64,000 nucleotides of DNA from Porodaedalea pini. Taxonomy: Eukaryota > Basidiomycota > Agaricomycetes > Hymenochaetales > Hymenochaetaceae. Shown here piece after piece: positions 1 through 64,000 of this stretch. The first letter of the stretch is position 1, and every line of letters starts with the position of its first letter. The notes under the pieces were generated by a model. That model was given only the letters and a program-made list of their open reading frames with translations, had not been told where the DNA came from and did not search any database. Location of the stretch: assembly GCA_002794775.1 (NCBI GenBank), contig NBAY01000057.1, forward strand, positions 186,001 through 250,000. Reading direction: 5' to 3'. The position numbers and the translations under genes are program-made.

Positions 1-81
1 AATGGGCGAGACCGAGATATGTCGGATGGTTTGGTCATTGAGTGCATGGTTGAAAGGACGAGACGAGAGGGAGAGATGTAC

Positions 82-458
82 CAGATTCGCTTTGCCCTGT
101 CCGCCATCCAATAAGCATATCAACATTCTCTCTTCTTTCTTTCCCTTCAACATCCAACAGAGATAGACGCACCAAGTAAAAGTATCTTCACAGGCCTCGG
201 GCCCTTCCTCTCCGCTGCCCGCTGCCTCGCCAGCTCCTCGTTAATCAAGTCCGAGATCCGCTGCGCGTCGGCGGCGGTGGCGAGACGTGCCACGCGCTCT
301 TGTGAGGTCTCGTTTGGGGCCGGGGCAAGCGCGCGGGTGAATGGGTCGACAGAGGTGAGTATGCGTTGGTGCTCGAGTGCCGCACCGGAGGCGGCGGAAC
401 TGGTAGGCGGGGGTGCGGTCGGCTTGGGGACGCGCCGTGCGGATACCGCCGCGGTGAG
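82..458 (-). CDS. G protein alpha subunit, 5' part (partial; gene continues off the left edge)
   Basis: Minus-strand exon 458-173 encodes a helical N-terminal region (ETSQERVARLA, then ISDLINEELARQR) followed by RPVKILLLG. A 76-nt intron (172-97, GTGCGT...CAG) leads to a 15-nt exon (96-82) that supplies QSESG, and a new intron starts with GTACAT. Together they give LLLGQSESG, the start of the P-loop GxxxxGK(S/T) that binds GTP phosphates in heterotrimeric G-alpha proteins. The lysine, the GTPase switches and the rest of the protein lie beyond position 1. G-alpha subunits relay receptor signals at the plasma membrane; in fungi this includes pheromone and nutrient sensing. The 5' end is unsettled: the reading frame stays open upstream of 458 but has no ATG, so a further upstream exon is likely. 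Family assignment is from the P-loop and the preceding helix only. Confidence 0.72.
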
Positions 459-1513
459 CTGTGTGGACCTCGAACAGAAGAAGCGAGGAGGATGATATGA
501 AGGTAACGTAGAGAAAGAAGAAAGAAAAGAAAAAAGAGGAGTGTGAGAGCGTGGTGATGAACGAAGGGAAGAGAATGAAAGACGCGTCCATTCGACTTTG
601 AAGCGCGCTCGGCGTCGATTAATATTTCCCCGTACAATTTCCTTCTCTCAGCTTATATCGACATCCTTAATCCTCTATCCATCTCTTAGTTCTGATAGCG
701 TATCGTACTGCAATGTCGTACTTGACGTAGTAGAATTCGGATCCGAAAGGCAGACGTTGATTTGCGTGTGGACATGGTTGCTCCAACCCATGGATCCGAG
801 AAAAAACGACCTGCCGTTCATAGAAAACAACTGACACAGGACGAGCGTGAAGAAACATCGAACCCGCTATTCATCAAATAGGCAGGGCCTCGCACTCCTC
901 CCAGATGATAACAAGGTGCGAGAATGCAAGCAATAAGTCGGTGTTCTGAAGAACGAGAAACAATGACTCACATAAGTCAACTCTCATTTATAATGCTCCC
1001 CACTCGCTGCACTCATCGCACAGGACAGCTTCAGCATCAAGTCTAGTCGCATCGTCCGTAATCATCTGAATGAGTTGATTGAGACTGTCGATTCAGTCGA
1101 AGCCGCTGACTCTAATGTAAACAAACCACGTGCGAGTCTCGTTCGCCGCTCTGTCAACGATCCTCATTCGTTTCTTCAACCTGCTCAGTATGCGCTATGG
1201 GTAAAGTATCTCAATAAATTCAAAAAAAGTATGAACCTCATCATCAGCTCAGTACCGAATGCTAGCTTCGTATCACTCTCCTTATCATGCTCGGCGGTAT
1301 CACATCTGCTCGGCGTCAGGCTCACGAATCTTTTCTCGATGCTCTCACAGTTCCTTCACTCCAGAGGCGTGTCACCATATAAATTTTGGGTGCGAAAATA
1401 TACGTGGCAAGAGAATCTGATGCCGCAGTCGGCTTCATCAAGCTTCATCTGCATGGTTTGGGCTTCGCTACCATAATTAACTTGTGAAGCTAGAATTTCA
1501 TGAAGAAACCCAC
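459..1513. other. Intergenic, no supported gene
   Basis: This stretch should hold the missing 5' exon and promoter of the G-alpha gene. Short open frames occur on both strands, for example 1075-1476 on plus, but none shows a recognisable domain or convincing splice partners. Confidence 0.5.
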
Positions 1514-1818
1514 CCAGAAGTATTTCACCTATACATCCAACTCGATAAGTAACTGCACTGAATGAGTTTGCAGAATTTCACACCTCCTTATCTATAGTGA
1601 TAACTTCAGAAACACTGTTCGTTCAGTCGGACTCTGCGCATAAGGTCAGGCCACGTACTCGAGTGATAGATTAAAACGGTTGCAAGCGCCACAGCAAAGT
1701 AATCCTCTGTCACATTCTCGGAGACAAACAACTGTACCAGGCTTGGATCGATGGGCTCAGCATCGGAGCGAGTGTGGAATGAGTGAGTCAGGTTATGGGC
1801 AAGCTCCAGAGTGGACAT
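1514..1818 (-). pseudogene. DUF6533-type membrane protein gene, 5' fragment
   Basis: Exon 1 starts with ATG at 1818 and runs to 1659. It contains IDPSLVQLFVS and YFAVALATVLIY, the N-terminal signature shared with the three copies at 25.7, 28.9 and 30.4 kb. A GTACGT donor follows. Two small exons can be placed downstream: 1603-1584 (20 nt, reading ITIDKE after the junction codon) and 1528-1514 (VKYFW, then GTGGGT). The next expected exon begins with a KPKPC-like stretch near 1465 but then meets a stop, and the later transmembrane exons were not found. It is therefore probably a truncated copy. DUF6533 proteins are multi-pass membrane proteins of unknown function, expanded in Agaricomycetes. 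Confidence 0.55.
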
Positions 1819-4168
1819 CGCTGAGGTCCTCACGAGTGAAGGTCCAGCACCGAGAGAGCATACTGATATTTTTATATGTAGTACAATGAGGAGAGGACTG
1901 AGGTTCGGCTTCATCTGAGGTGAGATCAAGTATGACGGTTGCTTTTCGTGAAGAAGAAATACCCTGTCTGAGGCTGAGTCGCGTTGATGCAGGAGAGTCG
2001 AGCTGATTCGCGTCGAAGATACCTCGTACTTGAATATCAACGGCTTTAGGGCCTAGGAAATAGAAGTTCGAAGGAAGATAAAGCATCCTACACCATTGAG
2101 TTGCCAAGATACGTAGTTGAGAACGCCGGCTTGATCCATTCTCGAGCTTTCAGTCGGATAGCAATAGCTCCGAGTTCCAGAGAAGCTAGGAGCACCATAC
2201 ACGTGAGCCCGCGAGGCGGTTGGGAACGTCAACTTCAAGCTGATGCAATCGGGAGCTGGGAGCTGTAAAAATGCTATGATCATTTCGGTAGAATTATCTA
2301 TGTACACTGAGGTCGGATAACTAGTTCCGAGGGATGTAGATCATGATGCATCGGTGAAGTTGACTGTTGATTTGAAGAAGCATAGTCCAACTCTGTTTCT
2401 CACCCGGATCGAGGAACTGAGTGTTCTCCCTGACGCTCATAAGGAGCTGCCGGGTGTGTCCTTATACCATCCAAACTGTACCTTGTCCTCATGAGTGCCT
2501 GCTCGTCTGTACCTCTTAGCTAGAAATTTGACGGGGGGAAGTTTGCCAACGGACAGTTTAGTTAACAGCCCTGAATTATCCCATCAGCCAAAAGCTCGCT
2601 GGCCAAGCAGAGCGTGAAATAGTGACTTTCCCTCGAAAGTTTCAGTCCCTCTCTGAGAAAAAGCGATCCGTGTATATGTTTGTCCATTTGAGAAATACGT
2701 GCGTGGCTGATTCGAGATATCGTTCGTGCAGTTTTCAAGGATGCAGAACTTCACAATGTTGTTCATCCGCTCCTGCAACGGCTGTATCAAGTCAAGCGAG
2801 GCAACCTTGCGAGTCGGAGCAGCCTTCCAACTGTTTCACTTCGATTTGCGGCGCAACCTGTAGCATCCCATAATAGACGGAGATCGTTGCCGTAGCAAGT
2901 ATTGTACTCGGAGAGAGTGAGCCGAGGCTGACAAGGATGAGAGGCAAGGAAAAAGGCCGGAGTGGATAATGGAAGCAGTACACAATGAAGCAGTTGCTTG
3001 AGGATGTGATGGAAGAAGACAAGCAACGGAGAGTAGTTCAACAGCGAGATATAGATGAGCCGAGTTATTGATGAGCCGAGTGGATCTTCTTCAGGCGGTA
3101 CAATTGTGCTCGAACCTCAATGAACAAGGAAAGAAACCTCAACAACGCATTTCCTGGAACGTGCACGCGAACCGCGATAGCGGTCGCCTCTTTTATCAGC
3201 ATAAAGCACGCCATCGTCAGGCCAAAAATACGCGGCAATGGAGCATTTCTATATATGAGTACCAGTTCGTTTTCAACCTGTACTCGAACGTCTCCGCCGC
3301 GATAGAAATTCGTGTCGTGCTTCGCGATCCAACAGAGCAATTTGCTCGATTGAGACGAGGCGAGGTGAGGTAGAACTCTCCCGCTGAAGACAATAGAGCA
3401 CACAGCATAAACTCTCGATGTTGTAGTCCGTTGACGACGCGGTCGATGAGGGAGACTTGGAACTTGGAAGACAAAAAGGCGGTGTACACATTAGCGTGCG
3501 ACGCCACGCGTTGTTGACCTCTATTTTGCCCAAACCTCTGCTAATGAGTGATGTATCGCCAGTTGATTGTCCTCGGAGCTCATTTCTTCATTCCAACTCA
3601 GCCTGAAAGGATTGTCAAAATGGAGACATCGGAGGTTCGAAGCGCTGCGATATTGGAACGGGCGGCTAGAAGTAAGAACCCTGAAAACGAATGGAGACAA
3701 AGGAAAGGCCCATTCAAGTTTTGCTGAGTTGCCTAACCCGAACACCGCTAGAAGACGCACTAAGAAAAGCAAGACTGTTTGAGGCTAATAAGGCTTTCGA
3801 ATCATTGATGACGGTGTGTTGTATTGAGATGCAGGTGAGGAGATAAATGCGGAGATAAATGCAGGGAACATATACGACAAGAACAGTACTAGTTCGAGTA
3901 TGTACGATGAGTCTGATCAAGATAGTAAAGCAATGTTGAGTACATACATAAAGAAAATGTCAAGAACGAAGAGACTGAGATTCCAACGAGAGCGAAGAAA
4001 GCTAGTAATATAAATGTTTGAGACGAGATGTGTATACAAGTGCTGCAAGTGATTCAGTCTTAAGTAAGAACGAATTAGGGTACTGGACGAAATGTGCGTG
4101 TGGAGATAAGTAACAGGAAACAAGAAAGCAGATAATTTGCAGACAGGAAATGGGATCATCAACGATCC
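1819..4168. other. Unassigned region with short minus-strand open frames
   Basis: Several minus-strand frames (2053-2307, 2787-3041, 3065-3403, 3217-3507, 3521-3772) could be exons of one or more decayed genes. The 3403-3065 frame contains a hydrophobic segment (IFGLTMACFMLIKEA) that loosely recalls a transmembrane helix of the DUF6533 family. I could not join these frames with consistent splice phases and do not call a gene. Confidence 0.35.
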
Positions 4169-7162
4169 TCATGCTCGCTGGAATATCTCAGCAGGGATCG
4201 GCTTCCTCCTCAAGCCTGAGTCGCATCGTCCGTTCTGAGTGCGCGCATGAGTGGATGTCTCCGCACCCGAATCCGATCCCGACGCGGATCCGGACAGACT
4301 AAGACGCTCCCCGCCCAACGTGAAGGGAAAGGCAGACAATGAATCCGTCGAGCTCGTCCTCGACCTCACCGAGCGCGGGGGTGAGGATGTATACGACGAA
4401 GCACCTGCAGAGTGTGCTGCATGCGCGGGTGAGTGTCGGTGTGCGCGGTACCGCGCGAACTGCGCCGCAAAATGCGTGTTACCGTTCTCTCTTCCCTTGC
4501 CCTTGGGCGAGGGTGAGGAAGTATTGACCGTCTCACAGCTGCTGCGCGGCGAGCCTGATACTGACGTGTGCATCGTCACTGGCGCACTCACGCTCGACGC
4601 AAGCTTCGGCCTCTCCGCCTCGGACTTTCCCTTCTGCGGGGTCGGAGGCATGAGCTCCGGCTTAGGCACATATCGCCCAGGACCCGGATTCGTCTTGCGC
4701 TTCGGGCTCGGTGGTGTCGGTGTCGGGAAGAACGGGTACGGGAGCACCACAGGCGGCTTTGCGGCCTCCTTCTCCTCGCGTTCTCTCGCCTGCTGCAGAG
4801 AGCGCTCACGCGCCGCACGCAGGCGTGCGGAGAGGCGTGAGGGCACGGTTACGAGTTTCGGGAAGAAGGAACGCGAGGAGGACGAGGAGGAGGGCGGCGG
4901 CGCGGAGGAGGCGAAGGTGCTGACGGACCAGCGTGACTGCAGAGGCCGCCCTGCGGCATCACAGTACACACTAGATGCGCTGCCTTTCCTGCTGACGCTG
5001 CTGTTCGAGATGCTTGACGAGTCTGGGCCGGGGTTGAATGAGGCGTAGGAAGAGTAGAGAGACTCTGCGTCGAAGGTGTCGGTGGAGGAGCCGCTGTGAG
5101 TGGAGGATGGCGTAGGAGACTCTGGGACTAGTAGGAAAGGTTGCGGCTGAGAGTATGGACTTAGCGAGAATGATGATGAAGAGGAGAGAGAGGAAGGTGA
5201 GAGCGGTACATCGGTGCGCGCTGAGCGCATCGGGATCGTGAACGGATCGACTTCCTCTGCTCTGACCTCATCCCTAACTGCAGATCCAGACGCGTCGATA
5301 ATTGGCAGACCACCAAGTACAAACGGGTCAATCATCCCGTCCTCATCTTCGTCTTCCTCAGCTAGCTTTCCCATTCCCATTCCCGCCACAGCAAAATCCT
5401 CATCAAACATGTCTTCGTCGTTGACGCTCAGAGGAATGGAGAATCGCGGCGGCGGCCTCGCCCGTTCCTCGCCCTGCTCTATCGACGCAAGCTCCATATA
5501 CGTCGGGTCAAGCAACGCGCTCGGACCCGGACGCGTCGCCTGCTCTTTCCTCGCTGCACCCGGAAGCGGCGGTAGCGGCCTATTGACGCCCAACGCATTG
5601 CCGCTCCTCTTCCGCCCCACACCGATCGCGGCGCTCCGGCGCGCGATCGAGTGACGTGAGTGTCTGGCGCTCCGTCGCTTGCTCTTGCCGGATGCAGAGC
5701 CTGTGGAACGGTTTGAGCGCCCAGAAGCGGTGGAAGCGAGCGAGGAGGCGGAAGCACGTCGGAGCGATGTGTGGTGTGTACTCTCGGGCAGCGTCGGCAT
5801 AGGGAGAAGAGGGAAAGCAGGGAGTGACGGGAGTGAGGGAGCGGATGAAGGAGATGAGAGCGAGGAGAGGAAGTGGGGTGGTGGTGGAAGTGAGTCCGGG
5901 CGCGCAGGAGGCAGCTGCCAGTATGATGACGACGAGGAAGATGAGCCACCGCGGCGATGACGGGCGTAGGAAGAAGTGGATGTGGAAGGAGGGAAGGAAT
6001 AGGTAGGGGAAAAGAGCTGAAGATGAGATGCAATGTCAGCGCGGTAGTACTCCGCGTCCCCCAAAGGATCCTCCTCGACGTCGAGCCATTCACTCTCGTC
6101 TTCGTCTTCCTCCTCACTGATTTTCTTCTTCTCCTCAACAGGGAGGTCCGGCAAAGGCGGGATGGTCTCGCGCTCAAATTCGGCAAGAATACCGGTGAGT
6201 GTGGGCAGACCGCGAGGCGACTCGAGCGAGAGATCGAGCGAGCCGGCGGCAGCGGTATCGAGCTCAAGCGGTGCGAAGACATGCTCAGCACGTGCGACAG
6301 ACGCAGTACGAGCGCTGAAGCGGCCCCGGCTTCGACGTCTGTTCTGGACTGCGTTTGAATCTTCTTTCGACTTGCTCACTGGAGAAGGTGCGCGAGCGGG
6401 ATGAAGCTTAGCAGGAGGAGCCGGGGAAGGCGTGCGGTTTGCTTTGGAGATGGAGAGTGGTGCGACGGCAGGGTAGGCAAAGTTGACCTCGAATTCGACT
6501 GACACAGGCGTGCGTGGTTGTCCGGGAGTCGATGGAGCTGAGCCAGACCCAGAACTTGGTGCAGGACTAGACGCGCGAGGCGTCGACATGGAGCTTGAGC
6601 TACCCTCACTTTCATGGCCATTCTCGTTTTCAGTTTTCGATGCCACACACGGAAGACGCTCGATAGTAGGCGTAACGCTCATATTCGTGGCAGAGCGAAC
6701 GAGCTGCGGTGCACGCGGCTGCGGAGCTGCGCGAGGAGCCGCCTCCGGTGCGCGCAGTAACGCGTCGAGCCCTGCGTGAGTCACTCGCTCAGCAGCCATG
6801 AGCCCACGTCGACGGCCCTTCTTCTCTCTCTCTTTTGTTTTTTCTTTGTCGTTCTCCGAAATTTCGTGTAGAGGAGAGATTACGCTCGCGCGGGCGAAGG
6901 TGATGGGCGACGGCGAGGACTTCGCGGAGCAGGTCGGCGAGGTCGCGTCGAGGAAGGAGGCAGGTGCGCTGGACGTCGTTGCAATAGTGGGCCTCTTCGG
7001 GCGTGTTTTCATGCCAGTACTCGCGGTGCTGCAAGGCGACGCTGACGCGTAAGGGTGAGCGACTGCAAATTGGCTCGTCGTTAGTCGGTGCTCATCGTCG
7101 ACACTAAGAGGTGTGTGCTCACCGTAAGTCATCATGGAGGTCGTGAACAAGAAGTACAGCAA
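4169..7162 (-). CDS. Large low-complexity protein of unknown function (997 aa, single exon)
   Basis: One uninterrupted minus-strand frame of 997 codons. Translation may start at 7162, or more plausibly at the Met pair at 7135/7132 (MMTYGEHTPL). The protein is rich in Ser, Pro, Ala and Arg and is probably mostly disordered. Landmarks in order are a basic/acidic stretch near residues 100-120 (ENDKEKTKEREKKGRRR), Ser/Pro-rich tracts, an acidic patch (EEEDEDESEWLDVEEDPLG), a Ser/Tyr-rich middle, a basic stretch and a conserved-looking tail ending RRKPIPAEIFQRA. No enzymatic domain was recognised. The length of the frame in GC-rich sequence, with a conserved-looking acidic motif and tail, argues that it is a real gene; the plus-strand frames inside it are shadows. 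Confidence 0.75.
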   Translation of the reverse strand: MLYFLFTTSMMTYGEHTPLSVDDEHRLTTSQFAVAHPYASASPCSTASTGMKTRPKRPTIATTSSAPASFLDATSPTCSAKSSPSPITFARASVISPLHEISENDKEKTKEREKKGRRRGLMAAERVTHAGLDALLRAPEAAPRAAPQPRAPQLVRSATNMSVTPTIERLPCVASKTENENGHESEGSSSSMSTPRASSPAPSSGSGSAPSTPGQPRTPVSVEFEVNFAYPAVAPLSISKANRTPSPAPPAKLHPARAPSPVSKSKEDSNAVQNRRRSRGRFSARTASVARAEHVFAPLELDTAAAGSLDLSLESPRGLPTLTGILAEFERETIPPLPDLPVEEKKKISEEEDEDESEWLDVEEDPLGDAEYYRADIASHLQLFSPTYSFPPSTSTSSYARHRRGGSSSSSSSYWQLPPARPDSLPPPPHFLSSLSSPSSAPSLPSLPAFPLLPMPTLPESTHHTSLRRASASSLASTASGRSNRSTGSASGKSKRRSARHSRHSIARRSAAIGVGRKRSGNALGVNRPLPPLPGAARKEQATRPGPSALLDPTYMELASIEQGEERARPPPRFSIPLSVNDEDMFDEDFAVAGMGMGKLAEEDEDEDGMIDPFVLGGLPIIDASGSAVRDEVRAEEVDPFTIPMRSARTDVPLSPSSLSSSSSFSLSPYSQPQPFLLVPESPTPSSTHSGSSTDTFDAESLYSSYASFNPGPDSSSISNSSVSRKGSASSVYCDAAGRPLQSRWSVSTFASSAPPPSSSSSSRSFFPKLVTVPSRLSARLRAARERSLQQAREREEKEAAKPPVVLPYPFFPTPTPPSPKRKTNPGPGRYVPKPELMPPTPQKGKSEAERPKLASSVSAPVTMHTSVSGSPRSSCETVNTSSPSPKGKGRENGNTHFAAQFARYRAHRHSPAHAAHSAGASSYTSSPPRSVRSRTSSTDSLSAFPFTLGGERLSLSGSASGSDSGAETSTHARTQNGRCDSGLRRKPIPAEIFQRA

Positions 7163-8619
7163 TGTCGGGCTTGAAGCAGACGGGAGAAACGGGGGCGGGC
7201 AGAGAAGGGATGCATGACTTTATAGTTGCGACGAGTTTGTGCTTTGGGCGTGGGTGGTAGCCGAGCTTTTGTTGGTGCGCCTTATTGTCTGGCAGTAGCC
7301 GGATTAGGCAATTGAGTACAACGAGCCCTTCCTTTGTCTTCCTCCCTTTTTCAGCCTTCTTACTTCTAGCCTCTCTTTGTACTATCACTGCGTTCGCGCC
7401 TTCCGTTTCTCCATCCTGACATCCCTTTCATACTGACTTGGGATGAGAAATGAGGCTCAGAGGACATTTAATGTGCGAGAGGCATGGCCAAATAGAGGGC
7501 AACAACGCGTCTCCCACGTCGCAGGCTACTGTAATTGTGTACATCGCCTTTTTGTCCTTCGGTCTCCCTCATCGTCGGCGTCGTCAACGGACTTGAACTT
7601 TGGGCAATAGTGCTGTGCTCGATCGTCTTGACTGGGAAAAGCCTATCTCTCCTCGTCTCGATCGAGCATATCCCTCACGGATCACGACCGACGAGCTCCG
7701 ACGCACACGACGGTCATTCTTCTGTACCGCCGTCTTGCGTATATCACTGCGTCTCGTATAAAGATACTCAAGTATTCTTGTACTGCATTGCCTGCACTTG
7801 TTAGGGTCTCATCATCCATGCTCTTCAAACGTTGCTCATTTCGACCTCACTGAATCCCCCAACGCAAGCGTTTCGCAGCGAATATAATCCCAGATGTCTA
7901 ACTTGAGGTATCTTGGGCAATATGAAGAAGACAACCATCGAGGGGACACAGCATATTCATACTTCTCGTACTTCGTACGGCACCGTGCATCTTTGATGTA
8001 CCCAGAATAACTACATTTGTTACAATAGCTTCTCCATCTCTGAAGCAGAGATCCATATCGTACTGCCATATTTCTCTTCTATTCGGCCGGACTGCTAGGG
8101 CGCACTCCGGTCGCGCTTCGCACCGCCTTCATAGAATGCGGGCGATGTCATAGGCGGCTTCTTCCCGTGCTCAAAGCTAACCTTCAAGAGCGTACTCCTT
8201 CAGTCATTTTAATCACTCACTCTCGAATGAAGCTTCTACCTCACACGATCTTAAGTGCGGACATTGATGCTTGATTGGATATGGACTTAATATCGATTGG
8301 CACAAAGCCACTGGCGACTGTTAGTAACCTTCCGGGCCCCGCCGCACTCTTGCGAATTGTACGGCTTTGATGGAGGCCAGAACGCGAAAAAGTTTTATAT
8401 TAGATGTGATATGTACTATGTAAAAACACGTCTTGGGCTTCTATTTGGCATTGGAATTTTTTTAATCGTTTTTGGCTGAGAACGCATGTCGATATATACT
8501 TATGTAAGGCTACAGCCAACGCGAAGGCGCGTTTCTTGCACGTGGTGCCAAATTACACGTGACACTTTCAAAGGGACAAGTACGCGAAATAGGCGCAGCC
8601 ATCGACGAGAACGACAACG
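7163..8619. other. Intergenic region between divergent genes
   Basis: It lies between the 5' end of the 997-aa gene (minus) and the coiled-coil gene (plus), so both promoters should be here. Short frames at 7535-7804 and 7836-8069 have no recognisable content. Confidence 0.5.
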
Positions 8620-10284
8620 ATGCCAGACGTTTCTCCTCAGTGGCACGCAGTCCGCCCATGGTCGCCTCGCTTTCTGCTCACTGTCCGGGAAATAACATCC
8701 GTATCGACAACATTTGTCCTTTCATCGACCTGCTCTGCGGACGGGGTTGACGCTGGTCTGGCCTCGCTCGGCATTGCATCTGGCCTGGGCTCAGACGATG
8801 AAGACAGTCTTGAGGATGCACCTGGGGCTTCGCAGCTTGGAATGTCGAAACTTTCTTTGGTGTCCGATGCGCTCGGCCGCGGGTTCTCGGTGAACGTAAA
8901 TGGCGCAGCTTGGAAGCGGGTACTCATGCGGATGGACGAGAAGGGTGACGAAGCGGTCTTAGTGCTCTATGGACTTATGCCTGGCCGACAGTACGATGTC
9001 GAACTTGGGATTGTCTTTGGTGACGGGGAGGAGATTTTACACAGTCGGATGGTCACTCAGCCACAACGTGCGTACTCATCGCATTGAAGCAGCTCTCAAT
9101 TTTACCATTATAAAACAGCAGGACAAACAGGAAACGACGACGTCGGGGATAGCTCGATAGACTCATCCTCCTCGTCGATTACTACTGTTTCGAGTATATC
9201 GTCTGCGACGTCGTCTGCCATTACACCTCTCCAACGAACAATCACTTTGGACGAGTATGCGTCTCAACTGCGCGCGCAGCTCTCTCACCTGAATTCGGAA
9301 CGCGATTCACTCTCCGCTCAGCTGAAGGCCGCTCGTAAAGAGGCGCACAAGGCAGACGCCGCGAAGCGCAATGAAATCGATGCACTGAAGCGGGCTGCAG
9401 AGAAGCACGCCGCCGCCGAGACACGCGGTCGCCAGAAGACACGTGCCTTACAGGAGGCGGCAAAACAGGCTACAGCTGCCGCACGAGACGCCGAAGATTC
9501 TGCGAGAGAACTTGAGGCCTCCCTACCCTCACTACGTGCCCGCGCGGACGCGGCGGCGACTCAGCACGCGAGCGTCGCAGCAGAGGCGGCTCGCACGCAG
9601 GATGAGGCGGATGACGCACTGCGCACAGATCGGGCTCGCACAGAGGCTTTGCGCAGTGAACTCGCAGCGCTGACTGCACGGCTGGAGAAGCTGCAGGCGA
9701 AACGGGCACGGCTGTCACGCGACGCGCTGCCCGGACTCGAGGCGCAGCTTGCTGGGCTCGTACGCGAGGTCGAGCTCGTCGCGCGCGATGCGGGTGCGTT
9801 CGAAGTGATTGACAACGGGCCGGTCAGTTTCGACCTGGGTGCGGGCGGGCAGCAGTATGCGCCGGGCCGGACGGCAGGCGGAGGCCCGATCGCGTTCGCG
9901 AACTCGACGTCGACGACGCCGATGAACTCCCCGCCCGCATCGATTGGCCGGCAGGCAGCACAAGGAGGGTCTAAATCGCCTTTTAACTCCAATGTCAACG
10001 GAAGTTCGACGCTGTCCTCGCGCGCACCGCCCTTCGATCCTGGGCCTGCGTTTGGTGCGCGTCTTGGACCAGCTTTCCAGCTGCAGAGCAGTGGTCCGCG
10101 CCGCCCGCCTCCTTCCTTGCAGCTGCCTTCCGCGCATTCGCATGCGCAGTCCCTCGACGTCGGCGCATCGGGCCTCGTATCTGAAACTAGCAGTGCGGGA
10201 ATTGGGAGACGGCCGGTGAGCCCAAGTCCGACTCGGCAGACGTCGCTCCCCATTCGCATGCCATCCCAGACGAACCTGAGATAA
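8620..10284 (+). CDS. Coiled-coil protein, two exons (537 aa), function unknown
   Basis: Exon 1 is 8620-9067 and exon 2 is 9119-10284. The 51-nt intron runs from GTGCGT to AAACAG, and the joined length (1614 nt) is an exact number of codons. The N-terminal ~150 residues include a beta-type stretch (FSVNVNGAAWKRVLMRMD, then AVLVLYGLMPGRQYDVELG) resembling a small fibronectin-like sandwich. A Ser/Thr linker follows, then a long Ala/Arg/Glu-rich coiled coil (about residues 193-370, heptads such as LRAQLSHLNSERDSLSAQL). The C-terminus is low-complexity, rich in Ser, Pro and Gly. The coiled coil suggests a structural or scaffold role, which is inference. A decayed duplicate lies just downstream. 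The start was chosen as the first ATG of the open frame. Confidence 0.75.
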
Positions 10285-10505
10285 TGTAACATCGCCTCGC
10301 GTGTATCTAGCCTTGCGTGTACCCAGACAGAAATGCCTTTTGAATATCGAACTCAGATGCCAGTTGTGGATATTCGCAATGGGATTTGCATCAAGCATGT
10401 CTTTGCGCTGAAGGAAGCAGTTTACTGATAGACTTGCACTGGTCTAGACTGACGAACAAGGGCATATTTTGACCTTGCCGTCTACTTACCACCGTAGCTT
10501 TCACG

Positions 10506-10990
10506 TATGGTCTTATTTAGCCTCTGCTTACACAACATAGTTCGCACGATTTGGTTCCGCTACGCGATACCGTTCACGGTGAACTTACTCGCTGCAAGAC
10601 CATCTGGATGCCTTAGACGAAGAAGACGAGAGGCAGTAAACAAAAGAGCTCCTCCCTGTTCGCGGATCGCACTTAGAGGCAATGGAGAAAGGACCCGGAG
10701 CGAATGCATCCTCCTCAAAATTTTCAGTCTTCTTGTGCTGGTGGACCAGTCCCGTAGTTGCAACGCATCGTGGACGACAAAAATTAACAAATATGGACTC
10801 GCTTGTGCAAAACGGTTAATTTTCTCTTTCTCCACTTTGCAAATACTGACATATGCTGAACTCAACGAGATAATTTGGCCCGTGCTTTGCTGTCCAGTGA
10901 ATGCATCGTATGCAATGTGGCTCCTTCAAACTGGAATTTGGAATGAATACGCTTTTCGCTTCACTGGTGCTTGGCATCTATGCATGGGCG
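10506..10990. repeat. Duplicated segment, copy 1 (partner at 13614-14110)
   Basis: Several blocks occur in the same order in both segments. They include CTCTGCTTACA(C/T)AA(C/T)ATAGTT, GCATCGTGGACG(A/G)CA, CCGTGCTTTGCTGTCC and (A/T)GAATGCATC. The copies are diverged and contain small indels. No coding function was recognised in either. Confidence 0.6.
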
Positions 10991-11039
10991 AAGGTCCACT
11001 TTCCGCACCAGCAGGTCGCAGTAACACGCGGTCTGTGAT

Positions 11040-11760
11040 ATTGGTACTCGGGCTCGATGTCATTTTTTCTTCAAGTGGTGCCTGTCAAGCGCAGTTGCGG
11101 GTTCTCGGTGACTTTTACTCGTGTGGCTTAGAAAAAGGCATAACTAAGAAGGATGACAAAGCGATCTTAATGTTCTACAGACCCATGCTCCGACAGTATG
11201 ATGTCGAACTTGGCATTGCATTTGGGGTGAGGGTGGATTCTACATAGCCGTGTGGTTATACAACTATAATGCTACTCGTCGCGATGAAACTGCTTTCAGC
11301 TTTAACACTCTGAAACAGCAGGACTGACACGGACTGGCGACGCAGCGAAGACTCAGCATCTCCCTCTCACACATATATTTTCGGGTATTTATATGCACAA
11401 AGCATGCTACAGCCACCGTTCTGGACGCCGAAGATCCAGCGAGAGATTTTGGGCTTCTGTGTCTGCGCTGTAGACTCGGGCGGACGCGAGGGAGACACAG
11501 CACGCAAGCATCACAGCGTAGGCGGCTGTCGCGCAGGATAAAGCGGACAGCTCATCAATATTGTGCGCAGTTCGGACCTGTGGCAGTTCTGCTCGCTGAA
11601 TTTGTGGCGTTGGCTACATGGCTCGCGAAGCTGTAGCTGAAACACGCGTCATACTGCCCCGGAGCCGACGCGCAGCTTATTGGGAGGTCGAGCTTGTCGG
11701 TGAGAGCGGACGCCAATACGCACCGAGCCTGTCGACAAGTGAGAGCATGGGTACAATCTT
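11040..11760 (+). pseudogene. Decayed duplicate of the upstream coiled-coil gene
   Basis: This stretch parallels the gene at 8620-10284 in order. It contains matches to GGGTTCTCGGTGA, to the CAGTATGATGTCGAACTTGG region, to the intron end (AAACAGCAGGAC), to GACGCCGAAGAT and to the ACTCGCGCGGACGC-like part of the coiled coil. It ends with an equivalent of the GAGGTCGAGCTCGTCG region. Frames are broken by stops and indels, and large parts of the coiled coil are missing. It is most simply a tandem duplicate that has decayed. Confidence 0.65.
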
Positions 11761-12244
11761 AGACTCGACTCTGACACTTCTTGTAATCCACCTCCCGAAT
11801 CATCGTTAGCTATCTATAAATTACACGACGGTTTCCTACTAAATGACCATCGATAAATCTGAAGCAGCTAGGATCCACTCTGCTTTGCCTAACATATTTT
11901 CCTCGCCTGTATCCGTTAGTAGCTGAATGGTAAAAATCGAACACTGCAAGGTCGTGATTCTTTGGGTTGAAATGCTTGTGATTAATGAGTAATGAGCTGT
12001 CTGGGCAACAGGTAAAAACACTCACACATATCACCTTATCATGCTTCTCTTTAGGAAGGAAATGCATCACGACGCGATCAGGATGCCGCGAAAATAGTAC
12101 CACCATGTCTCCCTTCTCGGCTTCATACGTGACGGTTCTCATTTCTTGGCGTCCTCCCAATCAAAACGTGTTGGCGAACAAACGGCCATTTTTCAATCCT
12201 ACGTCCTGTAACCACTTCGGTATACGCGTAATTGATGAAGGTGG

Positions 12245-13127
12245 CTACATTGTCATTCGACTAGATTTCTCTGGACAATAGTCCCAGATGTCTCTTTTGT
12301 CTTCTACCATGAACTTTTGAAAAATATCAGGTTCGACAGTTGGTTCGGGGGCGAATCGCTCTTGTACTGGGCCGTATTGAGTCGAATCCCTTCGTCTGGG
12401 TTTCTCAGGATCTTTGAATTTGATACCCATTGAATCAAAATGTATCTCGAAGTGGAGTTAAAGTAGTTTAGAACGCTCACCAGCGCCAGTATTCTTTCTG
12501 GGGGGAGGCCTGTACATGTGTGAAGGGTCTATGTCGTATGAGAAGGTTGAATGATAATAGCAGTATAAAACTGCAGGAACAAGACATACTAACTTTGTGA
12601 AGCAGCTAGGACGGTTTTATGAACTTAGCCATAGTTTATAGTCTGCAGCAGAGTAAAACTCACATCTGCTCTGGCCATTCCAACTTTCCGAATTTTTTGC
12701 TGTCAGTATTTTCAGGGTGTCAACAAGGATTTACTACTAAATCCTGTCACTTACAGCTTTGGGACACTGTTGGATTATAATTGGACTGCGATAATAATTT
12801 GGATATTTTCTCTTAATATTATCATCTGTCAATCTCTCATAGGCAGCTTGAACCTATGTAGTCAGAAGAGTATTAGCACGTGTTGGTTGATTTAAGAGCT
12901 TATATCACCTCTGTAAAATGCTCTGCTGCTGTCGGATTATCCTTATTTCTGTCTGGATGGTACTTCAGGGCCTAGAGAAATATAGATGTATTAGCTCATG
13001 AGTCCCTTGCTTATCAAACAGTGTAGATAATGACCATTTTTTTATGGGCCTGCTTGATTTCTTCTTTAGAAGCATTTATTCCCAGATTCAACTCGTTAAG
13101 GTCCGTTTTAAAGGATGGCTCGGACAT
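12245..13127 (-). CDS. Small J-domain (DnaJ-like) protein, six exons (about 189 aa)
   Basis: Proposed minus-strand exons: 13127-13035, 12971-12909, 12853-12755, 12699-12664, 12592-12481 and 12411-12245. All junctions are in phase and the total is 570 nt. The first three exons give a J domain: DLNELNLGINASKEEIKQA (helix II region), then YHPDRN with the HPD motif that stimulates Hsp70 ATPase, then AAYERLTDD. After the J domain come a hydrophobic stretch (residues about 98-107) and a basic/acidic tail (KPRRRDSTQYGPVQERF). The AT-rich composition differs from neighbouring genes. The J domain is secure. The last two exons are less so; the acceptor for exon 5 (AAAG) is weak. The Hsp70 partner and compartment cannot be told from sequence. 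Confidence 0.58.
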
Positions 13128-13613
13128 GGCTTGCTTTCCTTGCCAGTTTATCTTGATTGCTCAGATAAGAATGCTATTGGAAGCACCTCCAATGCTTTTG
13201 TTCTGTACAGCATAAGTGCATGCCTTTATATCGCAAGGCATCCAGGTACAATGCTTGTTTAATCTATCTATTGGAGCTATATAAGCAAAATAAGATGTAA
13301 GGGCACAGTAGGGGATAGCAAATCAGTATGGAAATGGCGATATATGCTTTGCCTAAAAACAATTAAGTGGAGTTGAAATGTGCCTTATGGCAAAGTTGAG
13401 AACTGAGGAAACAATTGCCGGACATAGGAACTACCTCTGAGCAAAGGGGTTAATATGACATCTATTAAAATTGGACAGCTCGGGAAGCTACTTCTTTTGG
13501 AAATCTCCAGTTGCTCTAGAGTCCAGACCGAGGGAAAGCGTATATGCTTTGTTCTTGCCGTCTAGCTACCAGTAATCGCTGGACGCTGTTAGGGAGCGCG
13601 GTCCCGAAAGTCT

Positions 13614-14110
13614 CACAGGTGCGACCCTATTTGGTCTCTGCTTACATAATATAGTTTGCGCGATTCCGTTCTCTTTCACCACATTTTCATTGCTTCAGAC
13701 GTCCCTCGCTTGCACATGAGACCTACTTTGTGCATATAAATTGAGTCTAACCACTGTAAAAGGCCACGCAGAGGCATCAGACTGAGAAGACGACGACGGT
13801 TCTCACTCGGAGACCGTGAAGAAGCATTCAGAGCGAACGTGACTCTCAATCCTCAATCTCCCTTCACTGGCGGACCGGCCCCGTAGCTCCAATGCATCGT
13901 GGACGGCAGAAAGCAACAAGTGCCGAATCGCTTATGCAAAGTGTGTGATTTTTCTTCTCTTTCTATCTTGAAAACGATGGACACGTAAGGATATGTGTTT
14001 TATTTGCTCCGTGCTTTGCTGTCCGGAGAATGCATCCTACGTTCTGGCCTCTCAAGCTGAAGCTTGGAAGGAAGAATTCCTTTGCTTCCTCGCTTCGTGG
14101 CGTTTATATG
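13614..14110. repeat. Duplicated segment, copy 2 (partner at 10506-10990)
   Basis: It matches copy 1 in several ordered blocks and lies immediately upstream of the GH51 gene, so it may include part of that gene's upstream region. The unit probably spread by segmental duplication within this locus. Confidence 0.6.
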
Positions 14111-14378
14111 AGCAAAGCATACGCTGTACGGACTACCATGTCGCGGCAATTCGCAATAACGCATCACAAAGGCGCGCCCGGAGATCTGTACCGTGTACGA
14201 GCATATGCATCGCACACCCATGATCACAATCACGCGATTTTTTCTTCGCACAACCGAGAACTCGAACGCTTCTCCAACGTGAGCACATGTCCAGTGCTCA
14301 ATTTTTTCTACCACTTCTTTTGCAGACCTTAGATGCTATTGACAGTGACGTCGCGGACCGCTATTGCTCCAGTCCTTG

Positions 14379-14386
14379 CATAAATA
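14379..14386 (+). promoter_or_regulatory. Candidate TATA-like element of the GH51 gene
   Basis: CATAAATA lies about 65 bp before the GH51 start codon. The spacing is reasonable for a fungal promoter, but the motif is weak and unsupported by other data. Confidence 0.3.
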
Positions 14387-14450
14387 CGTCAGCTCCAGAT
14401 GATGGTCGCCTGTGTTGTTCGTCCTTCAAGACGCTTACTCGGACGAAGCA

Positions 14451-17400
14451 ATGCATCTACTCTCCCTTTGCCTGTTCTGTGGCTTCATCAGTGCAGTTCG
14501 TGCAGTGAACTTCACTGTCGTGGTCAATGGCACGGCCAGCCATCCTGTTCCAGACACGCTGTGTGAGTAGAGCCTAGTATGTTTGTTGATTCAGACGATG
14601 ACAGGATTTTATGCTAGTTGGGCTGATGTTCGAAGTAAGAGCGTCTATGTCTCCTTGACCCATCGCAGGCGCTAATTTCACTGATGGCACGTATGAAAAG
14701 GACATAAGTGTGGGTAGACTCTATAGGGGAGATCTTTCATCATTATTTATCACTTACGAGTTCTTTCGTAGCATGTAAGAGCCAAGTTTAGTACGAGGCG
14801 GATCGAGACTGACTGACGTGGGAATTAGAGTGGCGACGGAGGACTTTACGCAGAACGTGAGCTAACTTTAATCTGTCGTGCAGAAGTCGCGCTGACGTAG
14901 ACAATATTAATCAGTTCTTCAGAACCGAGCGTTCCAGCAGGTTACTCCGGGTATGCAAATTCCGGGAAAGAAAGCATCCTTTTCGGGCTCAGGCATTTCA
15001 TTCTCAAGGAACATCGGATGCCCTCGCCGCTTGGTCCGCAGTCAATGGTGCACAAGTTGACGTTGTCAACTCGACAGCACCGCTCTCGTCCGCCCTTCCG
15101 AATTCGCTTCAAGTGCAGATCCCGTCGAACAGTTCCGGCCCTGTCGGAGTCGCAAACTCGGGTTACTTCGGCAAGTGCTGTGAACTTTAATTTCACACCC
15201 GTGATGAGCTTCTCCTTATCCGATAGGAATCAACGTCAATCAAACATGGACTTACAATGCATCCGTCAATTTCAAGTTTGCGGAAGGCTCGAACTTCAGC
15301 GGCAGCCTTACAGCATCGCTCGTTGCACTTGATGGCACCGTGCTCGCCTCCTCTTCTCAGAACGTTTCCGGAGCCACTGCAACGAACTGGACGGAGTTCT
15401 TCGTGACACTCGAGCCGACATCGAGTGGCCCAAACACGAACAACTCCTTTACCGTTACGGTGGACGGAATATCCGCTGCTGGAGAAATCATTTTCTTCTC
15501 GCTGTTCTCTCTTTTCCCGCCTACGTACAAGAACAGGGCGAATGGGATGCGAGTGGATATTGCTCAGGTTGGTCGTTCGCATCCTCTGACAAGATATTAA
15601 AACGTCCCCTCGCGTTGGTTAGACTCTTGCGGATCTGAAACCGGCGTTCTTCCGCTTCCCAGGAGGCAACAACCTCGTAAGTACAGCGGTCCTCTTTTTG
15701 ATCTATTGTTGATGATTGTTTACAGGAAGTACGTTTCTTGAAGGACCGGATTTAAGTTCAAGAGTAAACCTTCTTGATAGGGGCAAACCATTGGGGGCCG
15801 ATGGATTTGGAATAACACTGTTGGACCGCTCGTCGGCCGTCCTGGCCGTCTGGGTGACTGGGGCTACGTCAATACTGAGTGAGTACTTATTGGAAATGCA
15901 TTCCTACGTTCTCCTGGCAGGGACTAATGCGACGTTCATCGCCAAAGTGGACTTGGTCTGAAGGAGTATCTCGATTTCATCGAGGATGAAGGCATGCAGT
16001 CCATCATGGCAGTCTGGGCTGGTCTGTCTTCTCGAACTGTTTACTTTGCGAAATGCATTCCTGACTATCCGGTTTCCAGGCTATTCATTTGGAGGAACGG
16101 TTGCTGAGGCCGACCTTGCGCCATACATACAAGCCGCCATTGATCAGGTCAGTGGAGAAGAGAGCGACTGCCGTTTAAATTCGTGCTAACAAGTATAACG
16201 GATTCAGATTAACTTCGCCGTCGGCGATCCTTCGGAGAGTGACGCAGGTATGCATGACCGAGGTAACACCGAAGGGACCAATCCTGACGTACAATCCAAA
16301 GCTGCTCTTCGTGCTTCTCTCGGTCATCCTGATCCTTACCCGTTGAAGTGGGTCGAGATCGGAAATGAAGATTTCGTCGCCGCCGACACCTACCTCGCCT
16401 ATCGTTGGCCGGATTTCGTCGGAAACCTGAGTGCTGCGTTCCCTGACATTCGTACGTGCAACGCGCAAGGCCATAAGGCATCCGAGAGACCACTAACACG
16501 ATTCGTGTTTGTAGAGTTCCTTGCAACGACCGATGCGTTTGACCCCGTTTTGACGCCGAATCCGCAATTATACGATGTGCACGTCTACCAAACTCCTAGT
16601 GCGTCTGTATTTGCTTCTAATCACGATATGACACTAACGGAGATACAGCTTGGTTCTACCAGAACGCGTTCTACTATGATGACTTTGAGGTATGCAGCTC
16701 GACGCTGGACTTATCACGCGGTGCTAAATATCTCATGTAGCGCAATGGGACGAAATACTTCGAGGTGAAGTGCACTGTAGGTATTGTTCTGTGTTTGACT
16801 GTTGACTCCGAATTTGTTCCTTGCAGGGAGAGTATGCATCCGTGTCAACCAACGCGAACGATATCTTTGGCACACCCGCCGATGGTCGCTTCACCTTCCC
16901 AGTCATGTCAGGTGCGTTTTGAGCAGTCGATGGGGTACTTAGGGTGCATATCTGACGGCTTGGTGTACCACGTCTAACAGGTTCTGCTGGAGAGGCTGCG
17001 TTCATGACGGGCCTTGAGCGGAACTCCGATATCGTTTTCGCAGCGTCGTATGCGCCTCTTCTTCAAGTAAGTCGCTATCTTCGTCTTTACATTGTTTTGT
17101 ACGTTCAAGGCTCATGCTGTTTTGATGTGTTTAGAGCGTGGATTTCTTCCAGTGGGTGAGTAACCATGATTTGTTACGCGTAGCTCACTGCTAAACTGCT
17201 ACTGTAGACTCCGAACCTGATCAGCTTCGAGTATGCTCACTTTAAGGATAAGTTTTTTATTGTTACATTTCTGACGCCGGTTTCTCTGCAGCGCTGGCAA
17301 TGTCTATCGTTCTACTAGCTACTTCGTCCAACAGGTATGATCATCGTCTACATACTGAGCGGCCTGAACATACGTTGACGGCGCAATCTGTAGCTTTTTA

Positions 17401-17732
17401 GTCTATCTAAGGGCACCGAATACCTTCCGAGCACGTTGCCCGAACGCGACAGTACAGTTCAATGGAGCGTCACGCGCGACACGAACAACTCGGCCGTCTT
17501 CATTAAGGTCGCGAACGCCGGCGCGGATGCGTCGGATGTCGCTTTCTCTCTTCCTTTCGACGTTGCATCTCAGGGCACGTTGACGGTGCTTACGGGCGGC
17601 GTGAATGACAGCAACACGCCCTCATCACCTGAAACCGTTGTCCCGCAGACTTCGGACTTCGATGCGAGTGATAGCTTTGTGCTTACTGTGCCGGCCTTCA
17701 GCCTCAGCGTCCTCAAGTTCACGACGCAGTAG
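14451..17732 (+). CDS. Secreted GH51 alpha-L-arabinofuranosidase, 24 exons (646 aa)
   Basis: Exons: 14451-14562, 14618-14634, 14701-14709, 14772-14774, 14829-14856, 14915-14950, 15009-15170, 15227-15567, 15623-15676, 15726-15728, 15781-15878, 15948-16021, 16080-16147, 16208-16247, 16302-16451, 16515-16598, 16649-16689, 16741-16764, 16827-16911, 16981-17066, 17135-17155, 17208-17230, 17292-17334, 17394-17732. The sum is 1941 nt and every junction is in phase. Residues 1-18 form a signal peptide. Family blocks in order: [55 protein letters not shown] (acid/base Glu371) and GEYAS (nucleophile Glu450). The enzyme releases arabinose from arabinoxylan and arabinan outside the cell. Two 3-nt exons supply a conserved His and Glu. 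The intron at 15171 starts with GC. Length is normal for fungal GH51. Confidence 0.93.
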
Positions 17733-18146
17733 GCGTTGCTATGGTAGTGTGGGAAGTTATGTTATGATGCTGAAAGGACACTTGTAAAATGATGGTGACC
17801 TGTTATGTCCATTCGGTCATCGACTTGTGCTTTGTATAGTCCTAAATGGAACTTTGTTTTTATGCATATGTGGTCGAATGCGTGACCTTGCTATCTTGCT
17901 ATCCTTCAAGTCATGAAACGTCGCTGCATCGCTTTCTTTCTGTGATCTCACCAAAGGTACGATCTCGAAGCTACCCTATGGATTTGTTCCATCGGATGGT
18001 TTAAAAACTATTCCCGAAGTAACTGACTCTCATGCTGTTTTTAAGACGGAGATCCAAATTGACGCGTCGCGCTTGGTGAGGTGGTCTCGTGACTGACTCT
18101 GAGATCGACTTGCGCAAAAGTTGTGCTTTTCTAGTTTCCGTCGACG

Positions 18147-19853
18147 ATGGACTCCGACGGTGCTGACCCTCTCCCGCTCTCAGAGCGCATTATTCCACCA
18201 CTCTCTAACACTTCAGCGCCGCGCGACCGTGAGCCTGACGCGGCGGACATCGAGAAACTGAGAAAATGGCAAGAGGCACGCATTGAACGCAAACTTCGCG
18301 GCGAATATGAATCTGTTCTCCTCCGGATTGGGGACCTCGTGCGCATCCATTCTCTTTTTTGGTGAGAGAAATGCTGATGTCTCTGCAGATCAAAGACAAC
18401 CTAGAAACACCCATGCGTATAGCGTCGGTGCGTGTTGAAGGCGCCGAGAAGACGCGACCATCTTTCCTGGACTGGCTCATCGAGCCGCACCTCGCTTCGG
18501 CTGCGACGGACGACTCAAAGCTTGGCGACGTTCTTCAATCAACAAAACGGATAACCAACAGGTTGCTCGAAACAGATGTCTTTTCCACCATCCTCCCGCT
18601 CCTCCAAGGATCCAGAGACATCCTTGCGCGCCCCGGCGACTTGGACCTCGTTCTGCAGACACGTCCGAAGGGCAGGTATTTCCTCAAAACGGCCACAGAG
18701 ATCGGAGACCAGGAAGGCTCGGTCAGCGTGCAAGCGCGTGTTCGGAATGCGTTTGGCGGCGCAGAGACTGTCGACGCGACGCTTTCATCCGGTTTGCGTA
18801 CGCGCCTCGCTGGTCATATTGGGCTCTCAGCCCCGCTCACTTCTAATCTGCGCACTCGCGGCGAACTGTCGGTCTTCGGTCTCGAGAAAGATTTGACCGC
18901 ATACGCAAGTTGTGTTGAGGGGATCCGCGGCATACGCGCCGCCATTAAAGTGAGCTAGGTCAGCTTTTGTCTAGATCGAATTAAACATTGAAGCTAATTA
19001 CTTCTTAGACCGTGAGCAGGCGTACGACGAGCGAGTTTGCATACGAAGCTACGCTGCGACATATACATGCCCTGACAGAATCGGCCTCACTGAGCACTCG
19101 CGAGGCTGCAGGCCATTCCGTCAAGTCGGCTTTGTCCCATAGCTGGTCTTATGAGTCGCGCGATGACAGAGCCGTACCCTCACGCGGAGGATATCTTCGC
19201 GTACACAACGTGAGCCACATCGTATGCTTGTATGAAGAAGGTTATAACTGTTAATTCTCGTTAAGGAACTCGCCGGCTTCGGCGGAGATGCTGCGTTCAT
19301 CAAATCACACGCCGCCTTCCAGATCGCGCGGAAGCTCTTCGCGGGCTCGTCAATATCGTTTTCAGGACGAGCAGGGTGTCTGTACGGACTGGGCGGCGCC
19401 GCGCCACGGTTCAACGACCGTTTCCAGCTTGGCGGGCCGCTCGACGTGCGCATGTTCAAGCAGAACGGGCTGGGTCCCCGGGACGGCGCGCACGCGCTCG
19501 GCGGGGACGTCTTCTGGGCTGCGGGCGTCAGCGTCATGTCGGATCTCCCGCGAAGGCCACAATGGCCCGTCAAGACGCATTTCTTCGTCAACGCGGGTCG
19601 GCTCGATGCGCTCAACAGAGGTAAGGCGCCTTCACTTAAGCTGACGATTCTTACTAATTAATATACAGATCGCCCGCTCACTGACAGTGTTCGTGACTGC
19701 GTCTCGCGGCCCTGTATATCCGCTGGCGTAGGACTGCTCTACCGTCTCGATCCCGTCCGCGTCGAGCTTAATTTCGGCGTCCCTCTTGTTGCTAATAAGA
19801 ACGATGCCCATAGGCGCGGCTTCCAGATCGGTATCGGCCTTGATTTCTTATAG
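18147..19853 (+). CDS. SAM50: SAM50/TOB55-like mitochondrial outer-membrane beta-barrel assembly protein (497 aa)
   Basis: Five exons: 18147-18338, 18389-18949, 19009-19209, 19266-19620, 19669-19853, all junctions in phase, 1494 nt in total. The protein is the core of the SAM complex, an Omp85-family barrel that inserts beta-barrel proteins into the mitochondrial outer membrane. An acidic N-terminal helix region (ARIERKLRGEYES) and a single POTRA-like segment (MRIASVRVEGAEKT) precede a D15-type barrel from about residue 160. The barrel contains FQIARKLFAG, the LGGP turn (RFQLGGPLDVR) and a C-terminal beta-signal ending QIGIGLDFL. The length fits fungal SAM50. The gene converges on the dehydrogenase gene at 20247. 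Confidence 0.88.
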
Positions 19854-20246
19854 GTATATCTACTTATAATATAGAACGTATTCTTACAAGATAATCAATA
19901 TACAACACCCTTTCACACTTTTCATCACAAGACACTGGTTTCTTCCGCACGGAGTCTGGAACGGATTATCTACTAACCACCGGCGAAGGCCATGCAAAGC
20001 TTGACGCATTTGTTTTATATCGAGCTTATACGCGACTTCGATTCTAGGATGAACGCCTTACTGCGCCTTTATGCTCGGCTGTATCCTCACTCATCCCGCC
20101 AAATAAACAATAATGGACGGTCCAAGCCGTACTACGATTATGAACAAATGAACGTGTAAAGTTCGGGTATGAGTGTAAAATATCCGTCAGACGGAAAGAG
20201 AATTCATAAGTTAAGTTACGAGGGCTCTGGACATCATAGCCCGAAA
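19854..20246. other. Intergenic, between convergent 3' ends
   Basis: This AT-rich spacer separates the stop codons of the SAM50 gene (plus) and the dehydrogenase gene (minus). It probably holds both 3' untranslated regions. No other feature was seen. Confidence 0.5.
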
Positions 20247-21821
20247 TCAGGCAGCCCGGTGCACTCCGCTCACGACCTGCAAGTCAAGATCTAAGCCGAC
20301 ATTCTTCGGCTGCGGGGACGAGCGCTTCGGACGCCGAAGTCCAGTCCAGCCCAGTCCAATTCCGCCGCCAGAGCGCTGGCGTGCCTCCTCTGTGCGCCCA
20401 CCGCGTTCAAACGCATCGACGAGTGCACACACACCTTGCAGCGTAGTCCACTGTGGCGTGTACCCGAGCTCGCGGCGCGCGCGCGAGTCGTCGAAGAGCA
20501 TGTGCACCATCACGAGTGCGAAAAGCGAGGGCTGCAGGTTGAGGACCTCCGTCGGCAGGCGCGGGACGAGGTGAGCGAGCGGGCGGAGGAGCAGCGGGAG
20601 GTGGAGGAGGAAGTGGCGGGTGAGGTAGAGTGCTTCGATTAGGTGGGAGAATGCGAGCATGAGCGTTGGGGAGAGGGAGGGGAAAGTGACGCGCCCGCCT
20701 GTGAGCACGGAGAGTGCGCGGTAGACATCGCCATACGACGGCGGTGGGCCGGCATCAGAGACGCAGTACGCTTGGCCGCCGACGTCGTTGCCAATGTTTT
20801 GAGGGGAGAGCAGCCGCTGCTCGTAGCAGAGGTGCGCTAGCGACGCGTTCTCGACGTACACGAAGTTCTGCACGACGGACGAGATCCACGTTGGGTTGAC
20901 CTCGCGTACGAGAGCTGCTCCGCACAGCACATCACCTCCGGGCCCAAACACTCCGTTTCCTGGCCGGATACAGCCTGTACGAAGGACCTTGCCTCCACTA
21001 GAGGGGAGTCTGTCTGCGCCGCGCACGAGCGCTTCGCCAAGTCGCTTCGTGTACGCGTAGTTCGAGAAGAATTGCTCATGCCGTTCTGGAAGACGTCCGT
21101 CGTCGTCGTCGATGACCTGCACAAAGTCGGACGGCGCGTCCTGCCAGGGCCAGAGCCAGAAACGGGACCGACGAAGACATACGGAGCCAGAAGACGTCGC
21201 GACGAGCACTGACGCACCTACAGCACGGGCTGCATCGAGGATGTGCTGTGTTCCCCTGACGTTGACAGCGGCAGACAGCGGGACGAGCGACCATATGCGC
21301 TCGTAGAATCGGATGGTTGCAGCAGTGTGGAAAACCGTGATCTCATCTGACCTATCTGATTCGCCCTCATTTACCCCAGAGTCGTCTGGCCAGGGAGCGA
21401 CGAATGCCTCATGGACGGCGCGCTCATCAGAGACGTCGCAGATGCGAAAATCGACGCGTGAGGCGCGCCCGGTGGTGAGATCGAGACGCGTCGGGGCGCG
21501 TATATCGAGCACGCGGATGCGCCGCGGGTCCTCGCCTCGCAGCAGGAGATGCGAGACTATCCAGCCGCCGAGAAAGCCCGCGCCGCCAACAACAACGTAC
21601 CTGCGGCCTGTGCGCGGAGGAAGGACAGTGCGCACATTGATGGGATGAACTTGAGTACGCGTATACTCGGCCTTGATCTCCTCGTCAGACCACCGGCGCG
21701 GGGACGCCTTCACCACGGCGGGCGGGATGGCGCGAAGGCGGTGGTCATTCAGCTGCACATAAATGAGCGCGACACAGACGGCGGCCGAGCTGGCGAGCAC
21801 GACGAGCAGGGACACGGCCAT
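20247..21821 (-). CDS. 3-beta-hydroxysteroid dehydrogenase-like extended SDR, membrane-anchored (524 aa)
   Basis: Single-exon minus-strand gene. Residues 2-24 are a hydrophobic anchor (SLLVVLASSAAVCVALIYV). A Rossmann fold follows, with the NAD(P)-binding motif VVVGGAGFLGG (about residues 76-86), an acidic residue ending beta-2 (VLDIRAP) and the active-site Tyr-x-x-x-Lys (Y255 and K259 in NYAYTKR). RPGNGVFGPGGD is the typical motif after it. The C-terminal half has a second hydrophobic region. The family oxidises 3-beta-hydroxyl groups of sterols or related substrates, and C-4 sterol decarboxylases are relatives. The actual substrate is not predictable here. The length is greater than in ERG26-type enzymes. 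Confidence 0.8.
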   Translation of the reverse strand: MAVSLLVVLASSAAVCVALIYVQLNDHRLRAIPPAVVKASPRRWSDEEIKAEYTRTQVHPINVRTVLPPRTGRRYVVVGGAGFLGGWIVSHLLLRGEDPRRIRVLDIRAPTRLDLTTGRASRVDFRICDVSDERAVHEAFVAPWPDDSGVNEGESDRSDEITVFHTAATIRFYERIWSLVPLSAAVNVRGTQHILDAARAVGASVLVATSSGSVCLRRSRFWLWPWQDAPSDFVQVIDDDDGRLPERHEQFFSNYAYTKRLGEALVRGADRLPSSGGKVLRTGCIRPGNGVFGPGGDVLCGAALVREVNPTWISSVVQNFVYVENASLAHLCYEQRLLSPQNIGNDVGGQAYCVSDAGPPPSYGDVYRALSVLTGGRVTFPSLSPTLMLAFSHLIEALYLTRHFLLHLPLLLRPLAHLVPRLPTEVLNLQPSLFALVMVHMLFDDSRARRELGYTPQWTTLQGVCALVDAFERGGRTEEARQRSGGGIGLGWTGLRRPKRSSPQPKNVGLDLDLQVVSGVHRAA

Positions 21822-22093
21822 CGACCTAGTGATGGTCGTTACTCATCATAGCGTAAAACATTTTAGAAAATCAGCATGATCCAAATGCTACCGAATCCCG
21901 ATTACTTCCTTCTCGCACGCACAGCACTCGGCTAATAAGTACGAATAAAATACTGTAGTCAACGTTTCCAAGTGAAGTAAAGCAAGAAAGCAGATATAGC
22001 ATTATGAAAACGACGGGGATCTTGCCATCAACCGCCAGTAAAGATACATTGCACTAAGAGAAAAGAGTCAGAGTGACGCGGGCTAGATCAAAC

Positions 22094-23578
22094 TTATAAA
22101 GGCGGGGGAGGCGGAGCAGGCTCGCCCGCCGGAGGTGGTGGTGGCGCCCCGCCCGGAGGCGCAGGAGACGCACTCGATGCCCCGGGCGCAGCTGCGCCAT
22201 ATCCCGCCTGTCCGTAATACTGCGCGTATTGCTGCGCCTGCCATTCCTTGAATTGGGGGGACGTGACATCATAGCCATATGCCGCCCTGCATCGATCATT
22301 AGAGGTGGTTTCACCTATTAGTATGGAAGAGAAACTCACCAGTACTGCGCGTATGCGTCCTGGTCTGTCGCAGACGGCGCACCACCGATTGCGGCGCCAC
22401 CTGGCGGTGGTGGCTGCTGCGATCCGTCAGGAGCTGGAGGGGGTGCGCCAGGAGGTGGTGGAGGTGCTTCCCCAGGCGGTGGTGGTGGCGCAGGCGCAGA
22501 GGGAGGCTGGGGTGCATATCCCTAATTGCAAGTAAGCGAACAGCAAAAACGTACACGACATAGTGTAACTCCGTAATAAAGTATACATACAGCATAAGAT
22601 GCACTATACGCAGCATACGCTTGTTGCGCCTGATGCAGCTCCATCTGCTGCTGCTGTGAGGCGACTTTGGCCTTGGCATGTTCTGCTCGCACTACCTCGA
22701 GAAGGTCCTCTGTCAGCACTTTTGCGCGCGCAACTTGACCTTCATCAGGTCCACTATAAACGCAGACAGATCAGAAACAATGGATCATAGGAGGAGGACG
22801 AGACGTACGTGATGTGAATGTGCATTGGCTCGTCAGATTCACGACCCGTCTCTGAGTCGATGAAGCCAGATCCGATACCCTTTATCTGTACGCGCGTCTG
22901 TGTCTCCTGCTGGATATACTTGACGAACATGCCTGAAGGCCCGACAACTTTGGCGCGCACGTTGAAGTTTCGTAATGTTTCGAGTCCAACGTTGAGTTTT
23001 TCCTCCGGCCATTTTCTCTACAATATGTCATCAACATACAGAGAGTCAATTAAAAGAAATTAAAAATAAACTCTACTTACACGTTCTCTCCGCATGTCCT
23101 TTTTGTCCTCAACAAGGGAGCCCATGTCAAGAGCGATGAGCTCATTGACCTTCGTGATAGCTGAATCCAGCATCGGCTGCGAGCTCGCAGATATGTGAAG
23201 ATACAGAGGGGGGTCTTTCTCGGACGCTTTCGAGCGGTCAGGGTACCATACGCCCTTCGTGGTGACACTCGCGCCCGTCTCCGCGTTGATCTGTTCCTGC
23301 GTCGAGCCTTTTGTGAGGAGATATCGGTTTCGGATGTCGTTGATGTCGATGTCGTGCGTGAACGCGCCGTCGTGCGGGTCCTTTGGTCCCAGCATCGTGC
23401 CAGAGCTCGCACCGCCAACTGGACTGCCCGCGAATTGCGCTGCAATCTTCGCCGCTATGGCTGCCGCTGCCGCTGCCGCCTCGCTCGCGGTTTTTCCGTC
23501 ATCTGCTCGTTGTGCTTTTGTGGAAGGGGCACCGTCGTCGTCTGGCCCTGCTTGATCCCATTTGCGCTTGGACGACAT
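22094..23578 (-). CDS. KHDC4/BLOM7-like KH-domain RNA-binding protein, five exons (414 aa)
   Basis: Minus-strand exons: 23578-23081, 23017-22809, 22753-22591, 22521-22340, 22286-22094; junctions in phase, 1245 nt. The N-terminus starts MSSKRKWDQ and has an Ala-rich helix. The first KH-like unit (DINDIRNRYLLTKGSTQEQI, then GASVTTKGVWYPD and PPLYLHISA) matches the KHDC4 type. The second is a classical KH domain (VVGPSGMFVKYIQQETQTRVQIKG). The tail is Gln-rich, then Pro-rich (PPPPPGEAPPPPPG, ending APPPPPL). KHDC4 relatives bind pre-mRNA and act in splice-site choice in the nucleus; this role is inferred from family. The start is the first ATG in frame, giving the family's usual MS(S)KRKWD opening. 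Confidence 0.85.
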
Positions 23579-25620
23579 GGTTGCCGGTAGAGCTTGCGTG
23601 CAGAGCTGCAAACCCGAAAAGGCAATGATTATGCAACTTGTTTGGTAAAATCACGGGTTGCCCAAAATTATAACAGCGCGCTTTCAATGCCTGTGAGTGC
23701 AAAACCAATTACTTCAAACAATCTCACTTGCTCTGTTCCAATGCACTGAGACTTGACTGTGGTGCCTTCCCATGCGACGAATACAAACGGATGATGACCA
23801 TGATGAGGACTGGCCATCTGTGAGTCCTTGTTTTTTGTTCTTCAGGATACCGGCTGATGATATAGCATTCGTGCAGTACTAGTTCTTCTATGCTCCATGA
23901 AAGACCTATCAGTCTCTCTGATCTCAACTGATCGGCATTAATATTGGGAGTAACAGGACCGGTGCTTTTCTCTTCACATCGATATCGATATCTTGTAGTC
24001 GACGCTGTTGTGCTTCTTTGATCTTCGCGCTGGAAACACCTGCGTGCCCAACCGCTTTCCCCTCTTGGGTGCGTTTTCTCGAATAAAAATGCTACCGGAA
24101 TGCAATGAGATGGGAATTCTTACCCGCCGGCGCTGGCGTGAGCGGTGACAACGACAAGGGCCTCCATGACCACTTACTTCCCGTTATCGGCTCATCGCAC
24201 ACATTGGCAACGGTGACGATGACCATTGATGGAAAGATGCAGCGCTCAAGCTGGGACAAGTCTGCAGATATGCATTTGCGCAAGTAGGGACTGAAGCCAA
24301 CTTTCTAGCAAAAATGTATGCATAGATCCCCTTTCGATTGTGTCAAGGTGATCGTTGCCGATATCGCCCTACTGCGCCCTCACTCTTGCTTCAGAACACG
24401 TCATTAGGCCTGCTGAATACGGCAATCAGCCCTTCCGAGATTTGTTGTGGCCATCGTCTTACAATGGATGGTATAATGTTCTTTGCACTTTCCGATACGT
24501 ACAAACACAACGAACACAGATCCCTTACTGCCCTTATTCGCGCTCACCGTATCACCCTACTAAACTGTGATTCTACATTATTCTCTACTCTTATGTCATT
24601 CGTACATCTCGCACTGTAACTCCCTGGTTTCCTCCACCGCCTCAGCCACTTGTGCTCGATCTGTCAGGCCGTTCCCCGTTGCAATTGCCATGGCAGCACC
24701 TCATCTCCTGTTTTCTCAAGGCACCTTGTAATTTCTCTCTGTTTTCCCCTCGACGCGCTTCTTTAGGAGCTACGGTGAGCTCGGGCGTCTGTTGCATGCG
24801 ACATGCGGTATTAAATGGGAATACTGAGAAGCTACTAACGTCAAAACATATCTTGTCACCCGATCTAAGGCTTCTACTACAGGCGTAGCAGACCTAGACT
24901 GGTAGGCATATGAACATTACTACAGATCAAGGGAAGTGCTGATCGTTAAAGAAGGAAGCCTAGTCGTTGACAAAGCGTAATGCCCATCTCTGATTATCTG
25001 TATTTTCTTTCTTTTTTAGACTTTCCGCACTCTCTAATCGGACATTGTATTTTTAGGGTATGGATGTAAGCCTTGTTGTCAACGCTTGGCAAGCTTTGCA
25101 AAGGTGAGATGCAGCGCGATCAGATGAGAGATGGACTCAGACATTGAAGATCAGGCTGGTCAGACCCTACCTTCCATAGTTTCATGGTTTTCAACTAATC
25201 TACTGATTGAGATTGGCCTTACTTGTGAGTGATCAAGTGTTTTTGTTTTTTTCTCCGCCACAATTTCCATCAGCGGTACAGTTTGCGGGACTGTTTTCTA
25301 AGCACACATCGTTCTAAGTGTGTAATGTTTAGCTGTCTGAATCTTAGTATTCTTTATTCTCATGGTGATATCCTAATACGCGATTGATCGAATATTGCTA
25401 GGCGCCATCACAACCAGATCAGGAGGAGCTTTTGTCTCCTTATGGCGCTCATTGATTCGACTATAGCTTATGGCAACCGACTTGTCGTCTCCAGATCATC
25501 CATTAGAGAAGCAGATTGAGTTGTGTGGGTAGTTATCTTCAGAGCGCAGTCCATACAGTTTTCATGATGCATACACGCTGTCCTGGCGATTCAATTCTGC
25601 GGCTCGCCGCGCAAGCCACT
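23579..25620. other. Intergenic, no supported gene
   Basis: The region contains the upstream region of the KH-domain gene and, toward 25.2-25.6 kb, sequence homologous to the upstream region of the DUF6533-type copy at 30.4 kb. Short frames at 24105-24287 and 24338-24619 were examined and show no recognisable domain. Confidence 0.5.
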
Positions 25621-25630
25621 CATAAAAAGG
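25621..25630 (+). promoter_or_regulatory. TATA-box-like site of DUF6533-type copy A
   Basis: CATAAAAAGG lies about 75 bp before the ATG. Equivalent sites precede copies B and C, followed in all three by a similar TCTTGTT/GTCTTTGTTGTC stretch, so the promoter was duplicated with the gene. Confidence 0.5.
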
Positions 25631-25698
25631 CTTGCGCGTCTTTGTTGTCATGTCTAAACTCGTAAAACCCTCTGTCGACCTCCCTCTTCGCCTTTAAC

Positions 25699-27312
25699 AT
25701 GATTCGATCAGTTCAGGTTAGATCCGATGCAGAGACCATCGATCCAAGCCTCGTGCAGTCGTTTGTCTCCGAAAGTACGATCTCACAATACTTCAACGTT
25801 GCGCTCACAACTGCGTTAGTCTATCAATCAAGCACGTAGCGTGATATTGTGAGCAATGCCTCAGCTGAACGGATTTCTATTCTAAAGTTATCACTGTGGA
25901 TAAGGAAGTACGGGGCTCTTACATTTATAATCAACGCAATTATTGATTAAAGGGCATGTATAGGTGAAATACTTCTGGGTGAGTTTTTCCCCTCAAGAAT
26001 CTACGTTTAGGATCTAACTGTGATTTAGCCTAAGCCATGCAATCATATCAGTCTGATCTATTTCGCGGTAAGAATTATGCGCATATAGATGAGGCCCAGT
26101 TTACTTCTATCTAAGGTGCAGAACCGTTACGCTGGACTCCTGGCGGCTATCTGCGGCATATATTGTAAGTCGCCGCGTTACAGTACTTGCTACGTTATGT
26201 GGAGTACTCGACTCTAAAGGCTCACCATTCCAATAGTAGACGGCCTTAGGGCAAACCTTGCGAGGTGAGTAATGAGCAAGACTATACAAGCTTTTGTTAT
26301 TATTGATCGTCTATATCCATTGTTTCAGCTGTGCGTCTTAGCCCACGATCATACATATCCTCCACTGACCCGCAAGTCAGGTTTATTTTCATATTGGGCG
26401 TTTTCAGTGTCCAGTAAGCTATCCAAGGTTATGGATTATGACACTCGTGCATTGATATCACTAGCCTGGATCAATATCGTCCTGATCGACTGTAAGAAAT
26501 CAAGCTTGCTATCTGATAGCTGTTGTATTCTTAGACACGATCACAGATATCCTCCTTATACGAGTCTTGGCACTTTACCACCAAGGCACGTATTCTCTTC
26601 GTATGTCACCAACTACTGCTTGAGCTCGGGTAGACAGGAAACTGGCTATCTGCCTCAAGTCACTTCTCGGTTTGGAGGCAGCTATCGGGCTTATCCTTCT
26701 CATATATGGAACATTGATCGAAGACTGTAAGACTTTTCTTTATTCACTCTAACTGCACTGAAGATTGGCCTGATTTAGTTGCTGTCGGCGGCCTCACAGA
26801 GGATATCACAGTTTGCGTGACTAACAAACTTGCTCCGCAATCACTGAACATTAGTTCTTGGTGGGTACAGTAGTTCATGGTGCACCTCTCACTAATCCTT
26901 CCCCAGGGTTATGCCAATGGTATACGGACTAATTCTGCTGACTCTCTCATTGTACAAGGCAATAAAGTACTGGGACATGTCAGCCGGGTTCAGTGGGTCT
27001 CACCTTGTTAGAGTTCTCGTCCAGGATCAGGTCGTTTACTATCTTTTGTAAGCAAATGACCACATTGAATAGTGCACCTGGAGTTTAATCGCACGTAGCT
27101 TCATTTCCTGCTGCACTGTGAAGATAGCGGACATTCTTATCGTGGACATCGACCCCTTCGTCGAAACTCTCCTGAATGTTGCTGGGAGCCCTACTATTCT
27201 GTGCATCCTCGGAGGTCAGCTTTTGATAAATCTGAAAGAGGCAGGAGAGAGGGGAGTCAGTGAAGGAATGAGCTACAGGATTACAAGCGTGAGCGACATG
27301 GAGTTCTCTTGA
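25699..27312 (+). pseudogene. DUF6533-type multi-pass membrane protein gene, copy A (probably decayed)
   Basis: Exon 1 starts with ATG at 25699 and ends after LTTALVYQSS; the expected donor reads GCACGT instead of GTACGT. A 20-nt exon (25888-25907) gives ITVDKE, and the next small exon is GTGAAATACTTCTGG (VKYFW). A KPCNHISLIYFA segment follows. The late exons are clear: VYGLILLTLSLYKAIKYW with LVRVLVQDQVVYYLL near 26.9-27.05 kb, and NVAGSPTILCILGGQLLINL through SDMEFS-stop at 27312. The gene order and spacing match copy C. The middle transmembrane exons are hard to read and contain stops, so the copy is probably inactive. The function of the family is unknown. Confidence 0.6.
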
Positions 27313-28796
27313 AGTAGGTACGCAGATTTTGTTTTCAAACATTTAACTCATCGCATTAATAACACAACTAGACCGGCTGGACGGTCAAAGTACGGAGGTT
27401 CTACCAAATCCGAAGGCATTTCTTTTCGCCCAGGCCCGTTAGTAATAGTGAAACATACTTGTAAACCACTTCGTGTCTGTTGTCAAACATTTGAGCCGGG
27501 AGCTGTCGTATTACACCTTGTTTATACTTGCTTGAGTCGCTGTCGCTTTGTTTGATGGTTGAGCGATCTGCCTAGCACGAGAAGATGGCGTCTGCATAGA
27601 TGTTGTTGTTCGTATACATCCATCATTCATAATATTCCTTGCGGACTAAGTCGAGACAACGTGGCCCTCGGCGTTCCTCATGAGTCGACCGTTTATGAAG
27701 AATAGAGAACATCAGCTCACTGTTTAGCTCGAGACCCGCGCAGATCATTTTGCTGAGGCAAGTACGACAAGGAATTCAGCGATCTAAATCAAGGCTTACT
27801 ACCTACTGAGCGAATCTTTATATGGTTTACGGGCAAAGGCACTCGCTGACGCTCTTTAATGCATCGTCGCGATTAAGCTTAGCCTGTCATGTCGCATGTT
27901 CGCTGATTTGTATCATGCCGTCTACGGTAGAGAGCGCTGTCTAACGAGCTCACAGTCAGTACCATCAATGATAATAGTTAATGATCAAATTTACATAGAT
28001 ATCATCCCTTCCAAGCTCCTTCGCAAGGTTTTACTATAGCGAACCGACCACCAATGTGCCCATGAATGGCACTGAGTTTGCAGCAAATCTGTAGATCTGT
28101 AGGACTGTAGTGTGTTGGGTGAGCTTAGATCGCATGAGCTTCAGTTGAACCAGTTCTATAGGTCTACTGGGCGTACAAAGCGGTGTGCGGTCGAAGTAAA
28201 AGCTAACGGAAAGGAGCACCGAACGGTGTGACAGAAAGGCAAGGCTTACATAATCTATATAGCACACATAAAATGCCATGCACCGCACGACGGCATGGTC
28301 GGTAATTTGAGGGCCTACTTTTGGGATCGAAGATTAGGATTCGTAGATCACAGTTCAGAGAGACTGGTTATACGTAATTGGTAAGTCGAAGAACGAACTT
28401 TTTCACAGCAGTATGAATTACTGGCATCCCACACCGGGGAAGCAGACCGTGAGACAGTGAGAGCTATAATATATTTGTTGCCATCTTGACATGCTTTTTA
28501 AAGAACTGTGGGGTTGTCTACTGCATCACTGAGTTCAGGTGTCCTATCGACAGTGGTGGGAGGGTTGGTAAGTTGCTACCGTCAAAGGAGAGCTTTTAGT
28601 TCAATCTAGGACCTGTACTACAGTTGTTGGCGACAGCGGCTCACATTGAATCTCTGTGCTTTGATTATAGCTTATGTCGAAGCTATTCATATGGTTCAGC
28701 TCGCCATCTCCATACCACCCGTCAAAGAAATAGATGGAAATGTTTACAATGCACATCGACCCCGCAGCTCATGTCCTCACAACATACAGTATACAA
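27313..28796. other. Spacer between DUF6533-type copies A and B
   Basis: No gene is supported. The last ~200 bases resemble the upstream regions of copies A and C (TTATAGCTTATG and CCATCTCCA blocks), so this is partly duplicated promoter sequence. Confidence 0.45.
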
Positions 28797-28808
28797 CTTA
28801 TAAAAAGG
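28797..28808 (+). promoter_or_regulatory. TATA box of DUF6533-type copy B
   Basis: CTTATAAAAAGG lies about 50 bp before the copy B start codon and is the equivalent of the sites before copies A and C. Confidence 0.5.
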
Positions 28809-28855
28809 ATTGTACATTCTTGTCTCTGTGTCAAATCCTCTCAAATCTTCAGCAA

Positions 28856-29633
28856 TGCTGACTTCACTTTTTAGCTATTTCAAGATACATCCATTTTATA
28901 TCAGGTCTGCTGCTCAACGTGTTGATCTAGACCTACTTGCTTTGGTCATCTCTGAAGTCATAACTGAACAATACTTTGCCATGGCGCTCACTGTTTTCTT
29001 GCTTTATGATCCATGTACATGACTTGACCTTTCAATAATTTGTTGAACAAAAGAAAACATTATACGTGAAGTTATCACTATGGATAAGGAGACGAGTCTG
29101 CTTTACTTGCTACAATGTATCTTGCAGAGGCCGCCACAATTTGCGGGATCGACAGATATGCTCCGCAATCACTGGCTTTTTTTTTTCATGGTGAGTTTGT
29201 CATACCTTGAAGCAGCTTTTGCTGATCCTCATCAGGGTTATATCATTGGAATATGGGCTGATTCTACTGGGTCTGGCACTCTACAAGGCAGCAGACTACT
29301 GGAGATCAACATCCGGATTCAAAGGCTTTCACCTTGTCAGAGTCCTCATTGAAGATCAGATCACACATTATGGCTTGTAAGTAAATGATCTCATTATGCA
29401 TTTGTGTTGGTAGGCTAACCACATGTAGTGTCGGTTTCTGCTGCATTCTAAAGATAATGTTTGCTTGTGTCATGGGTACAGAGCATCTTGTAGCAGCTTT
29501 CCTGGGCACAGTTGGGAATCCTACCCTTCTTTATGTTCTTGGAAGTTGACTCCTGAAGGAGGCAGGAGAGAGGGGTGCCAATGAAGGGATGAGCTACAGA
29601 ATTACGAGCGTGAGCAACACAGAGTTCTCTTGA
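28856..29633 (+). pseudogene. DUF6533-type membrane protein gene, copy B (internally deleted)
   Basis: Exon 1 (ATG at 28856) ends with EQYFAMALTVFLLYDP. The 20-nt exon is at 29072-29091, but its donor reads GACGAG instead of GTACG. The sequence then jumps to material matching the late exons: a hydrophobic stretch, YGLILLGLALYKAADYW with FHLVRVLIEDQITHYGL, then the C-terminal exon ending in TGA at 29633. The VKYFW exon and the central membrane exons are missing. The copy is thus only about half the length of copy A and cannot encode the full protein. Confidence 0.6.
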
Positions 29634-30379
29634 AGTGAGTACACAGTTCTCTTATTTTCAAATATATGATACATTGCATTAGCAACACAGCTAGACCCAC
29701 TGGACGGCCAAATCACAGAGGCATTCACCAAATCCAAAGTCAACTCTATGTAGCAGATGTGGCGTGATATATGTACACAACAACTCAAGCCATATATCTA
29801 GTAAGCATGTACCTTATCTTTTTTAGCGTGTGGAATGCTTCCCCCCTTTTTTGTAATGGTGAAAGCTGATGAAAGTTATCGAGGTCCACATGATGGTGTG
29901 GGTGCTTTTCAAAACAGAGTTGAAGCCTGCTCAGATGGAAGATGATCCCAGTGCAATCACAAGCAGGGCACTATAATACAAGTCAGATTTCATCAACCAA
30001 GATGGGCTTTGCTCTGAATGATCAAGTCTTCCCTGCATCAGGTGCCTTATTGGTGATGTGGCACACTGGATTGTGTCCTGAGCACACATCATTTACTTGT
30101 GTGTGAACACTCCCCTGTGTTAATTTGTATCTGTATGGTGATATTTTGAAATTATAATTCTATATAATTGGTCACTGCTACCCATTTTCACAAGCAGATC
30201 TTGGTCAGGAGAGATACTAGTAGTTATCTCCTGATGCACAACCTGTGCTTCAACTATAACCTGAAACAAAACTGCCTATCAAACTCATCTCTCCATCTCC
30301 ACATCATTTGCCAGAGAATTAGATGGGTATGTTTATAATGTATATAGACTCCCATTAATGCCTTCCCAACCATGCTACT

Positions 30380-30388
30380 TATAAAAGG
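30380..30388 (+). promoter_or_regulatory. TATA box of DUF6533-type copy C
   Basis: TATAAAAGG within CTTATAAAAGGG lies about 25-30 bp before the ATG at 30409. It is the best-preserved of the three duplicated promoters. Confidence 0.5.
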
Positions 30389-30408
30389 GCTCGTGCACTC
30401 TTGTTGTC

Positions 30409-31427
30409 ATGTTCAAACTTCTTAAGCCCTCAACCATGTTGACTACGCTCATCTACTCCAATACGATTCACTTTGGTCATACCAGATCTGCTGCTGAGAT
30501 TATTGACCCAAGTATGGTGCAGTCGTTCACGTCCAAGATGGCAACGCAACAATACTTTAGTGTGGCACTTGCAACTGTCTTGGTCTACAGTTCTTGTATA
30601 TGGCTTGACTTTATAAACAGCATGCTGACTGAAAGAAACCCTCATTTTTAAAGTAATCACTATGGACAAGGAGGTACGAAGCTCTACCACCTCGTTCAAT
30701 ACAGCTACTTATAAAAATGAGTATAAAGGCAAAATACTTCTGGGTGTGTTTTATCTTTAGAAGACTAGCTCCACAATCTGACTATGCCAGAGAAGTCAAA
30801 GCCATGCAGGCCTATCAGTCTGATCTACTTTGCAGTAAGAACTATACACGATTTCTTGAAGTCTGGTTTGCCCCTGAATATATTGCAGAACCATTATGTT
30901 GGACTTCTGGCAACTATTTCCAACATAACTTGTAAGTGATTGTACTGCAGGGCATCACTAATTTGTGTTGAGCATCCCAAAGGCTTATCATTTCAATAGT
31001 GAATGGTTTCAGAGAAAGCTGTGTGAGGTAAGTAATGAACAAAGAAGTGATGCCAGTATTTAATCACCTGAACATCAATTGCATCCAGATGTGTGTCTTT
31101 CGCCATTTCCATACGTGTTTTCTCCTGCTGACTCATAAGCCAGGCTTGTTTTCGATATGGACTGCTTCAGTTTCCAGCAAGTTGTTCTATGCTGTAGGTT
31201 GTGATAACGACTCACACAGATAATAGGCGGTGTCACTATAGTTCTAATTGACTGTGAGGAAAACTCACTCAGTACTTGATTGACTATCGCATGATTACGG
31301 TACAACAGATATACTCATCATTCAAGTCTTGGCACTTTATCAACAGAGTATGTGTTACCTTCCTCAACCAAACCAAGAACTATTACTTGAGCTCGTGCAG
31401 ATAGGAGACTGGCCATCTGCCTCAAGT
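30409..31427 (+). pseudogene. DUF6533-type membrane protein gene, copy C, 5' part (split by a gypsy element)
   Basis: Exon 1 (ATG at 30409) contains IIDPSMVQSF and YFSVALATVLVY and ends at a GTATAT donor. The 20-nt exon is 30654-30673 (ITMDKE, followed by GTACGA). A KYFWV segment lies near 30730. Central exons continue to 31427, where the gene is interrupted inside the stretch that reads CTGCCTCAAGTCACTT in copy A. The 3' part resumes at 37725 after the retrotransposon. The 5' part keeps more splice sites than copies A and B, so this may have been the last active copy before the insertion. Confidence 0.65.
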
Positions 31428-31866
31428 TGTCAGGACTCGAACTTTTCCTTTCTTTTATTTTCCTTTTTATCATTTCTTTTCTTTTAATCGATCCTTTTCA
31501 TTATAATTAATCATCTTTTCAATCATTTCCCACACTCCTTTCACACGACCTTCATTCATTCCATTCTGCTCCCTTTATGTAATATTAGACAATGCAGCAA
31601 CTGGTTCTCACGAGGTGATCACTGTATATAAGGAAGAGGAATTGCATCTGAACACCTGTTCTGCTTTTCCTCTTACCTCCGTGACGACCTAGGTGAGACC
31701 GCGTCCCCCTCCTGTAGTAGAGTACATTGTATTAATCCTCTTACCTCCGTGACGACCTAGCCTGAGTAAAGCATGTCCCGAGTCCCCGCTCGAGTATAGC
31801 ACGTCCCAGACGACAGTCAGCAGAGGCCTGCCCAGTCCGAGTCGTCTCCCGGACTCCTGCCTAACA
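31428..31866 (+). repeat. 5' LTR of gypsy-1
   Basis: A 439-bp repeat matching 37286-37724. It contains a TATA box (TATATAA, about 31625-31631) and a 24-nt direct repeat at 31669-31692 and 31737-31760, downstream of the TATA box. Confidence 0.93.
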
Positions 31867-32468
31867 TAAAAGCAGAACCTCATCCAGGCTCATCCCCAGC
31901 GTACATCGTCGCTGTCAACTCACCTTCACTCGGTCTAGAGGAGCGCTCCCCTCGATGGACTTGACGTGTAAACCCCCTAAACGACAACCCTCAACCCTGC
32001 CCGGACGTTTTCGGACGTTTGTGTATTACATAAACATATCAACCAACATTTCCCGACCCTGGCTCTACGAATTAGCCTCTGGTGGAGCACGCACCTAACG
32101 TGGATGTGGGTAACCAGACGAGTCCAAACTTCGACGACAATCTTGTTTGTGATCTCACTCGGATCCTACTGCCTCGTCATCAACTTCGCTGACGAACCCG
32201 TTCAACGCTGGCGTAACCCCAGATCGAACGCCCAACTGATCCCTGTCCCTCCACCAACGTCAAGATAGATCTCACCGACGAACAGCAACAGGCCCTTCCT
32301 GCTTCAGCCCGTTGGGATCCAGACCGACCAGGCTACGTCACGACCAATAATAGCGGCGTCACTCACAACATCTGGTGGAGTGAAATCCGGTGCAGCTGGT
32401 ATTCATCAGACGAACGAGGAAGGAGAGCAAGGTGGCCCCCAGCTGCTCCATCATCGCCTGCACCTTCG

Positions 32469-33572
32469 ATGTCTATGGTCAACCTACCACCGACCCCAGG
32501 TCCTTACTGCGAGACTAACAGAGACCCCTCACCACCAACTCCCCCAGAACCTTCGACACCTGCACCTGAACCCGCGATGTCAGCAGAAGGTTTCAGCCAA
32601 CAGCAGATGGCGCAGATCGCGGCCATCGTTGCAAATGCTTTCGCCCATCAGGTGAACAATGCCCCAGCACCGGTCGCGGCCGCTAACCCCCCGACCCCCA
32701 ACATAGACGTCGCCCGGCCACGTGAATTCACTGGCGGCGACGACTACCTAGACTTCAAGCGCGAGGTCCTTCTTTTTGTCTCTGCGAATCCAAACAGATA
32801 CCCCACGTCGGAGAGTAAGATCTACATTGCCCTCTCCTACTTGAAGGGTGGTAATGCAGCAACATGGGCACAGAATTACATAGAGGAATCAACAACGGCC
32901 GGCATCATAACCTTCACCGATAGCTGGACAAGATTCCAAGAGCGCCTGGACGCCTCGTTCAATGATCCAAAACGGAAGGAAAAGGCGCTGGCGAAATTCC
33001 AGACCAAGGTGCAGAAGGACCTTACCGCCAATGAGTTCTTCCAGGATCTCGACGTCATCATCACAAGAGCAGGTTTAACGGACGACAGCATCATCTGTGA
33101 CCGACTGAAGCGGGCGATGAATATCGAAGTAGTAAGAGGGGTACTACGATCGACACCAGTCCCGATGACGTATGAAGACTGGAAGAAGAAGGCGATCGAG
33201 ATCGACTGGGGCAAGCAACAGATTTGCGCCATCCAACGAGGCCGCGCCTTCCCGCCCCCACCACACCCACAGCAGCAGCATGGACCCCCAGCTCATCGCC
33301 AGGTGACTACCCCACAGGTTGACAAACGCGATGCGACCGGCGTCACTTTCGGAGGAGCTGGCCAGCCGATGGACGTCTCCATGAATGAGGCGCACCGCCG
33401 ACGTGCGTGCTGGATATGTGGCCAGCTCAGTCACTTCAAGGACGTGTGCCCGCAAGGAAAGACGATTGTGCAGCGTATGCTGCAGATGATGGCGCTGGGA
33501 GAATGTCACCTAATCGCTGACGAGCTCAGTGCGATGAAGGAGTCAGCCTTCGAGGAGGTCATGGACACCTGA
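32469..33572 (+). CDS. gag: Gag protein of gypsy-1
   Basis: A 367-residue frame containing a retrotransposon gag domain (FTGGDDYLDFKREVL, then KGGNAATWAQNYIE) and a CCHC zinc knuckle with C314, C317, H322 and C327 (CWICGQLSHFKDVC). The product packages element RNA into virus-like particles. The frame stays open upstream to about 32215 without an ATG, so the true N-terminus may be longer. Downstream of the TGA at 33570 the same frame continues through an acidic stretch (VEDYAEEEGDDEEVV) to a TAG at about 33657. The TGA is therefore probably a mutation within an originally longer Gag. Confidence 0.85.
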   Translation: MSMVNLPPTPGPYCETNRDPSPPTPPEPSTPAPEPAMSAEGFSQQQMAQIAAIVANAFAHQVNNAPAPVAAANPPTPNIDVARPREFTGGDDYLDFKREVLLFVSANPNRYPTSESKIYIALSYLKGGNAATWAQNYIEESTTAGIITFTDSWTRFQERLDASFNDPKRKEKALAKFQTKVQKDLTANEFFQDLDVIITRAGLTDDSIICDRLKRAMNIEVVRGVLRSTPVPMTYEDWKKKAIEIDWGKQQICAIQRGRAFPPPPHPQQQHGPPAHRQVTTPQVDKRDATGVTFGGAGQPMDVSMNEAHRRRACWICGQLSHFKDVCPQGKTIVQRMLQMMALGECHLIADELSAMKESAFEEVMDT

Positions 33573-33790
33573 AAGATGACGGTGGAGGACTATGCGGAAG
33601 AGGAAGGAGATGACGAAGAGGTCGTCGACTCACAGGGTTTTGCGAGTGGTCAGGCGTAGCCATTGGGGCGACTGACCGAGAAGAACAAGGGACCTCGTAT
33701 CTGTACTCTATAAAATATAACCAACTGTCTGTACAACACGTAGATGCAAACAACGTTGATGGTTTTTCCGATTACGAAGTCCCCACCAGT

Positions 33791-36700
33791 GTGAACGAAA
33801 AGAAGGAGTACGATCAGCTGTTCATGAGGGGAACTGGCGGATGCCAGCTGGACCTCCTCCTGAACGTGGGATACAATGTGGAAGGAGAAGCGAAAGAGGT
33901 GGATGCGCATGCTCTCGTGGATTCGGGGTGCACGGGATCATGCATCGATGTGAGGTTCATCGAGAAATACGGGTTAGAGACCAAGCATTACATCAGACCC
34001 CTCGCGGTGCTCAATGCGGATGGGACGCACAACGAGGCCGGTTTGATTGAGAAGTACGTTGACATGGAGCTAATAATTGGACACCACAAGGAAAGGATCA
34101 TCCTTGCGGTAACGTCCCTGGCATCATCAAACATCTTCCTCAGTTACGACTGGCTTCGACGTCACAACCCTGAGGTCGACTGGAAGATAGGTACGCTCGA
34201 CTTCACCTGCTGTCTGGGCGAATGTGTGGTGGAGAAGGTCATAGAAGAAGGCATGCGGAAGGTGTTGAGAGCAGTGGAAGAGACGAGGAGGGTGAGAGAG
34301 GTGCGAATGGACAAAACGTCCTGGCCTGCATACCTCAACGACTACGCCGACGTTTTCTCAGAGAAAGGATTTGAGAAGCTACCGGAACACTGCCCATGGG
34401 ACCATGTCATCGACCTGAAACCCGACTTCAAGCCTAGCGACTGCAAGATCTACCCGCTGACACCGACGGAACAGCAGTCGCTAAAAGACTTCCTCGAAGA
34501 GAATCTGAAGTCAGGTCGTATACGAAAGTCGATCTCACCAATGGCGTCGCCCTTCTTCTTCATCAAAAAGGCCGACAAGTCACTACGCCCAATCCAGGAC
34601 TACCATAAGCTCAATGACGGTATGATCAAGAATAAGTATCCCCTCCCCCTCATCGACGAACTTGTTGACAAGGTCAAGAAAGCGAAGTACATCACTAAGC
34701 TTGACCTTCGCTGGGGATACTACAACGTCCAGATCCGCAAAGGCGACGAATGGAAGGCAGCCTTTCGCACGAACATGGGCCTCTTTGAGCCAACGGTCAT
34801 GTTCTTTGGTCTTTGTAACACGCCGGCAACGTTCCAAGCGTTCGTCAACCACATCTTCAAGGGACTGATCTACGACAACCTGATCATCATCTATCTCGAT
34901 GACATCCTCATCCTTTCGCAAACTCTTGAGGAACACATCGAGACATCGAGACGCGTCCTCCAGATCCTGCGAGAAAATGGCCTGTACCTGAAGCCAGAAA
35001 AATGCGAGTTTGACACCAAGACCATGAAATACCTTGGCCACATCGTCGGCAATGGCGAAATCAGAGCTGACCCGGCGAAGACGGAGGCGATCGCAGATTG
35101 GCCAGTCCCGCGAAACCTCAAGCAACTGCAGCAATTCCTCAGCATGGGCAACTGGCTGCGATGGTTCATCAAGGACTACAGTAAGGTGGTCCATCCGCTG
35201 ATGTCGCTGATGGGCAAGAAGGACTGGGTATGGGAGACCGAACAGCAGGAGGCGTTCGAGGAGTTGAGATGACATCTCTGCTCACCTCCAGTCCTGGCCA
35301 TCGCAAATGATGAGGGCCCTTTCCGCATTGAAGCGGACTCATCAAACTTCGCTCTTGGAGGAGTATTGTTGCAAAAGCAGGAAGGCAAATGGAGGGTAGT
35401 CGCCTACAGGTCGGAAGCGCTCCTACCAGCAGAACGAAACTACGAGATCTATGACAAGGAGATGCTCGCGATCGTTTCGGCACTCAAGGAGTGGAGGCAG
35501 TACCTCCTCGGTGCCCGTCACCCTATCGAGATCTGGTCCGATCACGCCAACCTCACGTACTTCAGGTCGGCACAAAAGCTGAGCTATCGACAAGCTCGCT
35601 GGCGGACAGAGCTCGAAGAGTTTGACTTCCACCTCGAGCACAAGTCTGGTAAGACAATGGGCAAGGCAGACCTACTATCGCGCAAGGCGGGCTATGACAA
35701 GGGCCAGGATGACAACGACGGCGTCGTGTTCATCAAGGAGAAGTGGTTGAATCGTGGAGTGGTGAGGATGTCGCGTGATGAGGTGTTGAACAAAGTGGGT
35801 GAAGCGCAGAGAGCGCAACACGAGTCGGAGAGGCCGACTGGGATGACAAAGCTCAACGGCTTGTGGCGAATGAAGGGCAAAGTGTACATACCATCGTCGA
35901 TGAAGGAGGTCGTATTACGGGAATGTCATGACTCGGTACTAGCTGGACACCCAGGAGCGTCGAAAACGGTGGAACTCGTCCGACGAGACTTCTGGTGGAC
36001 GTCGATGTTCTCCGACGTCAGAGCGTATGTCCGAGGGTGTGATCGCTGCCAGCGGACAAAGGCTCTGAGGGCGTCGAGGTCAAGGCCACTTCACCCGAAC
36101 ATGATCCCAGAAGGCCCATGGGAAATTGTCACGGTCAACCTCATCGGAGAACTCCCGGACTCCAAGGGGCACAACGCGATCTGCATTTTCGTTGATAGGT
36201 TCTCGAAACAGATGCATGCGATCCCAACGATGACAAGGTTGTTGGCGGAAGGCATGGCTCAACTGTACCACGACCACATCTTCCGCCTCCACGGCTTGCC
36301 GAAGAAGATCATCCATGACCGAGGCACGCAGTTCGACACGTCGATGATGAAGGAGCTGTACAAACTCCTACACATCGAAGGCAACCCGTCGACGGCGTAT
36401 CACCCACAGACAGATGGTCAGACAGAACACGTTAACCAAGAGCTTGAACAGTATCTTAGGCTCTTTGTGAACCATCGGCAATTGGACTGGAAGGACTGGC
36501 TCCCCCTCGCGGAGTTCGCGTACAATAACCACGAGCATTCGGCAACGAAGATGTCCCCTTTCTACGCGAACACAGGACATCACCCCTTGAGCTTTGACAT
36601 GACATGAACCTCATCTACCAACATGTCGGCAGAAGAATTCGCAAAGCACATAAAGGAGACTCATTGTGTCGCGAAGGACAACCTGGTCAAGGCGGCGGAC

Positions 36701-37204
36701 GACATGAAATGCTACCATGACCGGACAGCAGGGATTTCGGTTGAGTACAAGGCCGGGGACAAGGTTTTCCTTGATGGACGAAACATCAGCACAGATTCGC
36801 CTACAAAGAAACTCGCTGACAAATGGTATGGCCCCTTCAAAATCGTCGACAAGGTGGGAGCAAGTGCGTACAAGCTCAAGCTCCCAAAGCGATGGAAAAA
36901 GGTCCACCCAGTCTTCAACGAGGCCCTGCTAAAGCCTGCCGTCGAACCGTCCTTCGAGAGCCAAAGACAACTAGCACCACCGCCACCTGACATCGTCGAC
37001 AACAAGGAGGAGTACAAGATCGAGGAGGTTCTAGACTCGCGTCTGCACCGAGGGAAACTACAGTACCTTGTCAAGTGGGTTGGATACAACAAACCAACTT
37101 GGCAGCCTGAGATGGACTTCGGCGAGAACGCAAAGGAGGCGATCGCTGAGTTCTATCGAAAACACCCTGGCGCTCCTCGAAAGCTCGACATCCCTCGCCA
37201 ATGA
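33791..37204 (+). pseudogene. pol: Pol polyprotein of gypsy-1 (one frame broken by two internal TGA codons)
   Basis: All parts lie in one frame, -1 relative to Gag, and the open frame extends upstream of 33791. In order: aspartic protease (ALVDSGCTGS); reverse transcriptase with intact YLDD (about 34892-34903) and FFFIKKADKSLRPIQDY; TGA at 35270-35272; RNase H (EADSSNFALGGVLL); integrase zinc finger and core (CDRCQRTK, FVDRFSKQMH, HPQTDGQTEHVNQELEQY); TGA at 36605-36607; chromodomain (EVLDSRLHRGKLQYLVKWVGY). The TGA at 37202 that ends the frame corresponds to CGA in the second copy. The domain order defines a chromovirus-type Ty3/gypsy element. Confidence 0.9.
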
Positions 37205-37285
37205 CTCCGCCCACGCTTCATCGACACCAAGCCAGACGACCTCGATCTTGGTTGGTCAAGATGCCCAACCTTGAGGGGGGGGTAA

Positions 37286-37724
37286 TGTCAGGACTCGAAC
37301 TTTTCCTTTCTTTTATTTTCCTTTTTATCATTTCTTTTCTTTTAATCGATCCTTTTCATTATAATTAATCATCTTTTCAATCATTTCCCACACTCCTTTC
37401 ACATGACCTTCATTCATTCCATTCTGCTCCCTTTATGTAATATTAGACAATGCAGCAACTGGTTCTCACGAGGTGATCACTGTATATAAGGAAGAGGAAT
37501 TGCATCTGAACACCTGTTCTGCTTTTCCTCTTACCTCCGTGACGACCTAGGTGAGACCGCGTCCCCCTCCTGTAGTAGAGTACATTGTATTAATCCTCTT
37601 ACCTCCGTGACGACCTAGCCTGAGTAAAGTGTGTCCCGAGTCCCCACTCGAGTATAGCACGTCCCAGACGACAGTCAGCAGAGGCCTGCCCAGTCCGAGT
37701 CGTCTCCCGGACTCCCGCCTAACA
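37286..37724 (+). repeat. 3' LTR of gypsy-1
   Basis: It matches the 5' LTR except for five transitions. It is preceded by the polypurine tract and followed by the second CAAGT target duplication. Confidence 0.93.
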
Positions 37725-38380
37725 CAAGTCACTTTTTGGCTTGAGCACAGGTGTTGGCTTTGGCCTCCTCATCTATATCATAATGTTTCAAGACAGTGAG
37801 GTCATTGTTTACCTATTTTATTTTGACTGATTAGTGTTCTTTTTCAGTTGCCATTGGAAGCCTTATAAATGATATTACAACATATGTGGTAAACAGAAAT
37901 CCTCTGCAATCATGAGGTCTCATTTTCTGGTGAGTGCAGTAGGTCTCACTGTAGCTTTCACTGACCCTTGTCAGGGTTATACCAATAGTATTTGAGCTTA
38001 TTCTGCTGGCTTTAGCGCTCTACAAGGCAGCAGAGTACTGGAAATTGTCATCCGGCTTCAAAGGATTTCATCTTGTTGGGGTTCTCGTCCAAGATCAAGT
38101 CATATATTATGGCTTGTAAGCAAGTATTTATACCTTATGATATGCCTGGAGGCTAACTACACATAGCATCATATTTTGCAGTGCTCTAAAGATAGCAGAA
38201 CTTCGTGTCCAGGTGATGAATCCTCTCCTTGCAAGACTCTTTAATGCTGCTGGAAGTCCTACTCTTCTATGTATCCTCAGAGGTCAACTTCTGATAAATC
38301 TAAAAGAGGTGGGAGAAAGAGGAGCCAATGGTGGAATGAACTACAGAATGAGTAGCATGAGCAATATTGAATTCTCCTGA
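37725..38380 (+). pseudogene. DUF6533-type copy C, 3' part
   Basis: The sequence resumes directly after the element with CAAGTCACTT. Exons match copy A: VAIGSLINDITTYV near 37850; VFELILLALALYKAAEYW with FHLVGVLVQDQVIYYGL near 37985-38115; and the C-terminal exon ending at TGA 38380 (SNIEFS). An in-frame TGA follows RNPLQS near 37915. Together with 30409-31427 it forms one gene of the same structure as copy A. Confidence 0.65.
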
Positions 38381-39529
38381 AATCTGTCCTATTTATTTAT
38401 TTTGTTTGTTTCGCTTTTGAAACCATCTGACTCATCACATTTGCAGTATGGCTAGACCGATGGATGGCCAAAATGCAGGGTCTTCACCAAATCTGACTTC
38501 ACTTCTCTCTTAGTCTACTGGTAAAGGCAGGGTCTGTTTATATATGAGTTTCATGTCTGTTGTCAATTGTTTGTGCCTTGATGTTAGGGTCGGGCGAATA
38601 TTCCAATTCTTTAACCACGAAGGTGTTGCCTTCTAGACTGTATGGTCCTCTGAGTGGTGTGTTACTGAGATGACTTTACTTATCTTCGACTGATCCCATA
38701 ACCAGCTTCTCCTTCACTGCCCTTATCAGGTAGAACCTGAGGTTGGTATTGAAAGCACTTAGTTACAGCAGATAGGGGAGGTAATGCCCTAGAGGGTCAA
38801 GAGACATTCAGTTATGCTGCAATGTTGTCTAGGAGGCAAGCTGCAAGGCTTGGCGTAGCCGAGATGCACTCAACCAGACTTGGTTCTGTGGACAATGAGA
38901 GGAACCTTCTAAGCATGGCGTAGCTAAGGGTCTACTCAATCAAAGTCAATCCTTATTCAACTTGGGACAAACCCTCAACCCAGTATGAGGCGGACACGTT
39001 ATTTGACCAAGGAGGATATTACACAGTGGTGGTTATAGATGTAGAGGTAGGGATAAGAAGATAGCTATGCAGGTAGCTAAAACTGTACTGTAAAAGCAAT
39101 AGAGAATGGGGATCTGGGGTGCTAGTTACTTGGCCTTATATAGCCTACTGAATTTCTAATTTCTTTACGTTCTGTCCAACCAGATGCCCTTCCATCTCCT
39201 TCCTATGTTTCAGGTGGCCACAGCACTTGGCTGCTGCAGTGGGGATGTGTGCACATGTACTCTGTCCAATGGTTTGCTTGCATTCTGCAATTTAGACTGT
39301 GGGCATGAGTCACATGATGTCATGACCCACGTGCTCAGGTGAGTACATCACTGATTTGGTAGTCAGGCTCCCACGTTCTCCACATGCTTCAGTTTAATTA
39401 ACTTCCTGCTTCTCCCATGTGCTTCTATATCAGGGCTTTGCTTCTCTAGCTTCTCAAAGCGTCTTCCTCAGTTGTGGCACTGTGTAGCCTATTGGGTAGC
39501 ATTGCTGCGCTCAGGTGGTCATTCCTCCC
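38381..39529. other. Unassigned, retroelement-like debris
   Basis: No gene is supported. On the minus strand, 38580-38640 reads as a short peptide without stops, and 38.67-39.1 kb has the look of a retroelement flank, but no LTR pair was found in the window. Confidence 0.35.
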
Positions 39530-40166
39530 ATTCAAATCCATTGGGGATAAGCATGTGGACCCATGGGTTATTCTTGGATCACCATTCAGTGTCAGGTCCA
39601 CTCAGTGTTAGGGCTGCTCCACTGAGGCATGTCTCCATTGTGAATGGTGGGTCATGTACTCCTAAGGCTAGAGTGATCTTGAATGTTCTCCTCCCTGACA
39701 TGTGCTCGAATTCGTATAGTGTAATTGTGCCTTGATGCTTTATGTCCCTGAGGTATGCCCAGCAGTGCTTGAGTGCTGTCGTTATGTGTATTGGTATGTT
39801 GTTCCCTTGTACTGGGCTTGGGGTAGGTATTTGTATCATCATCTTGCAGTTTCTGCATTCTTCGTGTGGGTCCTTATTGTATTGGATCACTGTATCCCAT
39901 TTGTAGTTCTCCATGCCACGTTCTTCTTTGCTAATGTGGACTTTATATGTCTTGGCATCTCAGTAGTAGATTGCCTGTCCTGTTTCAAAGTATGGGGATT
40001 GGCCTTCCCACTTGTGTGCATGTAATGTGACATCCTGATCCATTAGTCCTATTGTCTTTAGGAGTTCTGGGACCTTCTGTGCTACATTCTGTAGTAGTGT
40101 GCACTTTGTGCATTGGGGATCAACCTCCATTGGTTGTCCTTTGCTTTCTTGATGTTTGTGTGCCAT
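39530..40166 (-). pseudogene. Conserved-looking Gag-like ORF, broken by TGA codons
   Basis: One minus-strand frame runs from MAHKHQESKGQ (40166) through QCTKCTLLQNVAQKVPELL, KWEGQSPYFETGQAIYY, a TGA at 39960, then DAKTYKVHISKEERG, CRNCKMMIQIPTPSP, HITTALKHCWAYL and GRRTFKITLALGVHDPPF. A further TGA at 39579 precedes a readable tail. The paired Cys residues and an element-rich neighbourhood suggest a retroelement or DNA-transposon accessory protein. I do not recognise the family with confidence. Confidence 0.45.
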
Positions 40167-40318
40167 GTCACAGAGTGTGACTGTGTAGTGTGACTGTGAC
40201 TGACAGATTTTTGCCTGGGCAAGTATCCGTCAAGATCAGGTGACCACATAATCATGTGTATGATCAATGATGTTCTGCCTTGATCGGCATTTCTGAATGT
40301 GCAAAAATTTCCTTTCAC

Positions 40319-42940
40319 TTGAGCTGTTAACTCATACTATTTATTATTCATTCTGAGGCCTCAGTGTCAAACTTTATCTTTCCCAACGAGTCAGCCAAGT
40401 GCAAGATGACAGATGTCGATAGAAAGCTGCCAGTGACTGCTTGTTTACATGCATCTCTCAAAGCTCTTTTCACACGTGAGCTCAGCCAACACGTTCATCA
40501 CCATTTATCATGTATCGGGAGAGTAGTCAGTATCAGCAGCAATAGGAGTAAGAATAGATTGAGTCTACATAGACATCCCTCCTTCGCAAGACTTTGCGAC
40601 AGTATTGAAATCGCACTTTGACAACACCGAATTGAGAACAGCCCTACGGAATGCGCAAGTCGCACCTGCACTCAGCAACAGCCTCCTTCACTGACCACAG
40701 AGTTCCAGATTGTTGAAGGATAGGATACAGCAAGATTTGAGAGCAAAAGAGCGTGGACGTTGATGATGACAAAATGTTTACCATCATATGTGTAGTGACG
40801 AAGAGGCTGCACTCAAGCACTCAAGCAGAAGATCGACAAGAGGCTTATGTGGTTTGTTTGCATCTGCATATCAGACAGGCCCGGCTTGGCCCGTTGCACC
40901 TTTCATTGTGCAAGACGTGAGAGCTGCTCCTCTCAATAAACAAGATGACAGCAAGCATGGCATCGCCATCTGTAGACTTCTGTTCTTCATCCCTCATGAG
41001 TTTGGCTAACTATCTGACATTCTCGCAGACTTCCTGCTTTCTGTTAAAGGTTCAACGAGACCCCAGGACCACTTTTGATGATTTGATCAGTCTGGATGAT
41101 AGCAGGACTAGTATCTCTATATGGATCTTATATGGACAGCGCTTTCACTTTTTCCGGATCTTTACATTGGGATAGCCTGCGCTCTCATTCTCGGTCTATT
41201 TCTTAATGGTTTCAAGTTCATCGTCGGACTCGGGAGCTTGTGTGCACATAGCTTACTTTTGGCCTCGAGTGCGGTCAGCTCACTGGCAAGGCTGTTATAT
41301 CATTTGACCCACTCCAGGCGTCTTTTGGTCGACGTGCAGACATTGCCACTAATGTGCACATCTCAGCAAAAACTTGTTAGATACACAGAACTGCGTGAGG
41401 AAAGCGAGAGACGTAGAGTGGATTGTGGCATGCTCCTTTACTATCAAGTGCTTGATGCTCGAGGAGTCACACATCCAGTCCAACGATGCATTGCTGCACC
41501 ACCTCGAAAGCGCACTGCAGCTGGTCGTCCATGTACTCTCAGTCAATATGCATTGTCTCCCTCACATACATATGTCTACCGAATTTTATGGATGGGCTTC
41601 AACATTTGGCGTGGAACTGCAGTCTGGCTGGTGTGGTGAGTTTAGCTGAGGAATGCGGGACAGGAGAGCGGTACAGAGGGCATCGACATCTGAGCTGAGT
41701 TGAGATTCCTGCGTATCTGCATCTTCATACAATCTGGATTGCAAACAACAATCGTTTCCTCTGTTATCCACGGCGTCTTTTTCATCTTCGCCATCCCCTC
41801 CTATCTGACTTCATCACTTTCACCTGACACGTGATATAGTTCCTCACCTTGTTTGTACCTGCTTCATCTGTCAGATCTTCACTCATCTCCCTCTCGTACC
41901 TTTTTCTACAGCACCTTATCTCACGTTGTCTCAGAAATTTGCTTGCCATTGATGCTCTAGCACTCTTTCTACAGCTGTGTAGGAGCTATGCTGTGGTGTA
42001 GTCACATGTTCAGAGATGAGTAATGGTTGGAGGCTGTCCCACGTACACATAGCTGTGTCGTCAATTGCACCACACAAAAGGTGAGAGCATCCAATTAGCA
42101 AACACGCCACTCTATCATTGCATAGCTTTCGAATTGTATATTGTGGCAGGCAAGGAATCAAGTGCTACCTTTTTGATCAGAAGAATGGCACGTTTTTGGA
42201 CTGGAGTGAGTGAAAGTCTTCACAAAGAACAAAATGCAGCTCAGTGTGACATAAAGCTGCATCATGGAGTTCCTTAAAAGTGTCTGCGAAAATGGCATCA
42301 GATCCCAGTGTGTCTTCCAATATGATTGTGGCTTTCTTTAATCTTTCAATTCACACATCTCCTCAGATGAGTCATATCAGCGCTTCAGACTATTCCAAAC
42401 AAGATGGTTGAGCTCAATTCTCATGGTTATTTCGCAGTGTTTCCAGAAACTCAAAAAATCTTTCAGCTCCTGACAGGATTGTATCGACATTCTTATCTAC
42501 AGGGATGACTTGATGACAGCCAGTGCATGGGCCTACCTCTTTACCAGTTCTCACAATTGTATTGAGACATACTCAAAAACCCCAAATACCAAGAATATTA
42601 AGTCTATCACAAGGTCCCCCCGCACCTCCCCAACAATGTCGAATCCAGAGCTTGATCATAATTGTTGAGAGTTGAGGATCGACATCGCTCCTTTCCCAAC
42701 TCTGTAGATCTTATGCCAGCCGCTTCATACTATTCTGAACCAGACCAGTGCGTATAAAGGACGCAACACTTCCCAATAGCCACCTTAGTCCTGTACCAAT
42801 ACTACGACTGAGGTGAGCTTTCCAATGCACAGTATTACCTTCCTATTTTCCTATGACTATTATGTAGATACATTACACGCAGGTATACATACATGAGTCC
42901 TGTACCAATACTACAACTGAGATACATTACACACAGTTCC
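40319..42940. other. Unassigned region
   Basis: No gene is firmly supported. A plus-strand frame at 41121-41639 (172 codons) starts with a hydrophobic stretch (LYIGIACALILGLFLNGFKF) but has no recognisable domain and no partner exons. The end of the region may include a copia LTR, because a candidate primer-binding site follows. Confidence 0.35.
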
Positions 42941-42945
42941 AAAAA

Positions 42946-42955
42946 GGTTATGAGC
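42946..42955 (+). other. Candidate copia primer-binding site
   Basis: GGTTATGAGC is complementary to the anticodon stem-loop region of initiator tRNA-Met (GCTCATAACC). This type of internal, half-tRNA priming is known for Drosophila copia. It lies about 350 bp before the copia gag frame, at the expected place. The LTR boundary upstream was not confirmed. Confidence 0.35.
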
Positions 42956-43292
42956 ATTGCTTGTGCAACCTAGGACCAAAACAGCACAATGAATATCTGC
43001 CACATTTATGTTAATGAGAGGAGAAAGACTATGCACGAATACACCTCTTGAACCTTTTGATCAGGACCCATGGCAGTCGAACACAAAATCAGCAGAAAAC
43101 AGAACACCATCTGAATCTACCGACAATGGAGTGGCACTGCCAACCAACAGCGACACAACTAGTCTGCTACCTACAATCACCCCTTCTCAATCCCAAACGT
43201 CTACTCCTGAATTAGAACTACCGTCTGCTACCCCTTCTATGGCACTGAACCCACACTTTGATTGACACCAGTCAGCCACACCAGATCCCAAC

Positions 43293-45635
43293 ATGAGTCG
43301 TCATTTGCAATCTGAAAGTCCTAATCAATCCGATACCCTGAGCATGCAAGCCAATCCTGGAAGACTCTTCATGCAGGTACCCAGGGGAGACTCGACGTTG
43401 TCATCATCCCAGAGACAGAAAGGACCTGAAGAATTTATCGTAAAGGAGTTCAGTCGTGAAAACCACCTTAAGCCAAATGGGTCAAATTTCTATGTGTGGA
43501 AGAAGATTCAACAGGTCATCATGACAAGCCATAAGTGGATCGGACATATCCTTGGGACTATTCCATGCCCGTCGGAAGACAAGGTTGAGGAATTGGAGAC
43601 CTGGAAGAATGTTGATAGTCTGGCAGTCGAACAATTAGCTCTGAACATGGATCATACTCTCTATGGTGAAATTGTGACTGATGGGAATACTGCTGCTGAG
43701 CTATGGAAGTCGATAGATGCATGCTTTGGAAAACACTCTGTATTGGCCTAGACTACTGCAAATGCCAGACTGGACTCAAAGCACATCCGCTCTGGAGAAT
43801 CTCTAAAGGATCACATTACCGAGCTTCATCAACTTCATTCTCAATACCTTAACACTGGAGAGGTTCTCCAGATGTCTGAGTGGCAAACAATTATTCTGAA
43901 TTCTCTCAAAGATCATGAGCAATGGAGGCAACTCACACTTTATGGAGACACTATAAGCAATCCGGAAGAACTCATCTCGATGCTTGAACTGAGGGAAGCA
44001 AGAGGTTATGCTGCATCAAAGAAACCCAAAGCCGCATTGCAGTCTCAAACATGTGTACAGTCAAAGTTCAACAGCAGAGGACACACCAAGCAAAGCTATC
44101 CAACACCTTGAGGAGACGGTGTGTTATGCACTAACTGCAAACGGGGTATTCACACCATTCAGAACTGCTGGGCTCCAGGGGGAGGTGCAGTTCACTGACG
44201 CCCTCCATACTACTGAGTACCTGAGGACATGTTAGACAAGGAAAGGGAAAACCTCTTGGCTCAAATACAAGCCATAGACAATAAACATACCCGACGGACA
44301 GCCATTTCTACCCAACCTCAGGCAACAATCGAGGAGATCCCCAATGATGTAGAAACCTATAGCCGACAGAAGGCTCTAGTTGTCACCAGTTGTGAGACCA
44401 TCAAAGCTGGTAGCTGGTTACTTGACTCTGGAGCGTCATCACACATGACCAACAACAGGTCATGTTTCGCAACCTACACAGATATCTGCACAATAGAAAT
44501 TCAAACCGTTAGGAAGAACCAGTTACTTTGTGCTATTGGAAAGGGCTCAGTACTCATCCATTTCACACATGGTGGGGCCACATTCAATATTGCAATGGAC
44601 GGCGTCCTATATGTCCCAGAACTCACTCACAACCTTATATCGCTGGCCAGGCTCACCAGTTGCGGCATCAAGGTTGTATTTGAAGATGACAAGTGTACAT
44701 TGTCAAGGGATAGAATCGCGTTTGCTGAAGCGTACACCCTGGAGAATCAATGGGTGATGAAAATGAGAGTTCAAGGAGAGAACGTGCATATTGTCACAAC
44801 ATGCAAAGACACAGTCAAACCTCTCATTGTGTGGCATCGACACTTGGCTCATCTTGGGGAACAATGAGTAAGGGAACTCGAGCATTGCGGCATTGTAACG
44901 GGATTATCAATCCAGCAAGAGAGGGAAAGTACAAAGTGCAAGATGTGTGTACTGTCTAAGATGACCACAACCTCTGCTGCTTCCTGTGAGCTGCAGGCCA
45001 TGCATCCAGGTGACATAATCCACTCTGATCTTGAGTTCATCGGTCACGCATCCTTCACTGGAGCCACCATTTCCCTAAAATTCATTGACGAATTCTCGAA
45101 CTTCGTATGGTGCCACGCAATCCAATCAAAAGACGCTGAGACTATACTTGTCCATTGGAAAACTCTATGCTCAGAGTTCCATACACAACATTCTATTGCT
45201 ATAAAGGCCCTTCACACAGATAATGGTACTGAATACGTGAACAATGCAATGGAGTCCTTCAATAAGGAAAATGGCATACAACACCACCTAACTGTCCCAT
45301 ATCACCATGAAATGAATGGCCGTGCAGAACAAATGAACCGGACAGGATCTGATGCAGTTTGCAAAATGCTCCATTTTGCAAACCTCAGTGACATTTATTG
45401 GGCCAAAGCATATGATACCTTTACATACATCCATAACAGATGTGGTACGTCTGCCATCGCTACTAAATTGCCTTTTGAAGTCCTTGTTGGACGGAAACCC
45501 GCTGTTGATCATATAAGGATCTTCAGATCAACCACGTACATGTGAATTGCTCCCAAAAAGCAGAAGAAACTCGATCCAAAATCTGCAAAGTTTATTCTTG
45601 TCGGCTATCGCGACGATGCCACTTATTGCTTAATT
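43293..45635 (+). pseudogene. Ty1/copia element: gag, protease and integrase part
   Basis: A single frame is broken by a TAG at 43749 and by several TGA codons (44109, two near 44190-44215, 44865 and 45543). In order it encodes a Gag region (LKPNGSNFYVWKKIQQVI), a CCHC knuckle (CTNCKRGIHTIQNC), an aspartic protease (SWLLDSGASSHM), the integrase HHCC and core (IVWHRHLAHLG, CKMCVLSK, HTDNGTEYVN) and the start of the linker to reverse transcriptase (KFILVGYRDDATYCLI). Integrase before reverse transcriptase defines the copia order. The frame is cut at 45635 by the palindromic element and resumes at 59171. Confidence 0.9.
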
Positions 45636-45715
45636 CACTTCAGGCTACCCTTCTGAGCAGACCAAGTAGGTCTATTTGTACACACAACTAATTGACCATT
45701 TAGGTATTGAGCCTG

Positions 45716-45925
45716 GGCGTGCCCAATCTGCTGGGCACTCCCAGTGGGTGCGGGTTGGGTGTGCCCAATTTTTTTTACTGTGGGAAAGTTGGGTGCACCC
45801 AGATCATTTGGGCACTCCCAACTGGGCCTGCCCAGTTTTGGGGCACACCCAGTGGGAGTGCCCTGGGAGTGCCCAGATATGTCACTGTCACTGACTGTCT
45901 GGGGGACTTTTGGGTGCACCCAGTT
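45716..45925. repeat. Subterminal repeat cluster, left arm, outer
   Basis: Repeated short units such as TGGGAGTGCCCA and GGGTGCACCCA in both orientations, starting about 80 bp inside the element end. Mirror copy at 58883-59092. Such clusters near transposon ends are often transposase-binding sites; here that is inference. Confidence 0.6.
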
Positions 45926-47024
45926 TTATTTTTTGCTATAAATTCTGGGATCATCACAAATGCTGTAATTTTTAGTTTTAGACCCTAAACCTTGGTGTAT
46001 TTGTTACTATTTAGACTATGAAAAATTGACTGCATGAGTTGACCCTTGCTGTGAGCTATGTTAGGGTTGGTAATGATCTAGGATAGAGATTGGTATCATT
46101 TTATCTATGATTATGACTGTAATTTATAGCTATATCCTACTGTTGAGCTCAGATCATCATGGTACATAGTACAAAAGGCTCATGTGACAATCAAAATATG
46201 CAAAATGCAGAAAATATATGGAATATATGAGAGACCTATGGTATATGTTGTTCAAAATTATAGATAGACTTTACCATATAACATTCAAGACAAAGAATTG
46301 AAACAATAAAACAAATTATGTTTGACCTGATGAACTGAAGGAAACAGATAGTGGATATGTACAAGTAAACTAGATACTTGTACTGTAGAAATTAAGCAAA
46401 TAATGATAAGAAAAAAGGATAGAATGAAGAACCAGCTCTTATCAAATCAAGAACTCAGCTGACTAGCCTTCTTGCAGCAATGATCAAGCTCATTGTTCTA
46501 ACAGTATATGCTTGTATCACTCTAGATAATAAACAGAGAGGCTATGCAAGGGTTGAATAGGGTTCAAGCAGGAACTCAATACCAAGATGGCAGTGCTTGA
46601 ACCATAAGTTCTAACTAAACTGTGCTCCACTCCTTCTGGAAACTGTGCAGTCTGCCATTCTGATCAACAGTGTGTCAAATGACATCTTCCCTACAACATG
46701 AGGCCCATCATCTCAGTGCCACTGGTACATATTATGCATCAACATGAACCAATTCATGTCTGCAAACCTATTGGATCCATTTGTGCCTCACTGGGGTAAA
46801 CCCTATCACTGTACAGCTGCCAGAATATCTGGCTGATTGCCTGTAGCTGGCACATGTCCCTCCATTCAGTGCATGTTTCATCTTCTCATTCTGGCAGCCC
46901 ACACTCACATCTGTCCCACCAAATATGACTAAAGAATTTTCAAGAAGTATACAGGTGTGATCCAACTGTCTGACCTGCAAAAGACTATCTGACTACTGCA
47001 CGATGTGGATGATCCTATTGTTTG

Positions 47025-47360
47025 GGAGCCCCCAACTGGGAGTGCCCAATTATCTGGGAGCCCCCAACTGGGAGTGCCCAATTATCTGGGAGCCCCCAAC
47101 TAGGAGTGCCCAATTATTTGGGAGCCCCCAACTGGGAGCCCCCAATTATTTAGGAGGCCCCAACTGGGAGCCCCCAACTAGGAGTGCCCAATTATTTGGG
47201 AGCCCCCAATTGGGAGTGCCCAATAATTGGAACTGCCCAATTGGGAGCACCCAATAATTTGGGAGTGCCCAATTGGGAACACCCAATTATTTGGGAGTGC
47301 CCAGTTGGGAGTGCCCAGGGAGTGCCCAATATTTGGAAATGCCCAGTTGGGTCTCTTTTT
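47025..47360. repeat. Short tandem repeat array, left arm, inner
   Basis: About ten imperfect units of GGGAGCCCCCAACTGGGAGT followed by GCCCAATTAT, period about 30 nt. They use the same core as the outer cluster. Mirror copy at 57448-57783. Confidence 0.7.
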
Positions 47361-47977
47361 TATTCCTGCCCAGGAATCTTTTTTATTTTATTTTTGAAAT
47401 AGAAATCATTATGTCATGAAAATTAGAATGTGTCTAGAATTGAAGCCTTGGTGATTCTACAGAGAATTTCTTCATCCTCACCTGTTGCCTCCAGTTTTGC
47501 AAGTGTGGCACCAGACTGGCCCTTGGAGATCTCCTATGATGAAAGTTTTGATGTGATGTATTGTAAGATGGATGCAACTGTCTTACTCTTCACTGGTGAT
47601 ACACAACACTTACTCAGATCAAAATATCCTTCTGTGTATAACAAATGAATGACTGAGACAGATACAACAGATACAACAAGAGACAGACCCTTCTCCTTGT
47701 CCACATGCAGGATGACAACAATCTCTTTCCTTCTGACACAGATCAACCTTTGAATCAAATGAGTTCACCTGCAAGAAAGTTCCAAGAATAGAATCATCCC
47801 TTCAATGTTGTCACATTCAAGCTGCATACATCATGAATGACAGTCAGTATTAAGTCGCAATGGCCTCTGACCCAATGCTCAAGCCTGAGTTGGACAAATA
47901 GTTTGAATCTGTACTCCATGCGGTACTCCATACACTATTGGTGCTGTTATTGAAATTGTAGATAATAATAGCTGCAT

Positions 47978-48788
47978 GATGCTGCACTCAGCATCTTGAG
48001 CATTGATTCACCAAGCAAGAGTGGCAAGTACAAAAAGCACAGTGTTGGCTCTTTGAGTAGGACAGGCGTCGGGTCAGTCAACAATGATGTCCTTGACGTA
48101 AAGCGGAAAAAAGTAATGTTCATTGTGCACTGAGCGCTGCGTGCTAATGATCGTGAGAGGTGGACCTGCAAACAAGAACGGCAATGATCCTGGGGGATCA
48201 ATAGCAGGGCGGCATACTTTGCACGGCTGCACCATCTGGCAGCATACCAGCATGCCTGAGCTCTGTTCGCAAACCTTGCCTTCATCTGCGTACGGCCGAA
48301 TTCCGGACTGTTTGCATCGGGCAAGGGTGGACTCAGGAAGTGCTTCGCGTCGCGCGCTGCAGATTGTTGGCAACAAACCAAACGCGATCGTTGATTCACC
48401 AAGTGAGAGTGGCGAGTACGACAGGCATAGTGTCGGTTTTTTGAGCGGAACGGGCATCGGTCAGACGACAATGGTGTCTGTGACGCAAGCATGGAAGAAA
48501 GGAATGTTTGCTGTGCACTGAGAGCCGCAATGACCGCGAGAGGTGGAGCAACAAACGAGAATGGCAACGATCCTGGGGATCGATAGTGGGGCAGCACGCT
48601 CCGCACGGCCGCATCACCTGGCAGCGTCGCAGCACGTCTGAGGTACTCCGTTTGCCATCCCTGCCTTCGTCTGCGTGCGGCCAGACTTCAGACTTGCGCC
48701 TGCATCTGACAAGGGCGGACTCGGGAAGTGCCTCGCGTTGTGCACTGCAGAAACCGGAGACGATCCAAATGCGATCGTACCCTCGCTT
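47978..48788 (-). repeat. Tandem duplication in the left arm
   Basis: Two diverged units of about 400 bp, each containing an ACGATCGC(A/G)TTTGG start, a GCACTTCC(C/T)GAGTCC block and a CCAGGATC(G/A)TTGCC block. They lie next to the cyclin fragment and may derive from its 3' region. Mirror copy at 56020-56830. Confidence 0.6.
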
Positions 48789-48822
48789 TTCGCGTGTTGC
48801 ATGATGCCCGAGTTCTCTCCCC

Positions 48823-49535
48823 ATGGTGGCACCGCGCTCTTGACGATCCAGAGACGCCACCCAAGCGCATCGCCCAGTGCACGTTCGCAGTGTCCAACCT
48901 CCCACGGTAGGAGACCGGAGAGCTTTTCCCATGCTCGATTCGAATAGCATCGATCCTGTAAGAATTTAAATACCAGAATGAGTGCGGCGAGGAGAGTGCG
49001 GCGAGGGAAGAGGTGGCAGCGGTGTGAGCGGGTTTGCCGGAATCTTACGACGCTCGTCGTTAGACTGCCTTTGAATCTGCATCTGTTGAGTTAATGGAAG
49101 CGAAGCATCCATCGGGAGGACTGTCGACACACACGATGCGACCTATTCGACATCGGTTCCGTTGGAAGACCGCAGAGGTTGGATGTGTCCAAAGAGGTAT
49201 TCGCCTGACTCCCGTGCCTCTCCTCTCCTCCACGAGCTCCGACGCTTCCTCCCGCACCACTTCGATGTAGCAGAGCGCCGACTGCAGGACGCTGCATCTC
49301 GTGCGTGAACGGCGGAGAACACCCTGTGCGAATGTTTTGATCGGAACGAGATCCTTCTCGGACACAACGATTGCGTCGCGTTCGCCGAAGTGCTCGATGA
49401 GAAAGACGGATAGGAAAACGGCTGACGTCGATGTTGAAGCGTGTGGAGTGTCGGCGGGGGCAGAAGGAAGGGGCGAGGAATGCGTCGTAGGTGAACAGGG
49501 CGAGGGAAGTTGAACCGCTCGACATTTTCGGTAGA
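48823..49535 (-). pseudogene. Captured cyclin-box gene fragments (B), left arm
   Basis: Mirror image of 55273-55985, with the same content and broken frames. See that entry for the peptide evidence. Confidence 0.55.
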
Positions 49536-49545
49536 CGCCTTGCTC

Positions 49546-50483
49546 GGTGTTGAAGTCGTGAGGTCAATGATCAGGTCGTAATACTGAGGTTTCTCCATGA
49601 AGATTGCGTCGGTCGTGCATGCGATCCAGCCACGTCCCGTCTTGCTTTCGCGTTCGAGGCGCTGCAAGTTGCTTAGTGTCACCATGCCGAGTACTGACGG
49701 GCTTTCTGGAGATGGCTCGTCCTTGCTCGGCGCTCCAAAAAGCCCTTGTATTGGCGTCCCGAGTGCATGGCCTCTGGACGCCATATGGTGCTCGCGACAG
49801 AGGTCTGATGCGATCCATGCGAGCACACCTGCAACTTCAACCGGCGGGAGCGTGAAGATCAGGATGCGTCGGCGTGAGAGCACAAATTTGTAGAGCGAAA
49901 GCGACGATTGGACGCATAATTCTGCACAGGGCGTCAGAGCAAGTAGAATAAAAACAGAAACAGACGTACGCCATCGAGCTCGTCGCTCCAGCTAGACCAT
50001 AAGTCTGCAGATGCCTTCTCGTCCACCCTGTGTGACTCAAACCACATGCGCGCGGGGGCGAAGTCCGCCTCCGTCAAGTCCCCCGCAGCACCCAGCCCCA
50101 ACAAATCTTCGTCACCTTCCTGCTCCCGAGCATCCGCTTCTGCGTAGATCCCATCCGCCAGAGCACGTAGCGCAGCGACGTGTAGCCACGGCCGCGGGCG
50201 AGGGGCGGTCTTGAGGAGGATACCGAGCGACGCCAGCCTAAACCCGCGATGCGCCTGAGCACGCGTTGGTCGTCGTCGAAAGACGGCGAGCCCACTACGG
50301 GCGCCATGTGAGAGATATACAGGGTCACGCTCTACGAGCTGAAGTCCACTTGGGAGCACGCTGAACTCGACGCCGTCGAGGCTGAGGTTGTCATCGGCCT
50401 TCGACGCCCAGTCGATGACATTTCCCTTCGTAGGGTGGAATGAGGCGTGGAATATTGCGACTGGCAGACTGTCCATTGACATC
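49546..50483 (-). pseudogene. Captured LCHN-type DENN gene fragment, left arm
   Basis: Mirror image of 54325-55262. The long open frame in this arm (50563-49934) encodes the same residues as in the right arm. Confidence 0.6.
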
Positions 50484-50862
50484 AGTTCCGTCGGAAGGCC
50501 GCAAGGTTGGATGTGTCCTAAGAGGTATTCGCCCTTGACTCCCGTGCCTCTCCTCTCCTCCACGAGCTCCGACGCTTCCTACCGCACCACTTCGATGTAG
50601 CAGAGCGCCGACTGCAGGATGCTGCATCTCGTGCGTGAACGGTGGAGAACCCCTTGTGCGAATGTTTTGATCGGAACGAGATCCTTCTCGGACACAACGG
50701 TTGCGTCGCGTTCGCCGAAGTGCTCGGTGAGAAAGGCGGATGGGAAAACGGCTGACGTCGATGTTGAAGCGTGTGGAGCGTCGGCGGGAGCAGAAGGAAG
50801 AGGCGAGGAATGCGTTCAAGGTGAACAGGGCGAGGGAAGTTGAACCGCTCGACGATTTCGGT
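50484..50862 (-). pseudogene. Captured cyclin-box gene fragment (A), left arm
   Basis: Mirror image of 53946-54324; it is also a direct duplicate of fragment B in the same arm. Confidence 0.5.
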
Positions 50863-51225
50863 AGATGTCGCCAGTCCCTCCCTGCCTGACAATGACGAGA
50901 GAGAGAACGGCGACGTCGCGACCGATGATGCAGCCACGGACCGGCTTGCACTTTCTCGCCGGTGCGGCAGAGACGGTAGCAAGAGTGACCAGCAGAAAGG
51001 AGAAGGCGAACGGTTGGGAATGAGTACACCCTGCTTCATCGGGAAGTCCTGCTCGTCGTTTCCGCCAGAGAAGCGAAAGACGTAGCCTCTGAACTCATCA
51101 CCGAGCGAGTCACCAGGGATGCCTGGGACATCTTCTTGCCGTGGAAGATGCGGTAACGACGCTCATCGTCGATGTCGATCGTCTTTTGCTGGCCCATCGC
51201 CGGGTCAGTGATGTCAAAACTTCAT
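50863..51225 (-). pseudogene. Captured ribosomal protein eS6 gene fragment, left arm
   Basis: Mirror image of 53583-53945, with the same frameshifts. Confidence 0.75.
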
Positions 51226-52343
51226 GGACGGTGGTGTCTTGCAGAGCTCGTCGTGTTCTGCCCCTTCAGGCAAGCAAAAAAAAATGCTGAAAAGTAATAT
51301 TTAGTGTATTCAAATAGTTTTCATGAATTTGTTTTTGCTTACCTTGAGTGTGTGGCCGGTGGGACACCTGAGCTCGTTGTTGAAGGTGAAGACGAAACGA
51401 CACGAACAACGACGACGCGTCGGTTGTATTGCCTGATTTGGCCGATCGACGCGTCTCAAACAAGTAATCAAAGCATTCCGTGATCTTCGGATATCTTGAA
51501 GGTCTCAGCTGTCGGCCTCAAAACATTTCTACGGACGCGTTTAAAAATACAAAAAAATATGGAATAGTTTTAGAATGTATTTATCTCTAGAATAGCCAAG
51601 AACTACGCGTCCAACGCGTTTTTTTATGGTGTCATAAATACAACAGCAATCCTCACATGTAGCACTAGGCCTCCAGAGGCATACACCAAAGTAAAATATG
51701 TTCTGAAAGGCCTGACACCTATTCTGTCATGAAGTAAGTATTACACTATGTATGTATGCAAGGGTTCAAGCCAATCAGACAAGAATTGACTTCATAATAG
51801 AGAAGGAGGTGACTTCATGAGATCTCCTGAATCTGAGTGTTTTGCATATCCTGTTCCCATTTTTTACTTTGATGGCACATAAAATATTGGGCATATCCTT
51901 AATAGATAGTTCTATGTTTCTGTAAATTTACAAGTTTCCAGCCTCAGTGGTTGGAGCTGGGTGAATTGCACAACATCGAAAATCATGGGTTTAAGAAGTT
52001 CAGAGAAAGTACAGATGGGTGACAAAAGTGACCGTGATTGTGGGTTTTACCTGTATTTTGATAGTTTCTCAGTCAAATTTTGTCCGTTTTCCTTGAAAAA
52101 AATTGAGCACAATTTGGCATACATACCTGATGTCCCTGTGAAATATTATTGCAATCAGAGATAAAATGAGTCAGTGGTGAGGGAAACAGAGGCGAGAGGG
52201 CATGTCTCATTTCAGTACCTTTTCAGGGCAAATTTTGGTGCTTTTCCCCTTCTGTAGCTAGAACAACAGAGAGATGAGCCCTGAAAATTTACATGGATAT
52301 AATATAGTATATTTTATACCTGATATGATGTTTTAAGATTTTT

Positions 52344-52464
52344 TGAAGGTGTTTGTGGCAAGTTATTGGCCATGGATTTGAAATCTCTCAAAATCTGCCT
52401 GTTTTCAGGCTATATGCATGTCCATCCTCAATACACTATATGCCAGCACACGTAGAATGCCCCT
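52344..52464. other. Unique central spacer of the palindrome
   Basis: About 121 bp that is not inverted-repeated. Complementarity is perfect up to 52329/52479, has one mismatch at 52330/52478, continues to 52343/52465 and then fails. It would form the loop if the arms paired. No coding or known motif was seen. Confidence 0.8.
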
Positions 52465-53582
52465 AAAAATCTTAAAAAATCATATCAGGTATAAAATATA
52501 CTATATTATATCCATGTAAATTTTCAGGGCTCATCTCTCTGTTGTTCTAGCTACAGAAGGGGAAAAGCACCAAAATTTGCCCTGAAAAGGTACTGAAATG
52601 AGACATGCCCTCTCGCCTCTGTTTCCCTCACCACTGACTCATTTTATCTCTGATTGCAATAATATTTCACAGGGACATCAGGTATGTATGCCAAATTGTG
52701 CTCAATTTTTTTCAAGGAAAACGGACAAAATTTGACTGAGAAACTATCAAAATACAGGTAAAACCCACAATCACGGTCACTTTTGTCACCCATCTGTACT
52801 TTCTCTGAACTTCTTAAACCCATGATTTTCGATGTTGTGCAATTCACCCAGCTCCAACCACTGAGGCTGGAAACTTGTAAATTTACAGAAACATAGAACT
52901 ATCTATTAAGGATATGCCCAATATTTTATGTGCCATCAAAGTAAAAAATGGGAACAGGATATGCAAAACACTCAGATTCAGGAGATCTCATGAAGTCACC
53001 TCCTTCTCTATTATGAAGTCAATTCTTGTCTGATTGGCTTGAACCCTTGCATACATACATAGTGTAATACTTACTTCATGACAGAATAGGTGTCAGGCCT
53101 TTCAGAACATATTTTACTTTGGTGTATGCCTCTGGAGGCCTAGTGCTACATGTGAGGATTGCTGTTGTATTTATGACACCATAAAAAAACGCGTTGGACG
53201 CGTAGTTCTTGGCTATTCTAGAGATAAATACATTCTAAAACTATTCCATATTTTTTTGTATTTTTAAACGCGTCCGTAGAAATGTTTTGAGGCCGACAGC
53301 TGAGACCTTCAAGATATCCGAAGATCACGGAATGCTTTGATTACTTGTTTGAGACGCGTCGATCGGCCAAATCAGGCAATACAACCGACGCGTCGTCGTT
53401 GTTCGTGTCGTTTCGTCTTCACCTTCAACAACGAGCTCAGGTGTCCCACCGGCCACACACTCAAGGTAAGCAAAAACAAATTCATGAAAACTATTTGAAT
53501 ACACTAAATATTACTTTTCAGCATTTTTTTTTGCTTGCCTGAAGGGGCAGAACACGACGAGCTCTGCAAGACACCACCGTCC

Positions 53583-53945
53583 ATGAAGTTTTGACATCAC
53601 TGACCCGGCGATGGGCCAGCAAAAGACGATCGACATCGACGATGAGCGTCGTTACCGCATCTTCCACGGCAAGAAGATGTCCCAGGCATCCCTGGTGACT
53701 CGCTCGGTGATGAGTTCAGAGGCTACGTCTTTCGCTTCTCTGGCGGAAACGACGAGCAGGACTTCCCGATGAAGCAGGGTGTACTCATTCCCAACCGTTC
53801 GCCTTCTCCTTTCTGCTGGTCACTCTTGCTACCGTCTCTGCCGCACCGGCGAGAAAGTGCAAGCCGGTCCGTGGCTGCATCATCGGTCGCGACGTCGCCG
53901 TTCTCTCTCTCGTCATTGTCAGGCAGGGAGGGACTGGCGACATCT
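53583..53945 (+). pseudogene. Captured ribosomal protein eS6 gene fragment, right arm
   Basis: The segment begins ATGAAGTTT and, allowing frameshifts, reads [29 protein letters not shown], then [45 protein letters not shown] and [19 protein letters not shown]. These are the ordered blocks of the N-terminal half of eukaryotic eS6, a 40S ribosomal subunit protein. Several single-base frameshifts break it, for example right after the third codon and after GVLIPN. It cannot make eS6 and must be a copy of the host gene carried inside the element. The flanks change directly into unrelated cyclin sequence at about 53946. Confidence 0.82.
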
Positions 53946-54324
53946 ACCGAAATCGTCGAGCGGTTCAACTTCCCTCGCCCTGTTCACCTTGAACGCATTC
54001 CTCGCCTCTTCCTTCTGCTCCCGCCGACGCTCCACACGCTTCAACATCGACGTCAGCCGTTTTCCCATCCGCCTTTCTCACCGAGCACTTCGGCGAACGC
54101 GACGCAACCGTTGTGTCCGAGAAGGATCTCGTTCCGATCAAAACATTCGCACAAGGGGTTCTCCACCGTTCACGCACGAGATGCAGCATCCTGCAGTCGG
54201 CGCTCTGCTACATCGAAGTGGTGCGGTAGGAAGCGTCGGAGCTCGTGGAGGAGAGGAGAGGCACGGGAGTCAAGGGCGAATACCTCTTAGGACACATCCA
54301 ACCTTGCGGCCTTCCGACGGAACT
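53946..54324 (+). pseudogene. Captured cyclin-box gene fragment (A), right arm
   Basis: Frame-allowed peptides include [40 protein letters not shown] and ALCYIEVVR, matching the first helices of cyclin-box proteins of the PCL-like type in Agaricomycetes. A stop (TAG) follows EVVR. The fragment is duplicated directly at 55273-55660, with point differences. Together the two copies flank the DENN fragment. Confidence 0.5.
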
Positions 54325-55262
54325 GATGTCAATGGACAGTCTGCCAGTCGCAATATTCCACGCCTCATTCCACCCTACGAAGGGAAATGTCATCGACTGG
54401 GCGTCGAAGGCCGATGACAACCTCAGCCTCGACGGCGTCGAGTTCAGCGTGCTCCCAAGTGGACTTCAGCTCGTAGAGCGTGACCCTGTATATCTCTCAC
54501 ATGGCGCCCGTAGTGGGCTCGCCGTCTTTCGACGACGACCAACGCGTGCTCAGGCGCATCGCGGGTTTAGGCTGGCGTCGCTCGGTATCCTCCTCAAGAC
54601 CGCCCCTCGCCCGCGGCCGTGGCTACACGTCGCTGCGCTACGTGCTCTGGCGGATGGGATCTACGCAGAAGCGGATGCTCGGGAGCAGGAAGGTGACGAA
54701 GATTTGTTGGGGCTGGGTGCTGCGGGGGACTTGACGGAGGCGGACTTCGCCCCCGCGCGCATGTGGTTTGAGTCACACAGGGTGGACGAGAAGGCATCTG
54801 CAGACTTATGGTCTAGCTGGAGCGACGAGCTCGATGGCGTACGTCTGTTTCTGTTTTTATTCTACTTGCTCTGACGCCCTGTGCAGAATTATGCGTCCAA
54901 TCGTCGCTTTCGCTCTACAAATTTGTGCTCTCACGCCGACGCATCCTGATCTTCACGCTCCCGCCGGTTGAAGTTGCAGGTGTGCTCGCATGGATCGCAT
55001 CAGACCTCTGTCGCGAGCACCATATGGCGTCCAGAGGCCATGCACTCGGGACGCCAATACAAGGGCTTTTTGGAGCGCCGAGCAAGGACGAGCCATCTCC
55101 AGAAAGCCCGTCAGTACTCGGCATGGTGACACTAAGCAACTTGCAGCGCCTCGAACGCGAAAGCAAGACGGGACGTGGCTGGATCGCATGCACGACCGAC
55201 GCAATCTTCATGGAGAAACCTCAGTATTACGACCTGATCATTGACCTCACGACTTCAACACC
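54325..55262 (+). pseudogene. Captured LCHN-type DENN gene fragment, right arm
   Basis: An open stretch (54245-54874) contains LPVAIFHASFHPTKGNVIDW, LDGVEFSVLPSGLQLVERD, GLAVFRRRPTRAQAHRGFRL and ASLGILLKTAPRPRPWLHV, the N-terminal uDENN-type blocks of LCHN/DENND11-like proteins. A canonical intron-like segment (GTACGT...TGTGCAG, about 48 nt) follows ELDG. After it, in a shifted frame, come SLSLYKFVLSRRRILIFTLP, PPVEVAGVLAWIASDLC and TTDAIFMEKPQYYDLIIDLT. DENN proteins act on Rab GTPases in membrane traffic. The kept intron indicates capture at the DNA level. The fragment lacks the true 5' and 3' ends and has at least one frameshift. Confidence 0.62.
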
Positions 55263-55272
55263 GAGCAAGGCG

Positions 55273-55985
55273 TCTACCGAAAATGTCGAGCGGTTCAACT
55301 TCCCTCGCCCTGTTCACCTACGACGCATTCCTCGCCCCTTCCTTCTGCCCCCGCCGACACTCCACACGCTTCAACATCGACGTCAGCCGTTTTCCTATCC
55401 GTCTTTCTCATCGAGCACTTCGGCGAACGCGACGCAATCGTTGTGTCCGAGAAGGATCTCGTTCCGATCAAAACATTCGCACAGGGTGTTCTCCGCCGTT
55501 CACGCACGAGATGCAGCGTCCTGCAGTCGGCGCTCTGCTACATCGAAGTGGTGCGGGAGGAAGCGTCGGAGCTCGTGGAGGAGAGGAGAGGCACGGGAGT
55601 CAGGCGAATACCTCTTTGGACACATCCAACCTCTGCGGTCTTCCAACGGAACCGATGTCGAATAGGTCGCATCGTGTGTGTCGACAGTCCTCCCGATGGA
55701 TGCTTCGCTTCCATTAACTCAACAGATGCAGATTCAAAGGCAGTCTAACGACGAGCGTCGTAAGATTCCGGCAAACCCGCTCACACCGCTGCCACCTCTT
55801 CCCTCGCCGCACTCTCCTCGCCGCACTCATTCTGGTATTTAAATTCTTACAGGATCGATGCTATTCGAATCGAGCATGGGAAAAGCTCTCCGGTCTCCTA
55901 CCGTGGGAGGTTGGACACTGCGAACGTGCACTGGGCGATGCGCTTGGGTGGCGTCTCTGGATCGTCAAGAGCGCGGTGCCACCAT
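55273..55985 (+). pseudogene. Captured cyclin-box gene fragments (B), right arm
   Basis: The first part (55273-55660) duplicates fragment A and reads [20 protein letters not shown], then [20 protein letters not shown] without the stop seen in A. After about 150 bp the cyclin sequence continues in one frame: LAALILVFKFLQDRCYSNRA, WEKLSGLLPWEVGHCERALG, DALGWRLWIVK. This order fits a cyclin box (helices 2 to 5). Its likely source is a host cyclin gene. The frames do not join, so it is a broken copy. Confidence 0.6.
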
Positions 55986-56019
55986 GGGGAGAGAACTCGG
56001 GCATCATGCAACACGCGAA

Positions 56020-56830
56020 AAGCGAGGGTACGATCGCATTTGGATCGTCTCCGGTTTCTGCAGTGCACAACGCGAGGCACTTCCCGAGTCCGCCCTTGTC
56101 AGATGCAGGCGCAAGTCTGAAGTCTGGCCGCACGCAGACGAAGGCAGGGATGGCAAACGGAGTACCTCAGACGTGCTGCGACGCTGCCAGGTGATGCGGC
56201 CGTGCGGAGCGTGCTGCCCCACTATCGATCCCCAGGATCGTTGCCATTCTCGTTTGTTGCTCCACCTCTCGCGGTCATTGCGGCTCTCAGTGCACAGCAA
56301 ACATTCCTTTCTTCCATGCTTGCGTCACAGACACCATTGTCGTCTGACCGATGCCCGTTCCGCTCAAAAAACCGACACTATGCCTGTCGTACTCGCCACT
56401 CTCACTTGGTGAATCAACGATCGCGTTTGGTTTGTTGCCAACAATCTGCAGCGCGCGACGCGAAGCACTTCCTGAGTCCACCCTTGCCCGATGCAAACAG
56501 TCCGGAATTCGGCCGTACGCAGATGAAGGCAAGGTTTGCGAACAGAGCTCAGGCATGCTGGTATGCTGCCAGATGGTGCAGCCGTGCAAAGTATGCCGCC
56601 CTGCTATTGATCCCCCAGGATCATTGCCGTTCTTGTTTGCAGGTCCACCTCTCACGATCATTAGCACGCAGCGCTCAGTGCACAATGAACATTACTTTTT
56701 TCCGCTTTACGTCAAGGACATCATTGTTGACTGACCCGACGCCTGTCCTACTCAAAGAGCCAACACTGTGCTTTTTGTACTTGCCACTCTTGCTTGGTGA
56801 ATCAATGCTCAAGATGCTGAGTGCAGCATC
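56020..56830 (+). repeat. Tandem duplication in the right arm
   Basis: Mirror of 47978-48788; two diverged units of about 400 bp, directly downstream of the cyclin fragment. Confidence 0.6.
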
Positions 56831-57447
56831 ATGCAGCTATTATTATCTACAATTTCAATAACAGCACCAATAGTGTATGGAGTACCGCATGGAGTACAGA
56901 TTCAAACTATTTGTCCAACTCAGGCTTGAGCATTGGGTCAGAGGCCATTGCGACTTAATACTGACTGTCATTCATGATGTATGCAGCTTGAATGTGACAA
57001 CATTGAAGGGATGATTCTATTCTTGGAACTTTCTTGCAGGTGAACTCATTTGATTCAAAGGTTGATCTGTGTCAGAAGGAAAGAGATTGTTGTCATCCTG
57101 CATGTGGACAAGGAGAAGGGTCTGTCTCTTGTTGTATCTGTTGTATCTGTCTCAGTCATTCATTTGTTATACACAGAAGGATATTTTGATCTGAGTAAGT
57201 GTTGTGTATCACCAGTGAAGAGTAAGACAGTTGCATCCATCTTACAATACATCACATCAAAACTTTCATCATAGGAGATCTCCAAGGGCCAGTCTGGTGC
57301 CACACTTGCAAAACTGGAGGCAACAGGTGAGGATGAAGAAATTCTCTGTAGAATCACCAAGGCTTCAATTCTAGACACATTCTAATTTTCATGACATAAT
57401 GATTTCTATTTCAAAAATAAAATAAAAAAGATTCCTGGGCAGGAATA

Positions 57448-57783
57448 AAAAAGAGACCCAACTGGGCATTTCCAAATATTGGGCACTCCCTGGGCACTCC
57501 CAACTGGGCACTCCCAAATAATTGGGTGTTCCCAATTGGGCACTCCCAAATTATTGGGTGCTCCCAATTGGGCAGTTCCAATTATTGGGCACTCCCAATT
57601 GGGGGCTCCCAAATAATTGGGCACTCCTAGTTGGGGGCTCCCAGTTGGGGCCTCCTAAATAATTGGGGGCTCCCAGTTGGGGGCTCCCAAATAATTGGGC
57701 ACTCCTAGTTGGGGGCTCCCAGATAATTGGGCACTCCCAGTTGGGGGCTCCCAGATAATTGGGCACTCCCAGTTGGGGGCTCC
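57448..57783. repeat. Short tandem repeat array, right arm, inner
   Basis: Mirror of 47025-47360. Where compared in detail the units are identical to the left-arm copy. Confidence 0.7.
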
Positions 57784-58882
57784 CAAACAATAGGATCATC
57801 CACATCGTGCAGTAGTCAGATAGTCTTTTGCAGGTCAGACAGTTGGATCACACCTGTATACTTCTTGAAAATTCTTTAGTCATATTTGGTGGGACAGATG
57901 TGAGTGTGGGCTGCCAGAATGAGAAGATGAAACATGCACTGAATGGAGGGACATGTGCCAGCTACAGGCAATCAGCCAGATATTCTGGCAGCTGTACAGT
58001 GATAGGGTTTACCCCAGTGAGGCACAAATGGATCCAATAGGTTTGCAGACATGAATTGGTTCATGTTGATGCATAATATGTACCAGTGGCACTGAGATGA
58101 TGGGCCTCATGTTGTAGGGAAGATGTCATTTGACACACTGTTGATCAGAATGGCAGACTGCACAGTTTCCAGAAGGAGTGGAGCACAGTTTAGTTAGAAC
58201 TTATGGTTCAAGCACTGCCATCTTGGTATTGAGTTCCTGCTTGAACCCTATTCAACCCTTGCATAGCCTCTCTGTTTATTATCTAGAGTGATACAAGCAT
58301 ATACTGTTAGAACAATGAGCTTGATCATTGCTGCAAGAAGGCTAGTCAGCTGAGTTCTTGATTTGATAAGAGCTGGTTCTTCATTCTATCCTTTTTTCTT
58401 ATCATTATTTGCTTAATTTCTACAGTACAAGTATCTAGTTTACTTGTACATATCCACTATCTGTTTCCTTCAGTTCATCAGGTCAAACATAATTTGTTTT
58501 ATTGTTTCAATTCTTTGTCTTGAATGTTATATGGTAAAGTCTATCTATAATTTTGAACAACATATACCATAAGTCTCTCATATATTCCATATATTTTCTG
58601 CATTTTGCATATTTTGATTGTCACATGAGCCTTTTGTACTATGTACCATGATGATCTGAGCTCAACAGTAGGATATAGCTATAAATTACAGTCATAATCA
58701 TAGATAAAATGATACCAATCTCTATCCTAGATCATTACCAACCCTAACATAGCTCACAGCAAGGGTCAACTCATGCAGTCAATTTTTCATAGTCTAAATA
58801 GTAACAAATACACCAAGGTTTAGGGTCTAAAACTAAAAATTACAGCATTTGTGATGATCCCAGAATTTATAGCAAAAAATAA

Positions 58883-59092
58883 AACTGGGTGCACCCAAAA
58901 GTCCCCCAGACAGTCAGTGACAGTGACATATCTGGGCACTCCCAGGGCACTCCCACTGGGTGTGCCCCAAAACTGGGCAGGCCCAGTTGGGAGTGCCCAA
59001 ATGATCTGGGTGCACCCAACTTTCCCACAGTAAAAAAAATTGGGCACACCCAACCCGCACCCACTGGGAGTGCCCAGCAGATTGGGCACGCC
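58883..59092. repeat. Subterminal repeat cluster, right arm, outer
   Basis: Mirror of 45716-45925, ending about 80 bp from the element end. Confidence 0.6.
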
Positions 59093-59170
59093 CAGGCTCA
59101 ATACCTAAATGGTCAATTAGTTGTGTGTACAAATAGACCTACTTGGTCTGCTCAGAAGGGTAGCCTGAAG

Positions 59171-60324
59171 TGCTTAATTGACAGAGATACGAGAAAGATT
59201 CAATACTCTCGTGAGATAATTTTCAATGATTCTAAGAACTTCCAGATTCCTGATCAACCGGAAGACATACTAGAGAATGCTCCGTCTACACACCACAATA
59301 CACCCATGGTTCTTCACCACTCCAAATGTCTACAACAACAACATGTCAACTTATCAACAGAACGATGTGTTATAGCAGGGATATTTCTGCCACACAGCTC
59401 CAAAGAGGCACTTCACTCCCACCACTTGATGGAGTGGCACAAAGCTATGGTATACAAAGTCAGCAAACTCACAGAAATAGATTGTTGAGAAGTTGTCAAA
59501 CACCCCAGCAACCAACACGTCATCCATGACATGTGGATTTTCAACATAAAGGAGGAGGCTGATGGGTCCCTTGATTATAGAGCATGATGGGTGGCTCATG
59601 GGGACTTACAGATCCCAGGACTAGAGTTTGACGAAACTTTTGCCACATCTGGAGACTTCATTGCTGCAAAAGTTGTCACTGTGCTTAGTTCGCACCCGCA
59701 CGGTCACCTAGTCACTATTGACATCAACTCTGCATACCTTCACAGCCCTCTGTCAGAACCCAACCTTGTTGTTGACTACCCACCTGGCTTCTCTGTCAAA
59801 GGCTTCAATAGGCCTTGCTGTCTTCTCAAACGTGCTCTCTATGGACTTCGCCAAGGTGCTCGGGCATGGTCAATACACTTCAACAGCAAGCTTTTGGTCC
59901 TTGGCTACAAACACTGCATGTCTGCCCCTAGTGTCTATGCCCGATCAGACGTCGAGGGGGAGTCAATAATTGCGACACATGTTGATGACTGCATGGCTTA
60001 CTGCATTTCGACGTCTGACAAGCGCGACACCGAAGCAGACAGGTTTAAATCTGAAATAGGCTCCCATTTCCAATTCAAGGAGAAGGATGCACAAAAGCGA
60101 GCTAATCTACTGGGTATGACCATGTTCTATAATGAATCCAAAGGTTACGTCAAACTGTCTATTACACTCAAGATTGAATGTGCTCTAGACAAGTACAATC
60201 TCAAGGGTGCCTCGTCTTACCGGACACCGATGGCAAGGGACGCGCTCACTCTATTTGATAAAGACACCTTGCAGCCACCCGATAACCCACCGTGGCCCTA
60301 TGCGCAACTGGTTGGGGAACTGCT
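59171..60324 (+). pseudogene. Ty1/copia element: reverse transcriptase part
   Basis: The frame continues that of 43293-45635, with the repeated codons TGC TTA ATT (CLI) followed by DRDTRKIQYSREIIF. Reverse-transcriptase blocks follow: HLVTIDINSAYLHSPLSEPN, CCLLKRALYGLRQGARAW and THVDDCMAYC (the catalytic VDD, 59976-59990). TGA codons at 59486 and near 59585 break the frame. It ends at 60324 inside the sequence VGELL, where the gypsy-2 LTR begins. RNase H and the 3' LTR lie beyond that insertion, outside the window. Confidence 0.88.
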
Positions 60325-60749
60325 TGTTAGGCGGGAGTCTGGGAGACGACTCGGACTGGGCAGGCCTCAGCTGACTGTCGTCTGGGATGTGTTATACTCG
60401 AGTGTAGACTCGGGACACGCTCACTCAGGCTAGGTCATCGCGGAGGTAAGAGGATTAATACAAGTCTAAACTAATACAAGGGGGACGAGTCTCACCTAGG
60501 TCGTCGCGGAGGTAAGAGGAAAAGCAGAACAAGGAGTTCATGCGATTCCTGAGACCTTATATAGCGACGACCGTGAGACTATATTACCTAACATTACATA
60601 ACGAGTGGGAATGGAACAAATGAAGGTCATGTGAAGGGAGTGTGGGAAGTGATTGGAAAGATGATTAAAGATAATAAGAAAGAGCGGTTAAAAGGAAAGG
60701 AAAAAGGGAAAGGGGAAATAAAGAAAGGGTGAAAGTTCGAGTTCTGACA
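60325..60749 (-). repeat. 3' LTR of gypsy-2
   Basis: A 425-bp LTR with TGT...ACA ends, similar to the gypsy-1 LTR but with indels. It keeps the internal 24-nt direct repeat (60430-60453 and 60496-60519, one to two differences). The polypurine tract (TTGAGGGGGGGGTAA on the minus strand) lies just to its right. Confidence 0.9.
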
Positions 60750-63700
60750 TTACCCCCCCCTCAAGGTTGGGCGTCCCGACCAACCAAGATTGTGGTCGTC
60801 TGACTCAGTGTCGATGAAGCGTGGGCAAAGTCGTTGGCGAGGAATTTCGAGTTTTCGAGGGGCGCCGGGGTGTTTTCGATAGAATTCAGTGATCGCCTCC
60901 TTTGCGTTCTCGCCAAAGTCCATCTCGGGCTGCCACATCGGTTCGTTGTAGCCAACCCACTTGACGAGGTATTGTAGCTTCCCTCGGTGCAGACGCGAGT
61001 CTATGACTTCCTCGATCTCGTACTCTTCCTCGTTGTCGACGATGTCAGGTGGCAGCGGCAGCTGTTGTTTCTGACTTTTGAAGGACAGTTCAACTGCGGG
61101 TTTCAGCAGGGCCTCATTGAAGACCGGGTGGACCTTTTTCCATCGCTTTGGGAGCTTGAGCTTGTATGCGCTCGCTCCCACCTTGTCGACGATCTCGAAG
61201 GGACCATACCACTTGTCCGCTAGCTTCTTCGTCGGTGAGTCTGTACTGATGTTTTGCCCATCGAGGAAAATCTTGTCTCCAGCCTTGTACTCCACTGAAG
61301 CCCCTGCTGTCCGGTCGTGGTAGCGCTTCATGTCCTCTGCTGCCTTGACCAGATTGTCCTTTGCTACACGGTGAGTCTCCTTGATGTGCTTCGCGAATTC
61401 TTCCGCCGACATGTTGGCAGAGGAAGTTCTTACGGTGTCGAAGCTCTTAGGGTGACGTCCGGTGTTCGCGTAGAAGGGTGACATTTTCGTCGCCGAGTGT
61501 TCGCGGTTATTGTAAGCGAACTCTGCGAGAGGGAGCCAGTCTTTCCAGTCTGATTGCCAATGGTTAACGAAGAGTCGGAGATACTGTTCGAGCTCTTGGT
61601 TGACACGTTCCGTCTGACCATCCGTTTGTGGGTGGTACGCGGTTGACGGGTTGCCTTCGATGTGTAGGAGATTGTACAGCTCCTTCATCATCGACGCATC
61701 GAACTGCGTGCCTCGGTCATGGATGATCTTCTTTGGTAGGCCATGAAGACGGAAGACGTGGTCGTGGTATAACTGAGCCATACCTTCCGCTGACAATTTC
61801 ATCATTGTCGGGATCACATGCATCTGCTTCGAGAACCTGTCTACAAAGACGCAGATCGTGTTGTGTCCCTTGGAGTCCGGGAGCTCTCCGATTAGGTCGA
61901 CCGTGATGATTTCCCAAGGACCTTCAGGGACTGCGTTTGGGTGAAGCGGCCTCGACCTCGACGTTCTTAAGGCTTTCATCCGTTGACAGCGGTCGCATCC
62001 TCAGACATACGCTCAGACATTGGAGAACATTGATGCCCACCAGAAATCGCGACGGACGAGCTCTACTGTCTTCGATGCTCCCGGATGACCGGCGAGTACC
62101 GAGTCATGGCACTCTCGTAACACGGCCTCCTTCATTGTCGACGGAACGTATATCTTGCCTTTCATCTGCCACAACCCGTCGACTTCTGTCATGTTCGTCG
62201 GCCTCTCCGATTCGTCCTGCGCCCTCTGCGCTTCACCCACTCGTTCCACCACCTCATCATGCGATGTTCGCACTACCCCATGGTTCAGCCACTTGTCCTT
62301 GATGAACACAATGCTGTCATTGTCATCCTTGCCCTGATCATAGCCCACCTTGCATGACAGCAAGTCGGCTTTGCCCATCGTCTTCCCTGACTTGTGTTCG
62401 AGGTGGAAGTCGAATTCTTTGAGTTCAGTTCGCCAGCGAGCTTGACGATAGCTCAGCTTCTGCGCTGACCTGAAGTAGGTGAGGTTGGCATGGTCGGACC
62501 AGATTTCGATTTTGTGGCGAGCGCCAAGGAGGTACTGCCGCCACTCCTTGAGCACTGAAATGATTGCGAGCATCTCTTTGTCGTAGATCTCGTAGTTTCG
62601 TTCTGCTGGTTCGAGCGCCTCTGATCTGTAGGCGATCACCCTCCACTTTCCTTCCTGCTTCTGCAACAACACGCCGCCGAGTGCAAAGTTTGACGAGTCC
62701 GCCTCTACGCAGAAAGGGCCTTCGTCGTTGGCGATGGCTAGGACTGGAGGTGAGCAGAGACGTCATCTCAGCTCCTCGAATGCTTCCTGCTGTTCGGTCT
62801 CCCATACCCAGTCCTTCTTGCCTGTTAGCGACGTCAACGGTCAGACCACCTTGCTGTAGTCCTTAATAAACCGTCTCAGCCAGTTTCCCATGCCGAGGAA
62901 CTGTTGCAGCTCCTTGAGGTTTCGTGGGACAGGCCAGTTCGCTATCGCGTCCGTCTTCGCCAGGTCAGCCCTGATTTCGCCGTTGCCAATGATATGACCG
63001 AGGTACTTGACGACTTTGGCATCGAATTCGCACTTCTCCGGCTTCAGGTACAGGCCATTTTCTCGGAGGATCTGGAGTACGCGCCTCGACGTGTCGATAT
63101 GCTCCTCTATGGTTTCTGAGAGGATTAGGATGTCGTTGAGGTATACGATGATCAGGTTGGCATAGATCAGGTCCTTGAAGATATGGTTGACAAAAGCCTG
63201 GAACGTGGCCGGCGCATTGCAAAGGCCAAAGAACATGACCGTTGGTTCGAAGAGGCCCATGTTCGTGCGAAACGCTGCCTTCCATTCGTCACCCTCACGG
63301 ATCCGGATATTGTAGTACCCCCAGCAAAGGTCAAGCTTAGTGATGTACTTCGCTTTCTTGACCTTGTCGACGAGTTCGTCGATGAGAGGAAGGGGATACT
63401 TGTTCTTGATCGTACTGTCATTGAGTTTACGGTAATCCTGGATCGGGCGTAACGATTTGTCAGCTTTCTTAATGAAGAAGAAAGGTGACGCCATGGGTGA
63501 TATTGATCGTCGGATGCGACCAGACTTCAAGTTTTCATCGAGGAAGTCCTTGAGTGACTGTTGCTCCGTCGGCGTGAGCGGGTAGATCTTACAGTCACTC
63601 GGTTTGAAGTCGGGCTTCAAGTCAATGACGTGATCCCAGGGTTGGTGTTCAGGCAGCTTTTTGAAGCCTTTTTCGCTGAAAACGTCGGCATAGTCATTGA

Positions 63701-63992
63701 GGTACGTGGGCCAGGACGCCTTGTCCATTCGCGTCTCACTCACCCTCCTCATCTGTTCCACCACCTCCTTTACCTTGCCTAGGTCTTCCACCGGCTCCCC
63801 CTCGATCGCACATTCCTCTGGACAACGAGTGAATTCAATCGAACCCATTTTCCAGTCGACCTCAGGGTTATGACGTCGAAGCCAGTTGTGTCCCAAGAAT
63901 ATGTTTGATGATGCTAGGGACATTACCGCAAGGACAATCCTTTCCTTGTGGTGGCCGATCATGAGCTTGACTTCGACGTACTCTTCAATCAA
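60750..63992 (-). pseudogene. pol: Pol polyprotein of gypsy-2 (broken)
   Basis: One minus-strand frame is broken by four TGA codons (62841-62843, 62763-62765, 62013-62015, 62001-62003). In order: the end of the protease region (IFLGHNWLRRHNPEVDW), reverse transcriptase with YLND in place of YLDD (63132-63143), RNase H (62672-62013), integrase (FVDRFSKQMHVIPTM, HPQTDGQTERVNQELEQY) and chromodomain (EVIDSRLHRGKLQYLVKWVGY). The loss of a catalytic Asp and the stops show that this copy is dead. The TGA at 62763 is at the same site as the one at 35270 in gypsy-1. Confidence 0.9.
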
Positions 63993-64000
63993 ACCAGCCT

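Follow-up and report, generated by a model that had tools for sequence, protein, structure and literature searches.

Long-arm foldback transposons are already known, as Galileo, a P-superfamily element of Drosophila, illustrates. In the sections of the literature cited here, the inverted repeats of Galileo lengthen as foreign inserts and internal sequence are absorbed, one 9,021-bp copy being composed of 4,246- and 4,680-bp repeats, and the target duplications are 7–8 bp (PMC4168063). Chimeric copies have unlike repeats and non-matching flanks, while the repeats of one copy are 98–100% identical, and both exchange and conversion have been proposed (PMC3573991). Tetris and other Foldback elements of Drosophila, mostly assigned to Mutator, are non-autonomous, consist mainly of long inverted repeats and contain internal tandem repeats; homogenisation has been suggested for them as well (PMC4079207). 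The KDZ transposons (Zisupton, Dileera, and Kyakuja) produce 7- or 8-bp duplications, with Kyakuja having CA..TG ends and a 7-bp duplication (PMC12730594). In Cryptococcus, the duplication is 8 bp for KDZ1 and 4–8 bp for KDZ2 and KDZ3 (PMC12810828). Pack-MULEs and gene-capturing Helitrons hold host-gene pieces inside a DNA transposon (PMC6431247). The locus described here belongs to what is very probably a KDZ-type, Pack-like foldback family in which gene conversion between the arms preserves the palindrome. The open-access literature covered, mostly as title listings, showed no KDZ family of giant palindromes.

The palindrome and its nested centre

The window is the whole stretch of DNA analysed, 64,000 nucleotides in length. 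Its positions 45636–59172 form a palindrome of 13,537 bp, with CACTTCAGG at the left end and CCTGAAGTG at the right end (Table 1). Position x pairs with 104808-x over 45636–52343, giving arms of 6,708 bp with 99.97% identity; the two mismatches are at 46236 and 52330. The sequence-only reading had described this complementarity, the terminal sequences, and the target duplication, all of which are borne out, the last as CTTAATT on both sides. Its arm length of about 6.7 kb holds for the complementarity but not for the giant element's own arms, which are 6,376 bp each, so that the inverted repeats account for 2 × 6,376 of the 13,537 bp. The arms of relatives stop at the same point as the left arm of the window copy (52011). 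The interval between the arms is occupied by a nested palindromic element, which is also present at eight other places in the genome, flanked by TA, and which in the window copy replaces the family's spacer of 345–352 bp. This common spacer was found in 21 of 24 centres examined. Hence, the 121-bp spacer noted earlier does exist, but it belongs to the nested small element and is rejected as the centre of the giant palindrome.

Table 1. Features of the palindromic element and its borders, in window coordinates
Feature	Positions	Strand	Remark
Left target-site duplication CTTAATT, 7 bp	45629..45635	+	Identical to 59173-59179
Left arm of giant palindrome, 6,376 bp	45636..52011	+	Pairs with 52797-59172, 1 mismatch (46236)
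Terminal region	45636..47317	+	Block-wise 92-98% like KDZ-encoding element C28:3533-25584
32-bp minisatellite within arm	47022..47336	+	TRF rows
Direct repeat, outer copy	49145..49535	+	93.6% to 50475-50865
Captured DENND11 (LCHN-type DENN) fragment, intron kept	49533..50473	-	PF09804
Direct repeat, inner copy	50475..50865	+	
Captured eS6 fragment, frame-broken	50876..51218	-	Pfam PF01092 pieces
Nested 785-bp palindromic MITE-like element at centre	52012..52796	.	TA-flanked; own spacer 52344-52464
Right arm of giant palindrome, mirror copy	52797..59172	-	Captured fragments at 104808-x
Right target-site duplication CTTAATT, 7 bp	59173..59179	+	

A genome-wide family and its KDZ-encoding relative

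Patterns made from the element ends gave 57 and 118 matches in the genome, and the reversed-pattern controls gave none. The captured eS6 marker occurs as 50 facing pairs and 7 singles. The search for other copies with the same ends was thus successful, and the window element belongs with roughly 50 giant foldbacks, a family whose copies measure about 11–15 kb before nested insertions. The earlier description of an unusual element does not stand as regards a lone oddity, but it does for a body that is one giant inverted repeat. The inverted repeats, 5–6.6 kb in the non-coding copies, make up most of the element in all ten copies read over both arms (C28, described below, excluded), and C66 and C69 are full palindromes. 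Subfamilies diverge by up to about 17% in their alignable parts, yet within a single copy the two arms hardly differ. The 32-bp minisatellite reaches 17.7 copies in C66. Both arms of C86 carry different ends on the shared inner body.

The window element sits within a copia element, and four copia relatives span the uninterrupted site; the empty-site check therefore came out in favour of an insertion with a target duplication. Among 25 copies with both ends read, the target duplication is perfect in 18 (7 bp in 11 and 8 bp in 7), imperfect in three, and absent in four. Duplications of 7–8 bp are in line with KDZ transposons. The CACT start and the CAC..GTG ends look like CACTA/EnSpm, a group with 3-bp target duplications; this assignment is rejected on the 7–8-bp length and on the partner's KDZ transposase. 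The matching ends, the eS6 pairs, and the empty site likewise speak against a one-off rearrangement or an oddity of the assembly, which is rejected.

We then considered whether the palindromes as a class could be artefacts of assembly or library preparation, arising as foldback chimeras or through consensus polishing that equalises the arms. Near-perfect palindromes are a known form of artefact, and the evidence here is the assembly itself. The flanks of C120 and C168 are identical over 500 bp, so at least one locus is duplicated in the assembly. However, left and right flanks differ and carry the matching duplications in the 18 copies above, and the four relatives show the empty site. Moreover, an LTR element is present in only one arm of C69 and of C19, the arms of C66 differ by a 256-bp repeat block, those of C144 differ by 41 substitutions, and C141 is a hybrid with unlike arms. 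These one-arm differences indicate that the assembly keeps the arms apart, and an artefactual origin is hardly credible.

A 22-kb element at C28:3533-25584 has the same ends as the window copy, inverted repeats of 4 kb, and an 8-bp target duplication. Specifically, positions 1–636 and 829–1682 of the window arm align to it. Between its inverted repeats it encodes a KDZ transposase (KDZ domain, E 2.4e-60), and a second end pair, at C2:501266-530822, also encloses a KDZ match. Ten segments from part of the C28 frames were scanned, with no match to P or THAP. The palindromes do not encode the KDZ protein. In one arm plus the centre of the window copy, none of the 50 stop-to-stop segments of at least 60 aa matched a transposase domain (threshold E 1 for 10 of the segments and E 0.1 for the other 40), in agreement with the earlier remark that the arms lack a recognisable transposase. 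This is expected for a non-autonomous copy, and the window copy is therefore not filed as a coding KDZ member. From its sequence, the C28 element is likely the autonomous partner of the family; KDZ was among the types proposed for such a partner. Alternatively, a transposase of the P/Galileo, hAT, or Mutator type may move these ends, with the C28 KDZ gene as a passenger. Galileo duplications are likewise 7 or 8 bp (PMC4168063), and those of hAT elements, in the section cited, are usually 8 bp and in one fungal lineage 7 bp (PMC12730594). Against this, the KDZ gene lies between the inverted repeats of a same-ended element, the C2 pair encloses a KDZ match too, and the 10 C28 segments scanned, which are part of its frames, gave no match to another transposase. 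We regard the passenger explanation as improbable.

Captured gene fragments and symmetry of the arms

The DENND11 fragment (PF09804, E 7.5e-18 and 2.1e-15) is 96–97% identical to its parent gene at C80:42642-43631 and retains an intron; capture from mRNA is therefore rejected for this fragment. The eS6 fragment (PF01092, E 3e-9) has its match scattered over several frames, and no intact gene was seen in the window arm, so the arms are rejected as coding units. The sequence-only reading was right about these two fragments, but its cyclin piece remains weak, with a sub-threshold PF08613 match (E 0.041) that scores 14.7 bits where the cut-off is 21. Across the family, pieces of eS6, DENND11, HSP90, and FAS2 are mirrored in both arms. 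The HSP90 fragment shows a gap of 54 bp, against 55 bp at that point in its parent; it and the DENND11 fragment are intron-bearing pieces taken up as DNA. The FAS2 fragment matches fungal fatty-acid synthase alpha chains including their C-terminal transferase part, on which ground the host is regarded as a fungus, probably a basidiomycete.

Private substitutions were divided into those mirrored in both arms and those in one arm. The ratios of mirrored to one-arm substitutions are 30:1 in the window copy (30 of 31), 23:2 in C66, 35:2 in C69, 9:1 in C29, 10:4 in C120, 23:1 in C19, and 21:0 in C45. For these counts each arm was trimmed by its last 60 bp and C45 also by its first 40 bp, the minisatellite block was included, and the right arm of C45, which is cut at an insertion, did not serve as a reference for other copies. 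C66 also has a mirrored deletion: the interval between the outer and second copies of the direct repeat is missing from both arms. For C144 and C121, each served as the other's sole comparison, so that their 62 mirrored columns form one set. The outer 3.0 kb of C144 has 33 mirrored and 40 one-arm substitutions, and the inner 3.2 kb has 29 and 0, respectively (outer versus inner, p 3e-8). This contrast marks a sharp conversion tract.

According to the preferred reading, the window element would be a non-autonomous cut-and-paste DNA transposon with KDZ (Kyakuja-Dileera-Zisupton) ends, from a family whose members consist almost entirely of a single inverted repeat, its halves separated by a spacer of about 345 bp. 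The palindromes are probably mobilised in trans by a KDZ transposase, for instance the one encoded in C28. Their arms would combine parts of the terminal region of the KDZ element with host-gene pieces that entered as genomic DNA. One-arm changes, including substitutions, a deletion, captured fragments, and new ends, would be passed to the partner arm through gene conversion, probably when a break or gap in one arm is repaired off its partner. Because changes are copied between arms, a copy would stay a near-perfect palindrome while subfamilies diverge. Several observations count against this reading. The nearest relative of an arm is sometimes not its partner: over the outer 344 bp, an arm is closest to its partner in 10 of 16 cases, tied in 2, and closer to another copy in 4, and the inner region gives 17, 4, and 1 of 22, respectively. 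C144 and C141 are asymmetric, and a degraded copy (C14:146846) is not a near-perfect palindrome over the stretch read. The palindromes are without a KDZ protein, 7 of 25 duplications are absent or imperfect, and Galileo-type P elements share the duplication length.

A different route to symmetry is regeneration of the entire palindrome from a single arm before or during every jump, through hairpin or foldback replication or through abortive gap repair with template switching, instead of piecemeal conversion. Several copies do have near-identical arms, with two differences in the window copy and one, at the spacer edge, in C121. The C144 tract, the asymmetric spacer inherited across subfamilies, and the existence of the C141 hybrid argue against it, and we consider wholesale rebuilding unlikely.

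Implications and comparison with known systems

Matches to Argonaute and RdRP are present in the host, and in one block of the DENND11 fragment 468 of 565 bp lie in exact runs of at least 21 nt in common with the parent gene. For these reasons, silencing of parent genes by long dsRNA from the arms is possible. It is a long shot that the palindromic form persists because it benefits the element, as a hostage shield against RNA silencing whose hairpin is maintained in perfect form by arm-to-arm conversion. If so, read-through of either arm would yield kilobase-long hairpin RNA with eS6, HSP90, and fatty-acid synthase pieces, and small RNAs against the element would also strike the host's own essential genes. 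If the arms are transcribed, the family would test whether transposons can turn host genes into silencing targets or shields. Chromosomes are generally regarded as poor carriers of long perfect palindromes, which tend to be unstable, and here some fifty of them, about 11–15 kb each, have been inherited, moved, and kept symmetric despite that expectation. With conversion tracts directly readable and mirrored versus one-arm mutations serving as a clock, the family offers a natural laboratory in which to follow inverted-repeat gene conversion. It also shows repeated capture of host genes into both arms.

The family resembles Tetris and other Foldback elements in its non-autonomy, long inverted repeats, and internal tandem repeats. 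Those elements differ in their transposase group and their 8–10-bp duplications, and captured host genes are not described in the part of their account drawn on here. Their inverted repeats are far shorter than those of the fungal family. In Pack-MULEs, as the cited section presents them, gene pieces lie between the inverted repeats, whereas here they lie inside both repeats and are mirrored. With KDZ transposons, the family shares the 7–8-bp duplications and, in its coding relative, the KDZ domain. In the cited sections, however, the inverted repeats are 139–241 bp in Cryptococcus KDZ elements and lacking in Kyakuja, whereas those described here measure 4 kb in C28 and 5–6.6 kb in the non-coding copies. 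A superfamily with short or no inverted repeats in that literature is now tied to the foldback form. Galileo is alike in its long growing inverted repeats, duplication length, chimeric copies, and within-copy identity. Galileo has a P-type transposase; as far as the cited accounts extend, its giant palindromes are exceptional, and host-gene capture is not described. The fungal family, in contrast, is associated with KDZ, has giant palindromes as the norm, and carries mirrored host-gene pieces; its spacer is inherited, and a conversion tract has been measured in it.

An insertion with a nested centre

Along the window, complementarity between positions x and 104808-x fails only at 46236 and 52330 within 45636-52343, and outside this interval and its mirror pairing stays at the background level. 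The inverted arms proposed in the sequence-only reading are thus real, and so is the claimed target duplication: the element, with termini CACTTCAGG...CCTGAAGTG, is flanked on both sides by CTTAATT. The left flank translates into a copia-type integrase region, as assigned by reading residues. When both flanks were joined with a single CTTAATT into a 400-base query, four relatives matched across the junction, and the window copy itself matched in two halves. Hence, the window element is an insertion, with the empty site present in relatives. Two related repeats in opposite orientation flank the element.

The arms of about 6.7 kb claimed earlier do pair over that length, but their innermost part is the half of a 785-bp palindrome, TA-flanked and beginning CAGATGGGTGAC, which is mirrored at eight other genome places with 81-97% identity. 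It is a MITE-like element nested in the giant palindrome and replacing the usual spacer, so the giant element's own arms measure 6,376 bp. At 21 of 24 centres, the arms stop at about window-arm position 6374-6376 (position 1 being 45636) around one asymmetric spacer of 345-352 bp. The window copy differs from this arrangement, C25 has a different spacer of 443 bp, and C3 has no palindrome in the central stretch read.

Features and copies, with window positions or contigs of the same assembly (contig:position)
Feature	Place	Detail
Window element	45636-59172	13,537 bp
Flanking repeats	34035-37724; 60325-64000	82.7% over 3.7 kb
Nested palindrome	52012-52796	785 bp
Its other places	C53, C43, C9, C47, C134, C33, C80, C14:506657	
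Empty-site relative	C86:145459	400/400 bases, 82%
Empty-site relative	C45:178188	397 bases, 82%
Empty-site relative	C50:180151	77%
Empty-site relative	C25:491269	73%
8-bp duplication	C66, C69, C28, C29:276057, C120, C144, C3	
7-bp duplication	window, C19, C121, C14:35156, C29:3849, C35, C42, C45, C37, C51, C59	
eS6 single, near contig end	C38, C19:609923, C168	
eS6 single, other	C129, C179, C54:117229, C66:185752	
Private substitutions, both arms:one arm	window; C66; C69; C29; C120; C19; C45	30:1; 23:2; 35:2; 9:1; 10:4; 23:1; 21:0
DENND11 parent gene	C80:42642-43631	
KDZ-encoding element	C28:3533-25584	
Candidate second autonomous element	C2:501266-530822	KDZ match 524049-524513
Hybrid copy	C141:38000-52700	stretches L052/L053
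Argonaute-like places	C93:26473, C179:2766, C28:85959, C28:112014, C51:238896, C3:1526494, C56:160403, C17:131658, C6:1078525, C10:367581, C98:56586	

A family of palindromes with captured host genes

A search of the 53.3-Mb assembly (201 contigs) with the element ends, as the earlier reading had advised, gave the window copy many relatives. The 26-bp end has 57 matches with at most two mismatches (control, 0), of which 11 are single and the rest face each other in 23 pairs spaced 10.7-22 kb; the 17-bp end CACTTCAGGCTACCCCT has 118 matches with at most one mismatch (control, 0), the places being known for the first 100. The eS6 fragment occurs as a (-,+) pair at 50 places and singly at seven, the parent gene on C81 excluded (113 matches; scoring covered 150 of 193 candidates, and pairs were tallied by eye). 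When flanks were compared for 24 places, the one identical 500-bp match was between C120 and C168 (stretches L019/L020 and L029); either these contigs are allelic or the assembly contains the locus twice. Because the assembly holds such loci, the copy number of about 50 may be somewhat high; at ca. 13 kb each, 50 copies would make up an estimated 1.2% of the genome.

All ten copies with both arms read are palindromic (window, C66, C69, C29:276057, C120, C144, C19, C121, C45, and C119, which is cut by its contig start; the set leaves out C28). C69 and C19 each carry one LTR element in one arm alone, and C45 has an insertion near its right end. Twelve of 13 further pairs read at the midpoint are palindromic. 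The exception is C3: compared with relatives, its eS6 and HSP90 pairs are spaced ca. 3.8 kb wider, pointing to a central insertion. The single-ended, degraded C14:146846 shows no near-perfect palindrome in the stretch read. The target duplication is perfect in 18 of the 25 copies with both ends read. C40 has a 6-bp duplication, those of C20 and C49 agree at 6/7, and none is present in C14:367716, C25, C112, and C86. The missing duplications fit ectopic exchange, to which non-matching flanks of chimeric Galileo copies are tied in the excerpted text of PMC3573991.

Two of the three host-gene pieces claimed for the arm, eS6 (Pfam, E 3e-9) and the LCHN-type DENN gene (DENND11, E 7.5e-18 and 2.1e-15), are borne out, while the cyclin match (E 0.041) lies below its cut-off. 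The DENND11 fragment and its parent share 96-97% identity. A GT-AG intron is still present in the fragment, and the 49 bp missing from it do not resemble an intron. C121 contains HSP90 matches (E 3e-70 and 2.3e-44), along with ketoacyl synthase and phosphopantetheinyl transferase pieces of fatty-acid synthase alpha. At 20 places the HSP90 fragment forms a facing pair (scoring covered 40 of 44 candidates), and it is single in C129 and C179; its 54-bp gap lies opposite a 55-bp gap of the parent gene on C3.

Probable arm-to-arm homogenisation and mosaic copies

Both arms of each copy were aligned to relatives, and private substitutions were counted only in columns where all other arms agree; they fall mostly in both arms (Table). 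C144 and C121, compared with each other only, have 62 mirrored columns in common and 40 one-arm columns in C144 against 0 in C121. In both arms of C66, a deletion has removed what lay between two direct repeats of 393 bp. In the proposed scheme, foreign DNA (the arm of another copy, other ends, or host-gene pieces) would enter one arm via ectopic exchange or repair, and arm-to-arm conversion, the step supported by the mirrored and one-arm counts, restores symmetry. The main rival, rebuilding of the whole arm at every jump, is disfavoured by two observations, although it may act as well. In C144, mirrored differences number 33 and one-arm differences 40 over the outer 3.0 kb, against 29 and 0 over the inner 3.2 kb (Fisher p 3e-8), as a recent conversion tract across the inner half predicts; the inherited spacer likewise counts against it. 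Of the polarised one-arm differences in C144 (stretches L021/L022), 28 of 39 are G>A or C>T, which suggests deamination or RIP-like decay since the last homogenisation.

Outside spacer edges, the outer 150 bp holds 7 of the 12 arm differences in the window, C66, C69, C29, and C120 (binomial p 3e-9, a test picked once the data were known). Outside the edges, no arm differences occur in C121 and C45, and the 12 of C19 all lie close to its minisatellite. A test for nearest relatives gives a less clear picture: the nearest arm is the own partner for 10 of 16 arms in the outer 344 bp (two ties, four nearer another copy) and for 17 of 22 in the inner region (four ties, one nearer another copy). The exceptions fall in groups of copies that differ by less than 1%, among them the duplicated pair C120/C168.

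Two copies are mosaic. The inner body of C86 (ca. 3.2 kb) is 97.6-97.9% identical to C121 and C144; its outer sequences differ from theirs in both arms, are 74% identical to the end of C28, and are identical to each other over the 2,207 bp read. C141 is an unhomogenised hybrid of two subfamilies: its right arm belongs to the window subfamily (94.8% to C69), its left arm is nearer another (90.7% to C120), and the two are ca. 83% alike. A left end and target duplication of C141 were looked for and not found.

Likely KDZ partner, possible silencing, and known systems

As claimed earlier, the window arm contains no recognisable transposase, none being found in its 50 open segments of at least 60 aa, all scanned. 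A likely autonomous partner of the sort then sought, with KDZ among the types named, lies on C28. This element has the family's ends, an 8-bp duplication, and 4-kb inverted repeats 98.3% alike, which share blocks with the outer 1.68 kb of the window arm. Its 14-kb interior has an open 246-aa frame with a KDZ domain (E 2.4e-60); nine other segments scanned gave no Pfam match above cut-off. A 29.6-kb interval on C2 between the same 17-bp ends also contains a KDZ match and is possibly a second autonomous element. The remaining KDZ matches in the genome have no tie to such ends among the end places listed. A KDZ transposase supplied in trans would move copies with good ends.

The genome has RdRP and Argonaute matches, and one block of the DENND11 fragment has 468 of 565 bp in exact runs of at least 21 nt in common with the parent; long hairpin RNA from the arms could feed silencing. 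The same partial Argonaute (Piwi) match recurs at 11 places, 10 of them covering model positions 164-282, mostly in a 179-aa frame, and this gene looks multi-copy and is perhaps mobile.

Among known KDZ elements, Kyakuja has 7-bp duplications with CA..TG ends and Zisupton and Dileera 8-bp ones (PMC12730594), comparable to the 7 or 8 bp in perfect cases here, whereas Cryptococcus KDZ1-3 (9-11 kb) have repeats of 139-241 bp (PMC12810828), against 4 kb in the C28 element. For Galileo, one 9-kb copy composed of two repeats of 4.2-4.7 kb is described, as are chimeric copies and inserts transferred between repeats, so foldback growth by exchange is already known. As far as open-access literature searches went, what is new in this family is the KDZ association and scale, the full palindrome around an inherited spacer as its usual form, host-gene capture mirrored in the arms, and direct evidence for tract-wise conversion.
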